This document shows, piece after piece, positions 1 to 64,000 of a stretch of DNA of 64,000 nt (position 1 is the stretch's first letter; each line of letters starts with the position of its first letter). Where the stretch lies: the NCBI RefSeq assembly GCF_003382275.1, contig NZ_QTJX01000001.1, positions 1,550,001 to 1,614,000 on the forward strand. The letters are read 5' to 3'. The notes under the pieces are model-generated. The model made no database searches. It was not told the DNA's origin and worked only from the letters and a program-made list of their open reading frames with translations. This stretch comes from Flagellimonas nanhaiensis. GTDB lineage: Bacteria > Bacteroidota > Bacteroidia > Flavobacteriales > Flavobacteriaceae. A program made the position numbers and the translations under genes.

Positions 1-679
1 TTCCATTGAGGAGCGCATTGCCGCTAAAATTCTCCTCGAAACGCGAGGAATTCTCCTTGACTGCGGCCAAAAATGTCCTTTCTTCCTCATTATCTATAAT
101 GCTTGTATCAAAGCCATTGGTGAGGTATGCTTCATAGCCCAAGGTCCAAGCTCCCTTATATGCCTTTCCATATATACCAAATCCGGCATTGGAGAAAGTG
201 GCGGGCAACAAATTGGTGCTGACATCTGGCCGCTCGACAAACTCCCATTTTGGTCCGTCGTGATTTTGATTAAAGGATCCTATTGGATTCAGTACGATGC
301 CTCCCCTAAGGTTCAACAAGGGGTGCAAGGCAATGTCCATTGAGGCGAATTCAATGGCAATTTCCTCTGTCCCGTTTTCAAATTCCAGTTCGGTCAAGAA
401 CTTAATGCGCTTTGAAATGGACGCCGAAACGAAAAGGGTCAATCTTCGGGCCTGAAAAGAAAGCCCCTCCGACAATCCGTCCTCAATACTGTAGATTGAG
501 TTCGCCTCAAGATAACCACCAAGATTGACTGGAAATTTATCGAAAGTCAAAAACGGACGGTCATAAACCGCATCCATATTCATGGATTCCCGAATACTGT
601 CCCTATCGATGGTTTGCGAGCTAAGGGTTAAAACGCAGACGTTCATTAAGACAAAGGCCACATATATTTTACCGGACAT
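1..679 (-). CDS. Outer-membrane beta-barrel protein, porin-like (3' end cut by window)
   Basis: The gene starts at an ATG at 677-679, inside the end of the Rieske gene (11-base overlap), and stays open to the window edge, giving about 226 residues. It opens with a signal peptide (MSGKIYVAFVLMNVCVLTLS, then SQ). The mature part has alternating short strands rich in aromatic residues and glycine (for example NLGGYLEANSIYSIEDG and RRLTLFVSASISKRIKFLTE), as in phosphate-selective-porin-type barrels of Bacteroidota. Overlap with the Rieske and DUF1111 genes suggests one transcript and a shared envelope role. The substrate cannot be told. Assignment as a porin is by pattern only; the C-terminal half is not visible. 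Confidence 0.6.
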   Translation of the reverse strand, partial: MSGKIYVAFVLMNVCVLTLSSQTIDRDSIRESMNMDAVYDRPFLTFDKFPVNLGGYLEANSIYSIEDGLSEGLSFQARRLTLFVSASISKRIKFLTELEFENGTEEIAIEFASMDIALHPLLNLRGGIVLNPIGSFNQNHDGPKWEFVERPDVSTNLLPATFSNAGFGIYGKAYKGAWTLGYEAYLTNGFDTSIIDNEEERTFLAAVKENSSRFEENFSGNALLNG

Positions 680-1109
680 GCACATAGATATTCTCATAAT
701 CGGTGGTTATTTCAAATGATTCTAGGTTTTCTTCGGCCGGCCCTTCTAAAACCCTGCCTGAACGGTCGAACTCACTGCCATGACATGGACAGTTGAATAT
801 GCCGCCGCCAATGTTGAGTTCACAGCCCCTATGGGTACATTGCATCAAACTGGCCAGATAATTACTGTTTTGTGTTTTGAATATTCCGATCGGATATCGC
901 ATGGAATCGCTCTGGATGACTACGAAATCACGTTCAATCTGCTTTCCCCCTTTCACCTGTTGAAACTCACCCTTTGAAATTCGTAGCACTCTCCCTTCTT
1001 CAACAAAGGAAGCATAATACAGGCCTGCGCAACTACTGAGCAAAGCGGAAGAAGCTGGCAGGACTGCAATCAGATATCCAAATTGTTTAATAAAATCTTT
1101 TCTATGCAC
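669..1109 (-). CDS. Rieske [2Fe-2S] lipoprotein
   Basis: This 146-residue protein carries both Rieske cluster boxes: C-T-H-R-G-C (C91, H93) and C-P-C-H-G-S (C107, H110). The extra cysteines C96 and C109 are placed to form the disulfide typical of bc1/b6f-type Rieske domains. A lipobox ending at C27 (SALLSSC) predicts export and lipid anchoring; there is no twin-arginine pair. The start is GTG at 1107-1109, directly after the DUF1111 stop codon, because no in-frame ATG exists upstream, so translation is probably coupled. No cytochrome b neighbour is present, so it is not a normal bc1 subunit. Electron exchange with the neighbouring di-heme lipoprotein is inferred. Confidence 0.85.
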   Translation of the reverse strand: MHRKDFIKQFGYLIAVLPASSALLSSCAGLYYASFVEEGRVLRISKGEFQQVKGGKQIERDFVVIQSDSMRYPIGIFKTQNSNYLASLMQCTHRGCELNIGGGIFNCPCHGSEFDRSGRVLEGPAEENLESFEITTDYENIYVHVR

Positions 1110-2309
1110 CTATAGGGAATTAATGAATTTTATCAGTTGTGATTTTTCTTTTGGGGTCAGGGACAAATACCGGGCTTTTGAATTATCGGCCTCACCGCCG
1201 TGCAATTCAATTGCCTCTTCAATGCTCGAAGCCCTTCCATCATGTAACAGGAACATTTGCCCGCCTTGGGAATTGGCCGATAAACCGATTCCCCACAGCG
1301 GTGGGGTTCTCCATTCAGAAGTCCCGACATTTCCTTCGGTGAATCCATCATCCAATTCAGGCCCCATGTCATGTAACAACAAATCCGTGTAGGGATGAAA
1401 TTCCTTAAGGGATAACGATTCAATTGGGGAAAATCCTGTGGTCAACGTGGGTGTGTGACAGACAGCACATTGTACAGATTCAAAGAGTTCTTTCCCAGCA
1501 ATTACATCGGGGTCTGTTTGATTTCTGGGAATTGGTGCTTTTAAGGTTTTAAGGTAGAAAACGACATCGTTCAAGGTCTGGGTGCTTATTTCAGGATCCT
1601 CTTCAAGTCCACTGAACGGGTCTATAGGGTCATAAAGGGATGTAATTCCTATGTCCTGGTTATATGCGCTGACGCTTTGGTGCAACAAATCATAACTACC
1701 CGCTTTCTTTCCAAACCTGAAGATATAATTGTTTCCCTGGGGAACACTATTATTCCGAATCTTGGTGAATTCAGGAGGAATATTGTAGTGAGGCCTTCCA
1801 CTAATGCCGTCCTGATTTTCATCAGAAGGGTCTGCGTGAGCCAAAATATCCGCATCAGAGACAGCATCCAACAAACCCAATCCCGTCACCGCCGGAGCGA
1901 CCAAAATGGAAAATGGGAAGCCTTCCGGCACGGTCTCCGGTTCAAAACCCGGTATGGCTTTATTTTGAATCTGGTTCCTGCCATCACCAAAGGATAACAT
2001 CGAGGGTATGGTCAAATCATTGTTACCAAACCTAATAAGTTGATTAAATGGGTGACCTTTTCCATCCCCTGAATGGCAACTTGCACAGCTGGTGCCAACA
2101 AACAAGGGACCAAGGCCTTTTTCAACGGTAAAAACATCATCGTTAAAGGCAATATCCCCGGCTAAAAAACGCTGTTGCTCACTAACGGACAATCCATCCA
2201 ACGGCCCATCCAATAACTCAAACTCCATAGGTTCTTCGGGGCCGAAATTTTCACAGCCAAGTAGAGCGATTAAGGACAGACCAATGTAAAATTGAATAAT
2301 TTTAGGCAT
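1110..2309 (-). CDS. Di-heme c-type cytochrome lipoprotein, DUF1111 (di-haem oxidoreductase-like) family
   Basis: The 399-residue protein has a short signal peptide with a lipobox ending at C19 (LIALLGC) and two haem-binding CxxCH motifs, CASCH at 75-79 and CAVCH at 281-285. The C-terminal stretch with LLHDGRASSIEEAIELHGG matches the conserved end of the DUF1111 family, which is distantly related to MauG/cytochrome c peroxidases. It should sit in the periplasm, lipid-anchored. Family members are often called thiol oxidoreductases, but the reaction is not established. The gene abuts the Rieske gene, suggesting a small extracytoplasmic redox unit. A dyad resembling a metal-regulator box lies upstream (2345-2360). 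Confidence 0.8.
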   Translation of the reverse strand: MPKIIQFYIGLSLIALLGCENFGPEEPMEFELLDGPLDGLSVSEQQRFLAGDIAFNDDVFTVEKGLGPLFVGTSCASCHSGDGKGHPFNQLIRFGNNDLTIPSMLSFGDGRNQIQNKAIPGFEPETVPEGFPFSILVAPAVTGLGLLDAVSDADILAHADPSDENQDGISGRPHYNIPPEFTKIRNNSVPQGNNYIFRFGKKAGSYDLLHQSVSAYNQDIGITSLYDPIDPFSGLEEDPEISTQTLNDVVFYLKTLKAPIPRNQTDPDVIAGKELFESVQCAVCHTPTLTTGFSPIESLSLKEFHPYTDLLLHDMGPELDDGFTEGNVGTSEWRTPPLWGIGLSANSQGGQMFLLHDGRASSIEEAIELHGGEADNSKARYLSLTPKEKSQLIKFINSL

Positions 2310-2344
2310 TGCTATATTTATATTTTTGTAAATATAAATATATT

Positions 2345-2360
2345 TTTAGTTTAGTCTAAA
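2345..2360. promoter_or_regulatory. Possible metal-regulator operator (TTTAG-N6-CTAAA dyad)
   Basis: The 16-base dyad TTTAGTTTAGTCTAAA lies 36 bases upstream of the DUF1111 start in a very AT-rich stretch. Arms of TTTAG/CTAAA resemble operators of the DtxR/MntR class (TTAGG...CCTAA type). No regulator of that class is encoded in the window, and AT-rich DNA yields chance dyads, so this is only a candidate. Confidence 0.25.
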
Positions 2361-2494
2361 TTTATTTATAGTAATTTATCAAGAAAGAAGTGTTTACATC
2401 TTAAAAGGGTTGTTGATTTAATTATGCAAATCCCGTACTGTGGGAAATTGTGCGTTGGTCAGAATGAAAATTTATATTTCGATACTTACTATTC

Positions 2495-2625
2495 CTAAGT
2501 CCACTTCATCTTCTGCAATCGAACCGCATTGAATATTGCCAATAACGCTACTCCCACATCGGCAAATACGGCCTCCCACATTGTGGCAAGTCCACTAGCT
2601 TCCAGAATGAGCACGATAATTTCGC
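2495..2625 (-). pseudogene. C-terminal relic of a heavy-metal P-type ATPase
   Basis: On the minus strand one frame, open down to a TAG at 2495-2497, reads EIIVLILEASGLATMWEAVF followed by ADVGVALLAIFNAVRLQ. This is the characteristic last transmembrane region of ZntA/CadA-type metal ATPases (ATMWEAVFADVGVALLAI...NA.R). The rest of the gene is absent: the frame runs directly into sequence downstream of the universal stress protein gene. It is therefore a deletion remnant of a second ATPase, distinct from the intact P1B-4 ATPase at 7917-9905, whose C-terminus differs (HEGST). The 5' limit of the relic is approximate. Confidence 0.75.
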
Positions 2626-2671
2626 GTAGTAAGCGAAAACTAATATTTACTAGAGCACATAAGTAGAAGGG

Positions 2672-3514
2672 CTACTTAACTATCAGCAATGGGGCCTTGG
2701 AGGCATACAGCATTTTTTTTCTTAGCCCCTTTTTGAAAACTGCCTCAAAAAATCCGTGTTCCCTGTAAAGCAAAACCAATAGGTCTATTGGGGTTTCAGT
2801 CAAAAATTCATCGATACCCTCTTCGGGTTTGCCTTCCTCGATAACTGTAAAAGACCATTGATTAGGTACAAGAAGTTTGCCAAATCTTTCACGAATAAAT
2901 GCTTTCTCCGGCACCCTTTCCTGTTTGTCCGCTATATGTACAAAGTGCAATTGTGCATTATAGTTTTCCAATAATTTGGACAACATTTCAAAATCTATTC
3001 TATTATCCATACTATCCGTATCCACTGCGACCCCGATACGCTTATATGCAGTATAGCTGGCATCTTCAGGTACGGCCAGTACTGGACAAGGTGCCTTTTG
3101 TGTCACCTTTTCGGTAACGGTTCCAATAAAAATTTCATCAAATCCCGAAGCCGTACCCTTGGTACCCATAACGACAAGACTGGTATTTATTTCCTTAGCT
3201 AGGCCAGAAATCACATCGACCGTTGCCCCGAAACCGATCATTGCTTGAAATTCCAACTTGTCCAGTTCAGGAAAGCCTCTTAGAAACTTATCCAATTTTT
3301 CTTTATTGATTTTTTCTTGTGATGCTGTGGTATCTGTTACATTGTGTGCCATAGTTGCCATCCCGATGGGCGTACCGGATGGATATGCCACTGAATAGGC
3401 GTGGACAAAAACCAGTTTTGATTTCAATTTTTGTGCTAGCCCAATAGCATAGCTCACCGCATTTTCTGAAACCTCTGTGAAATCTACAGGTATTAAAATT
3501 CCGTCATCTTTCAT
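2672..3514 (-). CDS. Universal stress protein with two tandem UspA domains
   Basis: The 280-residue cytoplasmic protein has two UspA folds. The first (about residues 1-150) starts ILIPVDFTEVSENAVSYAIG and ends with VVMGTKGTASGFDEIFIGTV...CPVLAVPE, which contains the G-x2-G-x9-G(S/T)-like nucleotide-binding pattern. The second (about 155-280) is more degenerate and ends in APLLIVK. Tandem UspA proteins bind ATP or act as stress-response modulators; no enzyme activity is implied. It is the last cargo gene before the ATPase relic and DUF1111, separated from the small 60-residue gene by 56 bases. UspA proteins are common passengers on metal-resistance islands in this phylum. Confidence 0.85.
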   Translation of the reverse strand: MKDDGILIPVDFTEVSENAVSYAIGLAQKLKSKLVFVHAYSVAYPSGTPIGMATMAHNVTDTTASQEKINKEKLDKFLRGFPELDKLEFQAMIGFGATVDVISGLAKEINTSLVVMGTKGTASGFDEIFIGTVTEKVTQKAPCPVLAVPEDASYTAYKRIGVAVDTDSMDNRIDFEMLSKLLENYNAQLHFVHIADKQERVPEKAFIRERFGKLLVPNQWSFTVIEEGKPEEGIDEFLTETPIDLLVLLYREHGFFEAVFKKGLRKKMLYASKAPLLIVK

Positions 3515-3570
3515 ATCATTTTGTTTTTATTGATTTGACTTCATTAATCTTTCTTTTTAGGTTTAATTAT

Positions 3571-3753
3571 TCAATTGAAAAGCAGGTAAAAACCATATAG
3601 AATTGCATCTAGAAAGGCAATTGTCAGCACCGCAAGGAACATTGCCACAAAAACCAACAGGCAATACGCTTTCTCCTTTCTGGTTCTCACTTTTTTGTTT
3701 ATTGAATTACCCTTTTTTTCCTCTAGTCTCCGCTTTCTCCTTTCCCGTGACAT
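3571..3753 (-). CDS. Small basic single-pass membrane protein, unknown function
   Basis: The 60-residue product has a strongly basic N-terminal half (SRERRKRRLEEKKGN, KKVRTRKEKA) followed by one hydrophobic helix at about residues 30-58 (CLLVFVAMFLAVLTIAFLDA). The charge pattern predicts a cytoplasmic N-terminus and a membrane-embedded C-terminus. I do not recognise a family. It is on the same strand as its neighbours, with 36 bases to the upstream 58-residue gene and 56 to the universal stress gene, and it overlaps no other gene, so it is probably real. Confidence 0.5.
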   Translation of the reverse strand: MSRERRKRRLEEKKGNSINKKVRTRKEKAYCLLVFVAMFLAVLTIAFLDAILYGFYLLFN

Positions 3754-3789
3754 AATGTACTGTGCTTTACTTAAATTAACGCACCAATG

Positions 3790-3966
3790 CTATCCCCTAA
3801 GGTCATAAAACCATTCTTCTGCACGTTTGATTCCCTCCGTAATGGCCTTCTCACGAGAATACCCATTCTCCTTTACCAATTCTTGCGCAATTTTGAGGGC
3901 CTTCTTCCGAACTGACGGCTGTAGGCCATCAAGCTTTGTTTTGAAATCTTCAAATGTCCAGTCCAT
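3790..3966 (-). CDS. Small helical protein of 58 residues, unknown function
   Basis: Translation from the ATG at 3964-3966 gives MDWTFEDFKTKLDGLQPSVR and ends EEWFYDLRG before TAG at 3790-3792. The middle reads KKALKIAQELVKENGYSREK then AITEGIKRAEEW. It is soluble, charged and predicted all-helical. Short proteins of this sort, with W at both ends and a helix with an EGIKRAEEW-like motif, recur in Bacteroidota without a known function. It shares the pattern E-x-A-[IL]-x2-GI-x-[KR]-AE with the adjacent 57-residue protein (KEEALERGIVKAE), so the two may be diverged tandem duplicates. It lies 14 bases downstream of that gene. Confidence 0.6.
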   Translation of the reverse strand: MDWTFEDFKTKLDGLQPSVRKKALKIAQELVKENGYSREKAITEGIKRAEEWFYDLRG

Positions 3967-3980
3967 ATTCTATACTTTTT

Positions 3981-4154
3981 TTAGAGCTTTCGCCCTTCCA
4001 TCTCTGCTTTTACAATACCGCGTTCAAGGGCTTCCTCCTTGGAGCATTGGTTTGTTATATAGTATTCTTCAGCATACTTTACGGCCAATTTGTGGATGTT
4101 TTCATCCAGCATATTGAGCCTCATCGAGCAATCTTTAAAAAGTTCCTTTTTCAT
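3981..4154 (-). CDS. Small helical protein of 57 residues, unknown function
   Basis: The ATG at 4152-4154 overlaps the TGA of the cation exchanger gene in an ATGA junction, which indicates translational coupling. The product begins MKKELFKDCSMRLNMLDENI and ends CSKEEALERGIVKAEMEGRKL. It is charged and helical with no membrane segment. Its C-terminal half resembles the neighbouring 58-residue protein. The tight coupling to the exchanger suggests an accessory or modulatory role for transport, but that is inference; no family is recognised. Confidence 0.6.
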   Translation of the reverse strand: MKKELFKDCSMRLNMLDENIHKLAVKYAEEYYITNQCSKEEALERGIVKAEMEGRKL

Positions 4155-5155
4155 CTATCAAAAAGTTTCAACACGAAAAAAACCATGACCAGTAAATAGG
4201 CGACATAGGCAGCATCAAACACAAAAATTTGCCAACGAGAGAAACCGTGCAGTTCCTTGCTTTGATGCACAAATAGTGTGTAAAGCAGCGGCATAAGCCC
4301 GACAAAGGCCAGGTTGACCCAGAACAGTTCAAAATCCTCAATGGGGGTGGTTACCAACGCCAGCGGAAAAAATGCCACCGTCATCGTTACGGCATTGTCC
4401 GCTATAACACTGGTGGTACCCGCAGTCACCTCTCCCCCTTTTACCACGCTCCAGGTCTTGAATATTTCCGGTGCGGTGGTCATTATGCCCGTGATGAAAA
4501 GGCCTCCCACGATTTCAGAAATATTTAGGGCAGAAACAATATTTTCGGTCGCCTTCACTATGAAAAATGCTCCGACTGCTATGGCCAAGGCCCCGGCAAT
4601 CGATAACCAGACCTGTTTTTTGTTCCATTCTACTTTTTTGCCCTTTTCCTTGCCTTTTATGATTGCGTGAGTCAAAAAGGCAGCATAAGCGACCAGCATA
4701 ATCCACCCGTCTATTGGTTGTAGCCCGCGCCAGGGCTTTGGCAAGGTCAAAATGGCCACAAGGGCGATAATGCCCAAGTATGGAAGGGACAGTACGGAAA
4801 CCGAACGTTTGTTCAATGCCAGAACGTTTTTATCAAGATGCTCTTGATGTTCCTTGTTGTTCTTGAACTGTTTCCGGGAAGCAAAATAAGCTATGGTCAC
4901 CATTAAGGGAATGGAAATAATATTGGAACCCAACAAATTTCCCAGGCCAATATTGGAGACTCCCCGAGCTGCACTGGTAATATTTATGGCAACTTCAGGG
5001 CTTGCCGTTACAAAGGCAAGAAAAGCGGCTCCAGCGGAAGCGGTAAGGCCCCATTGCTTGCGGAGCAACTTTAAAGGGGTCAACAATCGATCCGCACCCC
5101 AGTGTGCTGCCCAGGCCGCTAGGCCCAAAACGAGTACCCATAGCCAACTGTTCAT
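4151..5155 (-). CDS. Sodium/calcium (cation/cation) exchanger family transporter
   Basis: The 334-residue membrane protein shows the two inverted alpha-repeats of the CaCA superfamily. The first has FVTASPEVAINITSAA followed by GLGNLLGSNIISIPLM, and the second has FITGIMTTAPEIF followed by VTAGTTSVIADNAVTM. The acidic residues in TASPE and TAPE are the expected ion ligands. About ten hydrophobic helices are visible. Substitutions in the second repeat (GTTSVIADN instead of GN..GSN) make the transported ion uncertain. It overlaps the upstream CDF gene by four bases and the downstream 57-residue gene by four, so the three form a coupled set. Located in the inner membrane. Confidence 0.85.
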   Translation of the reverse strand: MNSWLWVLVLGLAAWAAHWGADRLLTPLKLLRKQWGLTASAGAAFLAFVTASPEVAINITSAARGVSNIGLGNLLGSNIISIPLMVTIAYFASRKQFKNNKEHQEHLDKNVLALNKRSVSVLSLPYLGIIALVAILTLPKPWRGLQPIDGWIMLVAYAAFLTHAIIKGKEKGKKVEWNKKQVWLSIAGALAIAVGAFFIVKATENIVSALNISEIVGGLFITGIMTTAPEIFKTWSVVKGGEVTAGTTSVIADNAVTMTVAFFPLALVTTPIEDFELFWVNLAFVGLMPLLYTLFVHQSKELHGFSRWQIFVFDAAYVAYLLVMVFFVLKLFDR

Positions 5156-6063
5156 AATTCTGTCATTTTAACATTTCTCTCTTTGCTAGGTTCGATATGG
5201 ATGTGCACGTCAAGTATCTCGGAATATGACCTGAACAATCTCTCCTTTACTTTGTGTGCAATATCATGGCCCTCGGTCACAGTTAATTCCCCATCGATCC
5301 AAATATGCATATCGATATGAAAGGCCGTTCCCATCTTTCGGGAATGGCAGCGCTCTACCCTTACCACTTCAGGAACGGCTTCGGCCTGTCGGATAACCTC
5401 ATTTCGAAATTCGGGCTCAACAGCTTCGTCCAGCAACTCCCTTACCGATGACCTAGCTATTTTATAGGCATTGAACAGAATAATGCCCGCTGCAATGAGT
5501 GCCGCGAAATCATCCGCTATCTCAAACCCTTCGCCACCGATCAATGCTATGGAAATACCTATAAAAGCGGCTATCGACGTAATGGCATCACTCCTATGGT
5601 GAAATGCATCGGCCTTGACGGCCGAACTATTGATTTCATCACCTGTTTTCATGACATAACGATACAACGCCTCTTTCGTGAGGACAACAAATACCAGTAT
5701 GAAGAGTGTGAAGGGTGCAGGAGTTTTGTGGGGTACCAGAATATGGTCGATGCTGTCCCTTATGATTATACCACCTGCAATGGTTAGGGCTATAGCAATA
5801 CCCACCGCCACCAGGGCCTCTATCTTACCGTGTCCGTAGGGATGGTTTTCATCCGGTGGCCTTGACGACCATTTCAACCCGGCCCATAATAGTGCGGATG
5901 TCAGCACATCCGCCCCGGATTCGATCGCATCGGCAATAAGGGCATAAGAATGCCCGAACACCCCGCCCAAACCTTTGATCAATGCCAATAATGCACTGAT
6001 CAAAATACCTACGAGGGTAGTTTTGAGTCCTATTCGGGATATGGCATTTGGATTCCTTTCCAA
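5152..6063 (-). CDS. Cation diffusion facilitator (CDF) family metal/proton antiporter
   Basis: The 303-residue protein has six hydrophobic helices and CDF metal-site motifs: LIADAIESGAD in helix 2 and VKADAFHHRSDAITS in helix 5 (H-x2-D). HPYGHGKIEALVA is the conserved cytoplasmic loop. The C-terminal cytoplasmic domain (about 210-303) has the dimerisation/metal-sensing fold ending DVHIHIEPS. CDFs export Zn2+, Fe2+, Co2+ or similar ions from the cytoplasm. No ATG is available in frame: the first start after an upstream stop is TTG at 6061-6063. It follows the HMA-CDF gene by 36 bases and overlaps the exchanger by four. Confidence 0.88.
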   Translation of the reverse strand: MERNPNAISRIGLKTTLVGILISALLALIKGLGGVFGHSYALIADAIESGADVLTSALLWAGLKWSSRPPDENHPYGHGKIEALVAVGIAIALTIAGGIIIRDSIDHILVPHKTPAPFTLFILVFVVLTKEALYRYVMKTGDEINSSAVKADAFHHRSDAITSIAAFIGISIALIGGEGFEIADDFAALIAAGIILFNAYKIARSSVRELLDEAVEPEFRNEVIRQAEAVPEVVRVERCHSRKMGTAFHIDMHIWIDGELTVTEGHDIAHKVKERLFRSYSEILDVHIHIEPSKERNVKMTEL

Positions 6064-6099
6064 AATCTTTCTTTTGCTATTTCTTTTCTTCCCAATACG

Positions 6100-6900
6100 T
6101 TATTTGGACAATTTTAAAATTCTAATGGCTCCTCGCATCACAAAGGCAAATACAATACCGCCTATGACCAAATCGGGCCATTTACTGTCTAAAAAATAAA
6201 CCAGCACCCCTGCCAGTATTACCCCGCCGTTCACAATAATGTCGTTTGAGGTAAAGATGGCACTTGCCTGCATATGCGCTTCCTTGCTTTTGGCCTTGTT
6301 TATCAGCCATAGGGAAACGAGGTTGCCGATAAGGGCGAAAATGGAAACGATTATCATCCATTGGAACAAAGGGGTTTCACTACTGCTCAAAAACCTTCTC
6401 AGGACTTCCGAAAATCCCAGCAGGGCCAAGGCCATTTGAAAATAGCCACTGAACTTCGCCACTTTCTTTTTTCTGGAAATAGCGCCGCCTACGGCAAAAA
6501 GGCTCAACGCGTACACAATGGAATCGGCTAGCATATCTAGTGAATCCGCAATAAGGCCCATCGAGGAAGAAATCCAACCCGTGGTCATTTCGATAACGAA
6601 AAACCCAAAATTGATGTACAAGACCCACCAGAGTATCTTCTTTTGTTTGGTCTCGTCTTCGGCAATAGGTGTTTCCGCCTTTTCTGTTCCCAAAAGTTTT
6701 TCCCCCAGCTTTAATGCACCCAATTCCACGTTTATTTCTTGGGCATTCCCCTGATGGTACACATCCAACTTTCTATTCGGAATGTCAAAGTCCAGATATT
6801 TGATTTGAGGGTTTGACTCCAGTTTCATCCTTATCATCTGTTCTTCTGAAGGGCAATCCATTTGACTTACCTTAAAAGTGGTTTTGTTTATGGTGGACAT
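6100..6900 (-). CDS. Cation transporter: HMA-like domain fused to a CDF membrane domain
   Basis: Residues 1-65 resemble a heavy-metal-associated (HMA) ferredoxin-like domain, but the usual CxxC is reduced to a single cysteine (MDCPSEE). Residues 90-266 hold six hydrophobic helices with the CDF helix-2 pattern IADSLDMLADSI; the helix-5 equivalent is ASAIFTSNDIIVNGG. The usual C-terminal cytoplasmic CDF domain is absent, so the N-terminal domain may replace it. Likely an inner-membrane metal exporter. It heads the transporter set HMA-CDF, CDF, exchanger. The missing second cysteine suggests that, if the domain binds metal, it uses other ligands. Confidence 0.78.
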   Translation of the reverse strand: MSTINKTTFKVSQMDCPSEEQMIRMKLESNPQIKYLDFDIPNRKLDVYHQGNAQEINVELGALKLGEKLLGTEKAETPIAEDETKQKKILWWVLYINFGFFVIEMTTGWISSSMGLIADSLDMLADSIVYALSLFAVGGAISRKKKVAKFSGYFQMALALLGFSEVLRRFLSSSETPLFQWMIIVSIFALIGNLVSLWLINKAKSKEAHMQASAIFTSNDIIVNGGVILAGVLVYFLDSKWPDLVIGGIVFAFVMRGAIRILKLSK

Positions 6901-6943
6901 TTAAATAATCTGTATTAAATTCTACGTTTGGTCTTTTCACTCT

Positions 6944-7156
6944 TTACTTATTATGGGATTCCATATATTTTTCCAAAATCGATTTTAAGCTCTCCAAATA
7001 ATCAGCGAACGATTTAATGGTCGGTTTTGCTTCATCATCTACGGGAATCGTTATGGGGTTCTCATCCAAATACCGATAGAGTTCGGGATATTCGTGTTCA
7101 ATCCTTACTGTCAATTCGTTGATTTCCTGGGTTAGCTTTTGAATTTTCTTCATCAT
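6944..7156 (-). CDS. Conserved-looking small acidic protein of 70 residues
   Basis: The protein starts MMKKIQKLTQEINELTVRIE with a coiled-coil-like N-terminal helix, has a central ELYRYLDENPITIPVDDEA segment and ends with a second amphipathic helix (FADYLESLKSILEKYMESH). No membrane segment or cysteine is present. I recall similar short proteins beside CDF transporters in Flavobacteriia but cannot assign a family with certainty. It lies 43 bases upstream of the HMA-CDF gene on the same strand, so it is probably the first gene of that transporter operon. Confidence 0.6.
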   Translation of the reverse strand: MMKKIQKLTQEINELTVRIEHEYPELYRYLDENPITIPVDDEAKPTIKSFADYLESLKSILEKYMESHNK

Positions 7157-7190
7157 CTTATATTTTATATGGTATTACTTGCCCCAATAT

Positions 7191-7325
7191 TTATATATGC
7201 AATGCCCTATCTTCGGTAGCGGCCAGAAAGGCTTCCTTAAAGGTTTCTGAAAATGTGGGATGCCAATGGGGCATCCGTGCGATATCCTCTGCCGCTGCCC
7301 TGAATTCCATTATCGCCAAAACACA
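7191..7325 (-). pseudogene. C-terminal relic of a dihydrolipoamide dehydrogenase/mercuric reductase-type flavoprotein
   Basis: One minus-strand frame reads [20 protein letters not shown], then [20 protein letters not shown] and LHI before TAA at 7191-7193. This matches the end of the pyridine nucleotide-disulfide oxidoreductase dimerisation domain (LAMEFGASAEDIA...CHAHPTLSEA). The active-site histidine context HPT is retained, but there is a substitution (MPHWHPT for CHAHPT) and the remaining roughly 400 residues are missing. The fragment sits between the Fur gene and the 70-residue gene, so it looks like a deletion scar in the island. Confidence 0.75.
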
Positions 7326-7443
7326 AACCAATAATTGTTATATCATATTTTTCTATAGTTGTATTTTTTTGGTTAAATAAGGTGGAAGAACCTTGAACTT
7401 GACTCTTGGGCGCAAGGGTTCAAAGTTCTGGAACTCCCACCTG

Positions 7444-7878
7444 TTATTTTTTCTTACATTTCACGCATATTCCTTTTAATACCAGGTTGACATCGTTTAT
7501 TTTATAATCAGCTGGTAAACTTTCTTCCGGTATTTTATTTGGCAAACAGATTGTTTTCTTACATTCGGTACAATGAAAGTGCAGATGTAAATCTGAACCG
7601 TATTCACCTTTTGCATTTTCACCGGAAATCGCAAATTTTGCCACTCCGGTTCCATCATTTATCTGATGAATAAGTCCTTTATCCTCAAAAATCTTAAGGT
7701 TGCGATAAAAGGTCGTTCTGTTTGCTGTCTTATTGGTTTCGCTCTTTTCAGCAAAGACCTTTTTCAAGTCGGAAAAGGACACGGCACTTTGCTTCCTTCT
7801 CAGATACCTGTATATCTTGGACCTCATTTGAGTAGGGCGAATACCGTAATTCGACAATATTTTTTCCGTTTTGTTCAT
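7444..7878 (-). CDS. Fur-family metal-dependent transcriptional repressor (copy 1)
   Basis: The 144-residue protein has an N-terminal winged helix (about 1-85: GIRPTQMRSKIYRYL...TTFYRNLKIFEDKGLIHQI) and a C-terminal dimerisation/metal domain with DLHLHFHCTECKKTICLP and a terminal CVKCKKK. The two CxxC pairs form the structural zinc site; the HLHFH cluster is the regulatory metal region. The ATG at 7876-7878 is chosen; a longer frame to 8010 would overlap the ATPase gene and adds sequence foreign to Fur proteins. It follows the P1B-4 ATPase by 38 bases and probably represses this operon in response to Zn2+ or Fe2+. Confidence 0.88.
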   Translation of the reverse strand: MNKTEKILSNYGIRPTQMRSKIYRYLRRKQSAVSFSDLKKVFAEKSETNKTANRTTFYRNLKIFEDKGLIHQINDGTGVAKFAISGENAKGEYGSDLHLHFHCTECKKTICLPNKIPEESLPADYKINDVNLVLKGICVKCKKK

Positions 7879-7916
7879 TTTTAACCTTGATTCAAAGGCA
7901 ATCTCCTTTATTGAAT

Positions 7917-9905
7917 TTATTTTTTGTAGGCGAGCAAACGCAATGCATTGACCACCACTACCAACGTAGAGCCCTCGTGAATGGCCACGGCTATCCCTAT
8001 ACTTGCCCAACTCATAATTGTCGCAGGAATTAAAAGGGCAACAACCCCCAAGCTAACCCATAAGTTTTGCTTGATTATCGCCTTCGCTTTTCTGCTTAAA
8101 CCGATGGCAAAAGGCAAGGTTTCCAGTTTGTCTGCCATTAGTGCTATATCTGCGGTTTCTAAAGCCACGTCGCTTCCCGCCGCACCCATTGCAATACCAA
8201 CGGTACTGTTTGCCATAGCAGGGGCATCATTGACCCCATCACCTATCATTGCCAGTTTATTTTCCTGTTCCGCAAGTTTTTTGATGGCCTCCACTTTTTC
8301 TTCGGGAAGCAGACTTCCGCGAGCTTCGGTCAACCCAATTTCCTCGGCTACGGCATCTGCCACTTTCTGGTTGTCGCCCGTAAGCATTATCATTTTCTTG
8401 ATGCCTATTTCCTTTAGTTGGGCAAGGGTTTCCTTGGCTTTTTCCCGTGGGGTGTCCATCAGCCCCAGCATCCCTATAAATTCATTGCCCCTTTTTATTA
8501 GCATCGTGGTCTTTCCTTCCCCTTCAAGCGCTCTTACCTTTTCTGATACATCGTCGGGTACGCCCTTATCAATATCCTCGAAGAGTTCCAGGTTACCAAT
8601 GTAAATGGAATTCCCTTGATAGTTTGCCTTTATGCCCTTGCCCTGTACGGCCTCCAAATCATCGGCATCCGGAATCTTTGTGTCCTTCCCGAGCCGTTCC
8701 ATTCCGTCCCGTACAACTGCCTTTGCCAGGGGGTGGTCGCTCAGTTCCTCAACCGCAATCGCGATTTCCAACAGTTCCTTTTTATCTATACTGCCAAAAC
8801 TTTCGACGTCGGTAAGCTTTGGTTTTCCTTCGGTAAGCGTTCCTGTCTTGTCAAAGGCCAATGCGGTAAGCACCCCTAAATCTTCCAATGGGCGACCGCC
8901 TTTTATCAAGACCCCGCCACGCGCAGCCCTTGCCACACCACTCAATACAGCAGATGGCGTCGAAATGGCGAGCGCGCACGGACTTGCAGCTACCAATACC
9001 GCCAAGGAACGGTATAGGCTTTCGCTCCACGGTTCATCGATGACCAAAAAAGCAAAATTCAGTGCAACGACCAGTATAATGACCGCTGGCACATAGTACC
9101 GCTCAAACTTGTCGGTCAACAACTGGGTGGGCGATTTCTGGTCTTGAGCCTCCTGAACCATAGTGACCAAGCGGTTGAGGGTAGAATCTTTTGCCTCTTT
9201 GATTACCTTTATTTCAAGGGTATTGTTGCCATTGATGGTTCCTGAAAATACACGGTTCTCATTGGGAATATTGCTTTTTGAGGTATACTCTTTGTCCGGA
9301 TTTTCTATTGGTGTTTTGTCCACCGGAACGCTTTCCCCGGTAATGGGTGCCTGGTCAACACTACTGTTACCTTTTACAATTACACCATCGGCGGATATCT
9401 TGCTGTTGGGGCGCACCACGATGATGTCGCCCACCTGTAGTTCTTCAATACCCACTTCAACGGTATCGTCATCTTTCTTGAGAAGGGCTGTTTTTGGGGC
9501 GAGGTCGGTCAGTGCCGCAATGGACTTTTTTGCCTTGCCCATTGCATAGTTTTCCAATGCGTGACCCAGACTAAAAAGGAAAAGCAACAAGGCACCTTCT
9601 GCCCATTCGCCCAGATAGGCCGCCCCCGCAGCCGCGACCAGCATCAGGAAATCGATTTCAAATTCGCCCTTGGCCACTTTGCTAATAGCTTCCTTCAGGG
9701 TAAAATAACCTCCAAAAAAGTAGGCCGCAATATAGAGTCCAAAAGGAATGTTTTCTGAAACCCCTGTAAATTTCTCCAATAGGAAACCTGTTATTAGTGT
9801 GACCCCACTTAATATAGCAAAATAGAGTTCGGTGTTTTTGCCGAAGATGCCACCGTGGTCGTGATTGTGGCCATCGTCATTACTATGTTTTTCCTTGTCA
9901 TTCAT
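7917..9905 (-). CDS. P1B-4-type heavy-metal-translocating P-type ATPase
   Basis: The 662-residue pump has the SPC motif at 308-310 (AASPCALAISTPS), the phosphorylated aspartate D352 in DKTGTLTEG, the TGES motif (189-192), the hinge MLTGDN and GDGVNDAP. The last helix carries HEGST at about 643. SPC plus HEG(G/S)T defines the P1B-4 group (CoaT, CtpD, PfeT), which exports Co2+, Fe2+ or Zn2+. No HMA domain is present; instead the N-terminus is short and His-rich (DGHNHDHGG). Located in the inner membrane. The Fur gene directly downstream fits regulation by Fe/Zn-type metals rather than copper. Confidence 0.92.
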   Translation of the reverse strand: MNDKEKHSNDDGHNHDHGGIFGKNTELYFAILSGVTLITGFLLEKFTGVSENIPFGLYIAAYFFGGYFTLKEAISKVAKGEFEIDFLMLVAAAGAAYLGEWAEGALLLFLFSLGHALENYAMGKAKKSIAALTDLAPKTALLKKDDDTVEVGIEELQVGDIIVVRPNSKISADGVIVKGNSSVDQAPITGESVPVDKTPIENPDKEYTSKSNIPNENRVFSGTINGNNTLEIKVIKEAKDSTLNRLVTMVQEAQDQKSPTQLLTDKFERYYVPAVIILVVALNFAFLVIDEPWSESLYRSLAVLVAASPCALAISTPSAVLSGVARAARGGVLIKGGRPLEDLGVLTALAFDKTGTLTEGKPKLTDVESFGSIDKKELLEIAIAVEELSDHPLAKAVVRDGMERLGKDTKIPDADDLEAVQGKGIKANYQGNSIYIGNLELFEDIDKGVPDDVSEKVRALEGEGKTTMLIKRGNEFIGMLGLMDTPREKAKETLAQLKEIGIKKMIMLTGDNQKVADAVAEEIGLTEARGSLLPEEKVEAIKKLAEQENKLAMIGDGVNDAPAMANSTVGIAMGAAGSDVALETADIALMADKLETLPFAIGLSRKAKAIIKQNLWVSLGVVALLIPATIMSWASIGIAVAIHEGSTLVVVVNALRLLAYKK

Positions 9906-9931
9906 ATTATTAATCGTTTTGTTATCGTTAA

Positions 9932-10288
9932 TTAAGATTTAATCCACTTTTGGGCTTGTGATTTCTCGGAAATATCGAAATACTTAACTTCCGAGCTAGT
10001 GAAAAAATCAGTTGCCTTAGCCACCCACTCCTGCCATTTTTTGTTACCCACAAAGGCTATCTTGCCGTAATCTCCCAAGTGTGCCGAATCAATTTTTAGG
10101 TCTTCCCAAAAGCCTTTAAGGGTATAGCCTTCAAAATCTTCCATTTCAATATAGAAATCCACTTTATGGCCTTTTTCTATGATGTTGTGGATGAGCGGAT
10201 GCATCTTTTCCATATCCTTTTCCGTAAGTTTCCCGCTGATTTTAGCGGCAATAAGATGTTCCTGTTCTAAGTTTATTATCTGTACCAT
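9932..10288 (-). CDS. SpoIIAA-like (STAS-fold) protein, copy 1
   Basis: The 118-residue product begins MVQIINLEQEHLIAAKISGK and contains DFEGYTLKGFWEDLK, GDYGKIAFVGNKKWQEW and a VKYFDISEKSQAQKWI end. This is the SpoIIAA-like (DUF3478) family, a STAS-type fold of unknown function that often occurs near stress or transport genes. It is soluble with no signal peptide. A longer frame would start at TTG (10307-10309); the ATG at 10286-10288 is preferred. It lies 26 bases upstream of the ATPase gene. A diverged paralogue is at 11438-11809. Confidence 0.82.
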   Translation of the reverse strand: MVQIINLEQEHLIAAKISGKLTEKDMEKMHPLIHNIIEKGHKVDFYIEMEDFEGYTLKGFWEDLKIDSAHLGDYGKIAFVGNKKWQEWVAKATDFFTSSEVKYFDISEKSQAQKWIKS

Positions 10289-10378
10289 TTTTGTATATTT
10301 TTTAATCAATCTAATTAAAACAAACGTGCAACGGAAGTGCCAATAACCCTTCCTGCATGGCCCAATAACCTCCTGTTT

Positions 10379-11149
10379 CTAGTTGCACTGTGCCTTTTCC
10401 TTACCTATATACACCAGGGCTTCGGGCAAATCTAGTTCGCGCGTGGCATTGCCCGTGCGTATATAAAACCGTGACCGTCCCTCAAGGTTCACATATACCG
10501 GCATTTGGGCTGGTAAAATCTCGATACAGCACACTTGCTTTTGACCAAACCCAAAAAATGCTACGTTCACTAGCGTACAAAGATGGGTTCCCAGTTTTTG
10601 AGCGATCAATTGCATCAAATACTGCTCAAAGCCATCGCTGTCCGGCTTTTTAAGCGTATCGAAATCCTGTTGCAGGCCCAGAATGGTTCCCCCGTCATCG
10701 ACACCCATGAGCAACTTGCCCCCCTCGGTGTTCATAAACCCGGCAATGGTCTTTGCAATGATAAGCTCAAGTTGTTTGTTTACCTTGCCCTGCCGTACAT
10801 CCCATCGCAAGCTTGACTTGAATTCCACCCGGCTGCTCTCTCCCTTGTTTATGAGTTCGAGAACGGTTTGCCTGTCCATCCGTTGCCTGTTCAGTTGAAA
10901 AATCTTTTTTCTGAAAAAGACCATCAGGGCAAGGCTGCTTCCCATTGTCCCGAACAACAGGTTTCTAAGAATTTGGTCAACATCGACAACGTTCCATACG
11001 GTTTTGAAGGCTTCAAGAAAAAAGCTTGACCAGTGACCGGAATCGCCCGACCGGTCAAAGAGAAAAAGGGATAGGCCCAAGGGTTGCAGTATAAATACCC
11101 CAAAGGCAAAGCCTGCCAAAAGCCATATCCCTATTTTTCTTCTTTGCAT
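10379..11149 (-). CDS. Membrane-anchored AlbA_2 (Schlafen-type) domain protein
   Basis: Two hydrophobic helices occupy the N-terminus (about 7-32 and 62-82). The cytoplasmic part (about 95-250) is an AlbA_2 domain: GESSRVEFKSSLRWD, then IAGFMNTEGGKLLMGVDDGG and ILGL, ending RFYIRTGNATREL. AlbA_2 domains bind nucleic acid or nucleotides and usually occur in soluble HTH regulators; a membrane-anchored form with no HTH is less common. The gene is embedded in the metal operon, 42 bases after the SHOCT gene. A sensing role at the membrane is possible but speculative. Confidence 0.75.
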   Translation of the reverse strand: MQRRKIGIWLLAGFAFGVFILQPLGLSLFLFDRSGDSGHWSSFFLEAFKTVWNVVDVDQILRNLLFGTMGSSLALMVFFRKKIFQLNRQRMDRQTVLELINKGESSRVEFKSSLRWDVRQGKVNKQLELIIAKTIAGFMNTEGGKLLMGVDDGGTILGLQQDFDTLKKPDSDGFEQYLMQLIAQKLGTHLCTLVNVAFFGFGQKQVCCIEILPAQMPVYVNLEGRSRFYIRTGNATRELDLPEALVYIGKEKAQCN

Positions 11150-11191
11150 AGATAACGGTGTTATGGTCGTTCGGTCAAAAGCAAAACACTG

Positions 11192-11410
11192 TTATTTTTT
11201 GTTCTTTAACAGGAACGTCTTTCGTTTTTCAAATTCCTCTTCGTCGATTTCGCCCCGGGCGTACCGCTCTCTCAGGGCTTCCATTGCGGTGTCCCTTTTT
11301 CTTTTCTGTCCCGGTGTGGGGTAGGGAATTAAAAATATCCAGAAGATGAGGATTATCCATAACCCCCACCATATCCAGTGCATTCCCCCAAAATACCAAT
11401 CGTCCATCAT
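11192..11410 (-). CDS. Small SHOCT-domain membrane protein
   Basis: The 72-residue protein starts MMDDWYFGGMHWIWWGLWII with one tryptophan-rich membrane helix (about 10-32) and ends in a SHOCT motif, AMEALRERYARGEIDEEEFE followed by KRKTFLL. SHOCT is a short oligomerisation motif found at protein termini. The W/H/M-rich start is typical of small membrane proteins in copper- and metal-related clusters of Bacteroidota. It is flanked by the AlbA_2 and SpoIIAA-like genes on the same strand. Confidence 0.82.
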   Translation of the reverse strand: MMDDWYFGGMHWIWWGLWIILIFWIFLIPYPTPGQKRKRDTAMEALRERYARGEIDEEEFEKRKTFLLKNKK

Positions 11411-11437
11411 AATTTTCTAGATTTAAAGATTCATGTT

Positions 11438-11809
11438 TCAGTTACTATTGAAATTGCTTGTTTGTTCGAGCCAGTTGTTGGCCATGTTTCCATCTTCAGG
11501 TCCGAAATATTTTATGTGGGCTTCGCTAAACGGCAATAGCGATTCGGTAAACCGTTCTTGCCAAGTTTTTTCGCCCACCAAGGCTATTTTCTTAAGCCGT
11601 GTTTCTTCGGGAAAGGAAAAATCCAACCTCTCACCGCTGCTTTTCTTCACTCCTTTTTTGCGAGGCTCCATTTCCATATACCAAGCGGCTTGTTCATTGC
11701 TTTTCAAATGTTCATTCAGGGCCTTGACCAAGGTCGCCCCATCATCGGCATCCATTTCTTGATCTGCGATGGTATATATGATTTGGTCTTTTTTATAGAT
11801 TGCTATCAT
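11438..11809 (-). CDS. SpoIIAA-like (STAS-fold) protein, copy 2
   Basis: The 123-residue protein shares the family pattern of copy 1 at 9932-10288: KKIALVGEKTWQERFTESLL matches its GKIAFVGNKKWQEW region, and AHIKYFGPEDGNMANNWLEQ matches the VKYFDISEKSQAQKWI end. The middle is lengthened by a lysine-rich insert (RKKGVKKSSGERLDF). It is soluble. Two different SpoIIAA-like proteins in one metal operon suggest hetero-oligomers or separate partners, which is inference. It lies 34 bases after the second Fur gene. Confidence 0.72.
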   Translation of the reverse strand: MIAIYKKDQIIYTIADQEMDADDGATLVKALNEHLKSNEQAAWYMEMEPRKKGVKKSSGERLDFSFPEETRLKKIALVGEKTWQERFTESLLPFSEAHIKYFGPEDGNMANNWLEQTSNFNSN

Positions 11810-11843
11810 CGTCGTATTCTTTTGATGTTATTGGCCTTTAAGG

Positions 11844-12266
11844 CTACTCCAAATTGCCACTGCATTTATTGCATACTCCCGTTACGACCAGATTGATATC
11901 GTCTGCCATATATCCTTGAGGCAGGTTTACCTGTGGGATTTTACGATCGGTCAAACAAACGGTCTCGTTACACTGGGTGCAGTGAAAATGTAGGTGCAGG
12001 TCGCTGCCCACCTCACATCCACAGTTTTCCTCACAGAGTGCATATTTCATAATCCCTGTACCGTCCGCTATCTGATGTACAATATTTTTTTCCTCAAATG
12101 TTTTCATCGTCCGGAAAAGGGTGCTCCTTTCCGATTTCTCGAAAAAATTCTCTAGCTCTCCCAAACTGATGGCTACCTCGCTTTGCAGTAACTTTTTATA
12201 GGTCAACAGTCGCATCGGTGTGGGCCGTATTCCCTTGCTTTCCAGTTTTTTGACAATTCTTTCCAT
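11844..12266 (-). CDS. Fur-family metal-dependent transcriptional repressor (copy 2)
   Basis: The 140-residue protein has the Fur winged helix (SKGIRPTPMRLLTYKKLL...STLFRTMKTFEEKNIVHQI) and a metal domain with DLHLHFHCTQCNETVCL and a final VCNKCSGN. It also carries an additional ENCGCE segment near residue 80 that copy 1 lacks, giving extra potential thiol ligands. It is clearly a diverged paralogue of the Fur at 7444-7878. It lies 11 bases after the PII-like gene, so it is cotranscribed with it and probably controls the RND pump half of the island. Confidence 0.88.
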   Translation of the reverse strand: MERIVKKLESKGIRPTPMRLLTYKKLLQSEVAISLGELENFFEKSERSTLFRTMKTFEEKNIVHQIADGTGIMKYALCEENCGCEVGSDLHLHFHCTQCNETVCLTDRKIPQVNLPQGYMADDINLVVTGVCNKCSGNLE

Positions 12267-12277
12267 TTTAAAAGGGG

Positions 12278-12616
12278 TTAAAGATCGTAGCGTTTAAGGG
12301 ATTTTCCTGTTTTGATCTGAAAGGCATCCTCAATATAGGATAGATAAATGATTCCATCCCCAGGTTCGGGCGTTTTACCATTTTCTAATATGATATCTAT
12401 GGCTGATTGCGCCTCCTCATTTTGACATACCAACTCCACTTTTACCACCGGGCTATCGGTTATATTAAAATCAAGGGAGGGTCTTGCTCCTTTTGCTTTG
12501 AACGCCCCGGTACCCTCCGCCTGTGAAAGCGTCATACTTTTAAAACCGTTATCGCTAAGGGCTTCGATGACCCTTTGTATCCTGTTCGGTTTAACAAATG
12601 CTTTTATTTCTTTCAT
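12278..12616 (-). CDS. PII-like signalling protein linked to the RND efflux pump
   Basis: The 112-residue product from the ATG at 12614-12616 has the PII order: MKEIKAFVKPNRIQRVIEAL, then FKSMTLSQAEGTGAFKAKG, and the C-terminal GDGIIYLSYIEDAFQIKTGK that corresponds to the PII GDGKIFV...IRTGE signature. The T-loop is short (ARPSLDFNITDSP) and has no tyrosine at the usual uridylylation site, so classical GlnB nitrogen control is unlikely. PII-like proteins beside CusA-type pumps are known as a recurring arrangement; metal or nucleotide sensing is inferred. No glnD, amtB or glnA is nearby. Confidence 0.78.
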   Translation of the reverse strand: MKEIKAFVKPNRIQRVIEALSDNGFKSMTLSQAEGTGAFKAKGARPSLDFNITDSPVVKVELVCQNEEAQSAIDIILENGKTPEPGDGIIYLSYIEDAFQIKTGKSLKRYDL

Positions 12617-12731
12617 TTTTAAAATGTTTAAATTTTTAATCGATTTTGAACCGGGCATGTTTTCTAATTTTTAACTAACTAATTAAGATGATAAACAAAC
12701 CCGGAATCAAAATCCTTGATTTTTTAGAGAA

Positions 12732-13991
12732 TTAATGTCCGTGCTCCAATTCGCCTTTCACCATTTCTGAAGAAAGGGTATAGGCCCCATTGATAACCAC
12801 TTTTGAACCATATTGAAGGGGTTCCATGGGATTTATGGAAACAAAGCCCAAATCGATAACCCCTACCGATACCTGCACCATTTTAAATTTGAGCTTGCCT
12901 TCTTCCTGGGCATCGCCATCGTCAAGTACAAAAATGAACGACTTTTCACCCTCTTTGATGACCGCTTCCTCGGGTACTGCCAGAGTGTTTTTTTCATCCT
13001 GTACAATCCTGCCCTCTACATACATACCAGGCAATAAATCCCTTTCGGGATTTTCTATATGGGCGTGGATATGCACGGCCTTGGGATCTTCCTCGAAGGT
13101 CTTGCCTATGGAATGTACCTCAGCGGTAAGCAGCTCGTCTGGTCTCGAGGCAACACTGAAAAAAATCTTTTGCCCTTCTTTGACCCTCGGGATGTCCTTT
13201 TCATATACCTTTAGATCCACGTGTATCTTAGAATTGTCGCTTACGGCAAACATCTTGGATTGTGGTGCCACATAATCGCCAAGGCTTATCAACACCTCAT
13301 CGACAAAACCGCTAATGGGACTTATAACGGGTACACCCTGATATATTTTACCATTGGCGATTTCGTCAACATTAAAGCCCAATAGCCGTAGTTTTGCCCG
13401 CATTGCATTGACCGAAGAGGTCGTGGAACGATATTTGGATTGTGCCATCTGAAATTCCTTGCCGGATGAGACCCCTTTGTCATAGAGGGTTTTTTTTCGT
13501 TCGTAGTCCTGATCCAAAAAGACCAGTTCGTCATTTTTCTCCTGAAATTCCTGTTGCATCGTTATGATATCGGGGTGTTCCAAATAGGCGAGAACCTGTC
13601 CCTTGCGCACCTTATCACCCTCTATAACAAGTACCGAGCTTATATTGCCGCCCACAAAGGGGCTTATATTGGCCCTGTCCTGTGGGAAAAGTTCGAGTCT
13701 GCCCGTTACCTTGATGTTGTTGCCCAGGCTACGTTCTTCCAAAGGTTTCATTTCGAGGCCGATGGTTTCCGCCTGCTGTTGGGTAATTTCAACGGAACCT
13801 TCTTCTTCCTCATGGCCGCCCTCTTCTGCATGGGCCTCATTACCATGCCCTTCTTCCCCTTCCTGTAACGTCTCTTTAGTGGTCGCTTTGCCCTCATCAT
13901 GGCCTAATTCTCCCTTTTGCCTACCGTTGCAGGAAACAAGGAACGCTGTCAAGGCCAGGATTGATGTCAATGTAATTGCTATATTTTTCAT
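12732..13991 (-). CDS. RND efflux periplasmic adaptor, CusB/CzcB type
   Basis: The 419-residue protein starts MKNIAITLTSILALTAFLVS with a lipobox cysteine directly after. It continues with a His/Glu-rich linker (HGNEAHAEEGGHEEEEG), which may bind metal, and then the adaptor folds: barrel-sandwich (GNISSVLVIEGDKVRKGQVL), a helical hairpin and the membrane-proximal domain (DLLPGMYVEGRIV...LAVPEEAVIKEGEKSFIFVL). It bridges the inner-membrane pump to the outer-membrane channel in the periplasm. The ATG at 13989-13991 is preferred because it gives the lipoprotein signal. It follows the fused pump gene by 16 bases. Confidence 0.9.
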   Translation of the reverse strand: MKNIAITLTSILALTAFLVSCNGRQKGELGHDEGKATTKETLQEGEEGHGNEAHAEEGGHEEEEGSVEITQQQAETIGLEMKPLEERSLGNNIKVTGRLELFPQDRANISPFVGGNISSVLVIEGDKVRKGQVLAYLEHPDIITMQQEFQEKNDELVFLDQDYERKKTLYDKGVSSGKEFQMAQSKYRSTTSSVNAMRAKLRLLGFNVDEIANGKIYQGVPVISPISGFVDEVLISLGDYVAPQSKMFAVSDNSKIHVDLKVYEKDIPRVKEGQKIFFSVASRPDELLTAEVHSIGKTFEEDPKAVHIHAHIENPERDLLPGMYVEGRIVQDEKNTLAVPEEAVIKEGEKSFIFVLDDGDAQEEGKLKFKMVQVSVGVIDLGFVSINPMEPLQYGSKVVINGAYTLSSEMVKGELEHGH

Positions 13992-14007
13992 TTCTTTTTC
14001 TTTTAAA

Positions 14008-17000
14008 TTATAGGTTGCCCAGTTGATATTGAATTTCAATGGCCTGCTGGTTATACTGATTTATAAATTGTAAGTGGTTCTGTTTTATGCGTATGGCACT
14101 ATTAAGGATAGTGATATAGTTTACATAGTCTATCTCGCCTTCCCGGGATGCCAGTTCTGCCGTGGCAATTTGTTCATCGGCCAACCGCAGTGCCCCTTTT
14201 TCGTAATACTCAAGACTTTTTTGGGTTTTTTCCAGAGCCTTAACCAATTGGGCCAACGTGCTTTCGGTCATCGCCTTCTGTTCAAGGTATTGGCTCTCGG
14301 CCAAAATCGCATCGGCCTTTGCCGCTTTCACCCTGTTCTTTTGCGGTAAGAACCACAGGGGAATACTTATTCCCACTTGATAGGTGTTAAAGCCTGAAAC
14401 GTCGTCAACTGTTTGCCTTCCATAGGTTAGGTTGAACTTGGGCAGGAACTGTGATCTCTCTACCTCTACATTGGCTTCGCTTACGGCCACATTCTGTTCG
14501 GCAAACTGTAACAAAGGGTTCTTATTTATATTCTCCGAGGGTGAATCCAGAAACCTTTCCGCCCAAGCGGTAAAAGGTTCGTCAGCTATGTCGATGGGGT
14601 CATTAATGCCCAGATATTGCTTCAGCTGCCTTTTGGCAATCTCGATATCATCGTAGGCCTGTTGCCTGAGTACCTGTATCTGCTGGTATTCCGAAGAGGC
14701 CGCAATGTATTCCAATTTTCCCGTCTCACCGGTATCGTACCGCAGCTTTGCGGCCGATTCAAAGTCTGTATAGACGCTGTCAAGGCGCTCGGCAAAGCGC
14801 AGCTGGGCGGTATTGTACTGTATCTGGTTGTAGGCCAGCATCACATTGCGTACCAATTGCTGTTCGCTGAGCTCATACAGTTTTTCTCCCAAGGCTACCC
14901 TTTCCTTGAAAAACTTGGATTTGGAAAAGCCCGACAGTAGATCGATATTTCCCTGTTGAACACCAATCACGGTCTGAACGCCGGGCACACCGCTGCCCGT
15001 TTCTTCCTTACCGGTAAATACTTGGGTGTTCCCCAAATCGAAGCTTGTGCCCCTTAAGGCCTTCTCCCGTGCAATGAAGGCCTCGCCCTGTTTTAAGGTT
15101 GGGTAATACTCCCTGGCTTTGTCAACGGCCTGTTGCAGGGTAAGGGTCTGGACAGGATCAGGTTCTTGGGCAACCACCGTACCCGATGACAAAAAACCAC
15201 TTACGGCAAGTAGAATCCCGAGCATAGGCAGACTGTTCTTTACATATCCGGTATCTCCGTTGTCGGATTGTTTGCGCTGCTTTCTGCTCTCGAGCCAGTT
15301 GTAGAGGACGGGCACCACCACAAGTGTCAACAAGGTGGCCGTAATCAAACCGCCAATTACCACAGTGGCCAACGGTCTTTGTACTTCAGCACCCCCCGAC
15401 GTGGAGACCGCCATTGGCACAAAACCCATAATGGCTGCCGTAGCCGTAAGCAATATTGGCCTCAATCTCTCGTGGGTGGCCTCTTCGATGCGTTTTTTGA
15501 TATTTGTCATTCCTTCTTCTTTTAAATCGTTGAATTTGTTGATGAGCACTAGTCCATTGAGGACGGCCACGCCAAAGAGTACGATGAATCCCACTCCGGC
15601 CGAGATACTGAAGGGCATACCACGTAACCAAAGGGCAAAGACCCCACCAATAGCTGCCAACGGTACTGCCATATATATCATCACCGATTGTGAAAATGAT
15701 TTCAAGGCAAAGTACAGTAGGATAAAAATCAATACCAGGGCAATGGGTACCACCACCATAAGACGGTCTGTTGCACGCTGTAAATTCTCAAATGAACCAC
15801 CATAGGTAATATAGTACCCAGGAGGCAGTTCCAGTTGTTCATCAAGTTTTGCCTGTATTTCCTCGACCATTGACTTAACGTCCCTGCCCCTAACGTTTAC
15901 ACCAACATAAATCCTTCTATAGGTATTATCACGCGATATCTGCATCGGCCCCGGTTTATAACTAATATCCGCAACCTCTTTTAATGGAACTTGGTTGCCA
16001 TTGGGTAAATCGATGTACAGGTTTTTAAGATTGTCAATGTTCTTACGATAGGCTTCCGCCAATCGTATTACCACTTCAAACCGTTTTTCCCCTTCAAAGA
16101 TGACACTGGCCGCTTCACCGGCAAAGGCCGCGCTCACGTAATCATTGAGCTTTTCAATTGTAACTCCGTACTGTGCCATTTTCGCACGATTATAGACAAC
16201 GGTCATTTGAGGCAAACCGCTAGTGGCCTCTGCCCTTACATCACCGGCACCCGGCACGGTCTGAATTATGGATGCCATTTCGTTGGCTTTTTCAGCCAGA
16301 ATGTCCAAATCTTCTCCATAGAGTTTTATGGCTACATCTTCCCTTACTCCGGTTAGCAACTCGTTGAACCGCAGCTCGACCGGTTGGGTGAACACGAAGT
16401 TCACCCCCGGGATGACCGATATTTTCTCCTTTATCTTTTCTATCAATTCTTCTTTACTATCGGCACTCGTCCATTTACTTTTATCCTTTTCTAGGATAAC
16501 ATAGCTATCGGCGATATCCATTGGCATCGGATCCGTAGGGATTTCGGCAACTCCAATCCTTGAAATCATTGTCTTGACCTCTGGAAATTCATTTACCAGG
16601 TTTTGTAGTTTTTTGGAAGCTTCAATGGATTCCGTTAGGCTGCTTCCAGGTTTTATAAGGGCCTGCATCGCTATATCGCCCTCATCGAGTTTAGGAATAA
16701 ACTCACCCCCCATACCACTGAATATAAATACCGCAATGGCAAATAGGGCGACGGCGCCCAACACTACACCAGCCTTGAACCGTAGAGCAAAATTCAACAG
16801 CGGTTGATACCCCTTGTGCAAGGTTGCCATAATTTTATCGCTGAAACCTTCAATCTTATGTTCAAACTTGGCGAACCAGTGGTCTGGGTTTTTGGCGGGA
16901 CGTAGGAACAGGGCGGAAATCATCGGCACGTAGGTGAGGCACAATATAATTGCCCCCAAAACGGCAAAACCGAAGGTGAAGGCCATTGGACGGAACATTT

Positions 17001-18417
17001 TGCCTTCTATTCCAGTAAGGAAGAGGATAGGGGTAAAAACAATCAGGATAATCAATTGACCGAAAAAGGCCGAGTTCATCATTGTACTGCCCGATTCATA
17101 GGCCAGTTCGTCCATCTCTACTTGCGTAAATACGGCCTTGGATTTTTTCAGCCGCATCTGTATATGGTGCACCATACCTTCCACAATGATGACGGCCCCG
17201 TCTACAATGATACCGAAGTCGATGGCACCAAGGCTCATCAGATTTGCCCAAACGCCGAACTGCCTCATCAATATGAATGCAAACAACAATGAAAGCGGGA
17301 TGACCGATGCCGTAATAAGGCCCCCACGAAAACTACCCAATAGCAGGACAAGTACAAAAATCACGATCAACGCGCCTTCCACGAGGTTCTTCTTTACGGT
17401 ACTGGTAGTTCGCGCTATAAGTTCACTTCGTGAAAGAAAAGGTTCTATAGTAACGCCTTCGGGAAGTGATTTTTGTATTTCAGCGATTCGCCCTTCCACA
17501 TTTTCGATGACATTGCTCGGGCTCTCGCCCTTGAGCATCAAAATCTGCCCGCCCACGCTTTCGTGCCCGTCCTGTGTAAAGGCGCCATAGCGCACCTGGT
17601 TGCCATAGCCTACTTTTTCTGCAACATCGCTTACCAGTATGGGGGTCCCGTTTTGAGTCGTGACCACGGTATTTTTTAGGTCTTCAAGACTTCTTGCGAG
17701 TCCTTCGCCCCGAATAAAATTGGCTTGATGATTTTTTTCAATATAGGCACCTCCGGTATTTGCATTATTTTTTTGAAGTGCCTCGAATACCTGGCCCATC
17801 GTGATGCCAAAGCTCTTTAGCTTATCGGGATTTAGGGCAACTTCATACTGTTTGACATACCCACCAAACGCGTTTACTTCCACTACGCCGGGCACTAGGG
17901 CCATTTGCCTTTTTACCAGCCAGTCCTGAATGGTACGAAGCTCCATAGCATCGTATTTGTCTTCGTAGCCCTCCTCGACTTTTAAGGTATATTGAAAGAT
18001 TTCTCCCAAACCTGTAGTTATGGGTGCCATAAATGGTGTACCAAAACCTTCGGGAATTTCTTCAGCAACTTCAGCTAATTTCTCCTGCACCAATTGCCGG
18101 GGCAGATAGGTACCTGCTTCATCCTTAAAGACAATGGTAACAACTGACAATCCAAAACGGGATACCGAACGCAGCTCGATAACGTCAGGAAGGTTTGCCA
18201 TTGCCAATTCTACGGGATAGGTCACGAATTGCTCAATATCTTCAGTACCTAAATTTGGGGCAACGGTAATAACCTGTACTTGGTTGTTGGTAATATCAGG
18301 TACAGAACCCAGATTTATAGTGGCCATAGACCATATTCCGGTGCCTATTAGGGCAACCATAAACAAACCGATTATAAATTTGTTGTTTATGGAAAATGAA
18401 ATGATTTTGTTAATCAT
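14008..18417 (-). CDS. CusA/CzcA-type heavy-metal RND pump fused to a TolC-like outer-membrane component
   Basis: The 1469-residue protein has a full heavy-metal RND transporter in about residues 1-1040 (opening IISFSINNKFIIGLFMVALI; GAIDFGIIVDGAVIIVEG in helix 4; the porter and docking domains; ending LTLVVVPVLYNWLE). A further hydrophobic segment (SLPMLGILLAVSGFLSSG) followed by VVAQEPDP resembles an internal signal peptide. The remaining roughly 400 residues are an outer-membrane efflux protein with two coiled-coil repeats (LTLQQAVDKAREYYPTLKQG...). Two genes of the usual three-gene pump are thus one reading frame. Such fusions occur in Bacteroidota. Substrate (Cu, Zn, Co, Cd) is not decided by sequence. 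Confidence 0.93.
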   Translation of the reverse strand: MINKIISFSINNKFIIGLFMVALIGTGIWSMATINLGSVPDITNNQVQVITVAPNLGTEDIEQFVTYPVELAMANLPDVIELRSVSRFGLSVVTIVFKDEAGTYLPRQLVQEKLAEVAEEIPEGFGTPFMAPITTGLGEIFQYTLKVEEGYEDKYDAMELRTIQDWLVKRQMALVPGVVEVNAFGGYVKQYEVALNPDKLKSFGITMGQVFEALQKNNANTGGAYIEKNHQANFIRGEGLARSLEDLKNTVVTTQNGTPILVSDVAEKVGYGNQVRYGAFTQDGHESVGGQILMLKGESPSNVIENVEGRIAEIQKSLPEGVTIEPFLSRSELIARTTSTVKKNLVEGALIVIFVLVLLLGSFRGGLITASVIPLSLLFAFILMRQFGVWANLMSLGAIDFGIIVDGAVIIVEGMVHHIQMRLKKSKAVFTQVEMDELAYESGSTMMNSAFFGQLIILIVFTPILFLTGIEGKMFRPMAFTFGFAVLGAIILCLTYVPMISALFLRPAKNPDHWFAKFEHKIEGFSDKIMATLHKGYQPLLNFALRFKAGVVLGAVALFAIAVFIFSGMGGEFIPKLDEGDIAMQALIKPGSSLTESIEASKKLQNLVNEFPEVKTMISRIGVAEIPTDPMPMDIADSYVILEKDKSKWTSADSKEELIEKIKEKISVIPGVNFVFTQPVELRFNELLTGVREDVAIKLYGEDLDILAEKANEMASIIQTVPGAGDVRAEATSGLPQMTVVYNRAKMAQYGVTIEKLNDYVSAAFAGEAASVIFEGEKRFEVVIRLAEAYRKNIDNLKNLYIDLPNGNQVPLKEVADISYKPGPMQISRDNTYRRIYVGVNVRGRDVKSMVEEIQAKLDEQLELPPGYYITYGGSFENLQRATDRLMVVVPIALVLIFILLYFALKSFSQSVMIYMAVPLAAIGGVFALWLRGMPFSISAGVGFIVLFGVAVLNGLVLINKFNDLKEEGMTNIKKRIEEATHERLRPILLTATAAIMGFVPMAVSTSGGAEVQRPLATVVIGGLITATLLTLVVVPVLYNWLESRKQRKQSDNGDTGYVKNSLPMLGILLAVSGFLSSGTVVAQEPDPVQTLTLQQAVDKAREYYPTLKQGEAFIAREKALRGTSFDLGNTQVFTGKEETGSGVPGVQTVIGVQQGNIDLLSGFSKSKFFKERVALGEKLYELSEQQLVRNVMLAYNQIQYNTAQLRFAERLDSVYTDFESAAKLRYDTGETGKLEYIAASSEYQQIQVLRQQAYDDIEIAKRQLKQYLGINDPIDIADEPFTAWAERFLDSPSENINKNPLLQFAEQNVAVSEANVEVERSQFLPKFNLTYGRQTVDDVSGFNTYQVGISIPLWFLPQKNRVKAAKADAILAESQYLEQKAMTESTLAQLVKALEKTQKSLEYYEKGALRLADEQIATAELASREGEIDYVNYITILNSAIRIKQNHLQFINQYNQQAIEIQYQLGNL

Positions 18418-18449
18418 AGAAAAAGTATTAATTCAGTTTAAACATCGCA

Positions 18450-18467
18450 ATGCAATGAGATGCAATG
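18450..18467. repeat. Two direct copies of ATGCAATG upstream of the RND pump
   Basis: ATGCAATG occurs at 18450-18457 and again at 18460-18467, so the copies are ten bases apart, about one helical turn. They lie 33-50 bases upstream of the pump start. The spacing suits binding of a dimeric regulator or two adjacent monomers. The function is inferred; an unrelated hairpin follows at 18478-18502. Confidence 0.35.
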
Positions 18468-18477
18468 CATTTAGAAT

Positions 18478-18502
18478 GTGATGCTTACGTTGAAAGCATC
18501 AC
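18478..18502. promoter_or_regulatory. Inverted repeat between the DUF6660 gene and the RND pump
   Basis: GTGATGCTT (18478-18486) and AAGCATCAC (18494-18502) form a perfect nine-base inverted repeat around a seven-base spacer. A second small dyad, GGATAG-AG-CTATCC, lies at 18507-18520. Neither is followed by a T-run in the direction of transcription, so neither is a normal terminator. An operator or leader hairpin controlling the pump operon is the more likely reading. Confidence 0.45.
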
Positions 18503-18534
18503 GATAGGATAGAGCTATCCTTAAAAAAACTGAA

Positions 18535-18843
18535 TTATACTTGAGGGGGTTGGTAAAGGGAAAGGGCAAAATCTTTGCCAAGGCTATCAAAATGGGCAAA
18601 GTTTTCTTGAGAAATCACGGATTGAAGCGGTTGAAATTCGGCTATATCAAAATCAATTGTATGCACGTGGCAACAATGGCACTGGCAGAATGGTGAACAC
18701 AGCTCACAATCTTGGTCGTGATTGCCATCATAGTCCATTACCGAAACGACCTGGGCGTCATCTTTAGCTTTGCCCGAATCGCCACAGGGCACTACATTGA
18801 GCGCCAAAAAGTAAAAGGACAATATGATTGTTAAAAATTTCAC
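18535..18843 (-). CDS. DUF6660-type Cys/His-rich exported protein
   Basis: The 102-residue protein starts at GTG (18841-18843) with a signal-like N-terminus (KFLTIILSFYFLALNVVPCG). A short acidic linker leads to a dense cysteine/histidine cluster, CELCSPFCQCHCCHVH, then a conserved FDIAEFQPL tail. I recognise this as the DUF6660 type found just upstream of CusA-type pumps in Bacteroidota. It is likely a periplasmic or membrane-linked metal-binding protein feeding or sensing for the pump; that role is inferred from the metal-ligand cluster and position. It is the first gene of the efflux operon. Confidence 0.78.
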   Translation of the reverse strand: MKFLTIILSFYFLALNVVPCGDSGKAKDDAQVVSVMDYDGNHDQDCELCSPFCQCHCCHVHTIDFDIAEFQPLQSVISQENFAHFDSLGKDFALSLYQPPQV

Positions 18844-19019
18844 GGTACAAAAATATAAAAAAATCGATGCAACGCCTATGCAAAAACTGGAAAGACTGAA
18901 GAATTGGTAGTCTACGCTTTTGCGTCAAAACTTAAGAAATAACCTTTTTACCAATTCCAACTACCATACGGATTCATCATTTTTCAATTCAGGATAAAGG
19001 GTATTGAGCAATGGTCTTC

Positions 19020-19313
19020 TCAATTGGAAAAGTCCAATCCTTTTCCCATATCCTTATTATTCTTGTTTGATTGAACACTGGCAATATTTTGTGGTTTTAC
19101 ATTTGATTCCTGATGTTGGACATTTCCTTTATGTAGATTTTTATTTAGTTCGTTACTGTATTGCATCATTCCTGCTTGCACAGCATTCATGTGATCGTCG
19201 GTCGGCACGACACTTTTGAACATCGGAGTTTTTAGATTCAACTCTTTCGCCAATTCATATCCAAGATTGAATGCCTTTTTATACTCCTCATCAATTTTTA
19301 TATTTTCTTCCAT
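19020..19313 (-). CDS. Unrecognised 97-residue protein in the integrase operon
   Basis: The protein is hydrophilic, with an acidic helical start (EENIKIDEEYKKAFNLGYEL), a short central LKTPMFKSVVPTDDHMNAVQ segment and an Asn/Gln/Lys-rich, probably disordered C-terminal half (NVQHQESNVKPQNIASVQSN). I do not recognise a family. Its ATG is two bases from the stop codon of the excisionase-like gene, so the two are probably co-translated. Orphan genes in this position of Bacteroidota integrative elements often serve element maintenance or excision, which is only a contextual guess here. Confidence 0.55.
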   Translation of the reverse strand: MEENIKIDEEYKKAFNLGYELAKELNLKTPMFKSVVPTDDHMNAVQAGMMQYSNELNKNLHKGNVQHQESNVKPQNIASVQSNKNNKDMGKGLDFSN

Positions 19314-19315
19314 GG

Positions 19316-19585
19316 CTAAAAAGTTTCACGAACGTGTGCCTCGATATATTCATTAATAGAATCCCGATCGTACAGAATTACTTTCTTTTGAGGTTGGGAA
19401 AACCTGATTTTACCCTCGTCCCGCAGTTTTTGCAAAGTGGTGGTGGATTTTATTTTGAGATGAAACATTGCTTCCTCGCCGTCAATCCATTTTTCTGGCT
19501 TATCAGCTCTTTTTTGCTCTAAATATTCCACTACCTTGTCAAACAAGGCATAGAAAGCTTCTTCTTGTAGGCAAACTACTTGCAT
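19316..19585 (-). CDS. Excisionase-like helix-turn-helix protein
   Basis: The 89-residue protein has a helical start (QVVCLQEEAFYALFDKVVEY) and a MerR/excisionase-type helix-turn-helix: EKWIDGEEAMFHLKIKSTTT, then LQKLRDEGKIRFSQPQKKVI and LYDRDSINEYIE. The last part is the wing followed by a terminal helix, as in HTH_17 proteins. Its place directly downstream of the integrase gene fits a recombination directionality factor. A frame extension to 19594 would start at TTG; ATG at 19583-19585 is preferred. Confidence 0.75.
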   Translation of the reverse strand: MQVVCLQEEAFYALFDKVVEYLEQKRADKPEKWIDGEEAMFHLKIKSTTTLQKLRDEGKIRFSQPQKKVILYDRDSINEYIEAHVRETF

Positions 19586-19673
19586 CGAATACAATTATAG
19601 AAAAGTACAAGGTACCCTAATAATCCAATTGTATTCAAATCTTTCGACAAAATACCCGAACTACTGGATGTTC

Positions 19674-20885
19674 TTAAAAGTTTACTACCTTTTCTAAGGC
19701 ATCATCGGTTTCTTTGTGCATGAAATTCGATTGATAGTTAACCGTTGTTGTAATCGAAGAATGACGATACAGTTTTTGAAGCATTTGAATAGGTATTTTA
19801 TCGCCAGAAATGTTTCCAAAGCTATGACGGGCTATATGCATAGATAGTTTTTTCTCAATACCCAGTTTTTCTCCAACGATTTGCAATCGCCGGTTTAAAT
19901 TTCGGGTTACGGTTTTAACCCTAGTTGCTACTCTTTTGTCATCTTTCAAATTGGTGCCTTTTAAAAAAGGAAAAACCAAATCATCCTTCCCCCTCTTTTG
20001 AGCCTCAAAATACTTAAGAATTTCTTTGGTCTTATCGGGAACGACCAATGAGACAAGTTTCCTGTTCTTCCCCATACGATAATATAAGCGATTATCTTTA
20101 AAGTCGGACCATTTTAGTTTTATGACATCAGCAACCCGAACACCCGCAAAGTAAAAGCTCGTTAGCCATACGTACACCGCATGAAGCTGTGCTTTTGTCA
20201 AATTGTCTGCGGTTTCAAGTAATTGAACCTCTTCCTTGTTCAATCCGATTTTTTCGCTTTCAGGAAACTTAATCTGTATTTTACCTTTTCCAAATGGGTA
20301 GTTCCTATCATCAACATGATATTCCTTTCGGGCAAAATTATAAATGGTGCGGATAAGCATTAAATAGTTTATCGCCGTTCTTGGAGCGACTTTTCGTTCA
20401 TAAAGAAGATATGCCTCGAACCTTTTCAATAAGGTGACGTCCAAATCGGTAAAGGAAAGCTCTTTTCGCCCTAAATAAGTTTTAAAAATCTCCAACCTCT
20501 TTTCTTGATTGTATTGTTGATTGAACTTTTTTCTTTTTAGGAGATTCGCCAAAAAAACCTCACTTACTTTGAAAAAATCATATTTATCCTCTCCCACAAT
20601 CTTTTTAGTGATTGTAGCTACAGATTGCTTTTTTTCGCTTGATTCAATTTCCAAAGCCATGTCATGCGCTTCAGTAATCTTTTTCAAAAGCATGTTATTA
20701 AGGCGTGAAGAATTAGGATGACTTTTTTTAGCCAACCCCTTTGTTTGGTCCCAATCCTTTTCAAGAATGTACTCACCTGTAAAAAGGAACTTGGACTTTC
20801 TATCTTTTGTTATTCGTAGGGCAATTGGGAAAGTCCCGTCCTTCTTCTGATAATTCTTGCGTAATACTATCTTTACAGTCGCCAT
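19674..20885 (-). CDS. Tyrosine recombinase (site-specific integrase)
   Basis: The 403-residue protein has an N-terminal arm-binding domain (ATVKIVLRKNYQKKDGTFPI), a SAM-like core-binding domain (about 105-200) and a C-terminal catalytic domain. Catalytic residues are visible: arginine in FAGVRVADVIKLKW, the HIARHSF box (H-x2-R), the histidine in YRHSSITTTVNY and the final tyrosine nucleophile there. This is the Bacteroidota integrative-element type. It starts 165 bases left of the tRNA fragment at 21050, so the element it serves extends to the left. Tandem repeats at 20920-20941 sit in its promoter region. Confidence 0.92.
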   Translation of the reverse strand: MATVKIVLRKNYQKKDGTFPIALRITKDRKSKFLFTGEYILEKDWDQTKGLAKKSHPNSSRLNNMLLKKITEAHDMALEIESSEKKQSVATITKKIVGEDKYDFFKVSEVFLANLLKRKKFNQQYNQEKRLEIFKTYLGRKELSFTDLDVTLLKRFEAYLLYERKVAPRTAINYLMLIRTIYNFARKEYHVDDRNYPFGKGKIQIKFPESEKIGLNKEEVQLLETADNLTKAQLHAVYVWLTSFYFAGVRVADVIKLKWSDFKDNRLYYRMGKNRKLVSLVVPDKTKEILKYFEAQKRGKDDLVFPFLKGTNLKDDKRVATRVKTVTRNLNRRLQIVGEKLGIEKKLSMHIARHSFGNISGDKIPIQMLQKLYRHSSITTTVNYQSNFMHKETDDALEKVVNF

Positions 20886-20919
20886 AGTGTTATTTTTTGC
20901 CTTATAAAGATACGAAATC

Positions 20920-20941
20920 TATGTACAACATATGTACAACA
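20920..20941. repeat. Perfect tandem 11-base repeat upstream of the integrase gene
   Basis: TATGTACAACA occurs twice in direct tandem (20920-20930 and 20931-20941), 35 bases upstream of the integrase start and about 110 bases from the tRNA fragment. Each copy contains the palindromic core GTAC. Position and periodicity fit arm-type integrase sites or a site for the excisionase-like protein, acting in both excision and integrase autoregulation. This is inference from location. Confidence 0.5.
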
Positions 20942-21049
20942 AATCATGTTTTAATATGAATTTTTATGGCTTTGAATAAAAATTGAACATCCTTAAATAT
21001 CTTATAAACAATTGATTATCAAATCAAATAAGCCCAAATGGATTCAAAA

Positions 21050-21100
21050 GACTCAGGATTCATAACCCTGAGGTCGGGAGTTCAAGTCTCCCTCTCGCTA
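21050..21100 (+). other. tRNA-Met(CAT) 3' fragment: attachment site of the integrative element
   Basis: The sequence carries an anticodon arm with loop TTCATAA, a variable region, a canonical T arm (GGGAG-TTCAAGT-CTCCC) and a 3' acceptor strand TCTCGCT plus discriminator A. No D arm or matching 5' acceptor strand (AGCGAGA) precedes it; instead there is AT-rich integrase promoter DNA. It is therefore the displaced 3' part of a tRNA gene, as left by integration into a tRNA 3' end. The intact tRNA should be at the other end of the element. The original tRNA terminator follows at 21109-21140. Confidence 0.82.
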
Positions 21101-21108
21101 CAAAAAAC

Positions 21109-21140
21109 GGGCTCTCAAGAAATTGGGGGCCTTTTTATTT
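21109..21140 (+). terminator. Rho-independent terminator downstream of the tRNA fragment
   Basis: GGCTCTCAA (21110-21118), a GAAA tetraloop (21119-21122) and TTGGGGGCC (21123-21131) form a nine-pair stem with two G-U pairs, followed by TTTTTATTTT. This is a strong terminator with a GNRA loop. It lies just after the tRNA fragment and presumably belonged to the original tRNA gene, marking the chromosomal side of the junction. Confidence 0.82.
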
Positions 21141-21260
21141 TCCCTGGTACAAGTTTGATTATACTTATTAAACAATGTTATATAAGTTTCAAAGACAGCA
21201 AGGCCCTCAATGTAACAAATCAATAGTTTTCTAGTCATATAGGAAAAAATCAACCCCCTG

Positions 21261-22127
21261 TTGAAAAACCAATACATAAGAACTATTTCAGGAAAACCTT
21301 TAACCAATTCCAAAAACCTCGTTGGTGAAGTGGTTGTATCCCGAATCAATGACTTTTATGCTTCTAGTTCAAAGGCTCTTTTTTCAGTAAAATTAGTATT
21401 AAACGGAACAGAGAAATATCGCCTTAATGGAAACACATTTAACATTGACGAAAATTCTTTTATGGTCGTCAATCCCAAATCTGAAATAGAAGTAAACGTC
21501 GATCAACAGCTCGCGGATGGTATTTGTCTTTTTCCTTCAGATGAACTGGTGAAAGATGTCTTCAGAACTAGAACGAGCTTAGAAGTTGAACTTCTCGACA
21601 ACCCTTTTGAATACTCTGACCTACCAATTTTTACAGAGAAAAAGCATGGTTTTGAAGATAACCTTACCGGAAAGTTTTTAGAAAGCCAAATTAATCATAT
21701 CTACCATAGCTTTGGAAAAAACACGGATTTCGACATACATCAATTTTATTTGTCCTTATCGGAATGTTTAATTAAAGATCAAGTTAAAATTGAACAACTT
21801 TTAAGAGCTCTAAACTCCTCTAAAAAGTCCACAAAGGAAGAATTGTACAGAAGGGTAGATAATGCAAAAAAGTATATTGAAGATAACTACACCAGAAAGA
21901 TAAGTCTGGATGAACTAGCTCAAAACACTTACTTGTCAAAATATCATTTTACAAGAAGTTTCAAATCAATTTATCAAATATCTCCAATCCAATACCTGTT
22001 AATGTTACGTTTAAGCAAAGCCAAAGAACTTTTACAAAAAGATTTTAGCTATACTGAAGTAACGCGAATGGTTGGTTTTTCAGATGTTAAGAACTTGAGA
22101 AGAGCTGTTAAAAGGAATTCAAAATGA
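21261..22127 (+). CDS. AraC-family transcriptional regulator
   Basis: The 288-residue protein has an N-terminal beta-rich effector-type domain (about 1-170) and a C-terminal AraC DNA-binding domain: AKKYIEDNYTRKISLDELAQ, then YLSKYHFTRSFKSIYQISPI and QYLLMLRLSKAKELL, with a second HTH FSYTEVTRMVGFSDVKNLRR. The only plausible start is TTG at 21261, since no ATG lies upstream before a TAG stop and the next ATG is well inside the domain. It is the first gene on the chromosomal side of the element junction and is convergent with the lipoprotein gene at 22144. Confidence 0.85.
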   Translation: MKNQYIRTISGKPLTNSKNLVGEVVVSRINDFYASSSKALFSVKLVLNGTEKYRLNGNTFNIDENSFMVVNPKSEIEVNVDQQLADGICLFPSDELVKDVFRTRTSLEVELLDNPFEYSDLPIFTEKKHGFEDNLTGKFLESQINHIYHSFGKNTDFDIHQFYLSLSECLIKDQVKIEQLLRALNSSKKSTKEELYRRVDNAKKYIEDNYTRKISLDELAQNTYLSKYHFTRSFKSIYQISPIQYLLMLRLSKAKELLQKDFSYTEVTRMVGFSDVKNLRRAVKRNSK

Positions 22128-22143
22128 GTGGTATCCCGTACCT

Positions 22144-22887
22144 TCAATAATTTGTATACCACTTATAATTCTGATTTACATCATAAATTCTTTTATCAAA
22201 TTCTTCGATGGTTTTGATATCAAAATAGAATTCCTCCAATCGCTTTTTTCCAGCCACAAAAAAGGTTACTTTTTGTTCCACCCAACCTTTATCTAGAGGT
22301 TTGAAATCTTCATAAACGACATCTACCTTTTGATTATTATCGGTTTTGTAAATCCTCCTCATGCAGTAAAAATTCTCTGCATGAATCCAAAACTGATTAT
22401 CCTCCCCACCTACAACATAGGCAGGTTCCCCTTTAAAAACATCCTTGCGAAATGCAGATACATCATAGTTGTATTTCTTCAATTTTGCCAAAGTTTCTTC
22501 CAAAGAAATGAAATACAATCCGCCTTTAAAAAGCAAATGGGTTGCAGGTTTATTTGTGGTTCTAACCAACGTATCGTTCCTGAAGTTATATGTTGAATCG
22601 TTTTTAAAAATGGTATAAATACCTTGTGAAACATCTCGATCTATCCTAAAGTTGTAGGGATACCCAACAGATTCATACCAGACCGTAGAGTCTATCTTTT
22701 TACCTTCTTCATTGAAACGTATAGTGTGCTGTTTGAAACGGAAATTCTCAAACCATTTGCCGGCATTTTTGGTCTTCATCACACTAAGAAGATCCTCGGT
22801 AGATGCAACATCCTTTTTAGATTGACATCCTATAAATACCATCAAACAACAAACAGTAATTAATCTTAAAGTAATGTGTTTTATCAT
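22144..22887 (-). CDS. Unrecognised lipoprotein, 247 residues
   Basis: The protein has a lipoprotein signal (ITVCCLMVFIGC, Cys about 21). The mature part is beta-rich with repeated short strands (HTIRFNEEGKKIDSTVWYES, YPYNFRID, GIYTIFKNDSTYNF, AYVVGGEDNQFWIHAENFY). This pattern, with a central substrate-like W/F cleft and a strand order resembling LolA/LppX-type half-barrels, suggests lipid or small-molecule binding, but the family is not certain. It shares strand and AT-rich composition with the next two genes and lies 35 bases downstream of the epimerase gene. Confidence 0.55.
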   Translation of the reverse strand: MIKHITLRLITVCCLMVFIGCQSKKDVASTEDLLSVMKTKNAGKWFENFRFKQHTIRFNEEGKKIDSTVWYESVGYPYNFRIDRDVSQGIYTIFKNDSTYNFRNDTLVRTTNKPATHLLFKGGLYFISLEETLAKLKKYNYDVSAFRKDVFKGEPAYVVGGEDNQFWIHAENFYCMRRIYKTDNNQKVDVVYEDFKPLDKGWVEQKVTFFVAGKKRLEEFYFDIKTIEEFDKRIYDVNQNYKWYTNY

Positions 22888-22922
22888 TATGTTCTAATTA
22901 TTTCTATTTGTGCTATAGCATA

Positions 22923-24032
22923 TTACAAGGTTTTCTTCCACAAAGCAATGATTTCTTCTGTTTTTTGTTGAGAGATGGTTCCATGATGTCCAAACACAAA
23001 ATCATCCTTAGGATTTCTATGCCTATAACCATCAACTTGATCTTTGAACAATTTTTCCAATGAACGAATTTTTAATCCATTTTGTATGGCTTTTGTAACA
23101 TCAATATGATAGAAACCATAAGGGTTTGGTCTCCATCTTGGTAAGTCCCTGTAAGGTAAAATGTCATGTTTGGCCAAGAAATCTTTTGGAATATGATACA
23201 GCTCTTTTGGTTGCCCAAACACTTCTGTCAAGGTTTTGACATAATGCTCAAAAGTTATGGTAGGATCTGCTACGTTAAATGCTCCATAGATCTTATTGTT
23301 GGATGTATGCACAATAAAGTCTGTATAAGACTCAACATCCGTGGTTTGAGTATCATGATTTTCATCTAATGGTACAAATAACCTATCTCCTCTATAAAAT
23401 TTTACAGGCCAATATGGTTCATCAATTGGGTCTGGAATTCTAAACCCTCGCATTCCATGAGAACGATGAAGCGTATAATTGACGCCAGAACTCATGATGT
23501 ATCTTTCCGAAAAGCATTTTCTATAGATATACGGCAACTCTGTATCGTACTTAATTTCTTTGTCTGGCAACTCCCTTAGTGTTGTTTCTTCAGTGATAGC
23601 TTTATCCCATTTTCCACCATAAGCAACAATACTTGATGTATAGTGGTAGTGATCAATACTGCTGGAAAACATCGCTAAAAAGTCTTTTACAGCTAGAGGA
23701 TTTTTGCTCCAAGTATCTACAACAACATCCCACTGATGAGCTTGAATTTGAGAAGCAACCTTCTTTAAATCGGATAAATCTTCTTTTTCTCTATCACAAA
23801 TAATGATAGGCAACTCAGTAAATAGATGTGGGTTCGTTTTTCCCCTGTTCAGTAAAGTTACCTCATATCCCGCCTCTAAAAATTTTGTAACAATTGTGGG
23901 GCCTAAAAAACCTCTTCCTCCTAAGATTAAAGCTTTCTTTTTTTCCTTATTGCCAGCACAGGCAATCGGGCCAAGAGCTAGCAAAGCCGTTGTCGATACA
24001 ACTGCTGATTTTAAAAATGTTCTTTTATCCAT
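22923..24032 (-). CDS. Exported NAD-dependent epimerase/dehydratase (extended SDR) family protein
   Basis: The 369-residue protein has an N-terminal export signal (KRTFLKSAVVSTTALLALGP, ending at a lipobox-like IACAG) that lacks a full twin arginine but resembles Tat-type starts. It then has a Rossmann fold with KALILGGRGFLGPTIVTKFL and a Y-x3-K-like YIYRKCFSERYI around residue 170. An exported SDR is unusual because the cofactor must be bound before export. The substrate is unknown; sugar or isoflavone-reductase-like chemistry is possible. It is cotranscribed with the NTF2-like gene, 15 bases upstream. Confidence 0.75.
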   Translation of the reverse strand: MDKRTFLKSAVVSTTALLALGPIACAGNKEKKKALILGGRGFLGPTIVTKFLEAGYEVTLLNRGKTNPHLFTELPIIICDREKEDLSDLKKVASQIQAHQWDVVVDTWSKNPLAVKDFLAMFSSSIDHYHYTSSIVAYGGKWDKAITEETTLRELPDKEIKYDTELPYIYRKCFSERYIMSSGVNYTLHRSHGMRGFRIPDPIDEPYWPVKFYRGDRLFVPLDENHDTQTTDVESYTDFIVHTSNNKIYGAFNVADPTITFEHYVKTLTEVFGQPKELYHIPKDFLAKHDILPYRDLPRWRPNPYGFYHIDVTKAIQNGLKIRSLEKLFKDQVDGYRHRNPKDDFVFGHHGTISQQKTEEIIALWKKTL

Positions 24033-24047
24033 CCTTCATTGTCATTT

Positions 24048-24593
24048 TTATTCACTCGGCAAATACTTCTTAGGAATTGGGTTCTCTTTGGTTTCTTGAG
24101 TGAAGTACAAGCTTATCACGACCCACCTCTTGCCTGTATTCATTAATTGAAAGCTATTGATTCCCCTCATAAATGGTTTTTTGTCTTCCTTTTTATATTT
24201 TGTTTCGTAAGTAGAAAATACATGGGCAATGTGCCCAAATTGTTCTACAACACGATGTAATTCAATTTCATAGAACCCATTTTCTAACATCCATTTCAGT
24301 GATTTGTCCGCATACTCATCCATTGTTACATAACGTGCCCCATAATTTCCATTTTCACGTTTTCCGCTGGCAATTAATTTTGCTTCTGGATGAAACAGAT
24401 AGCGAAGTAAATCTTCATTTCTTTCTTCTCCTTTCTCTCCAGAAATTACCTCATAAAGTGTTTTGACAACAGCATCCAAAGTAGCCACCTTATCTTGATA
24501 TTTCTCATCAAGTGCATGATAGTCGATTTTTTGAGCCTGTGCTGTTGATGAAATACTTAAGGCAAATAAAAAAAGTAGTGTTAGTTTTTTCAT
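24048..24593 (-). CDS. Exported NTF2-like (SnoaL-type) protein
   Basis: The 181-residue protein starts with a signal peptide (KKLTLLFLFALSISSTAQAQ). The mature part has the NTF2-like layout: initial helices (TLDAVVKTLYEVISG...NEDLLRYLFHPEAKLIA), then strands ending RWVVISLYFTQE. Such folds bind or modify small hydrophobic ligands. It precedes the exported epimerase gene, so the pair may act on the same extracytoplasmic substrate; this is inferred. No catalytic residues can be named. Confidence 0.72.
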   Translation of the reverse strand: MKKLTLLFLFALSISSTAQAQKIDYHALDEKYQDKVATLDAVVKTLYEVISGEKGEERNEDLLRYLFHPEAKLIASGKRENGNYGARYVTMDEYADKSLKWMLENGFYEIELHRVVEQFGHIAHVFSTYETKYKKEDKKPFMRGINSFQLMNTGKRWVVISLYFTQETKENPIPKKYLPSE

Positions 24594-24924
24594 AAATCAA
24601 TTGATTGTTGTTTAATGATCTTCTTTCAATTTTAGGTCTAGAATAGGATAAATTATTTCTCTATGACTATATAAGTCTCAGGCTGTTTTTAGTTTTTATT
24701 GGTTTTCACTAGAAAAAGAATGGGTTAGATATCCAAGTTGGCAGGTGTTTCTTCATTACAATGATTATCAACATCGCAAATAAAGTGAAGTGCCAAATGG
24801 GAAGAGGGGTAAAAATTGCTAATTACCATGTTCTATTTCATTGGACGTAACAACAATCTTCCGTTCTCGTCTCAAAATAAATGTGTCCAAATTTCACGTA
24901 AAACCTCATTACAAAACAGATACT
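24594..24924. other. Divergent intergenic region, no gene seen
   Basis: This 331-base AT-rich stretch separates two divergently transcribed genes and must hold both promoters. I see no RNA gene, terminator, clear repeat or consensus -7 element. A frame running from 24841 into the hydrolase gene is dismissed because it delays the signal peptide. Confidence 0.5.
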
Positions 24925-25785
24925 ATGAGACAATTGAAAACTCTACTATTAATGGTGATCATATTTTCCGTTACCCCAATTTTATCACAATCAAATCGGG
25001 AATTCATTTCAATAGACATGACGGTAAAATCTGTATCATCTACAATTGAAGGAACCTTGTTTACACCTGATTCCACTGCAGTATTACCATTAATCATCAT
25101 TGTGCCCGGCTCAGGAAAAGTAACCCGTTCCCAAATCACACCTATGGTCAAGGGAATCTTTAACGGAATACTTACAAACATCTTTGTTTATGACAAGAGA
25201 GGTGTGGGAGATTCAACTGGAGATTATATAGGCATGAATGCAGAAACAAGTGCAGAAAGAATTCCGATTAGAACACAAGTAGTTCTGGACATTGTTGATT
25301 TTCTTTATGAAAAACCATTTATAGATAAAGAAAGAATAGGACTTATGGGGTCCAGTCAAGGAGGTTGGATTTCTCCTCTGGCAGCTTACAGAAGCTCTAA
25401 AATTTCCTTCGCGATTTGTATTTCAGGTGTGGCCTGTTCTGTTGGAGTTTCGGATTATTTCAGTGATTTGGTAAAAGAAACGTCGATTGAAATGGCTACA
25501 GACAAACTAAATTCGTACAATGGAGTTCAAGGTTATGATCCTTCGGAAGCTCTACAGAACGTCGATATCCCAATCCTATGGATATACGGTGGGAAAGATA
25601 AAAGTAATCCTACTTTCTATGACCTAAAAATTCTGGAAGACCTCAAAGAAAAAATGAATAAGGATTTCACCATACATTTCTATGAAAATTATAACCATGA
25701 CATGGTAGATGAGACTACGGGAGAATTTGGCAAAGAAGTAATACCTGCTTTAAGAAATTGGTATTTAAACTTATTGAAAACTTGA
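24925..25785 (+). CDS. Exported alpha/beta hydrolase
   Basis: From the ATG at 24925 the protein has 286 residues and a signal peptide (MRQLKTLLLMVIIFSVTPILS). The fold shows LPLIIIVPGSGKVTRSQI (oxyanion region), NIFVYDKRGVGDSTGDYIG, the nucleophile elbow MGSSQGGW, an acid-turn segment ILWIYGGKDKSNP and the histidine in NYNHDM. It resembles exported esterase/dienelactone-hydrolase types. A longer frame starting at 24841 adds residues that would bury the signal peptide and is rejected. It is divergent from the NTF2/epimerase pair and could act on the same substrate, but this is not shown. Confidence 0.83.
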   Translation: MRQLKTLLLMVIIFSVTPILSQSNREFISIDMTVKSVSSTIEGTLFTPDSTAVLPLIIIVPGSGKVTRSQITPMVKGIFNGILTNIFVYDKRGVGDSTGDYIGMNAETSAERIPIRTQVVLDIVDFLYEKPFIDKERIGLMGSSQGGWISPLAAYRSSKISFAICISGVACSVGVSDYFSDLVKETSIEMATDKLNSYNGVQGYDPSEALQNVDIPILWIYGGKDKSNPTFYDLKILEDLKEKMNKDFTIHFYENYNHDMVDETTGEFGKEVIPALRNWYLNLLKT

Positions 25786-25871
25786 GCTTAAAAATTGAAT
25801 CGTATGGTCACTTTCATGCTCATGAGTTGGTATAATTACCTGGTCACCACGAACTCTACCAAAAATCTTGG

Positions 25872-26732
25872 TTACGGTTTATTGGCTGCGATCAACTTAT
25901 CATCTTCCCAAAAACCACTGGCCACCACCTTACCGTCCTTTCCATAAAAGGTACCCTCTCCCGTGCGCTGATCTTCCTGCCACAATCCAACAAACTTTTC
26001 ACCATTTAGCCAATGATAGGCACCCATGCCATGGCGTTTGTCGTTCTTGTATTCTCCTTCGTAGTGTTGTCCATCGGCCCAATAAAAGGTACCCTCACCA
26101 TCCCGTAGGTTGTTCTTCCACTCACCCTCGTATCGACTACCGGTGCTTAAAATTGCAACTCCATGGCCGTTGGCCTTGCCATCTTTCACCTGTCCCACAT
26201 AGTGAACTTGGCTACCTTTGCTACTGGTAAATGTAAGGTACTCGCCAAACGATTTTTGTTGAATCAGTCGTTTCATGCGAGATAATTGAACCTTGGCCTT
26301 CTCCAAAGCAAAGCTTATGGAATCGTATTGCTGAATTTCTTTTGCGTTGTCTACCAGTTGTGGTTGTAAGGTATCTTTGGATTGCAATTCTGTATTTTGA
26401 AGTGGGTCGATCATACTTTGTTTCCCCATCACCTCCATTTTTTCGGCAAGCGCAATACGCAAATCAATCAAGTTGTCCGCATTTGCCTCCAATTGGTCTT
26501 CTTTTGCTCGATAGGCTTGCAAAGCACTTCCGTAGTCACCATCCACCAAAAGCAAATCAATATCCATCAATTGTTCATGTAGGGCCACTTGCTTGGAAAT
26601 CTCTTCTCGTACTTGTTTTTCTTGTAGGAGTTGATTTTGCAGAATATTGGTGTTAAACAATAAAGCTATAATGGCTCCTGATGTCATTACCAATAAAAAA
26701 TAGAGTAGATAAATGGTTCGTTTATTTCCCAT
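25872..26732 (-). CDS. Membrane-anchored MORN-repeat protein
   Basis: The 286-residue protein has one N-terminal membrane helix (TIYLLYFLLVMTSGAIIALL), a predicted coiled coil (about 30-160) and four C-terminal MORN repeats, for example RYEGEWKNNLRDGEGTFYWA and HYEGEYKNDKRHGMGAYHWL. MORN repeats form elongated beta-sheets used for lipid or protein binding. The topology puts coiled coil and MORN part on one side of the membrane, most likely periplasmic. It is the last gene of a three-gene set with DUF2490 and a large exported protein. Confidence 0.82.
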   Translation of the reverse strand: MGNKRTIYLLYFLLVMTSGAIIALLFNTNILQNQLLQEKQVREEISKQVALHEQLMDIDLLLVDGDYGSALQAYRAKEDQLEANADNLIDLRIALAEKMEVMGKQSMIDPLQNTELQSKDTLQPQLVDNAKEIQQYDSISFALEKAKVQLSRMKRLIQQKSFGEYLTFTSSKGSQVHYVGQVKDGKANGHGVAILSTGSRYEGEWKNNLRDGEGTFYWADGQHYEGEYKNDKRHGMGAYHWLNGEKFVGLWQEDQRTGEGTFYGKDGKVVASGFWEDDKLIAANKP

Positions 26733-26765
26733 GATGATTTTGAGGCTTACAGATAGATGTACGTT

Positions 26766-27593
26766 CTAATCGTTAAAATGGATCGCGGGAAGCTTATTTT
26801 TAACCTTTCTAATATCAGGAGAGAAATATACGTGGAACCTCATAGTCCAATTCTGTTTGAAAACTCCGGGGTTTTCAAGAGTTTGTCCTTGGGAATACAT
26901 TAGACCACCCGCCACGGTCAAACGAGGGGTTAATATATAACCAACCGTGGTGGTCAATCGAAGGTCTTCCATAACACTGCCAACAACCGCCTTTCCACTT
27001 TGCATGATCAGTTCCGCCTCTGGCGAAACGTAAAGTGTTTTTGATTCCAGTTTATAATTGTTCAATGGTACTTTGGCACGGAACATATACCGCCAGCGGT
27101 TTCTATAGATATACTCGCTGTTCTCTTCAAAGCCCTGGGTCCATCGATGTTCAATCCGAATACGATGATAAATCATGGCACTGTACATGGGCTGTGCAAA
27201 TTGGTATTGGTGCCAAATACGCCATTCGGGCACTACTTTTCTATCTGTGGAAGATTCATCGGTATTGAAGTTGATTCGAACCACGCCTCCAAGACTAAAA
27301 TTGATCTTCTTCGAATAAATGTATCCAATAGCATGTCGGTTATAAATCTGTCCTATTTGGCCAATGAACGGCGTATCCTCCGTTTCTTCAAAACGAAAAT
27401 GGGTCTGTGCATCCCAAAAGAGTCGCTTTGATATTCTGATATTGCCATAGGTGTTGAACCATATTTTCGTCTTGGCATCCTTCAACTTTGATTCTGAAGG
27501 TAAAACCTCTTGTGCATGGACACTCTGTGGCAACTTGATAAACAAGACCAGTAGAATCGCAATATATGTATACCTATTGAAACCTGATTTCAT
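26766..27593 (-). CDS. DUF2490 outer-membrane beta-barrel protein
   Basis: The 275-residue protein has a signal peptide (YTIAILLVLFIKLPQSVHAQ-like, 9-28) and a beta-rich mature part: IWFNTYGNIRISKRLFWDAQ, HFRFEE, RMRFHVYFSP near the end. The W-at-strand-start and RIRIEHRW/YRNRWRYMFR patterns are those of DUF2490 barrels, common in Bacteroidota and of unknown function. It is seven bases from the large exported protein gene and 33 from the MORN gene, so the three are probably one operon. Confidence 0.8.
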   Translation of the reverse strand: MKSGFNRYTYIAILLVLFIKLPQSVHAQEVLPSESKLKDAKTKIWFNTYGNIRISKRLFWDAQTHFRFEETEDTPFIGQIGQIYNRHAIGYIYSKKINFSLGGVVRINFNTDESSTDRKVVPEWRIWHQYQFAQPMYSAMIYHRIRIEHRWTQGFEENSEYIYRNRWRYMFRAKVPLNNYKLESKTLYVSPEAELIMQSGKAVVGSVMEDLRLTTTVGYILTPRLTVAGGLMYSQGQTLENPGVFKQNWTMRFHVYFSPDIRKVKNKLPAIHFND

Positions 27594-27600
27594 TGTTCGT

Positions 27601-29547
27601 CTACTCGTTTTCTGAAGATTTCAGGTTGAACAATTGAATTATCATTTCTGGGTCTTGTTCTTTTCTCAACTTGCGCTCCAGTTTGGATGTATTCTCCTCA
27701 CGCATTTCCAACATCCGCTGATAAGAACTGTTCAGCAGGGCTTTGAGCTTGGTCACGTTATCACAGCTAAGGCTGGATTTAATCTCCTCCAACAAGTAGG
27801 GCACGAGTACACTTCTGTACGAATTGGAAATTCGTTTTTTTACCTCTTCACTCATAACCGTGGCCATAAACGGATTCCAAACATCGTCTTGATACTTTTC
27901 TTGGATATTTGCCCACCGATTGGGTAATTCTGCTACAGCGATGGTAAGTCCATCCAATTGTTCAAGGCAATCGATTACCTGCAATCCAAAGTCGGTTTTA
28001 TTACCTGTACCGTCCATGGTTGCATACTTTTCCAATAGGGCATCCGCTAAGTTTTGAATGCTTTCCAAGGCCTCCCTCTCTCTTTTTGACAATCCTAGTT
28101 TTACGGAATCCAACACTTGACCAATATGGTTGGATTGGGCAATCATCTTCTCTTCAAGGGCCACAAGTTCTTGCTGTTTACTCTCTTTCAACAGTTTTTC
28201 TTCCAACTTCCCCGCAATACTTTCAATACTCAATGCTGCATATTGAATGAGCTGATGAACTGAAGTAATCGTATTTTCAGACAGCTCAAATTCGTTGGCC
28301 CCAGGTCCCACATAAGTTTGCTCCCCTTCTTCCCCTTGTACCAATATGGTCTTGGATGGTATTCCTTTGGACCATACATTATCAAACAACCGTTCAGTCG
28401 GAATGAACTCAAGAATCCCTTGATTATGATAGTCCACCAATTTTTCTGCGGGATTTAAAAAATCTTCTGAAATCTTCGAAATAACAGCGTATAAGAACTG
28501 TGCCTCCCGATCGGAACGTCTTAAAATATTCAACTGTGTATTTTCAAGAAGCGATTGACTCGTTTTCCTAACACGGGCATATTGGGTCTTGATGGATTGT
28601 AGTTGCTCATTTCCAAGAGAATCCAATGGAAAATGGGCTGCTTTAACCTTGAAACCTGGCATGAATTCTGATTTGCCTAAAGCGGACAAAATCGTATCCA
28701 ATCCTCTGTAATAACCACTATTTTCTGTGAGCAGCTCCCCTATTCCCTTTTGGAAAACAACCGTGGTGTCAGGCTCTTTTTGATTTATTTTCAATAGGTT
28801 GATAAACCGCTCGTCCAAATCAATGACTTTAGTAAGATTTGAAGACGAAGCAACTTTTTTGGTGATGACCTCTCCATCAGCCAAGTTGTACTCTATTTTT
28901 TGAAGAGCCCCTTCGTTGAAAAACCAATTTTCGGATCTATCGGAGAACTCATCGGAATAGAGTGTCCAAATATCGTGGGCTAAACCGTTCCTAAGAAACC
29001 TTCCTACGAGGCTATTGTGTTCGTTTTCTATCCGGAAACTTTTTTGGGGCACACCTTGGTCAAATTCCACCGTACTGGAGAACAAGGTCTTATTGACCTC
29101 AGAATTTTCAATCTCCGTGACCATATAGGTCCAATTACCATCCGGTTTTCCAAGGACCATGTTTCCTGTGGCCTCATGCTGTGTTCCACTGACCTTGACC
29201 CGATATTGGTATCCGACAACTTCTGTTTCGCTTTCGGATTGAAACTCTCCAAACTGGAACTTCCAATCCCCGTCTGGGTATCCATTATCAAAGCTGCCGG
29301 TAAATGAAAAGAAGCCATCAGAATTCTTGAGCAGGGCATCCAAATTCGATTGGTTCATTCTAAAAGCCCCATCAAGAATGGTGTCATTATCTTTTAGAAT
29401 AAATGTGTACTCGGCCTTACCTATATACGGTCCAATCTTCATAGGTCCAGAAAACTCTTGCCTTTCCTGGGCCTGTATCAATTGGCATAAGGTGAAAAAC
29501 ACCAAAAACAATTTAAAAGAAAACTTGATATGATCCATTTTAAACAT
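27601..29547 (-). CDS. Large exported protein with degenerate MORN-like repeats, unknown function
   Basis: The 648-residue protein has a signal peptide (KFSFKLFLVFFTLCQLIQAQ). Residues 30-250 contain several G-x-W repeats related to MORN_2 (DNGYPDGDWKFQFGEF, LGKPDGNWTYMVTE, RNGLAHDIWTLYSDE). The rest (260-648) is long and helical, with coiled-coil-like stretches such as KLEEKLLKESKQQELVALEE and a basic end. I do not recognise a named family. With MORN repeats here and in the gene at 25872, and a DUF2490 barrel between, it probably belongs to an envelope complex. Start may be ATG at 29547 or 29538. Confidence 0.6.
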   Translation of the reverse strand: MFKMDHIKFSFKLFLVFFTLCQLIQAQERQEFSGPMKIGPYIGKAEYTFILKDNDTILDGAFRMNQSNLDALLKNSDGFFSFTGSFDNGYPDGDWKFQFGEFQSESETEVVGYQYRVKVSGTQHEATGNMVLGKPDGNWTYMVTEIENSEVNKTLFSSTVEFDQGVPQKSFRIENEHNSLVGRFLRNGLAHDIWTLYSDEFSDRSENWFFNEGALQKIEYNLADGEVITKKVASSSNLTKVIDLDERFINLLKINQKEPDTTVVFQKGIGELLTENSGYYRGLDTILSALGKSEFMPGFKVKAAHFPLDSLGNEQLQSIKTQYARVRKTSQSLLENTQLNILRRSDREAQFLYAVISKISEDFLNPAEKLVDYHNQGILEFIPTERLFDNVWSKGIPSKTILVQGEEGEQTYVGPGANEFELSENTITSVHQLIQYAALSIESIAGKLEEKLLKESKQQELVALEEKMIAQSNHIGQVLDSVKLGLSKREREALESIQNLADALLEKYATMDGTGNKTDFGLQVIDCLEQLDGLTIAVAELPNRWANIQEKYQDDVWNPFMATVMSEEVKKRISNSYRSVLVPYLLEEIKSSLSCDNVTKLKALLNSSYQRMLEMREENTSKLERKLRKEQDPEMIIQLFNLKSSENE

Positions 29548-29674
29548 AGTGTATACGTTTTCGTTCCCAGGTTGGATGTTGGTTTTTTGAAAAGTTATTA
29601 AATTAAAAGGAATAGCTTCATAACTTATTATGTACTAACCACTTAGTTTTGAAGAATTCGAGTCACCTTCTGGC

Positions 29675-29708
29675 AACAAAAAACCCTTAAAAATTCAAGG
29701 GCTTTGTT
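29675..29708. terminator. Hairpin terminator between SYLF and the exported triad
   Basis: AACAAA-AAA-CCCTT, an AT-rich loop, AAGGG-C-TTTGTT forms a stem with A-rich left and T-rich right flanks, so it can act in either direction. It lies between two minus-strand genes, downstream of the SYLF gene, and probably ends its transcript. Confidence 0.55.
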
Positions 29709-29754
29709 ATGCTAACGGATTCTTTGTGAACTTTTGGGAATAAAACCCATTATT

Positions 29755-30318
29755 TTACGAGCCTGACTCTACTTTAGGTCTATATTTAAAGTGTTGCCCG
29801 CCTAAAGAAGCTTCGTACATTACCCCGCCTTTGGTCATGGTAAACACCGCTACCCCATCTTGATAGGCTGCATCAACGGAGGCTCCAGATTTTAATGCCA
29901 CAGCCGAAGCCTGTGCATTAAACTTCAATTTTCCATTGGTGAACTTTTCAAATGTCTCCTTGTCCTCAAAAAAGATGACTTCTACATACTGTTGTCCCCC
30001 AAACTGGATTCCCACCGTAGCCTGTTTTAAATGTGCTTTTCCAACAGCCACTTCTTGCTCATAAACGATGCCGTTTCCGGCAGCTCCGCCTACTCCAATT
30101 GCCGCTTTGGTTACTTTGGGAAAGATTGCATAGCCATACGCCTCTTCTTTAAAGGTTTCCAACTTAGGTTCGTTTCTCAAAATGGAACTCATGGCCCACT
30201 CGGCCTCAGTTTCAAGTCTGGGATTCCACCCATCTACCTGTGCTCTTACCGCAAAGGATAATAACAAAGCCATTAATGTTATGGCCATTTCCGTCTTTTT
30301 AATTTGTAATTTTTTCAT
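29755..30318 (-). CDS. Exported SYLF (Ysc84-like) lipid-binding domain protein
   Basis: The 187-residue protein has a signal peptide (MAITLMALLLSFAVRAQ, from residue 11) and a SYLF domain: AYGYAIFPKVTKAAIGVGGA, then GNGIVYEQEVAVGKAHLKQA, VGIQFGGQQYVEVIFFEDKE, and a final GGVMYEASLGGQHFKYRPK. SYLF domains bind phosphoinositides in eukaryotes and bacterial members are periplasmic proteins of unknown function. It stands alone, with a terminator at 29675 behind it and a 221-base upstream region. Confidence 0.88.
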   Translation of the reverse strand: MKKLQIKKTEMAITLMALLLSFAVRAQVDGWNPRLETEAEWAMSSILRNEPKLETFKEEAYGYAIFPKVTKAAIGVGGAAGNGIVYEQEVAVGKAHLKQATVGIQFGGQQYVEVIFFEDKETFEKFTNGKLKFNAQASAVALKSGASVDAAYQDGVAVFTMTKGGVMYEASLGGQHFKYRPKVESGS

Positions 30319-30539
30319 GTTGTTTACTTTTTGTGATTTTAATTGTTATGATTGATAAATAAACTCTAATTATAAAATGCCGCTCTAACTTTATTTTATT
30401 CGGTCTATGGCCCTTGGAGCTACATAAACTGCTTTACTTTTTGCAGCTGAAGGTTTTCCCCTACTCCATCCAAATCCAAGAACGAACTGTGTGTATGAAG
30501 TTGTAGTATGTCTTTTTTTTGCACACATTGTTTTACTTA

Positions 30540-31259
30540 CTACAAAAATTGATTTTCGTTGGTCTCTTCTTTTTCAATCAATCCCGTTACCGATTCAATA
30601 ATGTCCAGTGCTTCATTATAGACCTTGTCCTTTTCGGTCATGATTTGTATCAGCGACAAGACCAGGTTTTGAAATTCATAGGTGTACAGTGCATCCGGTT
30701 TCATAATTTGGGCTTTGGCAAGTTTTAAATTGGGATTTACTGCCGGAATAACGTAGTTCATCATGGCATCATAATGAATATTCTCCATTCTATTGATGTA
30801 TAGATACTTTTCTTCCAACAACCGTAATCCATTCACAATGTCATGATTTCGCAAGATTTTGACCTCACCACTGTTCACCATGGTCTCATAAATATTTCCT
30901 TGACGGTCAAAATCGGAATATTGCGTTAGGTTGCTTACAATTATGCCTAGTGTATCCATTTTTGTTCGGTCATTCATCCCTACAATCTTGGCAGCATATT
31001 CAAATTGTTCCATATAGGTTTTGTTGAAATTGACCAGACCAACAATCAACCCTCTATCTTCTACTATTTGATCTTGGATGTTTTTATAATAGCTGATTTC
31101 AGTATTTTTCTTCACTCGGTCTTCATTCCAATTATCCAATTGAAAAGCTAGACTGATACCGATCATGACCAAAAGGATTTCTCCGATGGCATACAAGAAA
31201 TATCTTTTTAACTGCCCCTTTTTAATAAGGTCTTTACGTATTTTTCGAAACAGGGTCAT
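30540..31259 (-). CDS. DUF6090 family membrane protein
   Basis: The 239-residue protein begins with the DUF6090 signature: a basic start (FRKIRKDLIKKGQLKRYFLY) and a helix AIGEILLVMIGISLAFQLDN followed by WNEDRVK. The rest is helical and charged, presumably periplasmic. The family is abundant in Flavobacteriia and has no known function. It lies 23 bases after the acyltransferase stop on the same strand. Confidence 0.82.
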   Translation of the reverse strand: MTLFRKIRKDLIKKGQLKRYFLYAIGEILLVMIGISLAFQLDNWNEDRVKKNTEISYYKNIQDQIVEDRGLIVGLVNFNKTYMEQFEYAAKIVGMNDRTKMDTLGIIVSNLTQYSDFDRQGNIYETMVNSGEVKILRNHDIVNGLRLLEEKYLYINRMENIHYDAMMNYVIPAVNPNLKLAKAQIMKPDALYTYEFQNLVLSLIQIMTEKDKVYNEALDIIESVTGLIEKEETNENQFL

Positions 31260-31282
31260 AATGAATGGATTTTAAGGTGAAA

Positions 31283-32467
31283 TTACTTGTCAAACACCGG
31301 TGACGGCGTGGTTTGGCCCTCAATAAGAACCTTTGGTTCTGGCTTTTTTTTAAGTCCAAATGCAATCCTCAGAACATTATATCTCTTAATGATCAGGTAG
31401 GTTGCAATAATTGCAATCAAAGAAAAAACCGTGATCAATATAGCCTGTAAGCCATAAGATATGTCCCATTGCAAAACCACATAGCCAATAAATATCAAGG
31501 CGGGCTGGTGCAGAATGTAAAATGGGTAAATGGCCTCATTTAGGATACTTCTATATTTATTGTCCTTGCTAAAATACTTTTTGAAGTACCCAAGCATGGT
31601 CAATCCGCAAGACCATGCTACCGATATACTAAACACCATATAACCATAGTGGCGAAAAAGTTCGTCATTCACCAAGTACATGGAGGTTAGCGTAAGTATG
31701 GTAAATAAAATGGTCTGATATAAATACAGGCGACGCTGTTCAACTAGAGCATTGATGATCTTATCACTGGTAAACAGCATGAACCCACTTAAGAAGAACA
31801 GCATATAATACACAAAGTAGGCCCAGTCATTGGCCAAAGCATGCGTACTATTTGGAAAATATTGCCTTAAAATGACCTGTGACAATATGAGGACGGGCAA
31901 AAACCAGTTAAGTCCCAATGTTTTTGAGGTAATGTTGATCAGCTTTCCCCTGAGCATGTTATAGTGTCCACTTTTGGTATAGTTTAAGAATGGAGCAATC
32001 AACAAGGATATTAGAAGTAGGTATAAAATAAACCATAGATGGTGCCAAGAGATATTTCCTGCTGGGTACGGACCACCATCAAACATATGGGGAATAAAAT
32101 TCCATAGGGTACCATATTGATCTATACGCTCCACAAATACCATAAGCGGCACAAGTGTAAAGAACCCAACCGTAAAAGGAATATATAGCCTTCTCAGACG
32201 TTCCTTTACATATTGCCATGAGGTTCTGTGTCCTATGGCATAAAAGGTCCCCACGCCAGACACAAGAAATAACAAAGGCATTCTCCATAAATGTAGCCAC
32301 CACATGATAGGCTCCAGGAACTCAAAAGTTTCGGTACTATTAACATGCCATTGTTCCGTCCTAAAGATCATCCCAACATGAAAAAAGAATACACTAATAA
32401 TCAGTGCAATTCTTAACCAGTCAATAAAATATTTTCTGTCCTTTTTAATTGATTTTTGAGAGTTCAT
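31283..32467 (-). CDS. Membrane acyltransferase (acyltransferase-3 family)
   Basis: From ATG at 32465-32467 the protein has 394 residues with about ten membrane helices. It begins RKYFIDWLRIALIISVFFFH, where the conserved histidine for acyl transfer lies in the first helix region, and contains MWWLHLWRMPLLFLVSGVGT and the helix with SWHHLWFILYLLLISLLI. These match the acyltransferase-3/YeiB-like membrane acetyltransferases that modify surface glycans or lipids. A TTG start at 32509 would add 14 residues and is less likely. It is divergent in function from, but shares strand with, the membrane AraC gene upstream. Confidence 0.85.
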   Translation of the reverse strand: MNSQKSIKKDRKYFIDWLRIALIISVFFFHVGMIFRTEQWHVNSTETFEFLEPIMWWLHLWRMPLLFLVSGVGTFYAIGHRTSWQYVKERLRRLYIPFTVGFFTLVPLMVFVERIDQYGTLWNFIPHMFDGGPYPAGNISWHHLWFILYLLLISLLIAPFLNYTKSGHYNMLRGKLINITSKTLGLNWFLPVLILSQVILRQYFPNSTHALANDWAYFVYYMLFFLSGFMLFTSDKIINALVEQRRLYLYQTILFTILTLTSMYLVNDELFRHYGYMVFSISVAWSCGLTMLGYFKKYFSKDNKYRSILNEAIYPFYILHQPALIFIGYVVLQWDISYGLQAILITVFSLIAIIATYLIIKRYNVLRIAFGLKKKPEPKVLIEGQTTPSPVFDK

Positions 32468-32589
32468 CGCTGTTTGTTTTTTCAGTTTTAGCCAAATGTA
32501 TTGACCCAAACAGCCATTGAACGAATCTCCCGATAAGTACGGTGTTCGAGTTTATAGGGAAACACTAAATATTACTGATAATCAGATGA

Positions 32590-33750
32590 TTACAAATCCC
32601 TGAAGCTGGAAGGAGTGTGCGAGGTTATCTTCTTAAATGCCGTATTAAATGCCGATTTTGAATTGTAGCCAACCCGCTCGGCAATCTCTTCAATGGTCAG
32701 TTTCTTTCCCATTTCCGAGTTCAATATTTCCTTGGCCTCTTCCACGCGGTAGGTGGCCAAAAGTTCAAAAAATGATAGCCCCAATTTTTCGTTGATCACC
32801 TGCGAAACGTGGTGGGAACTTTCGTTAATCGATTTTGCCAAACCAGATAGCGAAGCTGTGCTGCTCATGAAATACTTCTCATTTTTCATCTGGTTAAAAA
32901 TGGCTTCCAAAATTGCTGATTTGTCTTCATCTGCCAAAGACGATTTTTTGTACTTCAGCACCGGACCCTCCAAAAAAGAAGATGCCCTTTTATAGTACGA
33001 AGAGGTATTCATGATATCATGTGAAGTCAAGAAAATCATAAAAGTCATGTACAGAAAAATCAAATAGTCCCCAACATCACTTATGTAATTGGCCTTTACA
33101 AAAACCAGGATTAGGGTAACTATTAAAAAGTGGTAAAAGGAGTTTCTTATGGAACGTAACTTTTTGTCCTTGGTATTGAACACGGTTTCTCCATTTTTAC
33201 GGACTGCAAGAAGCAATCTTCGTGTTAGAATGATATTGTAAACGACAATGTGGATAATGGTAGCAAGGTTTACATAGTTTCGGATGCTCAAAGGATCGCC
33301 TACATAGGGTTGGGTAGTTTTTACAGAGGGTATACCCAAATTCATGGCAACAAGGTTGTCATTATACTTGAAAACATCCGGTTGTCCAAAAAAGAACATA
33401 CAATAGCCCAACCAAAGCACAAAGGGAATAAAGTGCAACCAATCCATCCTAGTTCTTTTATCACCTAATTGAGACGACATGAACAAATAAATAACCGGGG
33501 CAATTGCAAAATTCAAGGGCTCAGAAAAATTTGTCAGGAACAGGACTCTAAAGATGTAACTGGTATAATTCAGCCATCCCTCTAACATAATCAAAGACAA
33601 AATCAGCAAGAGCAATCCCATAAAAAAATTGGGAGATTTTGTCTTTAGTGATTTTTTTATGAGGAAATAGGAAAGATAAATGCCCAAAAACACCCCAAGA
33701 ATCAGTATTTGGGAAATAAGGTTGGTCCTAATGGGTATTTCTTCCATCAT
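32590..33750 (-). CDS. Membrane-bound AraC-family regulator
   Basis: The 386-residue protein has seven to eight membrane helices (about 10-245) followed by an AraC DNA-binding domain: STASLSGLAKSINESSHHVS, QVINEKLGLSFFELLATYRV and a second HTH KLTIEEIAERVGYNSKSAFN. This is a one-component membrane sensor-regulator typical of Bacteroidota. It lies 122 bases upstream of the acyltransferase gene and may control it and DUF6090; the signal is unknown. Confidence 0.87.
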   Translation of the reverse strand: MMEEIPIRTNLISQILILGVFLGIYLSYFLIKKSLKTKSPNFFMGLLLLILSLIMLEGWLNYTSYIFRVLFLTNFSEPLNFAIAPVIYLFMSSQLGDKRTRMDWLHFIPFVLWLGYCMFFFGQPDVFKYNDNLVAMNLGIPSVKTTQPYVGDPLSIRNYVNLATIIHIVVYNIILTRRLLLAVRKNGETVFNTKDKKLRSIRNSFYHFLIVTLILVFVKANYISDVGDYLIFLYMTFMIFLTSHDIMNTSSYYKRASSFLEGPVLKYKKSSLADEDKSAILEAIFNQMKNEKYFMSSTASLSGLAKSINESSHHVSQVINEKLGLSFFELLATYRVEEAKEILNSEMGKKLTIEEIAERVGYNSKSAFNTAFKKITSHTPSSFRDL

Positions 33751-33794
33751 ACCTAAATGTAAACATTATTTGTCTACGGTGATATAACGATGAT

Positions 33795-35567
33795 TTAAAC
33801 AATATCCATTTTGCGCAGTAGAAATGAAGCGTTCATGTTTTTGCAGATACCCTCCTTTAGGAGATAATCAAAATGCAGTTCATCATCAACAATCTGAGTT
33901 TCAAAAAAATGGTTCTTCACCTTGTCTTGAGTTTTGGAAAGCTCACAAAGACTTAAATCGTGCGTGGCAATGATTCCTGTAACTCCCATTTTGCTCAGTT
34001 TCTTTATCAATTCCTTTGATCCCGAAGCTTTATCAACACTATTGGTGCCTTTCAATATTTCGTCTAGTACAACCAGATAGGTATCTTCTTTAAGTTGGTC
34101 CATGATAAACTGTAAGCGGGACAGTTCAGCAAAGAAATAAGAGCTGTTCTCCGTTAGTGAATCTATCGTCCTCATACTGGTGATGAGTTTAATGGGACTG
34201 TACTTGCTTTGCACTGCACAAACCGGCAATCCGGAGTTGGCCATTACCATAAACAGGGATACCGTTCTTAAAAAAGTGCTTTTTCCCGCCATATTTGCCC
34301 CAGTAATTATAAAGAAGTCTTCTTTTTCCAATAGAACATCGCTACAGATTCTCTTTTCGCCAAAAATTAGGGGATGCCCCAGGGATTTGGCCTCTATTTG
34401 TTTAGAAGTGTTCCCTACAATCTCTGGATAGGTGTTTTTGGGGTGATTAAATGCAAACGTCCCTAGCGAATTAAAGGCATCAAAAAATGCCAGGGTATCA
34501 AACCACTGTTCCACCTCTTTGCCATGTTCCAAAATCCATTGCTCTATTCGAAGGGTGCAGTAGAGGTCCCATAAAAAGAAACCGTTTCCAATGACTGCCA
34601 CAAGTAGATTGTTCCGGTTGTCCAAAGCGTCCAGAGCCCTTGAAAATTTTTTAAACTTTTCAGACGCCTTCGTTTGTTCTGCTATAATCCCTTCCTTTTC
34701 CTTCTTTAGAAGTTCAGCGTGTACCGTTTCATTTTCAATTGCTGCCAACAACAGGACGTATTGTTGCATATCTTTTTTGATCCTATTGGTCTTTGCACTC
34801 AAATTATTCACCTTTTTTAAGTGCGTTGCGGTAATCGCCAACCCAGTCAAAAACCAATAAAAAGGAAGTTGCGAGCTAATAAAACTCAAAATAGCGGCCG
34901 CCAACAATAAAATTGATACCAAACCAAAAAGTGGAACAATCCATTTAAAATATGAAGCCATAAACGGTTTAAATCCTTTCAACCATGCAACGATACTTTT
35001 AGTGGGGGTTTCACTTTTCACCATGCGGGCAAGCGCCGTAAAGTTCTGGCGCCAAGCTGTCTTACCTGCCAATTCTCTGATGGCTTCTTGACGTTTTGGG
35101 ATGTCTTGAATATTGTTGGAAGAAAGTAGATCGGCCAGATATTTTCGCCCTTCTTTAAGTCCAGTTCTATTGGCATACTGAAAGAAAGAGCCCCTGCCAA
35201 ACAAATCGATATCCGAACTATAGAAATGATTGGCTTCCTCATATTCCAGACCTTCAGGTCGATCTAGATAGTCTCCTTTTAAAATTTGAAGTTCCTCTTC
35301 ATTGATGGCGTATATTTCTTTATTCAGCAAATGGGAAGACTTGTGGGAAAGATAAACCTTAACCAAGAAAACGAAAGTTGTTACACCTACCCCTAGAATG
35401 ACCAATATCATAGGGGTATTTTCAAAAAATAAATAGGTTAACACCACGGTAAGCAGAAATACCAATAAACGCAAAGAACCTATCAGTTTAAGCGTTCTGT
35501 TGCCTTTCTGAATCAATTCATTGAACTCTTTAAGGCGTTTTTGGTAAACTAAAACCGGATCATGCAT
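33795..35567 (-). CDS. Membrane-anchored MutS-family ATPase
   Basis: The 590-residue protein ends in a MutS-type ATPase domain: Walker A ITGANMAGKSTFLRTVSLFM, Walker B TYLVVLDEILKGTNSVDKAS, and VTGIIATHDLSLCEL. The N-terminal mismatch-recognition and connector domains are missing; instead there are two pairs of hydrophobic helices (about 28-70 and 210-245) around a helical lever-like region with DIDLFGRGSFFQYANRT. Such MutS-related membrane proteins occur in Bacteroidota and Firmicutes; they are not the MutS of mismatch repair. Role unknown. It is divergent from the DUF294 gene at 35696. Confidence 0.83.
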   Translation of the reverse strand: MHDPVLVYQKRLKEFNELIQKGNRTLKLIGSLRLLVFLLTVVLTYLFFENTPMILVILGVGVTTFVFLVKVYLSHKSSHLLNKEIYAINEEELQILKGDYLDRPEGLEYEEANHFYSSDIDLFGRGSFFQYANRTGLKEGRKYLADLLSSNNIQDIPKRQEAIRELAGKTAWRQNFTALARMVKSETPTKSIVAWLKGFKPFMASYFKWIVPLFGLVSILLLAAAILSFISSQLPFYWFLTGLAITATHLKKVNNLSAKTNRIKKDMQQYVLLLAAIENETVHAELLKKEKEGIIAEQTKASEKFKKFSRALDALDNRNNLLVAVIGNGFFLWDLYCTLRIEQWILEHGKEVEQWFDTLAFFDAFNSLGTFAFNHPKNTYPEIVGNTSKQIEAKSLGHPLIFGEKRICSDVLLEKEDFFIITGANMAGKSTFLRTVSLFMVMANSGLPVCAVQSKYSPIKLITSMRTIDSLTENSSYFFAELSRLQFIMDQLKEDTYLVVLDEILKGTNSVDKASGSKELIKKLSKMGVTGIIATHDLSLCELSKTQDKVKNHFFETQIVDDELHFDYLLKEGICKNMNASFLLRKMDIV

Positions 35568-35695
35568 AGGTAGGTAATGGTGTTACGCGCAGAAAATTGC
35601 AATAATTAGAACCAAAAGCTAATATAAGCTCAATATTCTGAACAGGGTACTTTTTAAACCATACATCCAAGCATGATTACCGTTAAATTTGAGTT

Positions 35696-37615
35696 ATGAA
35701 AAATAGTATTTCAGAACGGATAGCCGATTTCCTCAAAAAATTCCCACCATTCTCCTATTTATCCCTAGAGGAACTCTTCGACCTGTCAACGGAAATCACC
35801 ATTCTATACAAAACTAAGGGCAGTATTGTTTTTAAGAACGGTGAACAGCCCCACGATTTCTTTTATGTGGTTCACAAGGGTGCCATAGCGCTATGGAAGG
35901 AAGATGAAAATGTGGTCATCGATATCTGTGATGAAGGGGACATTTTTGGCCTTAGGCCCATTATAGCCAACGACACCTATAGATTAGACGCCAAGGCCCA
36001 GGAGGAAAGTATGCTCTATGCCATACCCATTTCACTCTTTAAGCCTTATGCCAAGGAAAATGGTAGCATTGGGAACTATTTGGTGGAAAGCTTTGCTTCA
36101 AATACAAGAAACCCCTACTCTACAACGCACAAAGGACAATTGCTCGGTGACACGGCCAAGTTCAATCCCAACAATTCAGGTTCCCGGTTATTGGATGTAC
36201 AGCCCGTTGAATACTCGGATAATATAGCTAGCGTTACTATGGAAACTAGTGTCAAGGATATTGCCCGTTTAATGACGCAGAAAGGTATTGGTGCCATGCT
36301 CATTGAAAACGAGGGACTTCCTGTGGGGATTATTACTGACAAAGACCTCAGAAACAAAATTGCCACTGGAAATTTTGGCATTGATGTCAATGCGGAACAA
36401 ATAATGTCGTCACCAGTTATTACCTACCCTACCAAACTAACTCTAACCCAGGCACAAATGGCCATGATGAAGAGCAATATCAGTCATTTGGTACTCACTG
36501 AGGACGGCACGGTGAACACCAAAGCTTTGGGCATTCTTTCCAAGCATGACATCATGTTATCTCTCGGCAACAATCCGGCTGTATTGGTCAAGGCCATAAA
36601 AAGAACAAAATCGGTTGATGAGATAAAACCCATCAGAAAAGGTGTAATGAACCTTTTAATGGGGTATCTAGATCAAAACATTCCCATGTCCCTCACTTCT
36701 AAAATCATTTCTGAACTCAACGATGCCTGTATCAAACAGGTAATCGGGCTGTCATTACAAAAAATGGAGAAGGAACCTCCGGTTTCTTTTGCCTGGTTAG
36801 CTATGGGAAGCCAAGGAAGAAGTGAACAAATGTTGCACACCGACCAGGATAATGCCCTCTTGTTCAACAATGTTGAGGAATCCGAACTTGAGACTACCCG
36901 AGATTATTTCCTGAAGCTTTCCAAACATATTACCCAAGGACTTAACCTTATAGGTTATGAATATTGTCCGGCAGATATGATGGCCAGTAATCCCAAGTGG
37001 TGCAAAAGTCTTAGTGAGTTTGAACAAATGACTGCTAAGTGGATCATGAATCCCGGACCAGAAGAAGTATTGCTCTGTACCATCTTCTTTGATTATAACC
37101 ATACCTATGGTGATAAAGCGCTAGTGGAACAACTATCTGCATATATCTTTGATACCGTTGAAAAATACCCTATTTTCTTGTCCCATTTAGCAACCAGTGC
37201 TTTGCAAAACCCCTCTCCTACTGGCTTTTTTCGTCAATTTTTGGTGGAACAGGATGGTGAACACAAGGATACCTTTGATTTAAAACGGCGAGCAATGATG
37301 CCCTTGGTGGATGCTGCCAGAGTTTTGATTCTTTCGCACAACATAACCGGAATCAGCAATACTTGGGAACGCTATGAAAAATTGGCCCAATTGGAACCGA
37401 CTAACGAAGAGCTTTATCTGGCATGTTCCTACGCAAGTAAAGCGCTTTTAAAGTTCAGAACACGACAAGGCTTGACCCATAATGATTCTGGAAGGTATAT
37501 TTCATTGCAAAGCTTGAACAAAGAGGAAAAAATGAAGCTTAAACGAACATTCAAAACCGTAAAGGAAATTCAACAACTGATCTCTGTTCGTTTTATGACC
37601 CATAGACTTCGATAG
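35696..37615 (+). CDS. cNMP-binding/CBS/DUF294 nucleotidyltransferase-like protein
   Basis: The 639-residue protein has a cyclic-nucleotide-binding-like domain (1-130), two CBS domains (about 175-295), a DUF294 nucleotidyltransferase-like domain with GSQGRSEQ at 371-378 and D383/D385 in the HTDQDNALLF motif, and a DUF294_C domain (about 480-620). The GlnD-like active site is kept, so nucleotidyl transfer is possible. CBS domains suggest regulation by adenylates. In several phyla this gene is followed by a DnaQ-like exonuclease and sits beside acs/actP, as here. A role in controlling acetate metabolism is inferred. Confidence 0.88.
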   Translation: MKNSISERIADFLKKFPPFSYLSLEELFDLSTEITILYKTKGSIVFKNGEQPHDFFYVVHKGAIALWKEDENVVIDICDEGDIFGLRPIIANDTYRLDAKAQEESMLYAIPISLFKPYAKENGSIGNYLVESFASNTRNPYSTTHKGQLLGDTAKFNPNNSGSRLLDVQPVEYSDNIASVTMETSVKDIARLMTQKGIGAMLIENEGLPVGIITDKDLRNKIATGNFGIDVNAEQIMSSPVITYPTKLTLTQAQMAMMKSNISHLVLTEDGTVNTKALGILSKHDIMLSLGNNPAVLVKAIKRTKSVDEIKPIRKGVMNLLMGYLDQNIPMSLTSKIISELNDACIKQVIGLSLQKMEKEPPVSFAWLAMGSQGRSEQMLHTDQDNALLFNNVEESELETTRDYFLKLSKHITQGLNLIGYEYCPADMMASNPKWCKSLSEFEQMTAKWIMNPGPEEVLLCTIFFDYNHTYGDKALVEQLSAYIFDTVEKYPIFLSHLATSALQNPSPTGFFRQFLVEQDGEHKDTFDLKRRAMMPLVDAARVLILSHNITGISNTWERYEKLAQLEPTNEELYLACSYASKALLKFRTRQGLTHNDSGRYISLQSLNKEEKMKLKRTFKTVKEIQQLISVRFMTHRLR

Positions 37616-37617
37616 CA

Positions 37618-38277
37618 ATGGGAAAGGCAAAAACATATCCAGATTTTTGGCTAAGCTACGAAGCTTCATTGAAGACCAATCTCCCATCACAACTGGAGGA
37701 CAACATTTTTGTAGTACTGGATACTGAAACTACGGGGTTGGATATTAAAAAAGACCGTATTTTAAGCATTGGGGCACTTACTATTAAAAATAGTGCCATA
37801 AAGGCCAATGAAGCCATAGAAGTTTTTGTTCAGCAAGAACGATATTCATCTGAAAGTGCCAAAATACATGGGATTCTCAAAAAGGATTCTGAAGGTCAAT
37901 TAACTGAGCTGGAAGCCCTCCAAAAGCTGCTTAAAATGCTTAAAGGTGCTATCATTGTTGCCCATCACGCCAAATTTGATGTTACCATGATCAATAATGC
38001 CCTAAAAAGAAATGGACTTCCCAAATTAATGAATAAATCCCTGGATACCTCAACACTGTATTCCAAAACTTTAAGCCGTAGGGATAGAGAAAATTTAGGT
38101 GGACATTTCTCCCTAGATCATCTGGCCCATGAATTCAATGTGCCCAAAGGAGATAGGCACACTGCTCTTGGGGACGCCTATATAACAGCCGTTGCTTTTC
38201 TTCATATTATAAGCAAACTAAAACCTGCCTCTCTTAACAATTTATTGAAGAAAGACAGGTTTTGGCCTTTTTGGTAA
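37618..38277 (+). CDS. DnaQ-like 3'-5' exonuclease (DEDDh)
   Basis: The 219-residue protein has the DEDDh exonuclease motifs: FVVLDTETTGLD (D35, E37), VAHHAKFDVTMINNAL, and the last motif DRHTALGDAYIT with catalytic histidine and aspartate. It lacks the polymerase-binding tail of true DNA polymerase III epsilon, so it is a separate nuclease. Two bases separate it from the DUF294 gene, so they are coupled. It converges on acs with only four bases between stop codons. Confidence 0.87.
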   Translation: MGKAKTYPDFWLSYEASLKTNLPSQLEDNIFVVLDTETTGLDIKKDRILSIGALTIKNSAIKANEAIEVFVQQERYSSESAKIHGILKKDSEGQLTELEALQKLLKMLKGAIIVAHHAKFDVTMINNALKRNGLPKLMNKSLDTSTLYSKTLSRRDRENLGGHFSLDHLAHEFNVPKGDRHTALGDAYITAVAFLHIISKLKPASLNNLLKKDRFWPFW

Positions 38278-38281
38278 TAGC

Positions 38282-40189
38282 TTAAAGCGACTCTTCCATA
38301 ATTTTTTCAACCACTTCTGGGTTGAGCAAAGTAGAGGTGTCGCCCAAATTGGAAGTATCTTTCGACGCAATTTTTCTAAGGATACGTCTCATGATCTTAC
38401 CGCTCCGAGTCTTAGGTAGCCCTGGAACAAATTGTATTTTGTCAAGTTTAGCAATTGGTCCGATGTGTTCGGTAATTACTTGATTGATTTCCTTCTTCAA
38501 ATTTTCCCTATTCCTGGACTCTCCGGTTTCTTTCAAAATAACATAGCCATAAAGCGCATTTCCTTTGATGTCGTGTGGGAAGCCTACAATTGCAGATTCA
38601 GCCACGGCCTGGTGCTCATTTATGGCATCTTCGATTGGGGCCGTACCCAAATTATGTCCGGAAACTATGATAACATCATCTACCCTACCTGTAATACGAT
38701 AATATCCCACTTCGTCCCGAAGGGCACCGTCTCCGGTAAAATATTTACCATCGAAAGCAGAAAAATAGGTTTCCTTATATCGTTTGTGATCTCCCCAAAT
38801 AGTTCTTGCTATGGATGGCCAGGGAAATTTGATGCAGAGTCTTCCATCTACTTGATTTCCCTTGATTTCATTGCCATTCTCATCCATCAATGCAGGTTGT
38901 ACCCCAGGCATGGGAAGGGTGGCATAGGTGGGTTTGGTGGGAGTTGAAAATGGTATGGGCGAAATAAGTACGCCTCCCGTTTCTGTCTGCCACCAAGTAT
39001 CCACAATTGGACATTTCTTTTCACCTACATGATCATTGTACCAGTGCCATGCTTCCTCATTAATGGGTTCACCCACAGTACCTAAAATCTTGAGGCTGGA
39101 CAGGTCATATTCTGTAACAAAATCCAGGTTTTCTTTAGCCAAGGCCCTAATTGCCGTTGGGGCAGTGTAAAACTGGGTAATTTTGTGCTTTTGGACAATC
39201 TCCCAAAACCGTCCAAAATCTGGATAAGAGGGAACTCCTTCAAACATTACCGTGGTGGCACCATTGGCCAAAGGTCCATATACAATGTAGGAATGCCCGG
39301 TTATCCATCCAATATCCGCTGTACACCAGTATACGTCATCCTCTCGGTATTGGAATACATTTTTAAATGTATAGGCAGTGTAAACCATATACCCTGCAGT
39401 TGAATGTACCATTCCTTTAGGGCGACCTGTGGACCCAGATGTATATAGAATGAACAAGGGGTCTTCAGCGTCCATGACTTCAGGTTCGCAATCTGCGTAA
39501 GCCTTTTCCAACAACGGTTCCAACCAAAAATCACGTCCTTCTTCCATGGTAACCTCTGTTTTGGTACGTTTTGCCACCAAAACGCTTTCAACAGAATCAC
39601 ATTGGGTAAGGGCTTCATCCACAATTCCTTTTAGGTCGATGGTTTTAGATCCTCTGAAAGATCCATCGGAAGTCAAAACCATTTTAGCTCCACAATCATT
39701 GATTCTAGTGGATAATGCTGTAGATGAGAATCCTGCAAAAACAACCGAATGTACTGCCCCAATGCGTGCGCATGCCAAAAGAGAAATAGCCAACTCCGGA
39801 ATCATGGGCAAATAGATAACCACCCTATCTCCTTTTTTAATGCCCTTATCCTTCAACACGTTGGCAAACTTGCATACTTTTTCATGCAATTCCTTATAGG
39901 TTATATGTTGAGCCTCTTCTTTTGGGTCATTGGGTTCAAAAAGTATGGCCGTTTTGTCACCACGAATATGCAGATGTCTATCGATACAGTTTTCGGTGAT
40001 GTTCAATTTTGCGCCTTCAAACCACTTGATCTCAGGTTTTGAAAAATCCCAATCCAAAACTTTGTCCCATTTTTTCCTCCAGACAAAATGTTCTTCGGCT
40101 ACTTCGTCCCAAAAGCTTTCTGGGTTTCTTATGGATTTTCGATATACCTGAAAATACTCTTCTAAGTGTTTTATGTGATAATTACTCAT
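38282..40189 (-). CDS. acs: Acetyl-CoA synthetase (AMP-forming)
   Basis: The 635-residue enzyme activates acetate to acetyl-CoA through acetyl-AMP. It has the adenylate-forming core motif FILYTSGSTGRPKGMVHSTA, the WWQTETGG motif, the hinge region with YYRITGRVDDVIIVSGHNLG and the acetylation-site lysine in PKTRSGKIMRRILRK. Length and start (MSNYHIKHLEEYFQVYRKSI) match Bacteroidota acs. The catalytic lysine is in the usual reversible-acetylation context. It is the last gene of an operon with a response regulator and sensor kinase and 31 bases after the regulator. Confidence 0.97.
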   Translation of the reverse strand: MSNYHIKHLEEYFQVYRKSIRNPESFWDEVAEEHFVWRKKWDKVLDWDFSKPEIKWFEGAKLNITENCIDRHLHIRGDKTAILFEPNDPKEEAQHITYKELHEKVCKFANVLKDKGIKKGDRVVIYLPMIPELAISLLACARIGAVHSVVFAGFSSTALSTRINDCGAKMVLTSDGSFRGSKTIDLKGIVDEALTQCDSVESVLVAKRTKTEVTMEEGRDFWLEPLLEKAYADCEPEVMDAEDPLFILYTSGSTGRPKGMVHSTAGYMVYTAYTFKNVFQYREDDVYWCTADIGWITGHSYIVYGPLANGATTVMFEGVPSYPDFGRFWEIVQKHKITQFYTAPTAIRALAKENLDFVTEYDLSSLKILGTVGEPINEEAWHWYNDHVGEKKCPIVDTWWQTETGGVLISPIPFSTPTKPTYATLPMPGVQPALMDENGNEIKGNQVDGRLCIKFPWPSIARTIWGDHKRYKETYFSAFDGKYFTGDGALRDEVGYYRITGRVDDVIIVSGHNLGTAPIEDAINEHQAVAESAIVGFPHDIKGNALYGYVILKETGESRNRENLKKEINQVITEHIGPIAKLDKIQFVPGLPKTRSGKIMRRILRKIASKDTSNLGDTSTLLNPEVVEKIMEESL

Positions 40190-40220
40190 GGTGTTTTTAT
40201 TTAGTTAATTTGAATTCTTT

Positions 40221-40583
40221 TTACATCAAGTTTGATATTTCCGTCACTATCTTTTTTATTGAAAATGGTTTGGTCATGTACATATCCGCGCCCAAATCCA
40301 GTCCTTTTTGAACATCGGCAGGTTTGTTCTTTGCAGACAGGAAAACAACTTTTGTGTCTTGCATGTCCTTGTTCTCCTTTATTTTTTGAAGCGTGGCATA
40401 ACCATCCATTTGAGGCATCATAATATCCAACAGAACAACATCTGGGAATTGTTTTTCCGCAATTTCAAGGGCTTCTGTACCATCACGGGCAATGAATACC
40501 TCAAAGTCCTTTTTTTTGAAAGCATATTCCAATGACATTACAATATTGGGCTCATCGTCCACTATCAATATTTTTTTCTTCAT
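40221..40583 (-). CDS. Single-domain response regulator (CheY-like)
   Basis: The 120-residue protein is a receiver domain alone: KKKILIVDDEPNIVMSLEYA with acidic D9/D10, phosphoacceptor D53 in VVLLDIMMPQMDG, conserved S/K in VVFLSAKNKPAD and MTKPFS. No output domain is present, so it must act through another protein. Its start overlaps the kinase stop codon (ATGA junction), so they are a cognate pair, probably controlling acetate uptake or acs. Confidence 0.93.
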   Translation of the reverse strand: MKKKILIVDDEPNIVMSLEYAFKKKDFEVFIARDGTEALEIAEKQFPDVVLLDIMMPQMDGYATLQKIKENKDMQDTKVVFLSAKNKPADVQKGLDLGADMYMTKPFSIKKIVTEISNLM

Positions 40584-43267
40584 TCTGATTTAGGTATTGT
40601 GAATATCAAACGGGCACCATTATCATAGGAAGTGTCCACCCATATTTTTCCATTGTGACTCTCTACAATTCGCTTGCAAATTGCCAATCCGAAACCACTT
40701 CCCTGTGGCTTTTTGATATTCTGATTTTTTGATTGATAAAATTTCTCAAAAATGTAACTGTGTTCTTCTTTTGGGATTCCCCTTCCGTTATCTTCCACTG
40801 AAATGGAAACAAACCCATTATCCTCGGCAGTTTTTATATCTATTTTGCCCTTATCTTCTTTGGTAAATTTCAGTGCGTTGGAGAGTAGATTGGTCAATAC
40901 TTGTAGAATACGGTCCTCATCGTAAACTCCCTTGATGTTCTTTTGTTGGGAAAAACTTACTTCAACCCCTTTGCGAGCTGCTATTTGGGAAATTCCATTG
41001 ATTGCCTTTTCTATGGTTTTGTTGATTTTTTGACTCTTCATGTTCAGCTCCGCCCTGTCGCTCGACAGTTTTTCCAAGTCAAGGATATTGTGTATCAACG
41101 CTGCCAATCTGTCCGTGTCTCTATTAATATTTTCAAGAAATTGCCTTCGTAGCTCCTGTGGCATATCCTCATCAACCAATACCTCCGAAGCAGCCTTGAT
41201 TGATGTAATGGGTGTCTTAAGTTCATGTGCCACTGTGTCCAAAAATTCATCTTTTTGTTTATCCTGTTCCCTAAGCTCTACGTTGACATTTTTTAGCTGC
41301 TCTGCCATTGTAGACAATTCCTCGGATTTTTCTATCAGAAGTTTGTTATTGGCCTTGGTCTTTTTTGTCTCTTCCAAAATGTTCAAAACCTCAACCAAGC
41401 TAATTGGCTTTTCTTTGGATACGGAGGACAACAATATTTTGGCCGATGCACTCCCAATACTACCGGTCAATAGTTTTTCTGAAAAATTTATCAACCGTGA
41501 GTCTGCTTTTTCCTCCGTTTCGGCGATGTTATGTTTCCTATTAAAAATTTTAAGGGCCCTATCTGTTTTCTGCTTGCCCAAAAACCGGTAGAGCAATCTT
41601 TTGATATCCGCTACATAGGCTTCTCCTTTCCAAACAAAGGCACCCTCCTGCAAATTCTCATAGTTTTCATAGTTCACGAACATTTCAGCATAGTTCCTCT
41701 CTCTGTAGTTTCCCTTGTGGCTTACCGAAAAGCCCACAAAACAAAGGGTGTTCAGGCTCAAACTCCACAAAAATGCATTGTTTTCAGGGGTAAGGTAATC
41801 CACACCGAACAGCTGTGAAGGTCTTAGCCAATCTTTGTCAAACAGTCCTGATGTCATAATGGTACTATCCGCATCAACGGTGTTGACCACAATGGGTAGG
41901 ATGAGGGTATAACAGACCACCACGAGCCCAACTACTATTCCCAAAATAGAAGCTTGTGCTGTACCTCTTCTCCAAAAAAGTCCAAAAAAGAATGAGGGGG
42001 CCAATTGTGCTATAATCACAAATGCGATGAGACCAATGGAATATAAGGACAGCTGTGCCGAAAATATGATGTAAAAAAAGTAAGCCACTATTGTCAATGT
42101 GAAAATGGCCAATCTTCTTATGTTCTTAATGTTCTTTGAATTTTCCTCTGGATTGCCCTGAATCATTTTCTTCAAAAAACCGTAGGGAATTATTATGTTG
42201 TTACTGACCATGGTGGACAAAGCCAATGTAGATACCACGATCATGGATATAACTGCGGAAAATCCACCTATAAATACCAAGGTCGCTAAAAAAATATTTC
42301 CCTCCTGAAGAGGCAAGAGCAATGTATAATAGTCATGATTCACCGAGCTGGGTAAACTAATGTTTCCTGCCCATGCTATGAAAATGACAAGAAGGTTGAA
42401 CAGCAAAAGGTAGAGAGGAAATAGCCAAACAGCTTTTTTAAGGTGTCCTTCTTCTTCATTTTCCACTACAGCTACGTGAAATTGTCGAGGCAACAAAAAA
42501 ATGGCAAAAAACGATAAGCAGATGGTAAATAACCAATTGAATCCGTTTTCTATACCTCCAAAAGAGCTCAACGTCTTAAAGTTGGAAGCGGAGGAAGCTT
42601 TGATGTACAGGTCCTCCGTACCATCAAAAAGGTAAAAAGTCACATAGATACCAACAATCAAAAAGAAGAACAATTTTAGGATTGATTCTATACTTACCGT
42701 TGCAATTATTCCCTTTTTCCGAAGGGAGGCATCCGTAGATAATGTCCCAAAGAATGCAACAAAAACCGCAATTAGAATGGCTATATAAAAAGTGGTGTCA
42801 CTCAATATGCTGGAAGATGCATAACCTTGGTCTTCCGTAATAATTTCAAAAGTTTCGGAAACCGCTTTCAGCTGTAATGATATATAGGGTATAATGGCCA
42901 ATAAACAGGTAAAGGTCACCAAGGCCCCCAAAAACCTACTGTTCCCATATCGTAAGGAAATGAAATCTGCAATGCTGGAGATTTTTTGTTGTTTGGAAAT
43001 ACGGATAATCTTTCTCATAAGAATTATCCAAAGAGGAAGAGCTATGACGGGTCCCAGATAAATACCCAAAAAACTGATTCCCGATTGTGATGCAATCCCT
43101 ACACTGCCATAATAGGTCCAAGCGGTACAATAAACTGCCAAGGAAAGTACATAGACGTATGGGTTATTGACCCACTTGCTCTTACCGTTCTTTTCAGCAA
43201 AAAAAGCGATCAGGAACAAGAAGCCCAAATAGCCAACTATGATCAATATGAGCAAATAGTTACTCAT
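40580..43267 (-). CDS. Histidine kinase fused to a sodium/solute symporter-type sensor (CbrA-like)
   Basis: Residues 1-500 form an SSS-family transporter-like domain of about 13 helices (for example GNSRFLGALVTFTCLLAIIP and GGFSAVISMIVVSTLALSTM). A linker and coiled coil (about 560-670) follow, then HisKA with the phosphorylated His in TVAHELKTPITSIKAASEVL (near 680) and a HATPase domain (NLLSNALKFTKEDKG, SVEDNGRGIPKEE, GSGFGLAICKRIVE). Like CbrA, it may sense a transported solute or its flux. Placed between actP and acs, acetate or a related acid is the likely signal. It overlaps the upstream 66-residue gene by eight bases. Confidence 0.9.
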   Translation of the reverse strand: MSNYLLILIIVGYLGFLFLIAFFAEKNGKSKWVNNPYVYVLSLAVYCTAWTYYGSVGIASQSGISFLGIYLGPVIALPLWIILMRKIIRISKQQKISSIADFISLRYGNSRFLGALVTFTCLLAIIPYISLQLKAVSETFEIITEDQGYASSSILSDTTFYIAILIAVFVAFFGTLSTDASLRKKGIIATVSIESILKLFFFLIVGIYVTFYLFDGTEDLYIKASSASNFKTLSSFGGIENGFNWLFTICLSFFAIFLLPRQFHVAVVENEEEGHLKKAVWLFPLYLLLFNLLVIFIAWAGNISLPSSVNHDYYTLLLPLQEGNIFLATLVFIGGFSAVISMIVVSTLALSTMVSNNIIIPYGFLKKMIQGNPEENSKNIKNIRRLAIFTLTIVAYFFYIIFSAQLSLYSIGLIAFVIIAQLAPSFFFGLFWRRGTAQASILGIVVGLVVVCYTLILPIVVNTVDADSTIMTSGLFDKDWLRPSQLFGVDYLTPENNAFLWSLSLNTLCFVGFSVSHKGNYRERNYAEMFVNYENYENLQEGAFVWKGEAYVADIKRLLYRFLGKQKTDRALKIFNRKHNIAETEEKADSRLINFSEKLLTGSIGSASAKILLSSVSKEKPISLVEVLNILEETKKTKANNKLLIEKSEELSTMAEQLKNVNVELREQDKQKDEFLDTVAHELKTPITSIKAASEVLVDEDMPQELRRQFLENINRDTDRLAALIHNILDLEKLSSDRAELNMKSQKINKTIEKAINGISQIAARKGVEVSFSQQKNIKGVYDEDRILQVLTNLLSNALKFTKEDKGKIDIKTAEDNGFVSISVEDNGRGIPKEEHSYIFEKFYQSKNQNIKKPQGSGFGLAICKRIVESHNGKIWVDTSYDNGARLIFTIPKSE

Positions 43268-43460
43268 AGAACTTTTTAAGGATTATGTAGGAAATTATTA
43301 TGCCTCCCAACCAACACAGAAAAATGAATGCATAAAACAATGGAAATCCCAAGACATGAAGCTCTTTATCAAAAAGAGCAACAAACGGGACATTCCATAG
43401 AAAGAAAAGTACCGCTGCCAGTAGAATCAGTTTTTGTTGATGTCTTTTCTTCATGTTCAT
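43260..43460 (-). CDS. Small two-helix membrane protein coupled to the symporter-kinase
   Basis: The 66-residue protein has a basic start (NMKKRHQQK) and two hydrophobic helices (LILLAAVLFFLWNVPFVALF and FPLFYAFIFLCWLGGIIISY). It overlaps the kinase start by eight bases, so their translation is linked. In Pseudomonas a small membrane protein (CbrX) is similarly coupled to CbrA; the arrangement is analogous, but homology is not established. It may help assemble or modulate the sensor. Confidence 0.72.
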   Translation of the reverse strand: MNMKKRHQQKLILLAAVLFFLWNVPFVALFDKELHVLGFPLFYAFIFLCWLGGIIISYIILKKFYE

Positions 43461-43480
43461 GATTAGGTTCTTCTAATTAA

Positions 43481-43520
43481 AATTACAAAAACGGTGCGGG
43501 TTATTATACCAGCACCGTCT
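43481..43520 (-). terminator. Terminator between actP and the sensor-kinase operon
   Basis: On the minus strand ACGGTGC (complement of 43512-43518) and GCACCGT (complement of 43491-43497) form a seven-pair stem, extended by TGG/CCC-like pairs, followed by a T-rich run (complement of 43481-43490). It lies just past the actP stop codon. It separates the uptake transcript from the regulatory one or reduces read-through. Confidence 0.7.
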
Positions 43521-43541
43521 TTAGTAACCAACCAAATGAAA

Positions 43542-45254
43542 TCAATGTGCCGATGCCTCCCCAGCTCCGCTGGGAATTCTAATGTTTTCAACTATTTCCT
43601 GAACTTCTTCAGGTGGTTCCTCTGTAAATTTGTTGACCACCAAGGACACAGCGAAATTCACTACCATTGCTATGGTTCCAAAGCCTTCCGGGGAAATTCC
43701 GAACCACCAGCTTTCTTTCAATCCTGCTACTGCGGCTTTTCCTCCATCGAAGATTCCAAACTTGAACTTCAGCATATAGAACAGCATCAGTGAAATACCT
43801 ACAATCATTCCCGTTATGGCACCTTTGCTGTTCATCTTCTTATAGAAGATGCCCAAAATAATTGCCGGGAAGAACGAGGCTGCTGCCAGACCAAAGGCCA
43901 AGGCTACCACCGCCGCCACAAAACCTGGTGGGTTGATTCCGAAGTATCCAGCTATAATAACTGCTCCAACAGCAGAGGCTCTAGCCGCCCATAACTCACC
44001 TTTTTCGGAAAGTTCCGGGTTGAAAACGTTCTTGATCAAGTCATGAGATACTGAAGATGAAATCACCAAAAGTAGACCAGCTGCAGTTGAAAGAGCCGCC
44101 GCCAAACCACCTGCAGCAACCAGAGCAATTACCCATGCAGGAAGATTTGCTATTTCAGGGTTTGCAAGTACCATGATATCCCTATCAACGGTCAATTCAT
44201 TTGTAGCTGCATCGGCCACGTACTGAATCTTCCCGTCCGAATTCTTATCATCAAACTTTATCAAACCAGTAGTTTCCCAATTCTTGAACCACTCAGGCAT
44301 ACCAGAGTAATCTTTATCGCTTACGGTCTCGATCATATTGGTTCTGGCAAAAACTGCCACAGCGGGTGCAGTGGTATACAGAATGGCAATGAACAACAAT
44401 GCCAAGCCAGCAGATTTACGTGCATCTTTTACTCTCTTAACCGTAAAAAAGCGTACGATAACATGCGGAAGTCCTGCGGTACCGACCATAAGGGCCAAGG
44501 TAATGGCAAATACATCAATAAGTCTTTTAGAGCCATTGGTGTACTCGGCAAAACCCAATTCGGTAGTGAGGCCATCCAATTTGTCCAGCAAATAAGCTCC
44601 AGAACCATCAGTTAAGGTTCCACCCATTCCCAATTGTGGAACTGGATTTCCAGTCATTTGGATGGAAATAAAAATTGCAGGAACCATGAATGCAAATATC
44701 AACACACAATATTGGGCTACTTGGGTATAGGTAATACCCTTCATACCTCCCAAAACTGCATAGAACAAAACAATTACCATTCCTATGACCACTCCGGTAT
44801 TGATATCTACTTCCAAGAATCTTGAAAATACGATTCCAACACCTCTCATCTGTCCAGCAACATAGGTAAAGGATACGATCAATGCGCAAACCACTGCCAC
44901 GATCCGGGCTGTTTTTGAGTAATATCTTTCTCCGATAAAATCCGGTACGGTATACTTTCCAAACTTTCTTAGATAAGGTGCCAAAAGCAATGCCAAAAGC
45001 ACATAACCACCGGTCCAGCCCATTAAATATACTGCCCCATCATAACCTGCGAAGGCAATGATACCGGCCATGGAGATAAAAGAAGCCGCCGACATCCAAT
45101 CTGCTGCAGTGGCCATACCATTGGCCAGAGGAGACACTCCCCCTCCTGCAACATAAAATTCTTTTGTGGAACCTGCCCGAGACCAGATTGCTATTCCAAT
45201 ATAAAGGGCAAATGTTATCCCTACCAATATATATGTCCAAAGTTGAACGCTCAT
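43542..45254 (-). CDS. actP: Cation/acetate symporter
   Basis: The 570-residue protein is an SSS-family symporter with about 13 helices. It has the signature SRAGSTKEFYVAGGGVSPLA, NGMATAADWMSAASFISMAG, and HVIVRFFTVKRVKDARKSAG, which fit ActP. A soluble insert of about 40 residues (DKNSDGKIQYVADAATNELT) between helices is typical of Bacteroidota ActP. It imports acetate or other short monocarboxylates with Na+. It follows DUF4212 by 21 bases and is followed by the terminator at 43481. Confidence 0.92.
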   Translation of the reverse strand: MSVQLWTYILVGITFALYIGIAIWSRAGSTKEFYVAGGGVSPLANGMATAADWMSAASFISMAGIIAFAGYDGAVYLMGWTGGYVLLALLLAPYLRKFGKYTVPDFIGERYYSKTARIVAVVCALIVSFTYVAGQMRGVGIVFSRFLEVDINTGVVIGMVIVLFYAVLGGMKGITYTQVAQYCVLIFAFMVPAIFISIQMTGNPVPQLGMGGTLTDGSGAYLLDKLDGLTTELGFAEYTNGSKRLIDVFAITLALMVGTAGLPHVIVRFFTVKRVKDARKSAGLALLFIAILYTTAPAVAVFARTNMIETVSDKDYSGMPEWFKNWETTGLIKFDDKNSDGKIQYVADAATNELTVDRDIMVLANPEIANLPAWVIALVAAGGLAAALSTAAGLLLVISSSVSHDLIKNVFNPELSEKGELWAARASAVGAVIIAGYFGINPPGFVAAVVALAFGLAAASFFPAIILGIFYKKMNSKGAITGMIVGISLMLFYMLKFKFGIFDGGKAAVAGLKESWWFGISPEGFGTIAMVVNFAVSLVVNKFTEEPPEEVQEIVENIRIPSGAGEASAH

Positions 45255-45275
45255 AATCTTGTTTTTTTAAGTTAG

Positions 45276-45539
45276 TTAATCGACGTCGTAGCCATATTTT
45301 TTATCCAACTTGTTCATTAAGCGGACATATACAAAAATCAATACTACAAATACATAGATGGATCCCTGCTGTGCAAACCAAAATCCCAATTTAAAACCAC
45401 CTATTCGGATGGAGTTCAATGCGTCTTTGAATAAGATTCCCGCTCCGTAGGAAACCAAGAACCATATTGTTAAGAGAATCACCAGATACCGCAAATTCTC
45501 TTTCCAGTAGGCTGTTGCCTTTTTTTGTTTTTCTGACAT
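45276..45539 (-). CDS. DUF4212 small subunit of an ActP-type symporter
   Basis: The 87-residue protein has two membrane helices (RYLVILLTIWFLVSYGAGIL and GFKLGFWFAQQGSIYVFVVL) and the conserved ending FVYVRLMNKLDKKYG. DUF4212 proteins occur directly upstream of SSS-type acetate/solute symporters and are thought to be accessory subunits. The gene lies between porin and actP in the same operon. Confidence 0.93.
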   Translation of the reverse strand: MSEKQKKATAYWKENLRYLVILLTIWFLVSYGAGILFKDALNSIRIGGFKLGFWFAQQGSIYVFVVLIFVYVRLMNKLDKKYGYDVD

Positions 45540-45551
45540 ATTTGTTGGTTT

Positions 45552-46781
45552 TTATAGATAAATCATGGCTTGCAAGGTTAACGTTCCCACATTATCGTTG
45601 CTACCATACTTAAAGTTACTGTATTCCACACTTAGTTTAGAGTGGTGTCCCGTTAAGAACAGATTAGCGCCAAGTCCCAGACGGTTGGCATTGTCGTCTA
45701 TGGCATCAATAGACCTGTTTTGATACGAGATATAGGGCTGAAAACGAGCCTTGTCTGCTGGACCTGGAATCAAATATCCCACATGACCATAGACCATGCT
45801 TCCAGATTCATAGGTAGTGCCCAAGGTAAAGTTGCGCCCATAGTCGTTACTTTGATACATAAGGTAAGCAGTAATGGCTGAGCCATCTTCGCCAAGAGGA
45901 GCATCGTAGAAAGCATCAACCGCAAAAATATTTACATCTTCTCCTTCCAGATTTCCACCAGCATCGGCTACAACCGAGCCATTGGCATGCGTTAAGAAAC
46001 CAGCACCTATGTTGAATACTTTTTTACTTCCCAAATAAGTTCCAACCTTATAAGGTAAAAAGTTGGACTCCTGATCTAAAAAGTTATAGTCAAGGTATCC
46101 TTGAAAAAGCTTTCCAGCATCTCCAGAACCCAATAAGTTTCTTCCTTGATAGACTGCAGCCCCATTAGGTGTGGGTACCACTCCATCCTGGAGATTGCTT
46201 GCCAAAGCTTCGTTTAGGGCAAGTCGGTACTGAAGTTTACCCAATTTTCCTTTCACATATACGCCAACATGACGTGCGAATTGGTCCGTTAACCCCAAAA
46301 CAGCCCACGCCTGACGGTTATTGTCCAAAGTCATGAAGTTGAGGGTACTCGCATTGTTTAATCGAGAAATACCGTTCCAATAATGCAATCCAGCGCCAGC
46401 GGAAATATCTTTTCCCAATTTCCATTCGCCCCAAAAATCATGAAAGAACAGTTGTGAAGACTCCCCTTTACCTGTTGGACTGAGATTATTACCATTAAGT
46501 GAGTTAAGTCCAAAATGGGTAAGAATCAAGAAATTCTTGTTCAGTTGGGTAAAGGTCAAAACCCTGGCTCTACGAACACTAAAGTTAAGTTCGCTAGCAT
46601 CATCAGGAACATTGTCATTGTACTGTGCCCAAAATTGTCCCCAGGCAATAATGCGTAGATATTTGGAGCCATCTTCATTGAACTTTATTTTGTATCCGCC
46701 CGTGTATTCAGTATTTCCTTGCGAAAAAGCCAAGTTCCCGGCGAACAAAATCAGAACTGAAAGTAAGGTTATCTTTTTCAT
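45552..46781 (-). CDS. Outer-membrane porin of the acetate operon
   Basis: The 409-residue protein has a signal peptide (MKKITLLSVLILFAGNLAFS, then Q). The mature sequence is a beta-barrel pattern with alternating strands (YLRIIAWGQFWAQYNDN, LNFSVRRARVLTFTQLNKNF) and an aromatic C-terminus (TLTLQAMIYL). RRAR in a strand near the pore interior suggests an anion-selective channel. Only 12 bases separate it from the DUF4212 gene, so it probably brings organic acids across the outer membrane for ActP. Confidence 0.84.
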   Translation of the reverse strand: MKKITLLSVLILFAGNLAFSQGNTEYTGGYKIKFNEDGSKYLRIIAWGQFWAQYNDNVPDDASELNFSVRRARVLTFTQLNKNFLILTHFGLNSLNGNNLSPTGKGESSQLFFHDFWGEWKLGKDISAGAGLHYWNGISRLNNASTLNFMTLDNNRQAWAVLGLTDQFARHVGVYVKGKLGKLQYRLALNEALASNLQDGVVPTPNGAAVYQGRNLLGSGDAGKLFQGYLDYNFLDQESNFLPYKVGTYLGSKKVFNIGAGFLTHANGSVVADAGGNLEGEDVNIFAVDAFYDAPLGEDGSAITAYLMYQSNDYGRNFTLGTTYESGSMVYGHVGYLIPGPADKARFQPYISYQNRSIDAIDDNANRLGLGANLFLTGHHSKLSVEYSNFKYGSNDNVGTLTLQAMIYL

Positions 46782-46876
46782 TTTCTAGATGTTAGTAGTT
46801 TATTCAAGCACCACGAACATCTAAATTTTGTATTGTTAAATGAAAATCAATATACTTTTTTGCTCATTTACTATAT

Positions 46877-47290
46877 TTAATCACGAAAACGCTCCCATTT
46901 TATAAGCATGAACTTATCACCAAGCTCAGTTACCAAAACACCGGCTCCTTTAATATTTTCTTGCTCTGAAAAGTAGGCTCCAAGCTCTGTGTGGCTCAAA
47001 ATCTTATATGTTGGGTGATACTTGGTCCTATAGGGTCGTTTTATATTGTATTTACGGACCCAGTTCATTACGGAGACATGACTTACACCGAGAATACGTT
47101 CAATCTCCCGATACGTAAGCCCCTCCAAATATAGCTGCAATGCCTTGTTTACGTAATAATCATCTATACGTTTTCCCAGTTTACCTACGGTAAAGTAGTA
47201 TCCACAACTTTTACATTTATAGCGTTGTCTGTTGTTTAGAATTCCTGCTTTTACGAAGACATCCGAGGAACAATTGGGACAGGTTTGCAT
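46877..47290 (-). CDS. InsA-like zinc-ribbon/HTH protein, probably a domesticated transposase-derived regulator
   Basis: The 137-residue protein has an IS1 InsA-type zinc ribbon (CPNCSSDVFVKAGILNNRQR, KCKSCGYYF, with CxxC pairs) and a helix-turn-helix (GLTYREIERILGVSHVSVMN, WVRKYNIKRP). No DDE catalytic domain or inverted terminal repeats are seen, so it is not a functional insertion sequence. The unusual C-terminal segment (GAGVLVTELGDKFMLIKWER) is not transposase-like. It may act as a DNA-binding regulator. It lies between the acetate operon and purC, with 95 and 146 bases on either side. Confidence 0.75.
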   Translation of the reverse strand: MQTCPNCSSDVFVKAGILNNRQRYKCKSCGYYFTVGKLGKRIDDYYVNKALQLYLEGLTYREIERILGVSHVSVMNWVRKYNIKRPYRTKYHPTYKILSHTELGAYFSEQENIKGAGVLVTELGDKFMLIKWERFRD

Positions 47291-47436
47291 TGTATATATT
47301 TAATTAGCATAAATATAGCAATTTAGCAACATATAGACAAAAAACACGAATTTATCAATCTGTCAATAGAAATAGCCAAGCTATTTCAATCCAAAAATTG
47401 AAAGCTTTAAAAAATGGGATTATGAAAAAAAGAGGG

Positions 47437-48390
47437 TTATTTTTTTAGATATTCCTCAACCGAGCTTTGTATCCTTGAATGGATGTTGTCTAGGTCTGCT
47501 TTGACAAAGTTTTCCCCGGTGATACTTTCGAAGAGTTCTATATAACGGTCAGACACAGATTCGATATAAGTATCTGACATTTCAGGAACCGTCTGCCCTT
47601 CCAGCCCTTGAAAACCATTGGAAATCAGCCATTGGCGTACAAATTCCTTGGAAAGTTGTTTTTGGGGTTCTCCTTTTGCTTGGCGCTCTTCGTACCCGTC
47701 CGCGTAAAAGTATCTTGAAGAATCCGGAGTATGAATCTCGTCAATCAAAACAATCTCCCCGTCCTTTGTTTTTCCAAATTCGTATTTGGTATCCACCAAT
47801 ATCAAACCTCGCTTGCCAGCAAGTTCAGTTCCTCTCTTAAAAAGCGCTTTGGTATATTTTTCCAATACCTCGTAGTCCGCTTTTGAGACTATACCTCTAT
47901 TAAGAATTTCTTCTCTTGAAATATCCTCGTCATGATCTCCTTTTTCGGCCTTGGTAGCAGGGGTGATAATAGGTTCTGGGAATTTATCATTTTCTTTCAT
48001 TCCATCAGGCATAGGCTCACCGCACAACATCCTTTTTCCCGCTTTGTACTCGCGAGCAGCATGGCCCGATAGATATCCCCTGATCACCATTTCTACCTTA
48101 AAGGGAGCGCAGGCCTTTCCCACAGCCACATTTGGATCGGGATTGGCCAACAACCAATTGGGCACAATATCCTCGGTAGCCTTCATCATCTGAGTGGCAA
48201 TCTGGTTCAGGATTTGACCTTTGTACGGAATCCCTTTGGGCATTACCACATCAAAAGCGGAAAGACGATCTGTGGCAATCATCACCAAAATATCATTTTC
48301 CAAAGTATATACTTCCCTAACCTTTCCTTTGTAGACCGATTTCTGTCCGGGAAAATTGAAATCGGTATCCATTAAGGTATTTTGCCCCAT
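47437..48390 (-). CDS. purC: Phosphoribosylaminoimidazole-succinocarboxamide synthase
   Basis: The 317-residue enzyme joins aspartate to CAIR in purine synthesis. It has the SAICAR synthase motifs [60 protein letters not shown] and [20 protein letters not shown]. Length fits the Bacteroidota type. The start is either ATG at 48390 or six codons later. The stop is followed by the InsA-like gene; only two bases separate it from phoH upstream. Confidence 0.97.
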
Positions 48391-48392
48391 AT

Positions 48393-49352
48393 TTAGAATT
48401 GATTTTGGTGCTCAATATTTTTGTAGGCATCAATTACTTTTTTGACCAGTTTATGTCGGATGACATCTTTGTCATCCAAATAAACTATACTGATGCCATC
48501 AACATTTTTTAAGATCAATAAGGCTTCCTTGAGTCCTGAAATCACCCGTCTTGGAAGGTCAATCTGACCAGGATCTCCTGTCAATAGAAATTTAGCGTTC
48601 TTACCCATACGGGTCAAAAACATTTTCATTTGGGCGTGGGTTGTATTCTGTGCTTCGTCCAAAATCACAAAGGCGTTGTCCAACGTTCTTCCCCGCATAA
48701 AGGCCATTGGAGCAATCTGTATGGTTCCGTCCTCTATGTATTTTGCCAATTTTTCTGCAGGAATCATATCCCGAAGGGCATCATATAGAGGTTGCATGTA
48801 GGGATCAAGTTTTTCCTTTAAATCCCCTGGAAGAAAACCAAGATTTTCACCTGCTTCAACCGCAGGACGGGTTAAAATGATTCGACGAACCTGTTTTTCC
48901 TTCAGTGCTTTTACGGCCAAAGCTACCCCTGTGTATGTTTTTCCTGTCCCTGCTGGGCCAATGGCAAAGACCATATCATCTTTTTTACACGCATCCACCA
49001 ACTTTCTCTGGTTCACGGTCTGCGCCTTGATCAATCTACCACTTACACCATGTACCAGCACATCTCCACTACTTTTTGAGGAAGTGTAATCTTCTTGCCC
49101 ATTGCTTGTGAGTACACGTTCGATCATATTCTCATCAAGTTTGTTGTACTTGGCAAATTGATCGGTAAGCATATCAAATCGCTTATCAAACTCCTCCAAG
49201 AGTTCTTCATCGCCATAAACTTTTATTTTGCTACCGCGGGCAACAATCTTAAGTTTTGGGAAATATTTCTTTAGAAGTTCAATATTCTCATTCTGCCGTC
49301 CAAAAAAATCTTGGGGGCTTATCTCCGTCAGTTCTATTATAAGTTCGTTCAA
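48393..49352 (-). CDS. phoH: PhoH-family ATPase
   Basis: The 319-residue protein has a PhoH P-loop ([20 protein letters not shown]), [20 protein letters not shown], Walker [21 protein letters not shown] and the sensor-like [20 protein letters not shown]. The N-terminal segment is KH-like. PhoH/YbeZ proteins bind RNA and work with YbeY in rRNA processing. The start is TTG at 49350-49352 because no ATG exists in that position and family members begin MNELII-like. Confidence 0.93.
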
Positions 49353-49477
49353 AAAAAGCGGGGTATTTTAAAGGTTATTTTTTGAAGAATTGTATTCTTT
49401 CTTTTTTAATGTAATTTTACTTCACAAACTTAACCAAAAATCAATTTGACCACGGAAAAACATATCAACAGTATTGC

Positions 49478-50308
49478 ATGGCAATCATAACCTTAACTAC
49501 AGATTTTGGCTTAAAAGACCACTTTGTAGGTGCCATTAAAGGAACAATCCTCAGCAACCTTCCCGAAGTAGACATTGTTGATATTTCCCATGCCATAAGC
49601 CCTTTTAACATACAGGAATGTTCGTATATCTTAAAAAATGCCTACAAGTCCTTCCCAAAGGGTACCGTGCATATTGTGGGTGTTGATTCTGAACTGTCTC
49701 CTGAGAACCAACATATGGTTGTATTGGTGGATGGGCACTTTTTTGTAAGTTCCAACAATGGTGTCATTTCTTTGATTACCTCTGAGGTGAGTCCCGAAAA
49801 AATGGTGGAAATCAATATTCCCAATACAAAACTTGGTTCTTTTCCGGTTCTTGATGTCTTTGTTCCTGTAGCTTGTCATATTGCACGAGGGGGAAAATTG
49901 GAGGTCATTGGCAAATCGTTCGACAATCTAAAAGAGTTGAAGGAATTTGAACCTAGAATCTCAAACAACGGGAAAAGTATTTCTGGTAATGTCATCTATA
50001 TTGACAACTACGGCAATGTGATCACCAACATTAGACGCAGCCTTTTTGAAGCATACCGAAATGGCAGGGACTATGAGGTCATTGCCCGCACCAACAGATT
50101 GCGAAAAATTCATGAAAGCTATAACGGAATTATCAATTTTGATTTGGACAAGCCACAAAGAAAGGGCCCTGGGGATGCCCTTGCGCTTTTTAATTCTTCC
50201 GGTTATGTTGAATTGGCCATCTATAAAAGTGACCTAAATTCAGTTGGAGGGGCATCTACCCTACTTGGACTGAACTATAGGGACACTGTCACCATAAATT
50301 TTTTATAA
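49478..50308 (+). CDS. S-adenosylmethionine hydrolase (DUF62/SAM hydroxide adenosyltransferase)
   Basis: The 276-residue protein has the family start AIITLTTDFGLKDHFVGAIK, with the catalytic D-R-H-like set beginning with D in KDHFVG, and VHIVGVDSE, GHFFVSSNNGVISLI. Known members split SAM to adenosine and methionine; none of the halogenase-specific loop is seen. It sits at the start of a rightward operon leading to gldFG. Confidence 0.9.
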   Translation: MAIITLTTDFGLKDHFVGAIKGTILSNLPEVDIVDISHAISPFNIQECSYILKNAYKSFPKGTVHIVGVDSELSPENQHMVVLVDGHFFVSSNNGVISLITSEVSPEKMVEINIPNTKLGSFPVLDVFVPVACHIARGGKLEVIGKSFDNLKELKEFEPRISNNGKSISGNVIYIDNYGNVITNIRRSLFEAYRNGRDYEVIARTNRLRKIHESYNGIINFDLDKPQRKGPGDALALFNSSGYVELAIYKSDLNSVGGASTLLGLNYRDTVTINFL

Positions 50309-50611
50309 ATGTTGATACGGATTGTAAAACTCACCTTCAAACCCGAAAATATTCCTAGTTTTGAGCAAATTTTTGAAGAATCCAAAGAAGGGATTTTGGC
50401 CTTTGAGGGGTGCAACCTGGTAGAACTCTATCAAGACCTAAAAAACCCGAATGTATTTTTCACTTATAGCTTTTGGGAAAAGGAATCAGACTTGGAAAAC
50501 TATAGAAATTCAGATTTTTTTAAAGGAGTTTGGGGAAACACCAAAAAACTCTTTGCGCAAAAGCCGGAAGCTTGGAGCGTTTTAAAACTTCACTCTTCAA
50601 AAACCAAATGA
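50309..50611 (+). CDS. Antibiotic-biosynthesis-monooxygenase (ABM)-fold protein
   Basis: The 100-residue protein has the dimeric alpha/beta-barrel pattern MLIRIVKLTFKPENIPSFEQ, GCNLVELYQDLKNPNVFFTY and SFWEKESDLENYRNSDFFKG. Members include heme-degrading or small-molecule oxygenases, but many have no known activity. It starts right after the SAM hydrolase stop codon and overlaps gldF by four bases (ATGA). Confidence 0.85.
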   Translation: MLIRIVKLTFKPENIPSFEQIFEESKEGILAFEGCNLVELYQDLKNPNVFFTYSFWEKESDLENYRNSDFFKGVWGNTKKLFAQKPEAWSVLKLHSSKTK

Positions 50612-51342
50612 TGTTCGCAATCTACAAAAGAGAGATACGGTCTTTTTTCACCACACCAATCGGATACTTGATAGTTGGCTCATTTTTATTGCTCAATGGA
50701 CTTTTCCTATGGGTTTTTAGAGGGGATTACAACATTTTTGACTACGGCTTTGCAGATTTAGGGAACTTTTTCCTGCTTGCACCATGGATCTTTGTTTTTT
50801 TGGTGCCCGCAATTACAATGAGGAGCTTTTCGGAAGAACTAAAAACAGGTACGCTTGAATTGCTAATGATCAAACCCATTTCTTCCTGGAACTTGGTTAT
50901 GGGTAAATTCTGGGGTGGTTTTTCCTTGTGTCTAATAGCAATTCTACCCACCTTTATTTACGTATTGGCCATTTCCAAATTGGGCATGATCGAAGGAAAT
51001 CTAGATATGGGCGTAGTCTTTGGTTCCTATTTTGGACTGTTTTTCTTGATTGCCACATATACGGCTATAGGGGTTTTTGCTTCAACCTTGTCCGATAACC
51101 AGATTATGGCATTCCTTATTGGAATTCTATTATGCTTCTTTGTTTTTTATGGATTTGAGGCTATTTCCTCTCTTTTTACGAGTGGAGATACCCAAGAACT
51201 TATAAGGTCCTTTGGGGCGCAATCCCATTTTAAAAGTGTGGCCCAAGGTGTATTGGATACCCGGGATTTGGTATATTTTATTTCCCTCTCCCTGTTCTTT
51301 CTATATCTTACCCGCCAACGACTTAATCAACTAACGAGATAA
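50608..51342 (+). CDS. gldF: Gliding-motility ABC transporter permease GldF
   Basis: The 244-residue permease has six hydrophobic helices and the ABC-2 start MMFAIYKREIRSFFTTPIGY, with LVPAITMRSFSEELKTGTLE and LLMIKPISSWNLVMGKFWGG. Gld proteins drive type IX secretion-linked gliding in Bacteroidota; GldF is the inner-membrane part of a transporter with GldA and GldG. The ATG at 50608 overlaps the previous stop. A longer frame from 50530 is rejected. Confidence 0.92.
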   Translation: MMFAIYKREIRSFFTTPIGYLIVGSFLLLNGLFLWVFRGDYNIFDYGFADLGNFFLLAPWIFVFLVPAITMRSFSEELKTGTLELLMIKPISSWNLVMGKFWGGFSLCLIAILPTFIYVLAISKLGMIEGNLDMGVVFGSYFGLFFLIATYTAIGVFASTLSDNQIMAFLIGILLCFFVFYGFEAISSLFTSGDTQELIRSFGAQSHFKSVAQGVLDTRDLVYFISLSLFFLYLTRQRLNQLTR

Positions 51343-53006
51343 TGCAGAGGTTTTCAATATCCATACTCAAGGCCTTTGCTGCCGTAATAGTACTAAACCT
51401 AGTTGGAAGCTTTCTGTATACCAGATTCGACCTCACTGAAGATAAACGATATACCTTATCTGAGCCGGCTATAGAAGTTGCGCAAAAATTTGAGACTCCA
51501 GTGGTAGTGGACATTTTATTGGATGGAAATATTCCCCCTGAGTTTTCAAGACTCAAAACTGAAACAATACAATTGTTGGAATCATTTGCATCGGCAAACA
51601 GCAATATAAAGTACAATCTGGTTGACCCATTACAAGGCGAGGAACAATCTCAACAGACCATAGCAGAACTTCAAAGTCTTGGTCTGCAGCCTGCCAATGT
51701 TACCGTTGAAGAAAATGGTAAGGTATCCCAGGAGCTGGTTTTTCCTTGGGCAATGGTCAATTCCAAGGATAAAACCGTTAAGGTGCCCTTATTAAAAAAT
51801 AAGTTAGGGTCCTCTACCGAAGACCGCATCAATAATTCGGTACAACAACTGGAATATGCCTTTGCAGATGCTTTTACCAAGCTTAGTATTGACCAAAAGA
51901 AAAGTGTGGCGGTCATTAAGGGAAATGGTGAACTTCCAGATGCGTATTTGGCAGATTACTTGACCTCCATCCGGGATTACTATAACATTGGTGCAATTAC
52001 CTTGGATTCGGTATCGAGCAATCCTCAAAAGGTGTTGGATCAATTGAAAGGTTTTGACCTTGCCCTGATTGCAAAACCGACCCAGGCATTTTCGGATGAA
52101 GAAAAATACGTGTTGGATCAATTCGTGGTCAATGGAGGAAAGTCGGTATGGTTAATGGACCAAGTGGCCATTGAAATGGACAGTATTTATCAAGGAAATG
52201 GCAGCGCGTTGGCCCTCCCAAGGGATTTGAACATGCGGGATTTCTTCTTCAATATGGGTGTTAGGATCAACCCGCTCTTGGTGAATGATCTATATTTTAC
52301 CCAGATTGTTTTGGCAACTGGTGAAGGAAATGATTCGCAGTACAATCCTGTGCCCTGGTACTATTATCCGATGGTATTTTCAAAAAATGACCATCCCATC
52401 AATATGAATATTGAAGCGGTCCGTTATCAATTTACAAGTCCCATGGAGGTTTTGGAAAATGACTATGAACATTTTGTATTGCTTCAAAGCTCTCCCCTAT
52501 CCAAGACTGAAGGTGTTCCTGGTCAAATTGGTCTGGGAATTTTGAACAATCCACCCGATCAAGAAACCTATACCAATGGAAATCTACCTTTGGCCGTTTT
52601 GGTGGAAGGTAATTTTTCTTCCATGTACAAGAATAGAATCAAGCCGTTATCATTACAAAATACGGTTGAAGAAGGCCCCGCAAATAAAATGATTGTAATC
52701 TCGGATGGAGATGTCATAAAAAATCAACTGAGAAACGGCAGACCTTTGGAATTGGGCTATGACAAGTGGACCAATAGCTTTTATGGCAACAAGGAGTTTT
52801 TGGTCAATTGCATTAATTACTTGCTTGACGATACCGGACTAATACATATTAGGAACAAAAAAGTGTCTATTCCGCTCTTGGATTCTAAAAAAATAGTGGA
52901 GCAAAAAACCAAATGGCAATTCTTGAATATTGGAATACCGGTACTATTGACGTTGGTCCTTGGGGTGGTCTTCAGTTACTATAGAAAACGAAAATTTGGT
53001 ATCTAA
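51342..53006 (+). CDS. gldG: Gliding-motility ABC transporter substrate-binding protein GldG
   Basis: The 554-residue protein has an N-terminal membrane helix (AFAAVIVLNLVGSFLYTRFD) and a long periplasmic part of the GldG/ABC-2 accessory type: LTEDKRYTLSEPAIEVAQKF, PVVVDILLDGNIPPEFSRLK, and LPLAVLVEGNFSSMYKNRIK near the end. A C-terminal helix (FLNIGIPVLLTLVLGVVFSY) anchors it again. Its ATG shares its A with the gldF stop codon (TAATG), a coupled junction. Confidence 0.93.
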   Translation: MQRFSISILKAFAAVIVLNLVGSFLYTRFDLTEDKRYTLSEPAIEVAQKFETPVVVDILLDGNIPPEFSRLKTETIQLLESFASANSNIKYNLVDPLQGEEQSQQTIAELQSLGLQPANVTVEENGKVSQELVFPWAMVNSKDKTVKVPLLKNKLGSSTEDRINNSVQQLEYAFADAFTKLSIDQKKSVAVIKGNGELPDAYLADYLTSIRDYYNIGAITLDSVSSNPQKVLDQLKGFDLALIAKPTQAFSDEEKYVLDQFVVNGGKSVWLMDQVAIEMDSIYQGNGSALALPRDLNMRDFFFNMGVRINPLLVNDLYFTQIVLATGEGNDSQYNPVPWYYYPMVFSKNDHPINMNIEAVRYQFTSPMEVLENDYEHFVLLQSSPLSKTEGVPGQIGLGILNNPPDQETYTNGNLPLAVLVEGNFSSMYKNRIKPLSLQNTVEEGPANKMIVISDGDVIKNQLRNGRPLELGYDKWTNSFYGNKEFLVNCINYLLDDTGLIHIRNKKVSIPLLDSKKIVEQKTKWQFLNIGIPVLLTLVLGVVFSYYRKRKFGI

Positions 53007-53026
53007 GTGTTGATAAATTTGTTTCG

Positions 53027-53053
53027 TTGCTAATTCGTTTTAAGATATATTTG
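53027..53053 (+). promoter_or_regulatory. Bacteroidota-type promoter upstream of dnaN
   Basis: TTG at 53027-53029 and TATATTTG at 53046-53053, with 16 bases between, resemble the Bacteroidota housekeeping promoter (TTG ... TAnnTTTG; spacing slightly short). The start codon of dnaN is 72 bases downstream of the -7 element, giving a leader of about 65 bases. Confidence 0.5.
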
Positions 53054-53125
53054 TTTTTATCCATTTTAAGAGCCTGTTTTAGACCAAAAAGGTTGAAACA
53101 GCAACTATACTAAAGAATCTCTTTG

Positions 53126-54244
53126 ATGAAGTTTATTGTATCCAGTACATATCTATTGAAAAACCTGCAGGTTTTGGGAGGAGTTATCAACAACAGCAAT
53201 ACTTTGCCCATCCTCGATAATTTTTTGTTCGACCTAAAAAAGAATCAGCTCACTGTGTCAGCTTCCGATTTGGAGACCACCATGAGTTCTGTTTTGGAAG
53301 TAGATTCCGATGCGGAGGGAACCATTGCAGTTCCTGCCCGTCTGTTGCTGGACACCTTAAAGACTTTTCCTGAGCAACCCCTAACTTTTGTGGTAGAGGA
53401 CAACAATACCGTGGAAATTAGCTCCAATCATGGAAAGTATGCTTTGGCCTATGCGGATGGTGCTGAATTTCCAAAAGCTGTGGAGGTTAGCAACCCTAGC
53501 TCTACAGTCCTTTTAGGTGATATTTTGGCAACGGCCATCAACAAAACCATCTTTGCTGCAGGTAATGATGACCTTCGCCCTGTAATGAGTGGGGTCTTTT
53601 TTCAGTTTTCGCCCGAAAATTTGACTTTTGTGGCCACAGATGCACACAAATTGGTGAAGTATCAGCGACAGGATGTTACAGCATCACAGGTGGCAGAATT
53701 CATCATGCCCAAAAAGCCATTGAATCTTTTGAAAGGAATTTTGGCCGGGTCGGAATCAGAAGTTACCATTGAGTACAATGACAGCAATGCCAAGTTCATT
53801 TTTGACAATTCTGAACTCATCTGTAGATTGATTGACGGTAAATACCCCAATTACGAAGCAGTAATCCCTAAAGAAAATCCAAATAAGCTGACCATCGCAA
53901 GAAATCAATTGTTGAGCTCGGTTAGAAGGGTTTCCATATTTTCCAACAAGACCACCCATCAAATCAGATTAAAAATTGCAGGTGCCGAGTTGAACATCTC
54001 TGCCGAAGATGTGGATTACAGCAACAAGGCAGAAGAACGACTATCCTGTTCCTACCAAGGAGATGATATGCAAATAGGGTTTAACTCCCGTTTCTTGGTA
54101 GAAATGCTCAACAATTTATCTTCGGATGATGTTTCACTGGAAATGAGCTTACCAAACAGGGCCGGTATCCTTACTCCAATTGATGGATTGGATGAAGGGG
54201 AGCATGTAACTATGCTCGTTATGCCTGTAATGCTGAACGGTTAA
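53126..54244 (+). CDS. dnaN: DNA polymerase III beta subunit (sliding clamp)
   Basis: The 372-residue protein has three clamp domains, opening MKFIVSSTYLLKNLQVLGGV, with GTIAVPARLLLDTLKTFPEQ and EFIMPKKPLNLLKGILAGSE. The hydrophobic cleft-forming end MLVMPVMLNG is the usual C-terminal partner-binding edge. It is the processivity clamp for replication. The ATG at 53126 is preferred over the TTG at 53123. It follows gldG by 119 bases. Confidence 0.96.
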   Translation: MKFIVSSTYLLKNLQVLGGVINNSNTLPILDNFLFDLKKNQLTVSASDLETTMSSVLEVDSDAEGTIAVPARLLLDTLKTFPEQPLTFVVEDNNTVEISSNHGKYALAYADGAEFPKAVEVSNPSSTVLLGDILATAINKTIFAAGNDDLRPVMSGVFFQFSPENLTFVATDAHKLVKYQRQDVTASQVAEFIMPKKPLNLLKGILAGSESEVTIEYNDSNAKFIFDNSELICRLIDGKYPNYEAVIPKENPNKLTIARNQLLSSVRRVSIFSNKTTHQIRLKIAGAELNISAEDVDYSNKAEERLSCSYQGDDMQIGFNSRFLVEMLNNLSSDDVSLEMSLPNRAGILTPIDGLDEGEHVTMLVMPVMLNG

Positions 54245-54400
54245 GGTCTTTCTTACAAAATTCTTCGTGACATTTCCTAGCTAGTCCAATACCTTGACCT
54301 TATGTCGAGTATTATCAACGTTGGTCGTTGTAAAATGACTCTAGCGTCAACTTTGCATATTTTTAACAACTAGATTATTTCAAACCTTAAACACTTGGAC

Positions 54401-55471
54401 ATGAAGAAATTAACACTGACTCTTTTTGCTGCAATGGTTGCGGTTTTTTATTCCTGCGAAGTTGAACCTGCAGGAACGGATAACTTGGACAGTATTGATG
54501 GCAAAGGAAAGTTAAAAGAAAAAGTAGTGGAAGAAGAGATTTGTGAAATCTCCTTGTTCCCAGATCTTCCAGCAGTGGTCAATGCCTGTACTACTGCAAA
54601 AGGGGTAGACGCCAACGATGCTTATTTTGACCTAACCATTAGTGATACCAGTCTAGCTGGTGATTACAGTGCATGGTGCGTTGACCAAGATGCATCTTTA
54701 GAGGCTGGAGAATGTTTTGAAGCAGAAATATATTCAAGTTATGAAGAACTTCCTATTGGTGCTTTTGAAAAACCAGAAAATTTTGATTTGGTCAACTGGT
54801 TGTTTAATCAGAATATCATTGGTCAGGCTAGCTCAGGAGGAGACCCCTATACTTTTGGAGATTTCCAAAGAGCAATTTGGTACTTAATCGATGACAGTAA
54901 CTGCGTCCAGTGTCTATATCTTGGTGATTGGGATGATGACAGGGCTCTTGAACTTGTTGATTTGGCACTAGCCAATGGAGAAGGTTATGAACCAGGTGAA
55001 GGAGACAAACTGGCTGTAATATTGATTCCAACAAATGGAAGACAAAGTTTGTTTATACCATATACTCTTGAATGCCCTTCGAGTGGTGGTTGTGAAACTG
55101 CCTATGCAAGAGGAAATGATGGGAACAATTGTTTTATGGACAATGGTTTCAGTAAATGGGGATGGTCAATCGGCCCTCTTTCAGAAGGAACGGATGAATC
55201 CTACGAAATTTACGCAGCTGCGGGACAATGTGATATCAATAAAGGTGAATTGGTAGGAACTGTAGAAGTAGAATATGCTGATGGCTCTGTAACAGTTACC
55301 TACAACATTGATAGCTCTTATACGGTCTCTGAGACCCATACGTATGCTGGTAATGACATGTTCCCATTAGGTAAAAACGGAAAACCTACCGTTGCGCCAG
55401 GTCAATTTACAATTGAAGAAGGTCTATCTGGTGATATTTATGTGATTGCGCATGCAGTGGTGTGCGACTAG
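54401..55471 (+). CDS. Lipoprotein with a possible internal thioester-type domain
   Basis: The 356-residue protein starts MKKLTLTLFAAMVAVFYSC, with a lipobox at C19. Residues 70-170 carry YSAWCVDQDASLEAGECF (C93) and, after a GG-rich segment, FQRAIWYLIDD (Q156). The pair of a cysteine in a WCVD-type motif and a glutamine in a Q-x-A-I-W motif recalls the Cys-Gln thioester domain of Gram-positive adhesins. The C-terminal half (245-356) is beta-rich. I do not recognise a named family, and the thioester idea is based on motifs only. The gene stands alone between dnaN and DUF4870. The start at ATG 54401 is preferred over TTG. Confidence 0.6.
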   Translation: MKKLTLTLFAAMVAVFYSCEVEPAGTDNLDSIDGKGKLKEKVVEEEICEISLFPDLPAVVNACTTAKGVDANDAYFDLTISDTSLAGDYSAWCVDQDASLEAGECFEAEIYSSYEELPIGAFEKPENFDLVNWLFNQNIIGQASSGGDPYTFGDFQRAIWYLIDDSNCVQCLYLGDWDDDRALELVDLALANGEGYEPGEGDKLAVILIPTNGRQSLFIPYTLECPSSGGCETAYARGNDGNNCFMDNGFSKWGWSIGPLSEGTDESYEIYAAAGQCDINKGELVGTVEVEYADGSVTVTYNIDSSYTVSETHTYAGNDMFPLGKNGKPTVAPGQFTIEEGLSGDIYVIAHAVVCD

Positions 55472-55496
55472 TCTTCACAAATAGATTAGATTTAAA

Positions 55497-55526
55497 AAGC
55501 TAGAGCTAAAGCTCTAGCTTTTTTTA
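55497..55526. terminator. Bidirectional rho-independent terminator
   Basis: AAGCTAGAGC (55497-55506), loop TAAA, GCTCTAGCTT (55511-55520) form a perfect ten-pair stem followed by T-run on the plus strand and a T-rich stretch on the minus strand. It lies between convergent genes and serves both. Confidence 0.9.
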
Positions 55527-55883
55527 TACAAAAGGTATGGTCAAAAAATTTGATGGAGATTCCCCGTTGGCTGCTTTTACCGCATTTACAATAGGTAAAA
55601 CAAATCCCAATATTCCAACACCAATTAATCCTAAAATTCCAAGTCCGAACAACAAGATTGCCGGAATGCTTATAATAATATAAAGCAATAGACTCAACTG
55701 AAAATTGACAATTGCCTTTCCATGTTCATCCATTCCCTCTACATTTCTTCTCGAGGTTAACCAAATGATCAGGGGTACAATAAATCCCCCAAAACCAGTT
55801 ACATAATGTAACAGTTGAGTTAAATGTGTAACGGACAACAATGTATTGTCCTTTCTAATTGCATTTCCATTGATGACTTCCAT
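55524..55883 (-). CDS. DUF4870 membrane protein
   Basis: The 119-residue protein has the DUF4870 (Tic20-like) pattern: LSVTHLTQLLHYVTGFGGFI, VPLIIWLTSRRNVEGMDEHG, KAIVNFQLSLLLYIIISIPA and a further glycine-rich helix pair. It has four membrane helices. The family is of unknown function. It is a single-gene unit ended by the terminator at 55497-55526. Confidence 0.92.
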   Translation of the reverse strand: MEVINGNAIRKDNTLLSVTHLTQLLHYVTGFGGFIVPLIIWLTSRRNVEGMDEHGKAIVNFQLSLLLYIIISIPAILLFGLGILGLIGVGILGFVLPIVNAVKAANGESPSNFLTIPFV

Positions 55884-56055
55884 TTTTGATTGATTTAATA
55901 TTCAATCTATAAGTGCACATTTTCTAGAATATGTTACATTTTTAAATTAAACTTATCAATTAAGAAGGGGCATCATCTAATAGTGGGAAAACCGTATGTC
56001 TTTTAAACTAGCCAAATCCTAGCAAATGATAAAGAAATGGACCAAACTTTTTCAA

Positions 56056-57183
56056 CTATATTCTACCAAATCTTTTCAAAAGCAGGTTCTTATTTCTCCA
56101 GAAGAATTTGTATATCATGGGTAGAGGGTCCTTCAATGCATATTTAAGAGGGGTGTTGTTCCAAATAAATCCCATTTTAAAAATCATGAACGGGTTTTCG
56201 ACTACGGAACTTACCAAACCTTTAAGGTTCAAATATTTTATAGTTTTAAATTCTCCTACTTCTACATTTTGATTTAAATGTTGCGCAATTGAGAGATATG
56301 GGAAATTTATTCCTGCCGACAATGATCCCATTAACGATCGCCAATATCGTGCATTTATTTCCAAAACTTTAAAAGTATCATCGCTATTGTCGTAGCGTAT
56401 ATCAACGCAAGCAACACCTGACCAATTCAATGATTTCATAAGGTCCTCTGTCAGCCCAAGTATTTCTTGCTTATCCTGAAAAATATACCCGGTTTGTGCT
56501 GAAAATCGATTTCTGCCCCATAATATTCCCCTTTGAATAGTGTAATAAAGAATCTTCCCTTCCTTGCACAAGACATTGCAACAATAATCACTCCCCATAA
56601 TAAATTCTTGTGACAAATATTTTACTTCATCTTGGGCATTTTTTGAAATGAAAAACTCCCAATCAGTATAATTTGCTATCAGTTCAACACCTCTACCGCC
56701 ACCTGTATCTGTGACCGGTTTGACAATAAAGGGATAATCCATTTTGTCATTCACATTTTCAAAACAAATCAATTTTGTTTTTGGGTACGGTATTCCATTT
56801 TTTTCCATATGGAGTGCCAATCTCCATTTGTCTACTGCGATATCGTAATTCTTCAAATCAACCCATGAAATCAGCTTTTCTGGAAAATCAAGTAGATCTT
56901 TGTACTCTATAAGCTTTCTGATTCCTGTCTCAAAAACTGGCAGTATTATATCTATGGAATGGCGTTCAACTTCTTGATTAATGTTCTCAATCCATTTCCT
57001 AGGTTCCAATTCTAAAGGATAATATGAGTAGTTGTGAACATGTCTAGAATAACGCATGGCAATATCGGGTTTTTCCGACATCACATAAATCTTCAATTGT
57101 GGAATGTTGGATAAACTATTAACCACAAATATCAACATGTGACTCTCACCATCAGGAATAAGTACAGAAATTGTTTGCCTCAC
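56056..57183 (-). CDS. ATP-grasp family ligase, likely for surface glycan or peptide synthesis
   Basis: The 375-residue protein has a carbamoyl-phosphate-synthase-like ATP-grasp: IVKPVTDTGGGRGVELIANY (ATP-binding loop), SQEFIMGSDYCCNVLCKEGK, and metal-binding DIRYDNSDDTFKVLEINARY. The N-terminal part is a Rossmann-like pre-grasp (SVLIPDGESHMLIFVVNSLS). ATP-grasp ligases join a carboxylate to an amine or thiol. The start is GTG at 57181-57183. It is paired with a CapK/PaaK-type adenylating protein, 36 bases upstream. Confidence 0.82.
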   Translation of the reverse strand: MRQTISVLIPDGESHMLIFVVNSLSNIPQLKIYVMSEKPDIAMRYSRHVHNYSYYPLELEPRKWIENINQEVERHSIDIILPVFETGIRKLIEYKDLLDFPEKLISWVDLKNYDIAVDKWRLALHMEKNGIPYPKTKLICFENVNDKMDYPFIVKPVTDTGGGRGVELIANYTDWEFFISKNAQDEVKYLSQEFIMGSDYCCNVLCKEGKILYYTIQRGILWGRNRFSAQTGYIFQDKQEILGLTEDLMKSLNWSGVACVDIRYDNSDDTFKVLEINARYWRSLMGSLSAGINFPYLSIAQHLNQNVEVGEFKTIKYLNLKGLVSSVVENPFMIFKMGFIWNNTPLKYALKDPLPMIYKFFWRNKNLLLKRFGRI

Positions 57184-57219
57184 TCTTTTAAACAGATTTT
57201 CTAACCTACAATATGTAAA

Positions 57220-58503
57220 TTACTTAAAGACCATCCTATTTATAACTTTTCTCCGTTTTCCGGAAGATAATGGTGGTATTTCCATAACATATTCTACTTT
57301 GATGTTTGCATCCTGCCCAAAATCTTCCTTAACAGACTTTATCAATTCTTCTTCGCGGTCAAATTTGACTTTGGCATTCAATCTGATGGTATAATCCTTT
57401 TTCCCTGTTTGAATAAATTGATATTGATTCAATAAATCATAGTAGGCCAGGAATTTTGTATAAACCACATGAGAAGAAAGTATATTACCACTTGTGTCAA
57501 AGACCATATCCATTTTACGCCCCTCAACAACTTTTAAGAATTGCTGTCCCCGCTCATCAAAAATGCCCACATCCCCAGTGTCGTAACGAATTAACGGCAT
57601 GGAATAATTGTAAAGGTCTGTAATCACAAGTCTTCCCATGGAGCCTTTTTTAGCGGGAATATCCTCTTGCATATCCAAAATCTCAATAAAATAACTAGCC
57701 CAATTCAATTCAAAAGCTGTTCCTGAGGTATTTGTCTGATGGCCTATAATCCCAATTTCCTCATTGGAATAGCGGGAGTATATGGGAGATCCAAAATGCC
57801 TCTCCACAGCATCACGGGTGTAATCGCTCAAATATTCAGAATTGGCAATAATTCCTTTGATATTCTTGAACTTGGCAGTTTGTTTCTTTTCATCCAAGTA
57901 TTTGCAAATGGTTTCCAATGCAGATGCAAACCCAAGAATATTTATTTCTTGGTTGGTATTTTTTATCAATTCCAGCATTTCGTCAATCCGCTCATCGGTC
58001 AATTTTGAAATATCAAATTGAATACTGTTCTGTAAAAAATTTCTCAATCTGGAACGCTGGTTATGTTTTCGCCACACCTCTAGTTCAAAAAATTTGTTCC
58101 CAATTCTATATCCAGTTTTTTCCATGAAATAAAGAACATCTGCCGTATTTCTATTTCTTTTACGTTGATCATGAAAAAGTATAAATGGTACTCCTGTAGA
58201 GCCACTGGTAGCCACTTTAAACAAGTTTTCCGTATCAAATTTTGCAGATTTGAAGGAGTCAAAGTCATCCTGAATCCTTTTTTTATCGATTACAGGAAAA
58301 TCAGCAAACTTTGAAGGACTGATTTCTTTATAAAAAGGAACCGTTTTATTGGCATGGGACAAGAGTTCTGAAAGTGCTTTTTGCCTTATTGAACTAGCTA
58401 AGTCGCCAAAGGGGTCTTTAAGGATAGCTCCTAGTTCTTTGTAATGTTTGCGAACAGGTTGTCCTCTAAAAAAATCAACTAGCCAAAAGATTTGCTCTCT
58501 CAT
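57220..58503 (-). CDS. Phenylacetate-CoA ligase/CapK-like adenylate-forming protein
   Basis: The 427-residue protein belongs to the PaaK/CapK type of the ANL superfamily. It has the phosphate-binding loop FKVATSGSTGVPFILFHDQR, a SNEEIGIIGHQ-like motif in place of the usual Y-x-TE, and MPLIRYDTGDVGIFDERGQQ. CapK-like members work in capsule or polysaccharide synthesis, with carboxylate activation inferred. With the ATP-grasp gene it makes a two-gene unit, divergent from mnmE. Confidence 0.84.
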   Translation of the reverse strand: MREQIFWLVDFFRGQPVRKHYKELGAILKDPFGDLASSIRQKALSELLSHANKTVPFYKEISPSKFADFPVIDKKRIQDDFDSFKSAKFDTENLFKVATSGSTGVPFILFHDQRKRNRNTADVLYFMEKTGYRIGNKFFELEVWRKHNQRSRLRNFLQNSIQFDISKLTDERIDEMLELIKNTNQEINILGFASALETICKYLDEKKQTAKFKNIKGIIANSEYLSDYTRDAVERHFGSPIYSRYSNEEIGIIGHQTNTSGTAFELNWASYFIEILDMQEDIPAKKGSMGRLVITDLYNYSMPLIRYDTGDVGIFDERGQQFLKVVEGRKMDMVFDTSGNILSSHVVYTKFLAYYDLLNQYQFIQTGKKDYTIRLNAKVKFDREEELIKSVKEDFGQDANIKVEYVMEIPPLSSGKRRKVINRMVFK

Positions 58504-58672
58504 CTATAAAATCTCTTATGTTTTACAACGTCTGATACCTTTTTAAATTACATGAAAAAAAGCAAAATCAACTACATATTTAGCACATAGGTCAGAAAGA
58601 ATTACTTCATCTTGTTAGGATACCTTTCTGTGTAGATAGTTTACCCAATTTTATCGCCAAGTGTCTAATTTG

Positions 58673-58680
58673 TATTTTTG
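58673..58680 (+). promoter_or_regulatory. Consensus -7 element three bases before the mnmE start
   Basis: TATTTTTG (58673-58680) matches the Bacteroidota -7 consensus TAnnTTTG. It ends three bases before the mnmE ATG at 58684, which would place the transcription start at or next to the ATG. A clear -33 TTG is not seen. Confidence 0.35.
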
Positions 58681-58683
58681 ACC

Positions 58684-60054
58684 ATGAGCTATTCAGAAGC
58701 TATCGTGGCAATGGCAACTCCTCCAGGAACTGGAGCAATTGCAGTAATCAGAATATCGGGTGATGGTGCTATTGCTATTGCAGACGATATATTCCAATCG
58801 ATTAAATCAAAAAAATTAGTTGGTCAAAGAACCCATACCATACACCTGGGGCATATTGTGGACAATGGAAAGACGCTGGACCAAGTATTGGTATCCATCT
58901 TTAAAGGGCCAAACTCTTATACCGGGGAGGATGTTGTGGAGATTTCGTGCCATGGCTCTCCCTTTATACAACAACAAATCATTCAACTTTTGTTGAGAAG
59001 AGGCTGCCGGACGGCGACTGCTGGAGAATTTACGCTGCGAGCCTTTTTAAATGGAAAAATGGACCTCAGCCAGGCAGAAGCTGTAGCGGATCTAATTGCA
59101 AGTGACAGTGAGGCAGCTCATGAAATAGCCATTCAACAAATGAGGGGTGGTTTTAGCAATGAAATTCAAAAACTAAGGGAAGAGCTTCTAAATTTTGCCT
59201 CCCTGATTGAACTGGAACTCGATTTTTCACAAGAAGATGTGGAATTTGCAGATCGTAGTCATTTCAAAAATCTTTTGGACAAAATCAGTGAAGTTCTCAA
59301 GAAATTGATAGATTCCTTTGCCTTGGGCAATGTTATCAAACAAGGTATTCCAGTGGCCATTGTAGGTCAGCCAAACGTAGGAAAATCCACGTTGTTAAAT
59401 ACTTTACTCAACGAGGAGCGGGCAATTGTGAGCAATATTGCCGGAACTACCAGAGATACCGTTGAGGATCAGATTAGTCTAAATGGCATCAATTTTAGGT
59501 TCATAGATACCGCAGGCATTAGGGAAACCCAAGACATGGTTGAGAAAATTGGAATTGAGCGCACTTTTGACAAGATTGAAGAAGCGCGTCTTATTCTCTT
59601 CCTTTTTGATAATCCGGATTTTGATAGGGCGGAATTGGAACGTATAGAGAAAAAATATCCGAACAAGGAAGTGCTGCCTGTCTGTAATAAATTAGACCTT
59701 TTGGATGACAGACAAAAAGAGTTGCTCAAAGATGAATTCCCCCATGTCCTATTCCTCTCTGCCAAACACAGGAAAGGGATTGACGAATTGGAAAAAAAAC
59801 TATTGAGCCTAGTTGATTCTGGAGCTTTGAGCGGAGATCAAACCATTATTTCCAACAGCAGGCATTATGATGCACTACTAAAAGCACTGGAAGAAATCCA
59901 AAAAGTAAAGGAAGGACTGGAAATGGACCTTCCGAGCGATCTTATGGCCATAGATATCAGGCAGGCTTTATACCATCTTGGTGAAATTACAGGTCAGGTT
60001 ACCACAGACGATCTCCTGGGTAACATTTTTTCGAATTTCTGCATCGGAAAGTAA
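58684..60054 (+). CDS. mnmE: tRNA-modification GTPase MnmE (TrmE)
   Basis: The 456-residue protein opens MSYSEAIVAMATPPGTGAIA. It has the N-terminal tetrahydrofolate-binding domain, a helical domain, a G domain (GQPNVGKSTLLN, DTAGIRET, CNKLD, SAK) and the terminal FCIGK, which includes the conserved cysteine. With MnmG it modifies the wobble uridine of several tRNAs. The ATG at 58684 is preferred over TTG at 58678. Confidence 0.96.
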   Translation: MSYSEAIVAMATPPGTGAIAVIRISGDGAIAIADDIFQSIKSKKLVGQRTHTIHLGHIVDNGKTLDQVLVSIFKGPNSYTGEDVVEISCHGSPFIQQQIIQLLLRRGCRTATAGEFTLRAFLNGKMDLSQAEAVADLIASDSEAAHEIAIQQMRGGFSNEIQKLREELLNFASLIELELDFSQEDVEFADRSHFKNLLDKISEVLKKLIDSFALGNVIKQGIPVAIVGQPNVGKSTLLNTLLNEERAIVSNIAGTTRDTVEDQISLNGINFRFIDTAGIRETQDMVEKIGIERTFDKIEEARLILFLFDNPDFDRAELERIEKKYPNKEVLPVCNKLDLLDDRQKELLKDEFPHVLFLSAKHRKGIDELEKKLLSLVDSGALSGDQTIISNSRHYDALLKALEEIQKVKEGLEMDLPSDLMAIDIRQALYHLGEITGQVTTDDLLGNIFSNFCIGK

Positions 60055-60276
60055 CCATTGTAAAACAAACAATTGGCACCTTTGCAAATAATCATTCAGT
60101 ATCTACGAATATTTCTTTTGAACGGACAGATATATATTCATGTCATTTAATCATCAAGAATATCTCAGTTTTATTTCTTGAAGGATTTTAAAAACTCGTA
60201 TTTTGGTTGGGACTAAACCTTGCATTTCAGGTAAAATGCGTGTTCAATTAGTATTAAACAATATGCAATTCTTACT

Positions 60277-62535
60277 ATGTATTTCTTGACCGTATTCACT
60301 AGAAACAAGACTTTGGGAAGTACATTGAAATTTAGCGGCCTTAATGTTTTTCAATGTTTTCTTCTTCCAGTCTTTTTCTTAATTGCAGTTTCTACGGAGG
60401 CACAGAAAAGCACAGTTGACAGCCTAACAATTGAATTAGGGCTTCATCAAAAAAAGGATACAATAAGGGTGAATCTATTGAATGAATTGGCTTTTTCCTA
60501 TTTCAACAATGATATAGGTAAATCTCTCGAACACTTGGATAAAGCAGAAGAGATAGCAGAAAATATCCAATTTAAAAAAGGGAGGGCTAGAAGTATTTAT
60601 ATAAGGGGGCTAATTGAATCCTCGAAATCAAATAATAAGCAAGCAATACGTTTATTTAAAAAGTCTCTTTTACTGTATAATACAGAGCATTACGAAAAAG
60701 GTGTTTCTGATTGCTTTGCAAAGATTGGAATGGCGTATTATTATGATTATCAATATAATAAATCCATTGAAAACTATAAGAATTCAATAGAAATTCTAAA
60801 TAATATTGGACAATCGAAAGCTACGGCAGTAAGTTTAAAATTTATCGGGTTCTGTTATTTGGATATGGGCGAATATAAAAAGGCCTTGGAGTACTTCAAC
60901 AAAGCAATGGATATCAATCTGGCGAACAATGATAAATTAGAGATGGCCAGTTGTTTAAATAATATGGGGACCAGCTATCTACATAAGGGAAACTATCCAC
61001 TTGCCTTAGAACATTACAACCAATCCTTGATCAATTATAAAATACTGAAAGATACTGCGGGTATTTCATCTGTTCTCAACAATTTAGGTCTTGTTTATAA
61101 AAAGAATAAAAAATTCGATGAGGCGATTGCAAGTTACAAAGAGTCGCTAAAATTAAAGTTTAAGAAGAACAAGATAAATAGTAAGAACAAAGGGATCTCA
61201 TTGAATAATATTGGAGTCGCATACCGACAAAAAAAGGATTATAAGAATGCACTTATCTATTTGACCGAAGCGTTGGAAATGAGCACTTCAATAAACGATC
61301 AAGATAATATCGGGAGGTGTCTGCTCAGTATGGGTGATGTATATTTAGAATTAAAGGATTACAATATTGCTCTTCAGAAATTCTTAAAAGCCAAAGAAAT
61401 CAATATTGAATTGGAAAGCCAATTGGGACTATGTCATTCCTATTTAGGATTAGCAAAAGTCTATTTAAATCAAAAAAAAATTGATTTAGCCCTTATCAAC
61501 GCAATAAAATGTAAAGAGATTTCAAACAATATCGGGGCAATTGATTACCAAAGGGATACTTATAATTTACTTTCAACTATATATGAGAACTTAGGTGATT
61601 TCAAAAAGGCATTTGAAAGTCATCAACAATTTAAGATTTTAAACGACAGCCTTTTTAATAAAGAAAATGTTGAAAAAATTGCCCAATTAGAATATGAATA
61701 CAAATACAAACAGGCTTTGGACTCTGCTAGTATTCGTGAATTAAGATTAACCAAAACTGTACTGACCACATCTAAAGATTTGGCCAAATCAAAGCAAAAC
61801 TACCTTTGGGCAGTTATAGGTATTTTAACGGTATCCATACTATTGAGCTCCTTGGTATTTTACCAAAAGTTTACAACTATTAAGGTCAAGAATCAAAATA
61901 TCCTAACCGAGCAAAAGCTATTACGCTCCCAAATGACCCCCCATTTCATTTTTAATTCCCTTTCCGTATTACAAGGAATGATTTTGAACAAGGAAGAGAA
62001 AAAGTCAGTGACTTATCTGTCAAAATTCTCAAAACTATTGCGTATTGTACTGGAAAACTCGAGGGATAAATTGGTTCCGCTCATTCAGGAGCTTGATGCC
62101 ATTGACAACTACATGATGTTGCAAAACATGGATGCTGACCCACCTTACAATTACAGCTTGGTGGTAGATGAAAGTATAGATATTAACCAGCTTCTAATAC
62201 CCCCTATGCTGATTCAGCCTTTTATTGAAAATGCCATTGAGCATGCCTTTAGGACCCAACAAGACAATAGGGAACTAGAAGTTTATCTAACCCTTATTGA
62301 CGAAAGATTGAGCTGTTCCATTGCTGATAATGGTATTGGGATTGATGCCATTTCAAAAAAATCAAATACCAACAAAAAGTCTTTAGCCACAACAATTACC
62401 GCTGAAAGACTACAACTTTTGGCAAAAGATTTCAATGTGCCTGGAGGCATATCCATTGAGGACAGAAAAAAGTATAATGCACAAGGAACACAAGTCACAC
62501 TGATTATTCCTTATAAAGTTATCGAGAATACATGA
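60277..62535 (+). CDS. TPR-containing LytS-type sensor histidine kinase
   Basis: The 752-residue protein has a signal or membrane segment (VFQCFLLPVFFLIAVSTEAQ), about ten tetratricopeptide repeats (for example MGEYKKALEYFNKAMDINLA and KGNYPLALEHYNQSLINYKI), a membrane helix (YLWAVIGILTVSILLSSLVF) and a His_kinase/HATPase region with the H in RSQMTPHFIFNSLSVLQGMI, then PPMLIQPFIENAIEHAF and the N/G boxes. It phosphorylates the LytTR regulator overlapped with its stop codon. The periplasmic TPR region is the probable sensor. Confidence 0.92.
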   Translation: MYFLTVFTRNKTLGSTLKFSGLNVFQCFLLPVFFLIAVSTEAQKSTVDSLTIELGLHQKKDTIRVNLLNELAFSYFNNDIGKSLEHLDKAEEIAENIQFKKGRARSIYIRGLIESSKSNNKQAIRLFKKSLLLYNTEHYEKGVSDCFAKIGMAYYYDYQYNKSIENYKNSIEILNNIGQSKATAVSLKFIGFCYLDMGEYKKALEYFNKAMDINLANNDKLEMASCLNNMGTSYLHKGNYPLALEHYNQSLINYKILKDTAGISSVLNNLGLVYKKNKKFDEAIASYKESLKLKFKKNKINSKNKGISLNNIGVAYRQKKDYKNALIYLTEALEMSTSINDQDNIGRCLLSMGDVYLELKDYNIALQKFLKAKEINIELESQLGLCHSYLGLAKVYLNQKKIDLALINAIKCKEISNNIGAIDYQRDTYNLLSTIYENLGDFKKAFESHQQFKILNDSLFNKENVEKIAQLEYEYKYKQALDSASIRELRLTKTVLTTSKDLAKSKQNYLWAVIGILTVSILLSSLVFYQKFTTIKVKNQNILTEQKLLRSQMTPHFIFNSLSVLQGMILNKEEKKSVTYLSKFSKLLRIVLENSRDKLVPLIQELDAIDNYMMLQNMDADPPYNYSLVVDESIDINQLLIPPMLIQPFIENAIEHAFRTQQDNRELEVYLTLIDERLSCSIADNGIGIDAISKKSNTNKKSLATTITAERLQLLAKDFNVPGGISIEDRKKYNAQGTQVTLIIPYKVIENT

Positions 62536-63269
62536 AAGCCCTAATTGTTGAGGACAAAGCCTATATTCGAAAGGGCTTGATAAATCTTCTGGAAACATTT
62601 GAGACCGATGTGGAAATCATTGGTGAATGTGCTTCTGTAAAAGAAGCCGTTGTAGTGTCCGAAGCTTGTAAACCAGACCTGGTGTTTTTGGATATCAACC
62701 TTACAGATGGTACAGGTTTTGATTTTCTGGACCAAACGGAACACCTTAGCTATAAAATCATTTTCATTACGGCATATGAGGAGTATGCACTTCAGGCCCT
62801 TAAAATAGGTGCGGTGGACTACTTGTTAAAACCTGTGGATGTTGGTGAGCTAGAAACTGCCCTAGAGAAAGTTAAGTCCCTACCCTTGGAAGAGCAAAAG
62901 AAGCAAATAAACACCGCCAAAAAAGTATGGTATCAAGATGAAGCCACACTGGTACTTTCGTTGAGCAATAGTTTTCAGGTCATCAACCTGCAGGAACTAC
63001 TGTACTGCGAATCCGATAAGGGGTACACTACCTTCTACTTGAACAATAACAAAAAATATGTAGCCTCCAAACCTTTGAAGGAGTATGAAGGAAAACTTAA
63101 AAAGGTAAATTTTACAAGACCCCACCAATCTTTTATGGTGAACCTTAAGTTTATTGACAAATATGATAAATCAGGGATTATCTTTTTAAAAAATGGTCAA
63201 AGGATTCCTGTTTCTTCCAGAAAAAAAGAAGCTTTTATCTCTACTTTCCTTGAATACAATAGTCATTAG
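62532..63269 (+). CDS. LytTR-type response regulator
   Basis: The 245-residue protein has a receiver domain with E7/D8 and the phosphoacceptor D54 in LVFLDINLTDGTGF, then a LytTR DNA-binding domain (about 140-240: FQVINLQELLYCESDKGYTT, KYVASKPLKEYEGKLKK, FTRPHQSFMVNLKFIDKYD). Its start overlaps the kinase stop codon (ATGA). It is the output of this kinase; targets are not known. Confidence 0.94.
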   Translation: MKALIVEDKAYIRKGLINLLETFETDVEIIGECASVKEAVVVSEACKPDLVFLDINLTDGTGFDFLDQTEHLSYKIIFITAYEEYALQALKIGAVDYLLKPVDVGELETALEKVKSLPLEEQKKQINTAKKVWYQDEATLVLSLSNSFQVINLQELLYCESDKGYTTFYLNNNKKYVASKPLKEYEGKLKKVNFTRPHQSFMVNLKFIDKYDKSGIIFLKNGQRIPVSSRKKEAFISTFLEYNSH

Positions 63270-63499
63270 TTAACCCTGCACCAGGCATACCTTAGCCTAT
63301 TTCCTCTTTTTTCCAAAATACGAATATGGGTTTGGGACCAACAGAAATTAGTTGTGGTTTCACACATAAACATTAACTGTTTCATAGGAAACCGCATTAC
63401 CTCATCTTTACCCTGACCAAACCATTTCTTGCAGAAATCTCTTAGGAAAATAGCCTTCCATAAGCAGCTATTCTTCAAGAAATAACAAAACCAATTCTT

Positions 63500-63586
63500 A
63501 TGGAAAATATCAAATCTAAATATAGGTCTGGGAAGTCTAGTCCTGGTGGCTACGGATATTCTTTCAATTGTGCTATCCGTCTTTAA
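63500..63586 (+). CDS. Possible 28-residue peptide gene
   Basis: An ATG at 63500 opens a frame of 28 codons, MENIKSKYRSGKSSPGGYGY followed by SFNCAIRL, closed by TAA at 63584-63586. An A-rich segment (AAATAACAAAACC) precedes the ATG as in many flavobacterial starts. The peptide is basic, Gly/Ser-rich in the middle, and ends with a single cysteine near the C-terminus. A stem-loop starts four bases after the stop codon. Short frames arise by chance, so this is tentative. Confidence 0.25.
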   Translation: MENIKSKYRSGKSSPGGYGYSFNCAIRL

Positions 63587-63590
63587 CTAC

Positions 63591-63620
63591 AACATCAGGC
63601 TTTTAGCCTAGATTGATGTT
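63591..63620 (+). other. Stem-loop downstream of the short peptide frame
   Basis: AACATCA-GGCT (63591-63601), loop TTT, AGCC (63605-63608), a five-base bulge and TGATGTT (63614-63620) form an eleven-pair hairpin. There is no long T-run after it, so a standard terminator is doubtful. The rest of the 466-base gap (63270-63735) has no other gene I can support. Confidence 0.4.
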
Positions 63621-63735
63621 TGGGGCGGTACTGCAAGTTGGGTCATTAGAATCCTATTAATATTCGGCAGAAGAGCCTTTTTCTTCCTCTTTGGAGGAGC
63701 GAGTGAGAAATAAATCATTAACCAAAAAAGAAAAA

Positions 63736-64000
63736 ATGAAAGCCACTTTAATAACCTTAATAATGGCGGCAACACTCGTTTCCTGTGGAGGTGGAGCCAG
63801 TAAACAAAAGGCCAACGCTAAAGGCTTTGGGGCCATTGAGATTATTCTAAAAGATAAGTTTGGTAACGATGCCCATTATACTGATTTAACAATCACCTAT
63901 AATGAATCAATAGGAAATATTGTTGGGGTCACCGTTACGGAAGCTCCAGAATCCTTAAAAATGGGACAATGGAACCTTTCTCAAGATAATTGGACACAAA
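63736..64000 (+). CDS. Lipoprotein, 3' end cut by window
   Basis: The frame opens at ATG 63736 with MKATLITLIMAATLVSCGGG, a signal peptide with lipobox ending at C17, and stays open to the window edge (88 residues). The mature part reads KGFGAIEIILKDKFGNDAHY and TDLTITYNESIGNIVGVTVT, beta-rich and soluble. I do not recognise the family. It probably is the next gene after the LytTR regulator and could be one of its targets, but this is a guess. Confidence 0.7.
   Translation, partial: MKATLITLIMAATLVSCGGGASKQKANAKGFGAIEIILKDKFGNDAHYTDLTITYNESIGNIVGVTVTEAPESLKMGQWNLSQDNWTQ

Follow-up and report, generated by a model that had tools for sequence, protein, structure and literature searches.

A DUF6660 leader and a predicted RNA helix ahead of a heavy-metal efflux pump on a mobile island

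The efflux operon of a mobile metal-resistance island in Flagellimonas nanhaiensis is probably controlled at two levels, at transcription by a Fur-family protein (FurA) and at translation by a small leader of the DUF6660 family. The least textbook regulator here is this leader together with the RNA helix that follows it, a pair that the original prediction passed over. Metal sensing by exported nascent chains is established for copper cases in Proteobacteria, namely CutF (PMC9973294) and CruR (PMC9426467).

An ordered metal cluster and its small genes

The window is the whole stretch of DNA that we analysed, 64 kb in length. Its metal-resistance genes are an ordered, conserved cluster, the cargo of a mobile island. 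Each gene that had been named at 7444-18843 was found, including the second Fur past the ATPase, by Pfam domain matches above curated cut-offs. All are co-directional on the minus strand, with gaps of 11-73 bp from CzcB to FurB. Seven small proteins had been counted between pump and ATPase; the list that went with the count holds six. The interval given for the run ends at 18843, the start codon of a DUF6660 gene that went unmentioned.

19674..20885, minus strand: tyrosine integrase of the mobile island (PF00589 and PF17293)
14008..18417, minus strand: CzcA/CusA RND pump, 1469 aa (PF00873 and PF02321; TIGR00914)
12732..13991, minus strand: CzcB-type periplasmic adaptor (PF16576; TIGR01730)
12278..12658, minus strand: PII-like protein (PF00543, P-II; PII structures in the PDB)
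11844..12266, minus strand: FurA, Fur-family regulator (PF01475; alignment)
11438..11809, minus strand: SpoA, SpoIIAA-like protein (PF11964; 2ook/2q3l)
11192..11410, minus strand: SHOCT protein with a hydrophobic N terminus (PF09851; in 11/21 relatives)
10379..11149, minus strand: predicted membrane-anchored AlbA_2 (Schlafen-core) protein (PF04326, SLFN_AlbA_2; Schlafen and SAMD9 matches)
9932..10291, minus strand: SpoB, second SpoIIAA-like protein (PF11964; ORF 9932-10309, Met start 10291)
7917..9905, minus strand: P1B-type (P1B-4-like) heavy-metal ATPase (PF00122, PF00702; TIGR01525)
7444..7878, minus strand: FurB, second Fur (PF01475; ORF 7444-8010, Met start 7878)
5152..6900, minus strand: two cation-diffusion-facilitator (CDF) proteins, extending the metal cluster (PF01545)

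The integrase is 99.95-100% common to other genomes. CzcA is an RND pump (PF00873) fused to a TolC-like OEP outer-membrane domain (PF02321). The ATPase sequence contains both SPC and HEGST, which we take to be marks of the P1B-4 type.

The gene-neighbourhood check suggested at the outset came out in favour of a non-random association. The order PII, Fur, SpoIIAA-like, AlbA_2, SpoIIAA-like, P1B ATPase, second Fur is kept in 21/21 relatives, which were selected through AlbA_2 and are partly redundant, closely related mobile copies. The SHOCT gene is missing from 10 of the same 21. From such a mix, foreign to textbook operons, the original prediction had suggested that it may be a distinct regulatory or metal-trafficking module. 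That PII, Fur, SpoIIAA, SHOCT and AlbA_2 jointly make up one dedicated module is, we think, doubtful. The kept order speaks for it, as does another cluster in which an AlbA_2 paralogue and two SHOCT genes recur in 9/9 regions; L181 and L183, the two of these regions examined in detail, carry metal-binding chaperone-like genes. Against it stand the patchy SHOCT gene and the close relatedness of the 21 loci. In FurA loci chosen without regard to the module genes, SpoIIAA occurs in just 2 of 32; of 17 PF11964 contexts 3 are evident metal clusters, and among the other 14 two, L196 and L205, include an RND gene in the stretch. With SpoIIAA lacking in 30/32 FurA loci and no evident metal cluster in 14/17 PF11964 contexts, we reject a unified SpoIIAA/SHOCT/AlbA_2 module as a core; SpoIIAA is an extra. 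The association stands; the single module is not supported. Nor is every part of the mix novel: a PII protein adjoining czcABC has been described (PMC7726332, citing Sant'Anna 2009), and FurA belongs to a broader core, with a P-type ATPase in 30/32 loci.

Like PII-NG, the window protein at 12278..12658 has a PII domain and a czc neighbourhood, a PII-family gene lying within the czc operon in both systems. The SpoIIAA, SHOCT and AlbA_2 genes of the window are not mentioned for PII-NG in the available sections of PMC7726332. PADLOC gave no match at E 0.01 for AlbA_2, SHOCT, both SpoIIAA proteins or DUF6660, and an anti-phage role for them was dropped. In AlbA_2, residues E104, E109, D151 and D152 are invariant in 16/16 aligned sequences, and the Schlafen-core E-x4-E ... 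D pattern can be matched by spacing and motif to SLFN13, whose catalytic residues are E205, E210 and D248 (PMC5862951). Our guess is a membrane-anchored Schlafen-type RNase. We regard PII, SpoIIAA-like, SHOCT and AlbA_2 proteins as accessory, and a role in membrane stress would again be a guess.

The DUF6660 leader and the predicted helix behind it

Between the start of the operon and czcA lie the following features.

18535..18843, minus strand: DUF6660 leader ORF, 102 aa (PF20365, E 5.9e-50)
18544..18552, minus strand: QPP codons, proposed ribosome-pausing site ([WFLY]QPP in 48/52 non-redundant leaders)
18423..18542, minus strand: RNA element, predicted helix with three inner hairpins (MFE -40.5 kcal/mol, z -7.64)
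18527-18542, minus strand: RNA arm 1, which includes the leader stop codon
18423-18439, minus strand: RNA arm 2, which ends 6 nt before the CzcA start

The leader has a hydrophobic N terminus (judged by eye), the motif DCELCSPFCQCHCCHVH and a C-terminal YQPPQV-stop. PF20365 is its sole Pfam match at E 0.001, with none to DUF2946, and the family occurs in 54/296 genomes of the phylum and 0/14 control genomes. All 52 non-redundant leaders have 2-4 residues after the PP. A Cys motif is present in 44, and in 42 of these the Q of QPP lies 40-44 positions past the last Cys; the corresponding spacing is 41-43 in 7 of the 8 leaders lacking the motif. The 30 best-scoring loci all end in PP plus 2-4 residues, and downstream of them lie 29 CzcA-type RND genes and one TonB-receptor-like gene (by eye). 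Leaders L132-L134 have no PP within six residues of the end, with an SPP further in. Leader L033 or L047 is strongly diverged from L036 or L044, yet QPP and spacing are kept, and the RNA elements behind them are 0.87-0.94 identical. The idea of leaders as two wholly unrelated families was softened because a one-to-one search matched their C-terminal halves weakly (E 0.017).

Pump genes were also picked without regard to leaders. We took 80 pump upstream regions by hand down the ranking among the matches listed, skipping near-identical copies; 78 could be oriented, all except L295 and L330. In 45 of the 78, a small ORF whose final 14 residues include PP lies ahead of the pump, against a background of 16/400 genes; 39 have the strict form of the PP tail (2/400 in the background). 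By this filter 33/78 have no PP-tailed leader; by eye, 11 of these follow a histidine-kinase-like ORF, 4 an adaptor-like ORF and 7 an exported ORF that ends differently, leaving 11 unassigned. L226, which is the L295 gene again, has a WQPP leader, and L299 was scored as leaderless despite a DUF6660 match about 400 nt upstream.

For the helix we required at least 8 pairs, inclusion of the leader stop codon and reach to the pump start, and fixed this before the held-out test. Intergenic sets were dereplicated from 74 to 39 at 0.85 similarity, and gaps above 180 nt were excluded to give 33 discovery loci, of which 29 pass and 4 fail. The held-out set (gaps of 25-200 nt) held 35 loci with 27 passing, and 32 with 24 passing and 8 failing once any locus with a 20-mer in common with the first set was removed. 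Together, 53/65 non-redundant loci pass, although many are related and p-values therefore overstate independence. Arm swaps pass in 188/1210 cases (238/1300 before similar arms were left out), and other gene pairs, whose starts may be mis-called, in 23/157 by the same measure. For a Flavobacterium-type set with 11 members, 16 cells showed changes on both sides, against 6.1 in shuffles. Within the clade of the window the outer helix does not vary and so has no covariation signal to read. Six loci have gaps above 180 nt; three show no such MFE pairing and one has 5 pairs only.

Could the window be just another metal island under Fur control, its leader helix a by-product of AT-rich gene ends without regulatory meaning? 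Regulation might need no more than FurA and its operator, controls pair at about 15% (28/60 on a looser measure, where AT-rich ends pair often), and taken one by one only 15/33 discovery loci do better than their shuffled versions at p <=0.05, so that most fail singly. We nonetheless find this very improbable, given how far own arms exceed swapped arms and how well the held-out loci bear them out. It also seems improbable, if a little less so, that the RNA itself senses metal as a riboswitch, or is a transcription attenuator or Rho site, with the leader incidental. Its fold is very stable, the outer stem in the window leads into a short run of U, and CruR acts through Rho (PMC9426467). The U run is lacking in L121 and L127, however, and the arms of different clades are entirely unlike in sequence, leaving no evident shared core. 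A known riboswitch in 7000-20000 was rejected: the lone Rfam match there, a snoRNA, is far below gathering score and lies elsewhere than the element.

Another alternative has the leader act once completed, in the periplasm, as a metal chaperone or an accessory of the pump akin to CzcI, with the helix serving only mRNA stability or translational coupling. A Cys/His-rich, apparently exported protein immediately upstream of czcA is what one might expect of it, and CzcI sits upstream of czcCBA in Cupriavidus (PMC9973294). We judge it unlikely all the same. The C-terminal QPP and its near-fixed distance from the last Cys have no obvious chaperone role, diverged leaders keep both ahead of a nearly identical RNA element, and the helix includes the leader stop codon.

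Two Fur proteins and a putative operator

Upstream of the leader lie two further features.

18868..18882, minus strand: putative FurA operator TGCATAGGCGTTGCA (TGCA-N7-TGCA), immediately ahead of the leader
18848..18855, minus strand: -7-like promoter box TATTTTTG (by resemblance to the consensus)

The latter resembles the Bacteroidota -7 box, whose consensus we take to be TAnnTTTG. In the alignment, the two CxxC pairs (C96, C99, C132, C135) are invariant in 38/38 Fur sequences; FurA has C78, C82, C84, H91, H93 and C104 in addition, and FurB lacks C78, C82 and C84. Counted without gaps, C104 coincides with the position of the usual acidic ligand, although HMMER put gaps there. A canonical Fur or Zur site was tried for FurA and gave no simple match. 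A P-type ATPase lies within the stretch in 30 of the 32 better-scoring FurA relatives, against 0/8 of the next-scoring and 0/15 of the more distant ones, in 40 FurA and 15 control regions picked by hand, with the 32/8 boundary set after the result was known. L144, one of the eight, is 42% identical to FurA.

TGCA-N7-TGCA has its sole match in the 64-kb window here, against a chance expectation of 1.31. After removal of rows with an 80-nt stretch in common (L212, L213, L216, L224, L238 and L222 among them), the palindrome lies ahead of the leader in 24 of 29 FurA-linked loci, is missing from 5, and is found in 0/12 Fur-unlinked loci, 11 of which are one genus; the background is 71/3682 windows. 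The association, with its phylogenetic confounder, is observed; binding of this site by the FurA clade, and its metal logic, we infer. The operator resembles the box of Streptomyces Nur, a Fur-family protein (tTGCaa-N5-ttGCAA; PMC3919588), though it fits that consensus only in part at many loci. Nur represses with nickel, whereas FurA adjoins efflux genes, with Cys residues close to what may be its sensory site. We keep FurA apart from Nur as a class label and note only the likeness of operators.

How the operon may work, and its relatives

In the two-level scheme, FurA would bind TGCA-N7-TGCA near the promoter. DUF6660 would then be synthesised as an exported Cys/His-rich nascent chain, and metal bound outside would make its synthesis pause at the QPP near the C terminus, just a few codons short of the stop. 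A ribosome pausing there would cover the 5' arm of the helix, freeing the 3' arm that otherwise masks the czcA initiation region, and CzcA and the genes behind it could be translated; without metal the ribosome would terminate, the helix close and czcA stay off. CzcAB would serve as pump, the P1B ATPase and CDFs as inner-membrane exporters. Motifs, spacing and predicted helix we observe in these loci; pausing, sign and metal are drawn by analogy from CutF.

The wider reading, to which we give somewhat better than even chances, is that many Bacteroidota heavy-metal RND pumps are controlled by interchangeable arrest peptides that sense metal, some Cys-rich (DUF6660) and some His-rich, sharing one output device: a W/F/L-Q-P-P pause near the stop and a helix tying the leader stop codon to the pump initiation region. 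As the metal-binding part varies while pause, spacing and helix are constant, the leader would set each pump's metal. If so, metal sensing by nascent chains would extend to many pumps of another large phylum, with a motif and RNA geometry different from CutF and CruR and perhaps metals besides copper, and promoter-only models of Bacteroidota metal resistance would overlook one layer. A Pfam family of unknown function would then gain a testable role, dozens of natural variants would become available for learning how metal tugs a nascent chain, and a Fur clade with a defined operator is predicted.

DUF6660 looks like an exported Cys/His-rich metal-sensing leader of the CutF/CruR kind. CutF of Rhodobacter capsulatus, a DUF2946 protein, controls a multicopper oxidase through a stem over the Shine-Dalgarno site; its proline motif by itself did not stall in fusions (PMC9973294). 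Small size, Cys, a C-terminal PP, a same-strand metal gene directly downstream and an RNA stem shielding its start, a predicted one in the window, are common to both, and export, established for CutF, is apparent in DUF6660. By the measures used for CutF-like genes, the window leader is an ORF below 150 aa (102 aa) with PP within 15 C-terminal residues (QPPQV-stop), a Cys/His motif (the putatively metal-binding DCELCSPFCQCHCCHVH), czcA 117 nt downstream on the same strand (under 1000 nt) and, by prediction and statistics, a stem over the downstream initiation region. It differs in its DUF6660 family, QPP near the stop, stop codon inside the predicted helix and CzcA-OMP fusion target. List D of CutF-like genes includes Bacteroidota members (19% or 40%, depending on how they are counted), with ACR_tran and OEP among listed neighbours (PMC9973294). 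The term DUF6660 is absent from the main text of that paper, though its clusters may include such proteins.

CruR of Bordetella pertussis has 45 residues between CxxC and RAPP, a spacing that matters (PMC9426467), much as Cys motif and C-terminal xxPP lie at a nearly fixed distance in DUF6660 leaders. It is a DUF2946 protein with RAPP, in which copper lifts the arrest and an importer is shut off through Rho; as the window target is an efflux pump, one expects the reverse sign. SecM/ApdA-type arrest peptides also open a downstream start by a C-terminal Pro-Pro pause but monitor protein export (PMC10987492, PMC12992588). Copper-related RAPP/RGPP leaders are reported lacking in Bacteroidota (PMC12992588), which is consistent with a different motif, QPP, there.

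Gene order and the mobile island

The minus strand of the window carries a metal operon whose genes are all present as the original prediction had them, with the correction that the small regulatory or accessory proteins it named come to six, not seven.

Genes of the operon and its flanks, in minus-strand order
19674-20885, minus: integrase, first in the run, then a helix-turn-helix protein and an unknown ORF
18535-18843, minus: DUF6660 leader
14008-18417, minus: CzcA fused to an outer-membrane domain
12732-13991, minus: CzcB
12278-12658, minus: PII
11844-12266, minus: FurA, the first Fur
11438-11809, minus: SpoA, the first SpoIIAA-like protein
11192-11410, minus: SHOCT
10379-11149, minus: AlbA_2
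9932-10291, minus: SpoB, the second SpoIIAA-like protein
7917-9905, minus: P1B ATPase
7444-7878, minus: FurB, the second Fur
past FurB, minus, in order: unknown ORF, two CDF transporters, Na/Ca exchanger, Usp, di-haem oxidoreductase, Rieske protein

The metal cluster ends with the di-haem oxidoreductase-like and Rieske proteins (1110-2309 and 669-1109), relatives of which also lie near pumps at two other loci, L119 and L131.

In the 21 loci that we gathered by an AlbA_2 protein scan, a sample that is AlbA_2-selected and rich in near copies, the order CzcA-CzcB-PII-FurA-SpoA-AlbA_2-SpoB-P1B-FurB is kept throughout (21/21), SHOCT is present in 11/21, and an extra P-type ATPase, about 34% identical to that of the window, in 14/21. 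Two genomes, G017 and G018, match the window from 1 to about 21105 at 99.95-100% identity, and one locus, L032, is 100% identical to window 1382-20149. At the right edge, about 21105, an incomplete copy of a tRNA-like 3' end (CATAACCC...GTTCAAGTC...CTCTCGCTAC) adjoins the integrase, which argues that window 1-21106 belongs to a mobile island; the shared island is at least 33 kb long, its left end lying beyond the compared stretch. Longer islands, with extra genes behind AlbA_2 or SpoIIAA, also exist: L041 has genes for zinc-ribbon, bestrophin and MgtC proteins (Pfam) and a second heavy-metal ATPase, and L112 has zinc-ribbon-like and bestrophin-like ORFs, named by eye. AlbA_2 itself can be lost, since it is broken into two overlapping frames in L049, L050 (9001-9772) and L194 (10161-10932).

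A proline-tailed leader upstream of the pump

It was while seeking an operator in the gap upstream of the pump that we saw this gap to be conserved and structured. We checked 47 pump loci, a set rich in near copies, and in 44/47 the pump is preceded by a short ORF whose C terminus is PP followed by no more than six residues; that of the window is a DUF6660 protein. DUF6660 occurs in 54/296 genomes of the phylum and in 0/14 control genomes. In each of the best 30 DUF6660 loci the protein closes with PP and a further 2-4 residues; a CzcA-type RND comes next in 29 of these best 30. At L215, and also at L117, an FQPP-type DUF6660 leader stands before a TonB-dependent-receptor-like gene, not a pump. 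A second, His-rich type of leader, without a Pfam match, was found at 11 places in 10/395 genomes, and 10 of the 11 are PP-tailed and precede a CzcA-type RND; the eleventh (L251) we rejected as a spurious weak match. Among 52 non-redundant leaders, [WFLY]Q precedes PP in 48 and 2-4 residues follow it in all 52. The Q of QPP lies 40-44 positions past the last Cys in 42/44 leaders with a Cys motif, and at 41-43 in 7/8 leaders that have none.

We also counted from the pump side, searching for the pump in 267 genomes independently of any leader and hand-picking 80 upstream regions down the ranking of matches listed, 78 of which could be oriented. Among these listed matches, the pump followed a small ORF with PP among its 14 C-terminal residues in 45/78, against 16/400 other genes, and the strict form of the leader in 39/78 against 2/400 (Fisher 6e-33); both strict background cases themselves resemble such leaders. 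The 33 pumps among the matches listed that have no PP-tailed leader were sorted by eye: 11 lie behind a histidine-kinase-like ORF, 4 behind an adaptor-like ORF and 7 behind an exported ORF whose C terminus differs; the remaining 11 were left unassigned. In pumps of family f38 (L253, L254, L255, L257, L258, L260, L263), the exported small ORFs upstream end in TVVLLN, TRLLI or similar, not QPP, and some have IPP or SPP further in; these ends are possibly another arrest motif.

Predicted pairing between leader stop and pump start

In the window, the leader stop codon lies within a 16-nt arm predicted to pair with a second arm, which stops 6 nt short of the CzcA start, and the element has an MFE of -40.5 kcal/mol against -16.8 +/- 3.1 in shuffles. 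The arms stay complementary across clades though their sequences differ. With the helix defined as at least 8 pairs, stop codon included, ending near the pump start, it is predicted in 29/33 loci whose gap does not exceed 180 nt, compared with 23/157 other same-strand gene pairs, and in 24/32 held-out loci. When 5' arms were swapped between loci, the helix formed in 188/1210 combinations (238/1300 including similar arms) against 53/65 with their own arms. Speaking against the helix, only 15/33 loci taken individually beat their own shuffles at p 0.05, and a looser pairing measure passes 32/33 targets but also 28/60 controls. By MFE, six loci with gaps above 180 nt divide into three without such pairing, one with 5 pairs and two with 10-14 pairs. 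Among 11 Flavobacterium-type sequences, both sides had changed in 16 cells, compared with 6.1 in shuffles made without regard to relatedness; 12 of these 16 cells fall in the two inner hairpins. The outer helix is invariant within the window's clade.

A ribosome that paused with PP inside it, 2-4 codons short of the stop, would cover the first arm and leave the second free. Precedent comes from CutF of R. capsulatus, for which PMC9973294 describes how copper bound to the exported part delays synthesis via a C-terminal proline motif and opens a stem masking the start that follows. CruR is described as requiring its CxxC-RAPP spacing (PMC9426467) and as arresting in vitro (PMC12992588). Since our leader lies upstream of an efflux pump, the CutF sign would be expected.

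PII adjoining czcABC has already been described (PMC7726332), and this kind of leader is known, because PMC9973294 catalogues CutF-like leaders, Bacteroidota members and RND neighbours included. Within the literature searched, no paper names DUF6660 or PF20365 in its text, and a search on CutF-like or arrest leaders, Bacteroidota and RND gave, beyond the papers cited, only titles seeming unrelated. What appears new within the literature searched is DUF6660 as a CutF-like leader (the supplementary clusters of PMC9973294 may already include it), the stop-codon helix with its controls, a probable operator for FurA, and different leader types exchanged over a single RNA element.

Fur proteins and accessory genes

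The putative operator, TGCA-N7-TGCA, is found ahead of the leader in 24/29 loci with a nearby FurA-clade Fur and in 0/12 loci without one; 71/3682 background windows hold it. Descent could explain part of this contrast, since 11 of the 12 unlinked loci are one genus. The window holds a single match where 1.31 are expected by chance, so the match counts by position, not rarity. It resembles the Nur box tTGCaa-N5-ttGCAA given in PMC3919588. In the alignment, C78 and C82 are present in 34/34 FurA-type rows, C78, C82 and C84 are all absent from the four FurB rows, and H91, H93 and C104 are invariant in 38/38 Fur rows; FurA and FurB may differ in the metal that they sense. The second Fur of L047 (15472-15909) looks by its sequence as if recombined: its N-terminal half resembles FurB, its C-terminal half FurA, Cys cluster included.

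We searched for FurA in 296 genomes of the phylum and read 40 regions around matches. A P-type ATPase lies within the stretch in 30/32 better-scoring regions (L112-L143, about 40% identity or more) and in 0/8 next-scoring ones (L144-L151), a boundary set after the result was known; it is found in 0/15 regions with a more distant Fur (L157-L171). SpoIIAA occurs in 2 of the 32. PF11964 is present in 44/198 genomes, and 3 of the 17 contexts read (L195, L200, L206) are evident metal clusters. The SpoIIAA-like proteins are matched by structures 2ook and 2q3l, for which PMC2954212 proposes membrane association and ligand carriage.

Paralogues of AlbA_2, 34-37% identical in our protein alignment, are accompanied by two SHOCT genes in 9/9 regions read (L180-L187, L192). 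Read gene by gene and by eye, L181 and L183 each have a metal-binding chaperone-like, an NADH dehydrogenase-like and an NhaA-like gene, L183 additionally a multicopper-oxidase-like one. E104, E109 and D151/D152 are kept in 16/16 AlbA_2 sequences, the glutamates spaced as E205/E210 of SLFN13 in PMC5862951, with an aspartate further on like its D248. The AlbA_2 profile matches Schlafen chains (best E 4.2e-6), and the predicted model (mean pLDDT 78.6, pTM 0.61) matches Schlafen and SAMD9 tRNase domains, although the TM-scores, taken by query length, are modest (0.3-0.4).
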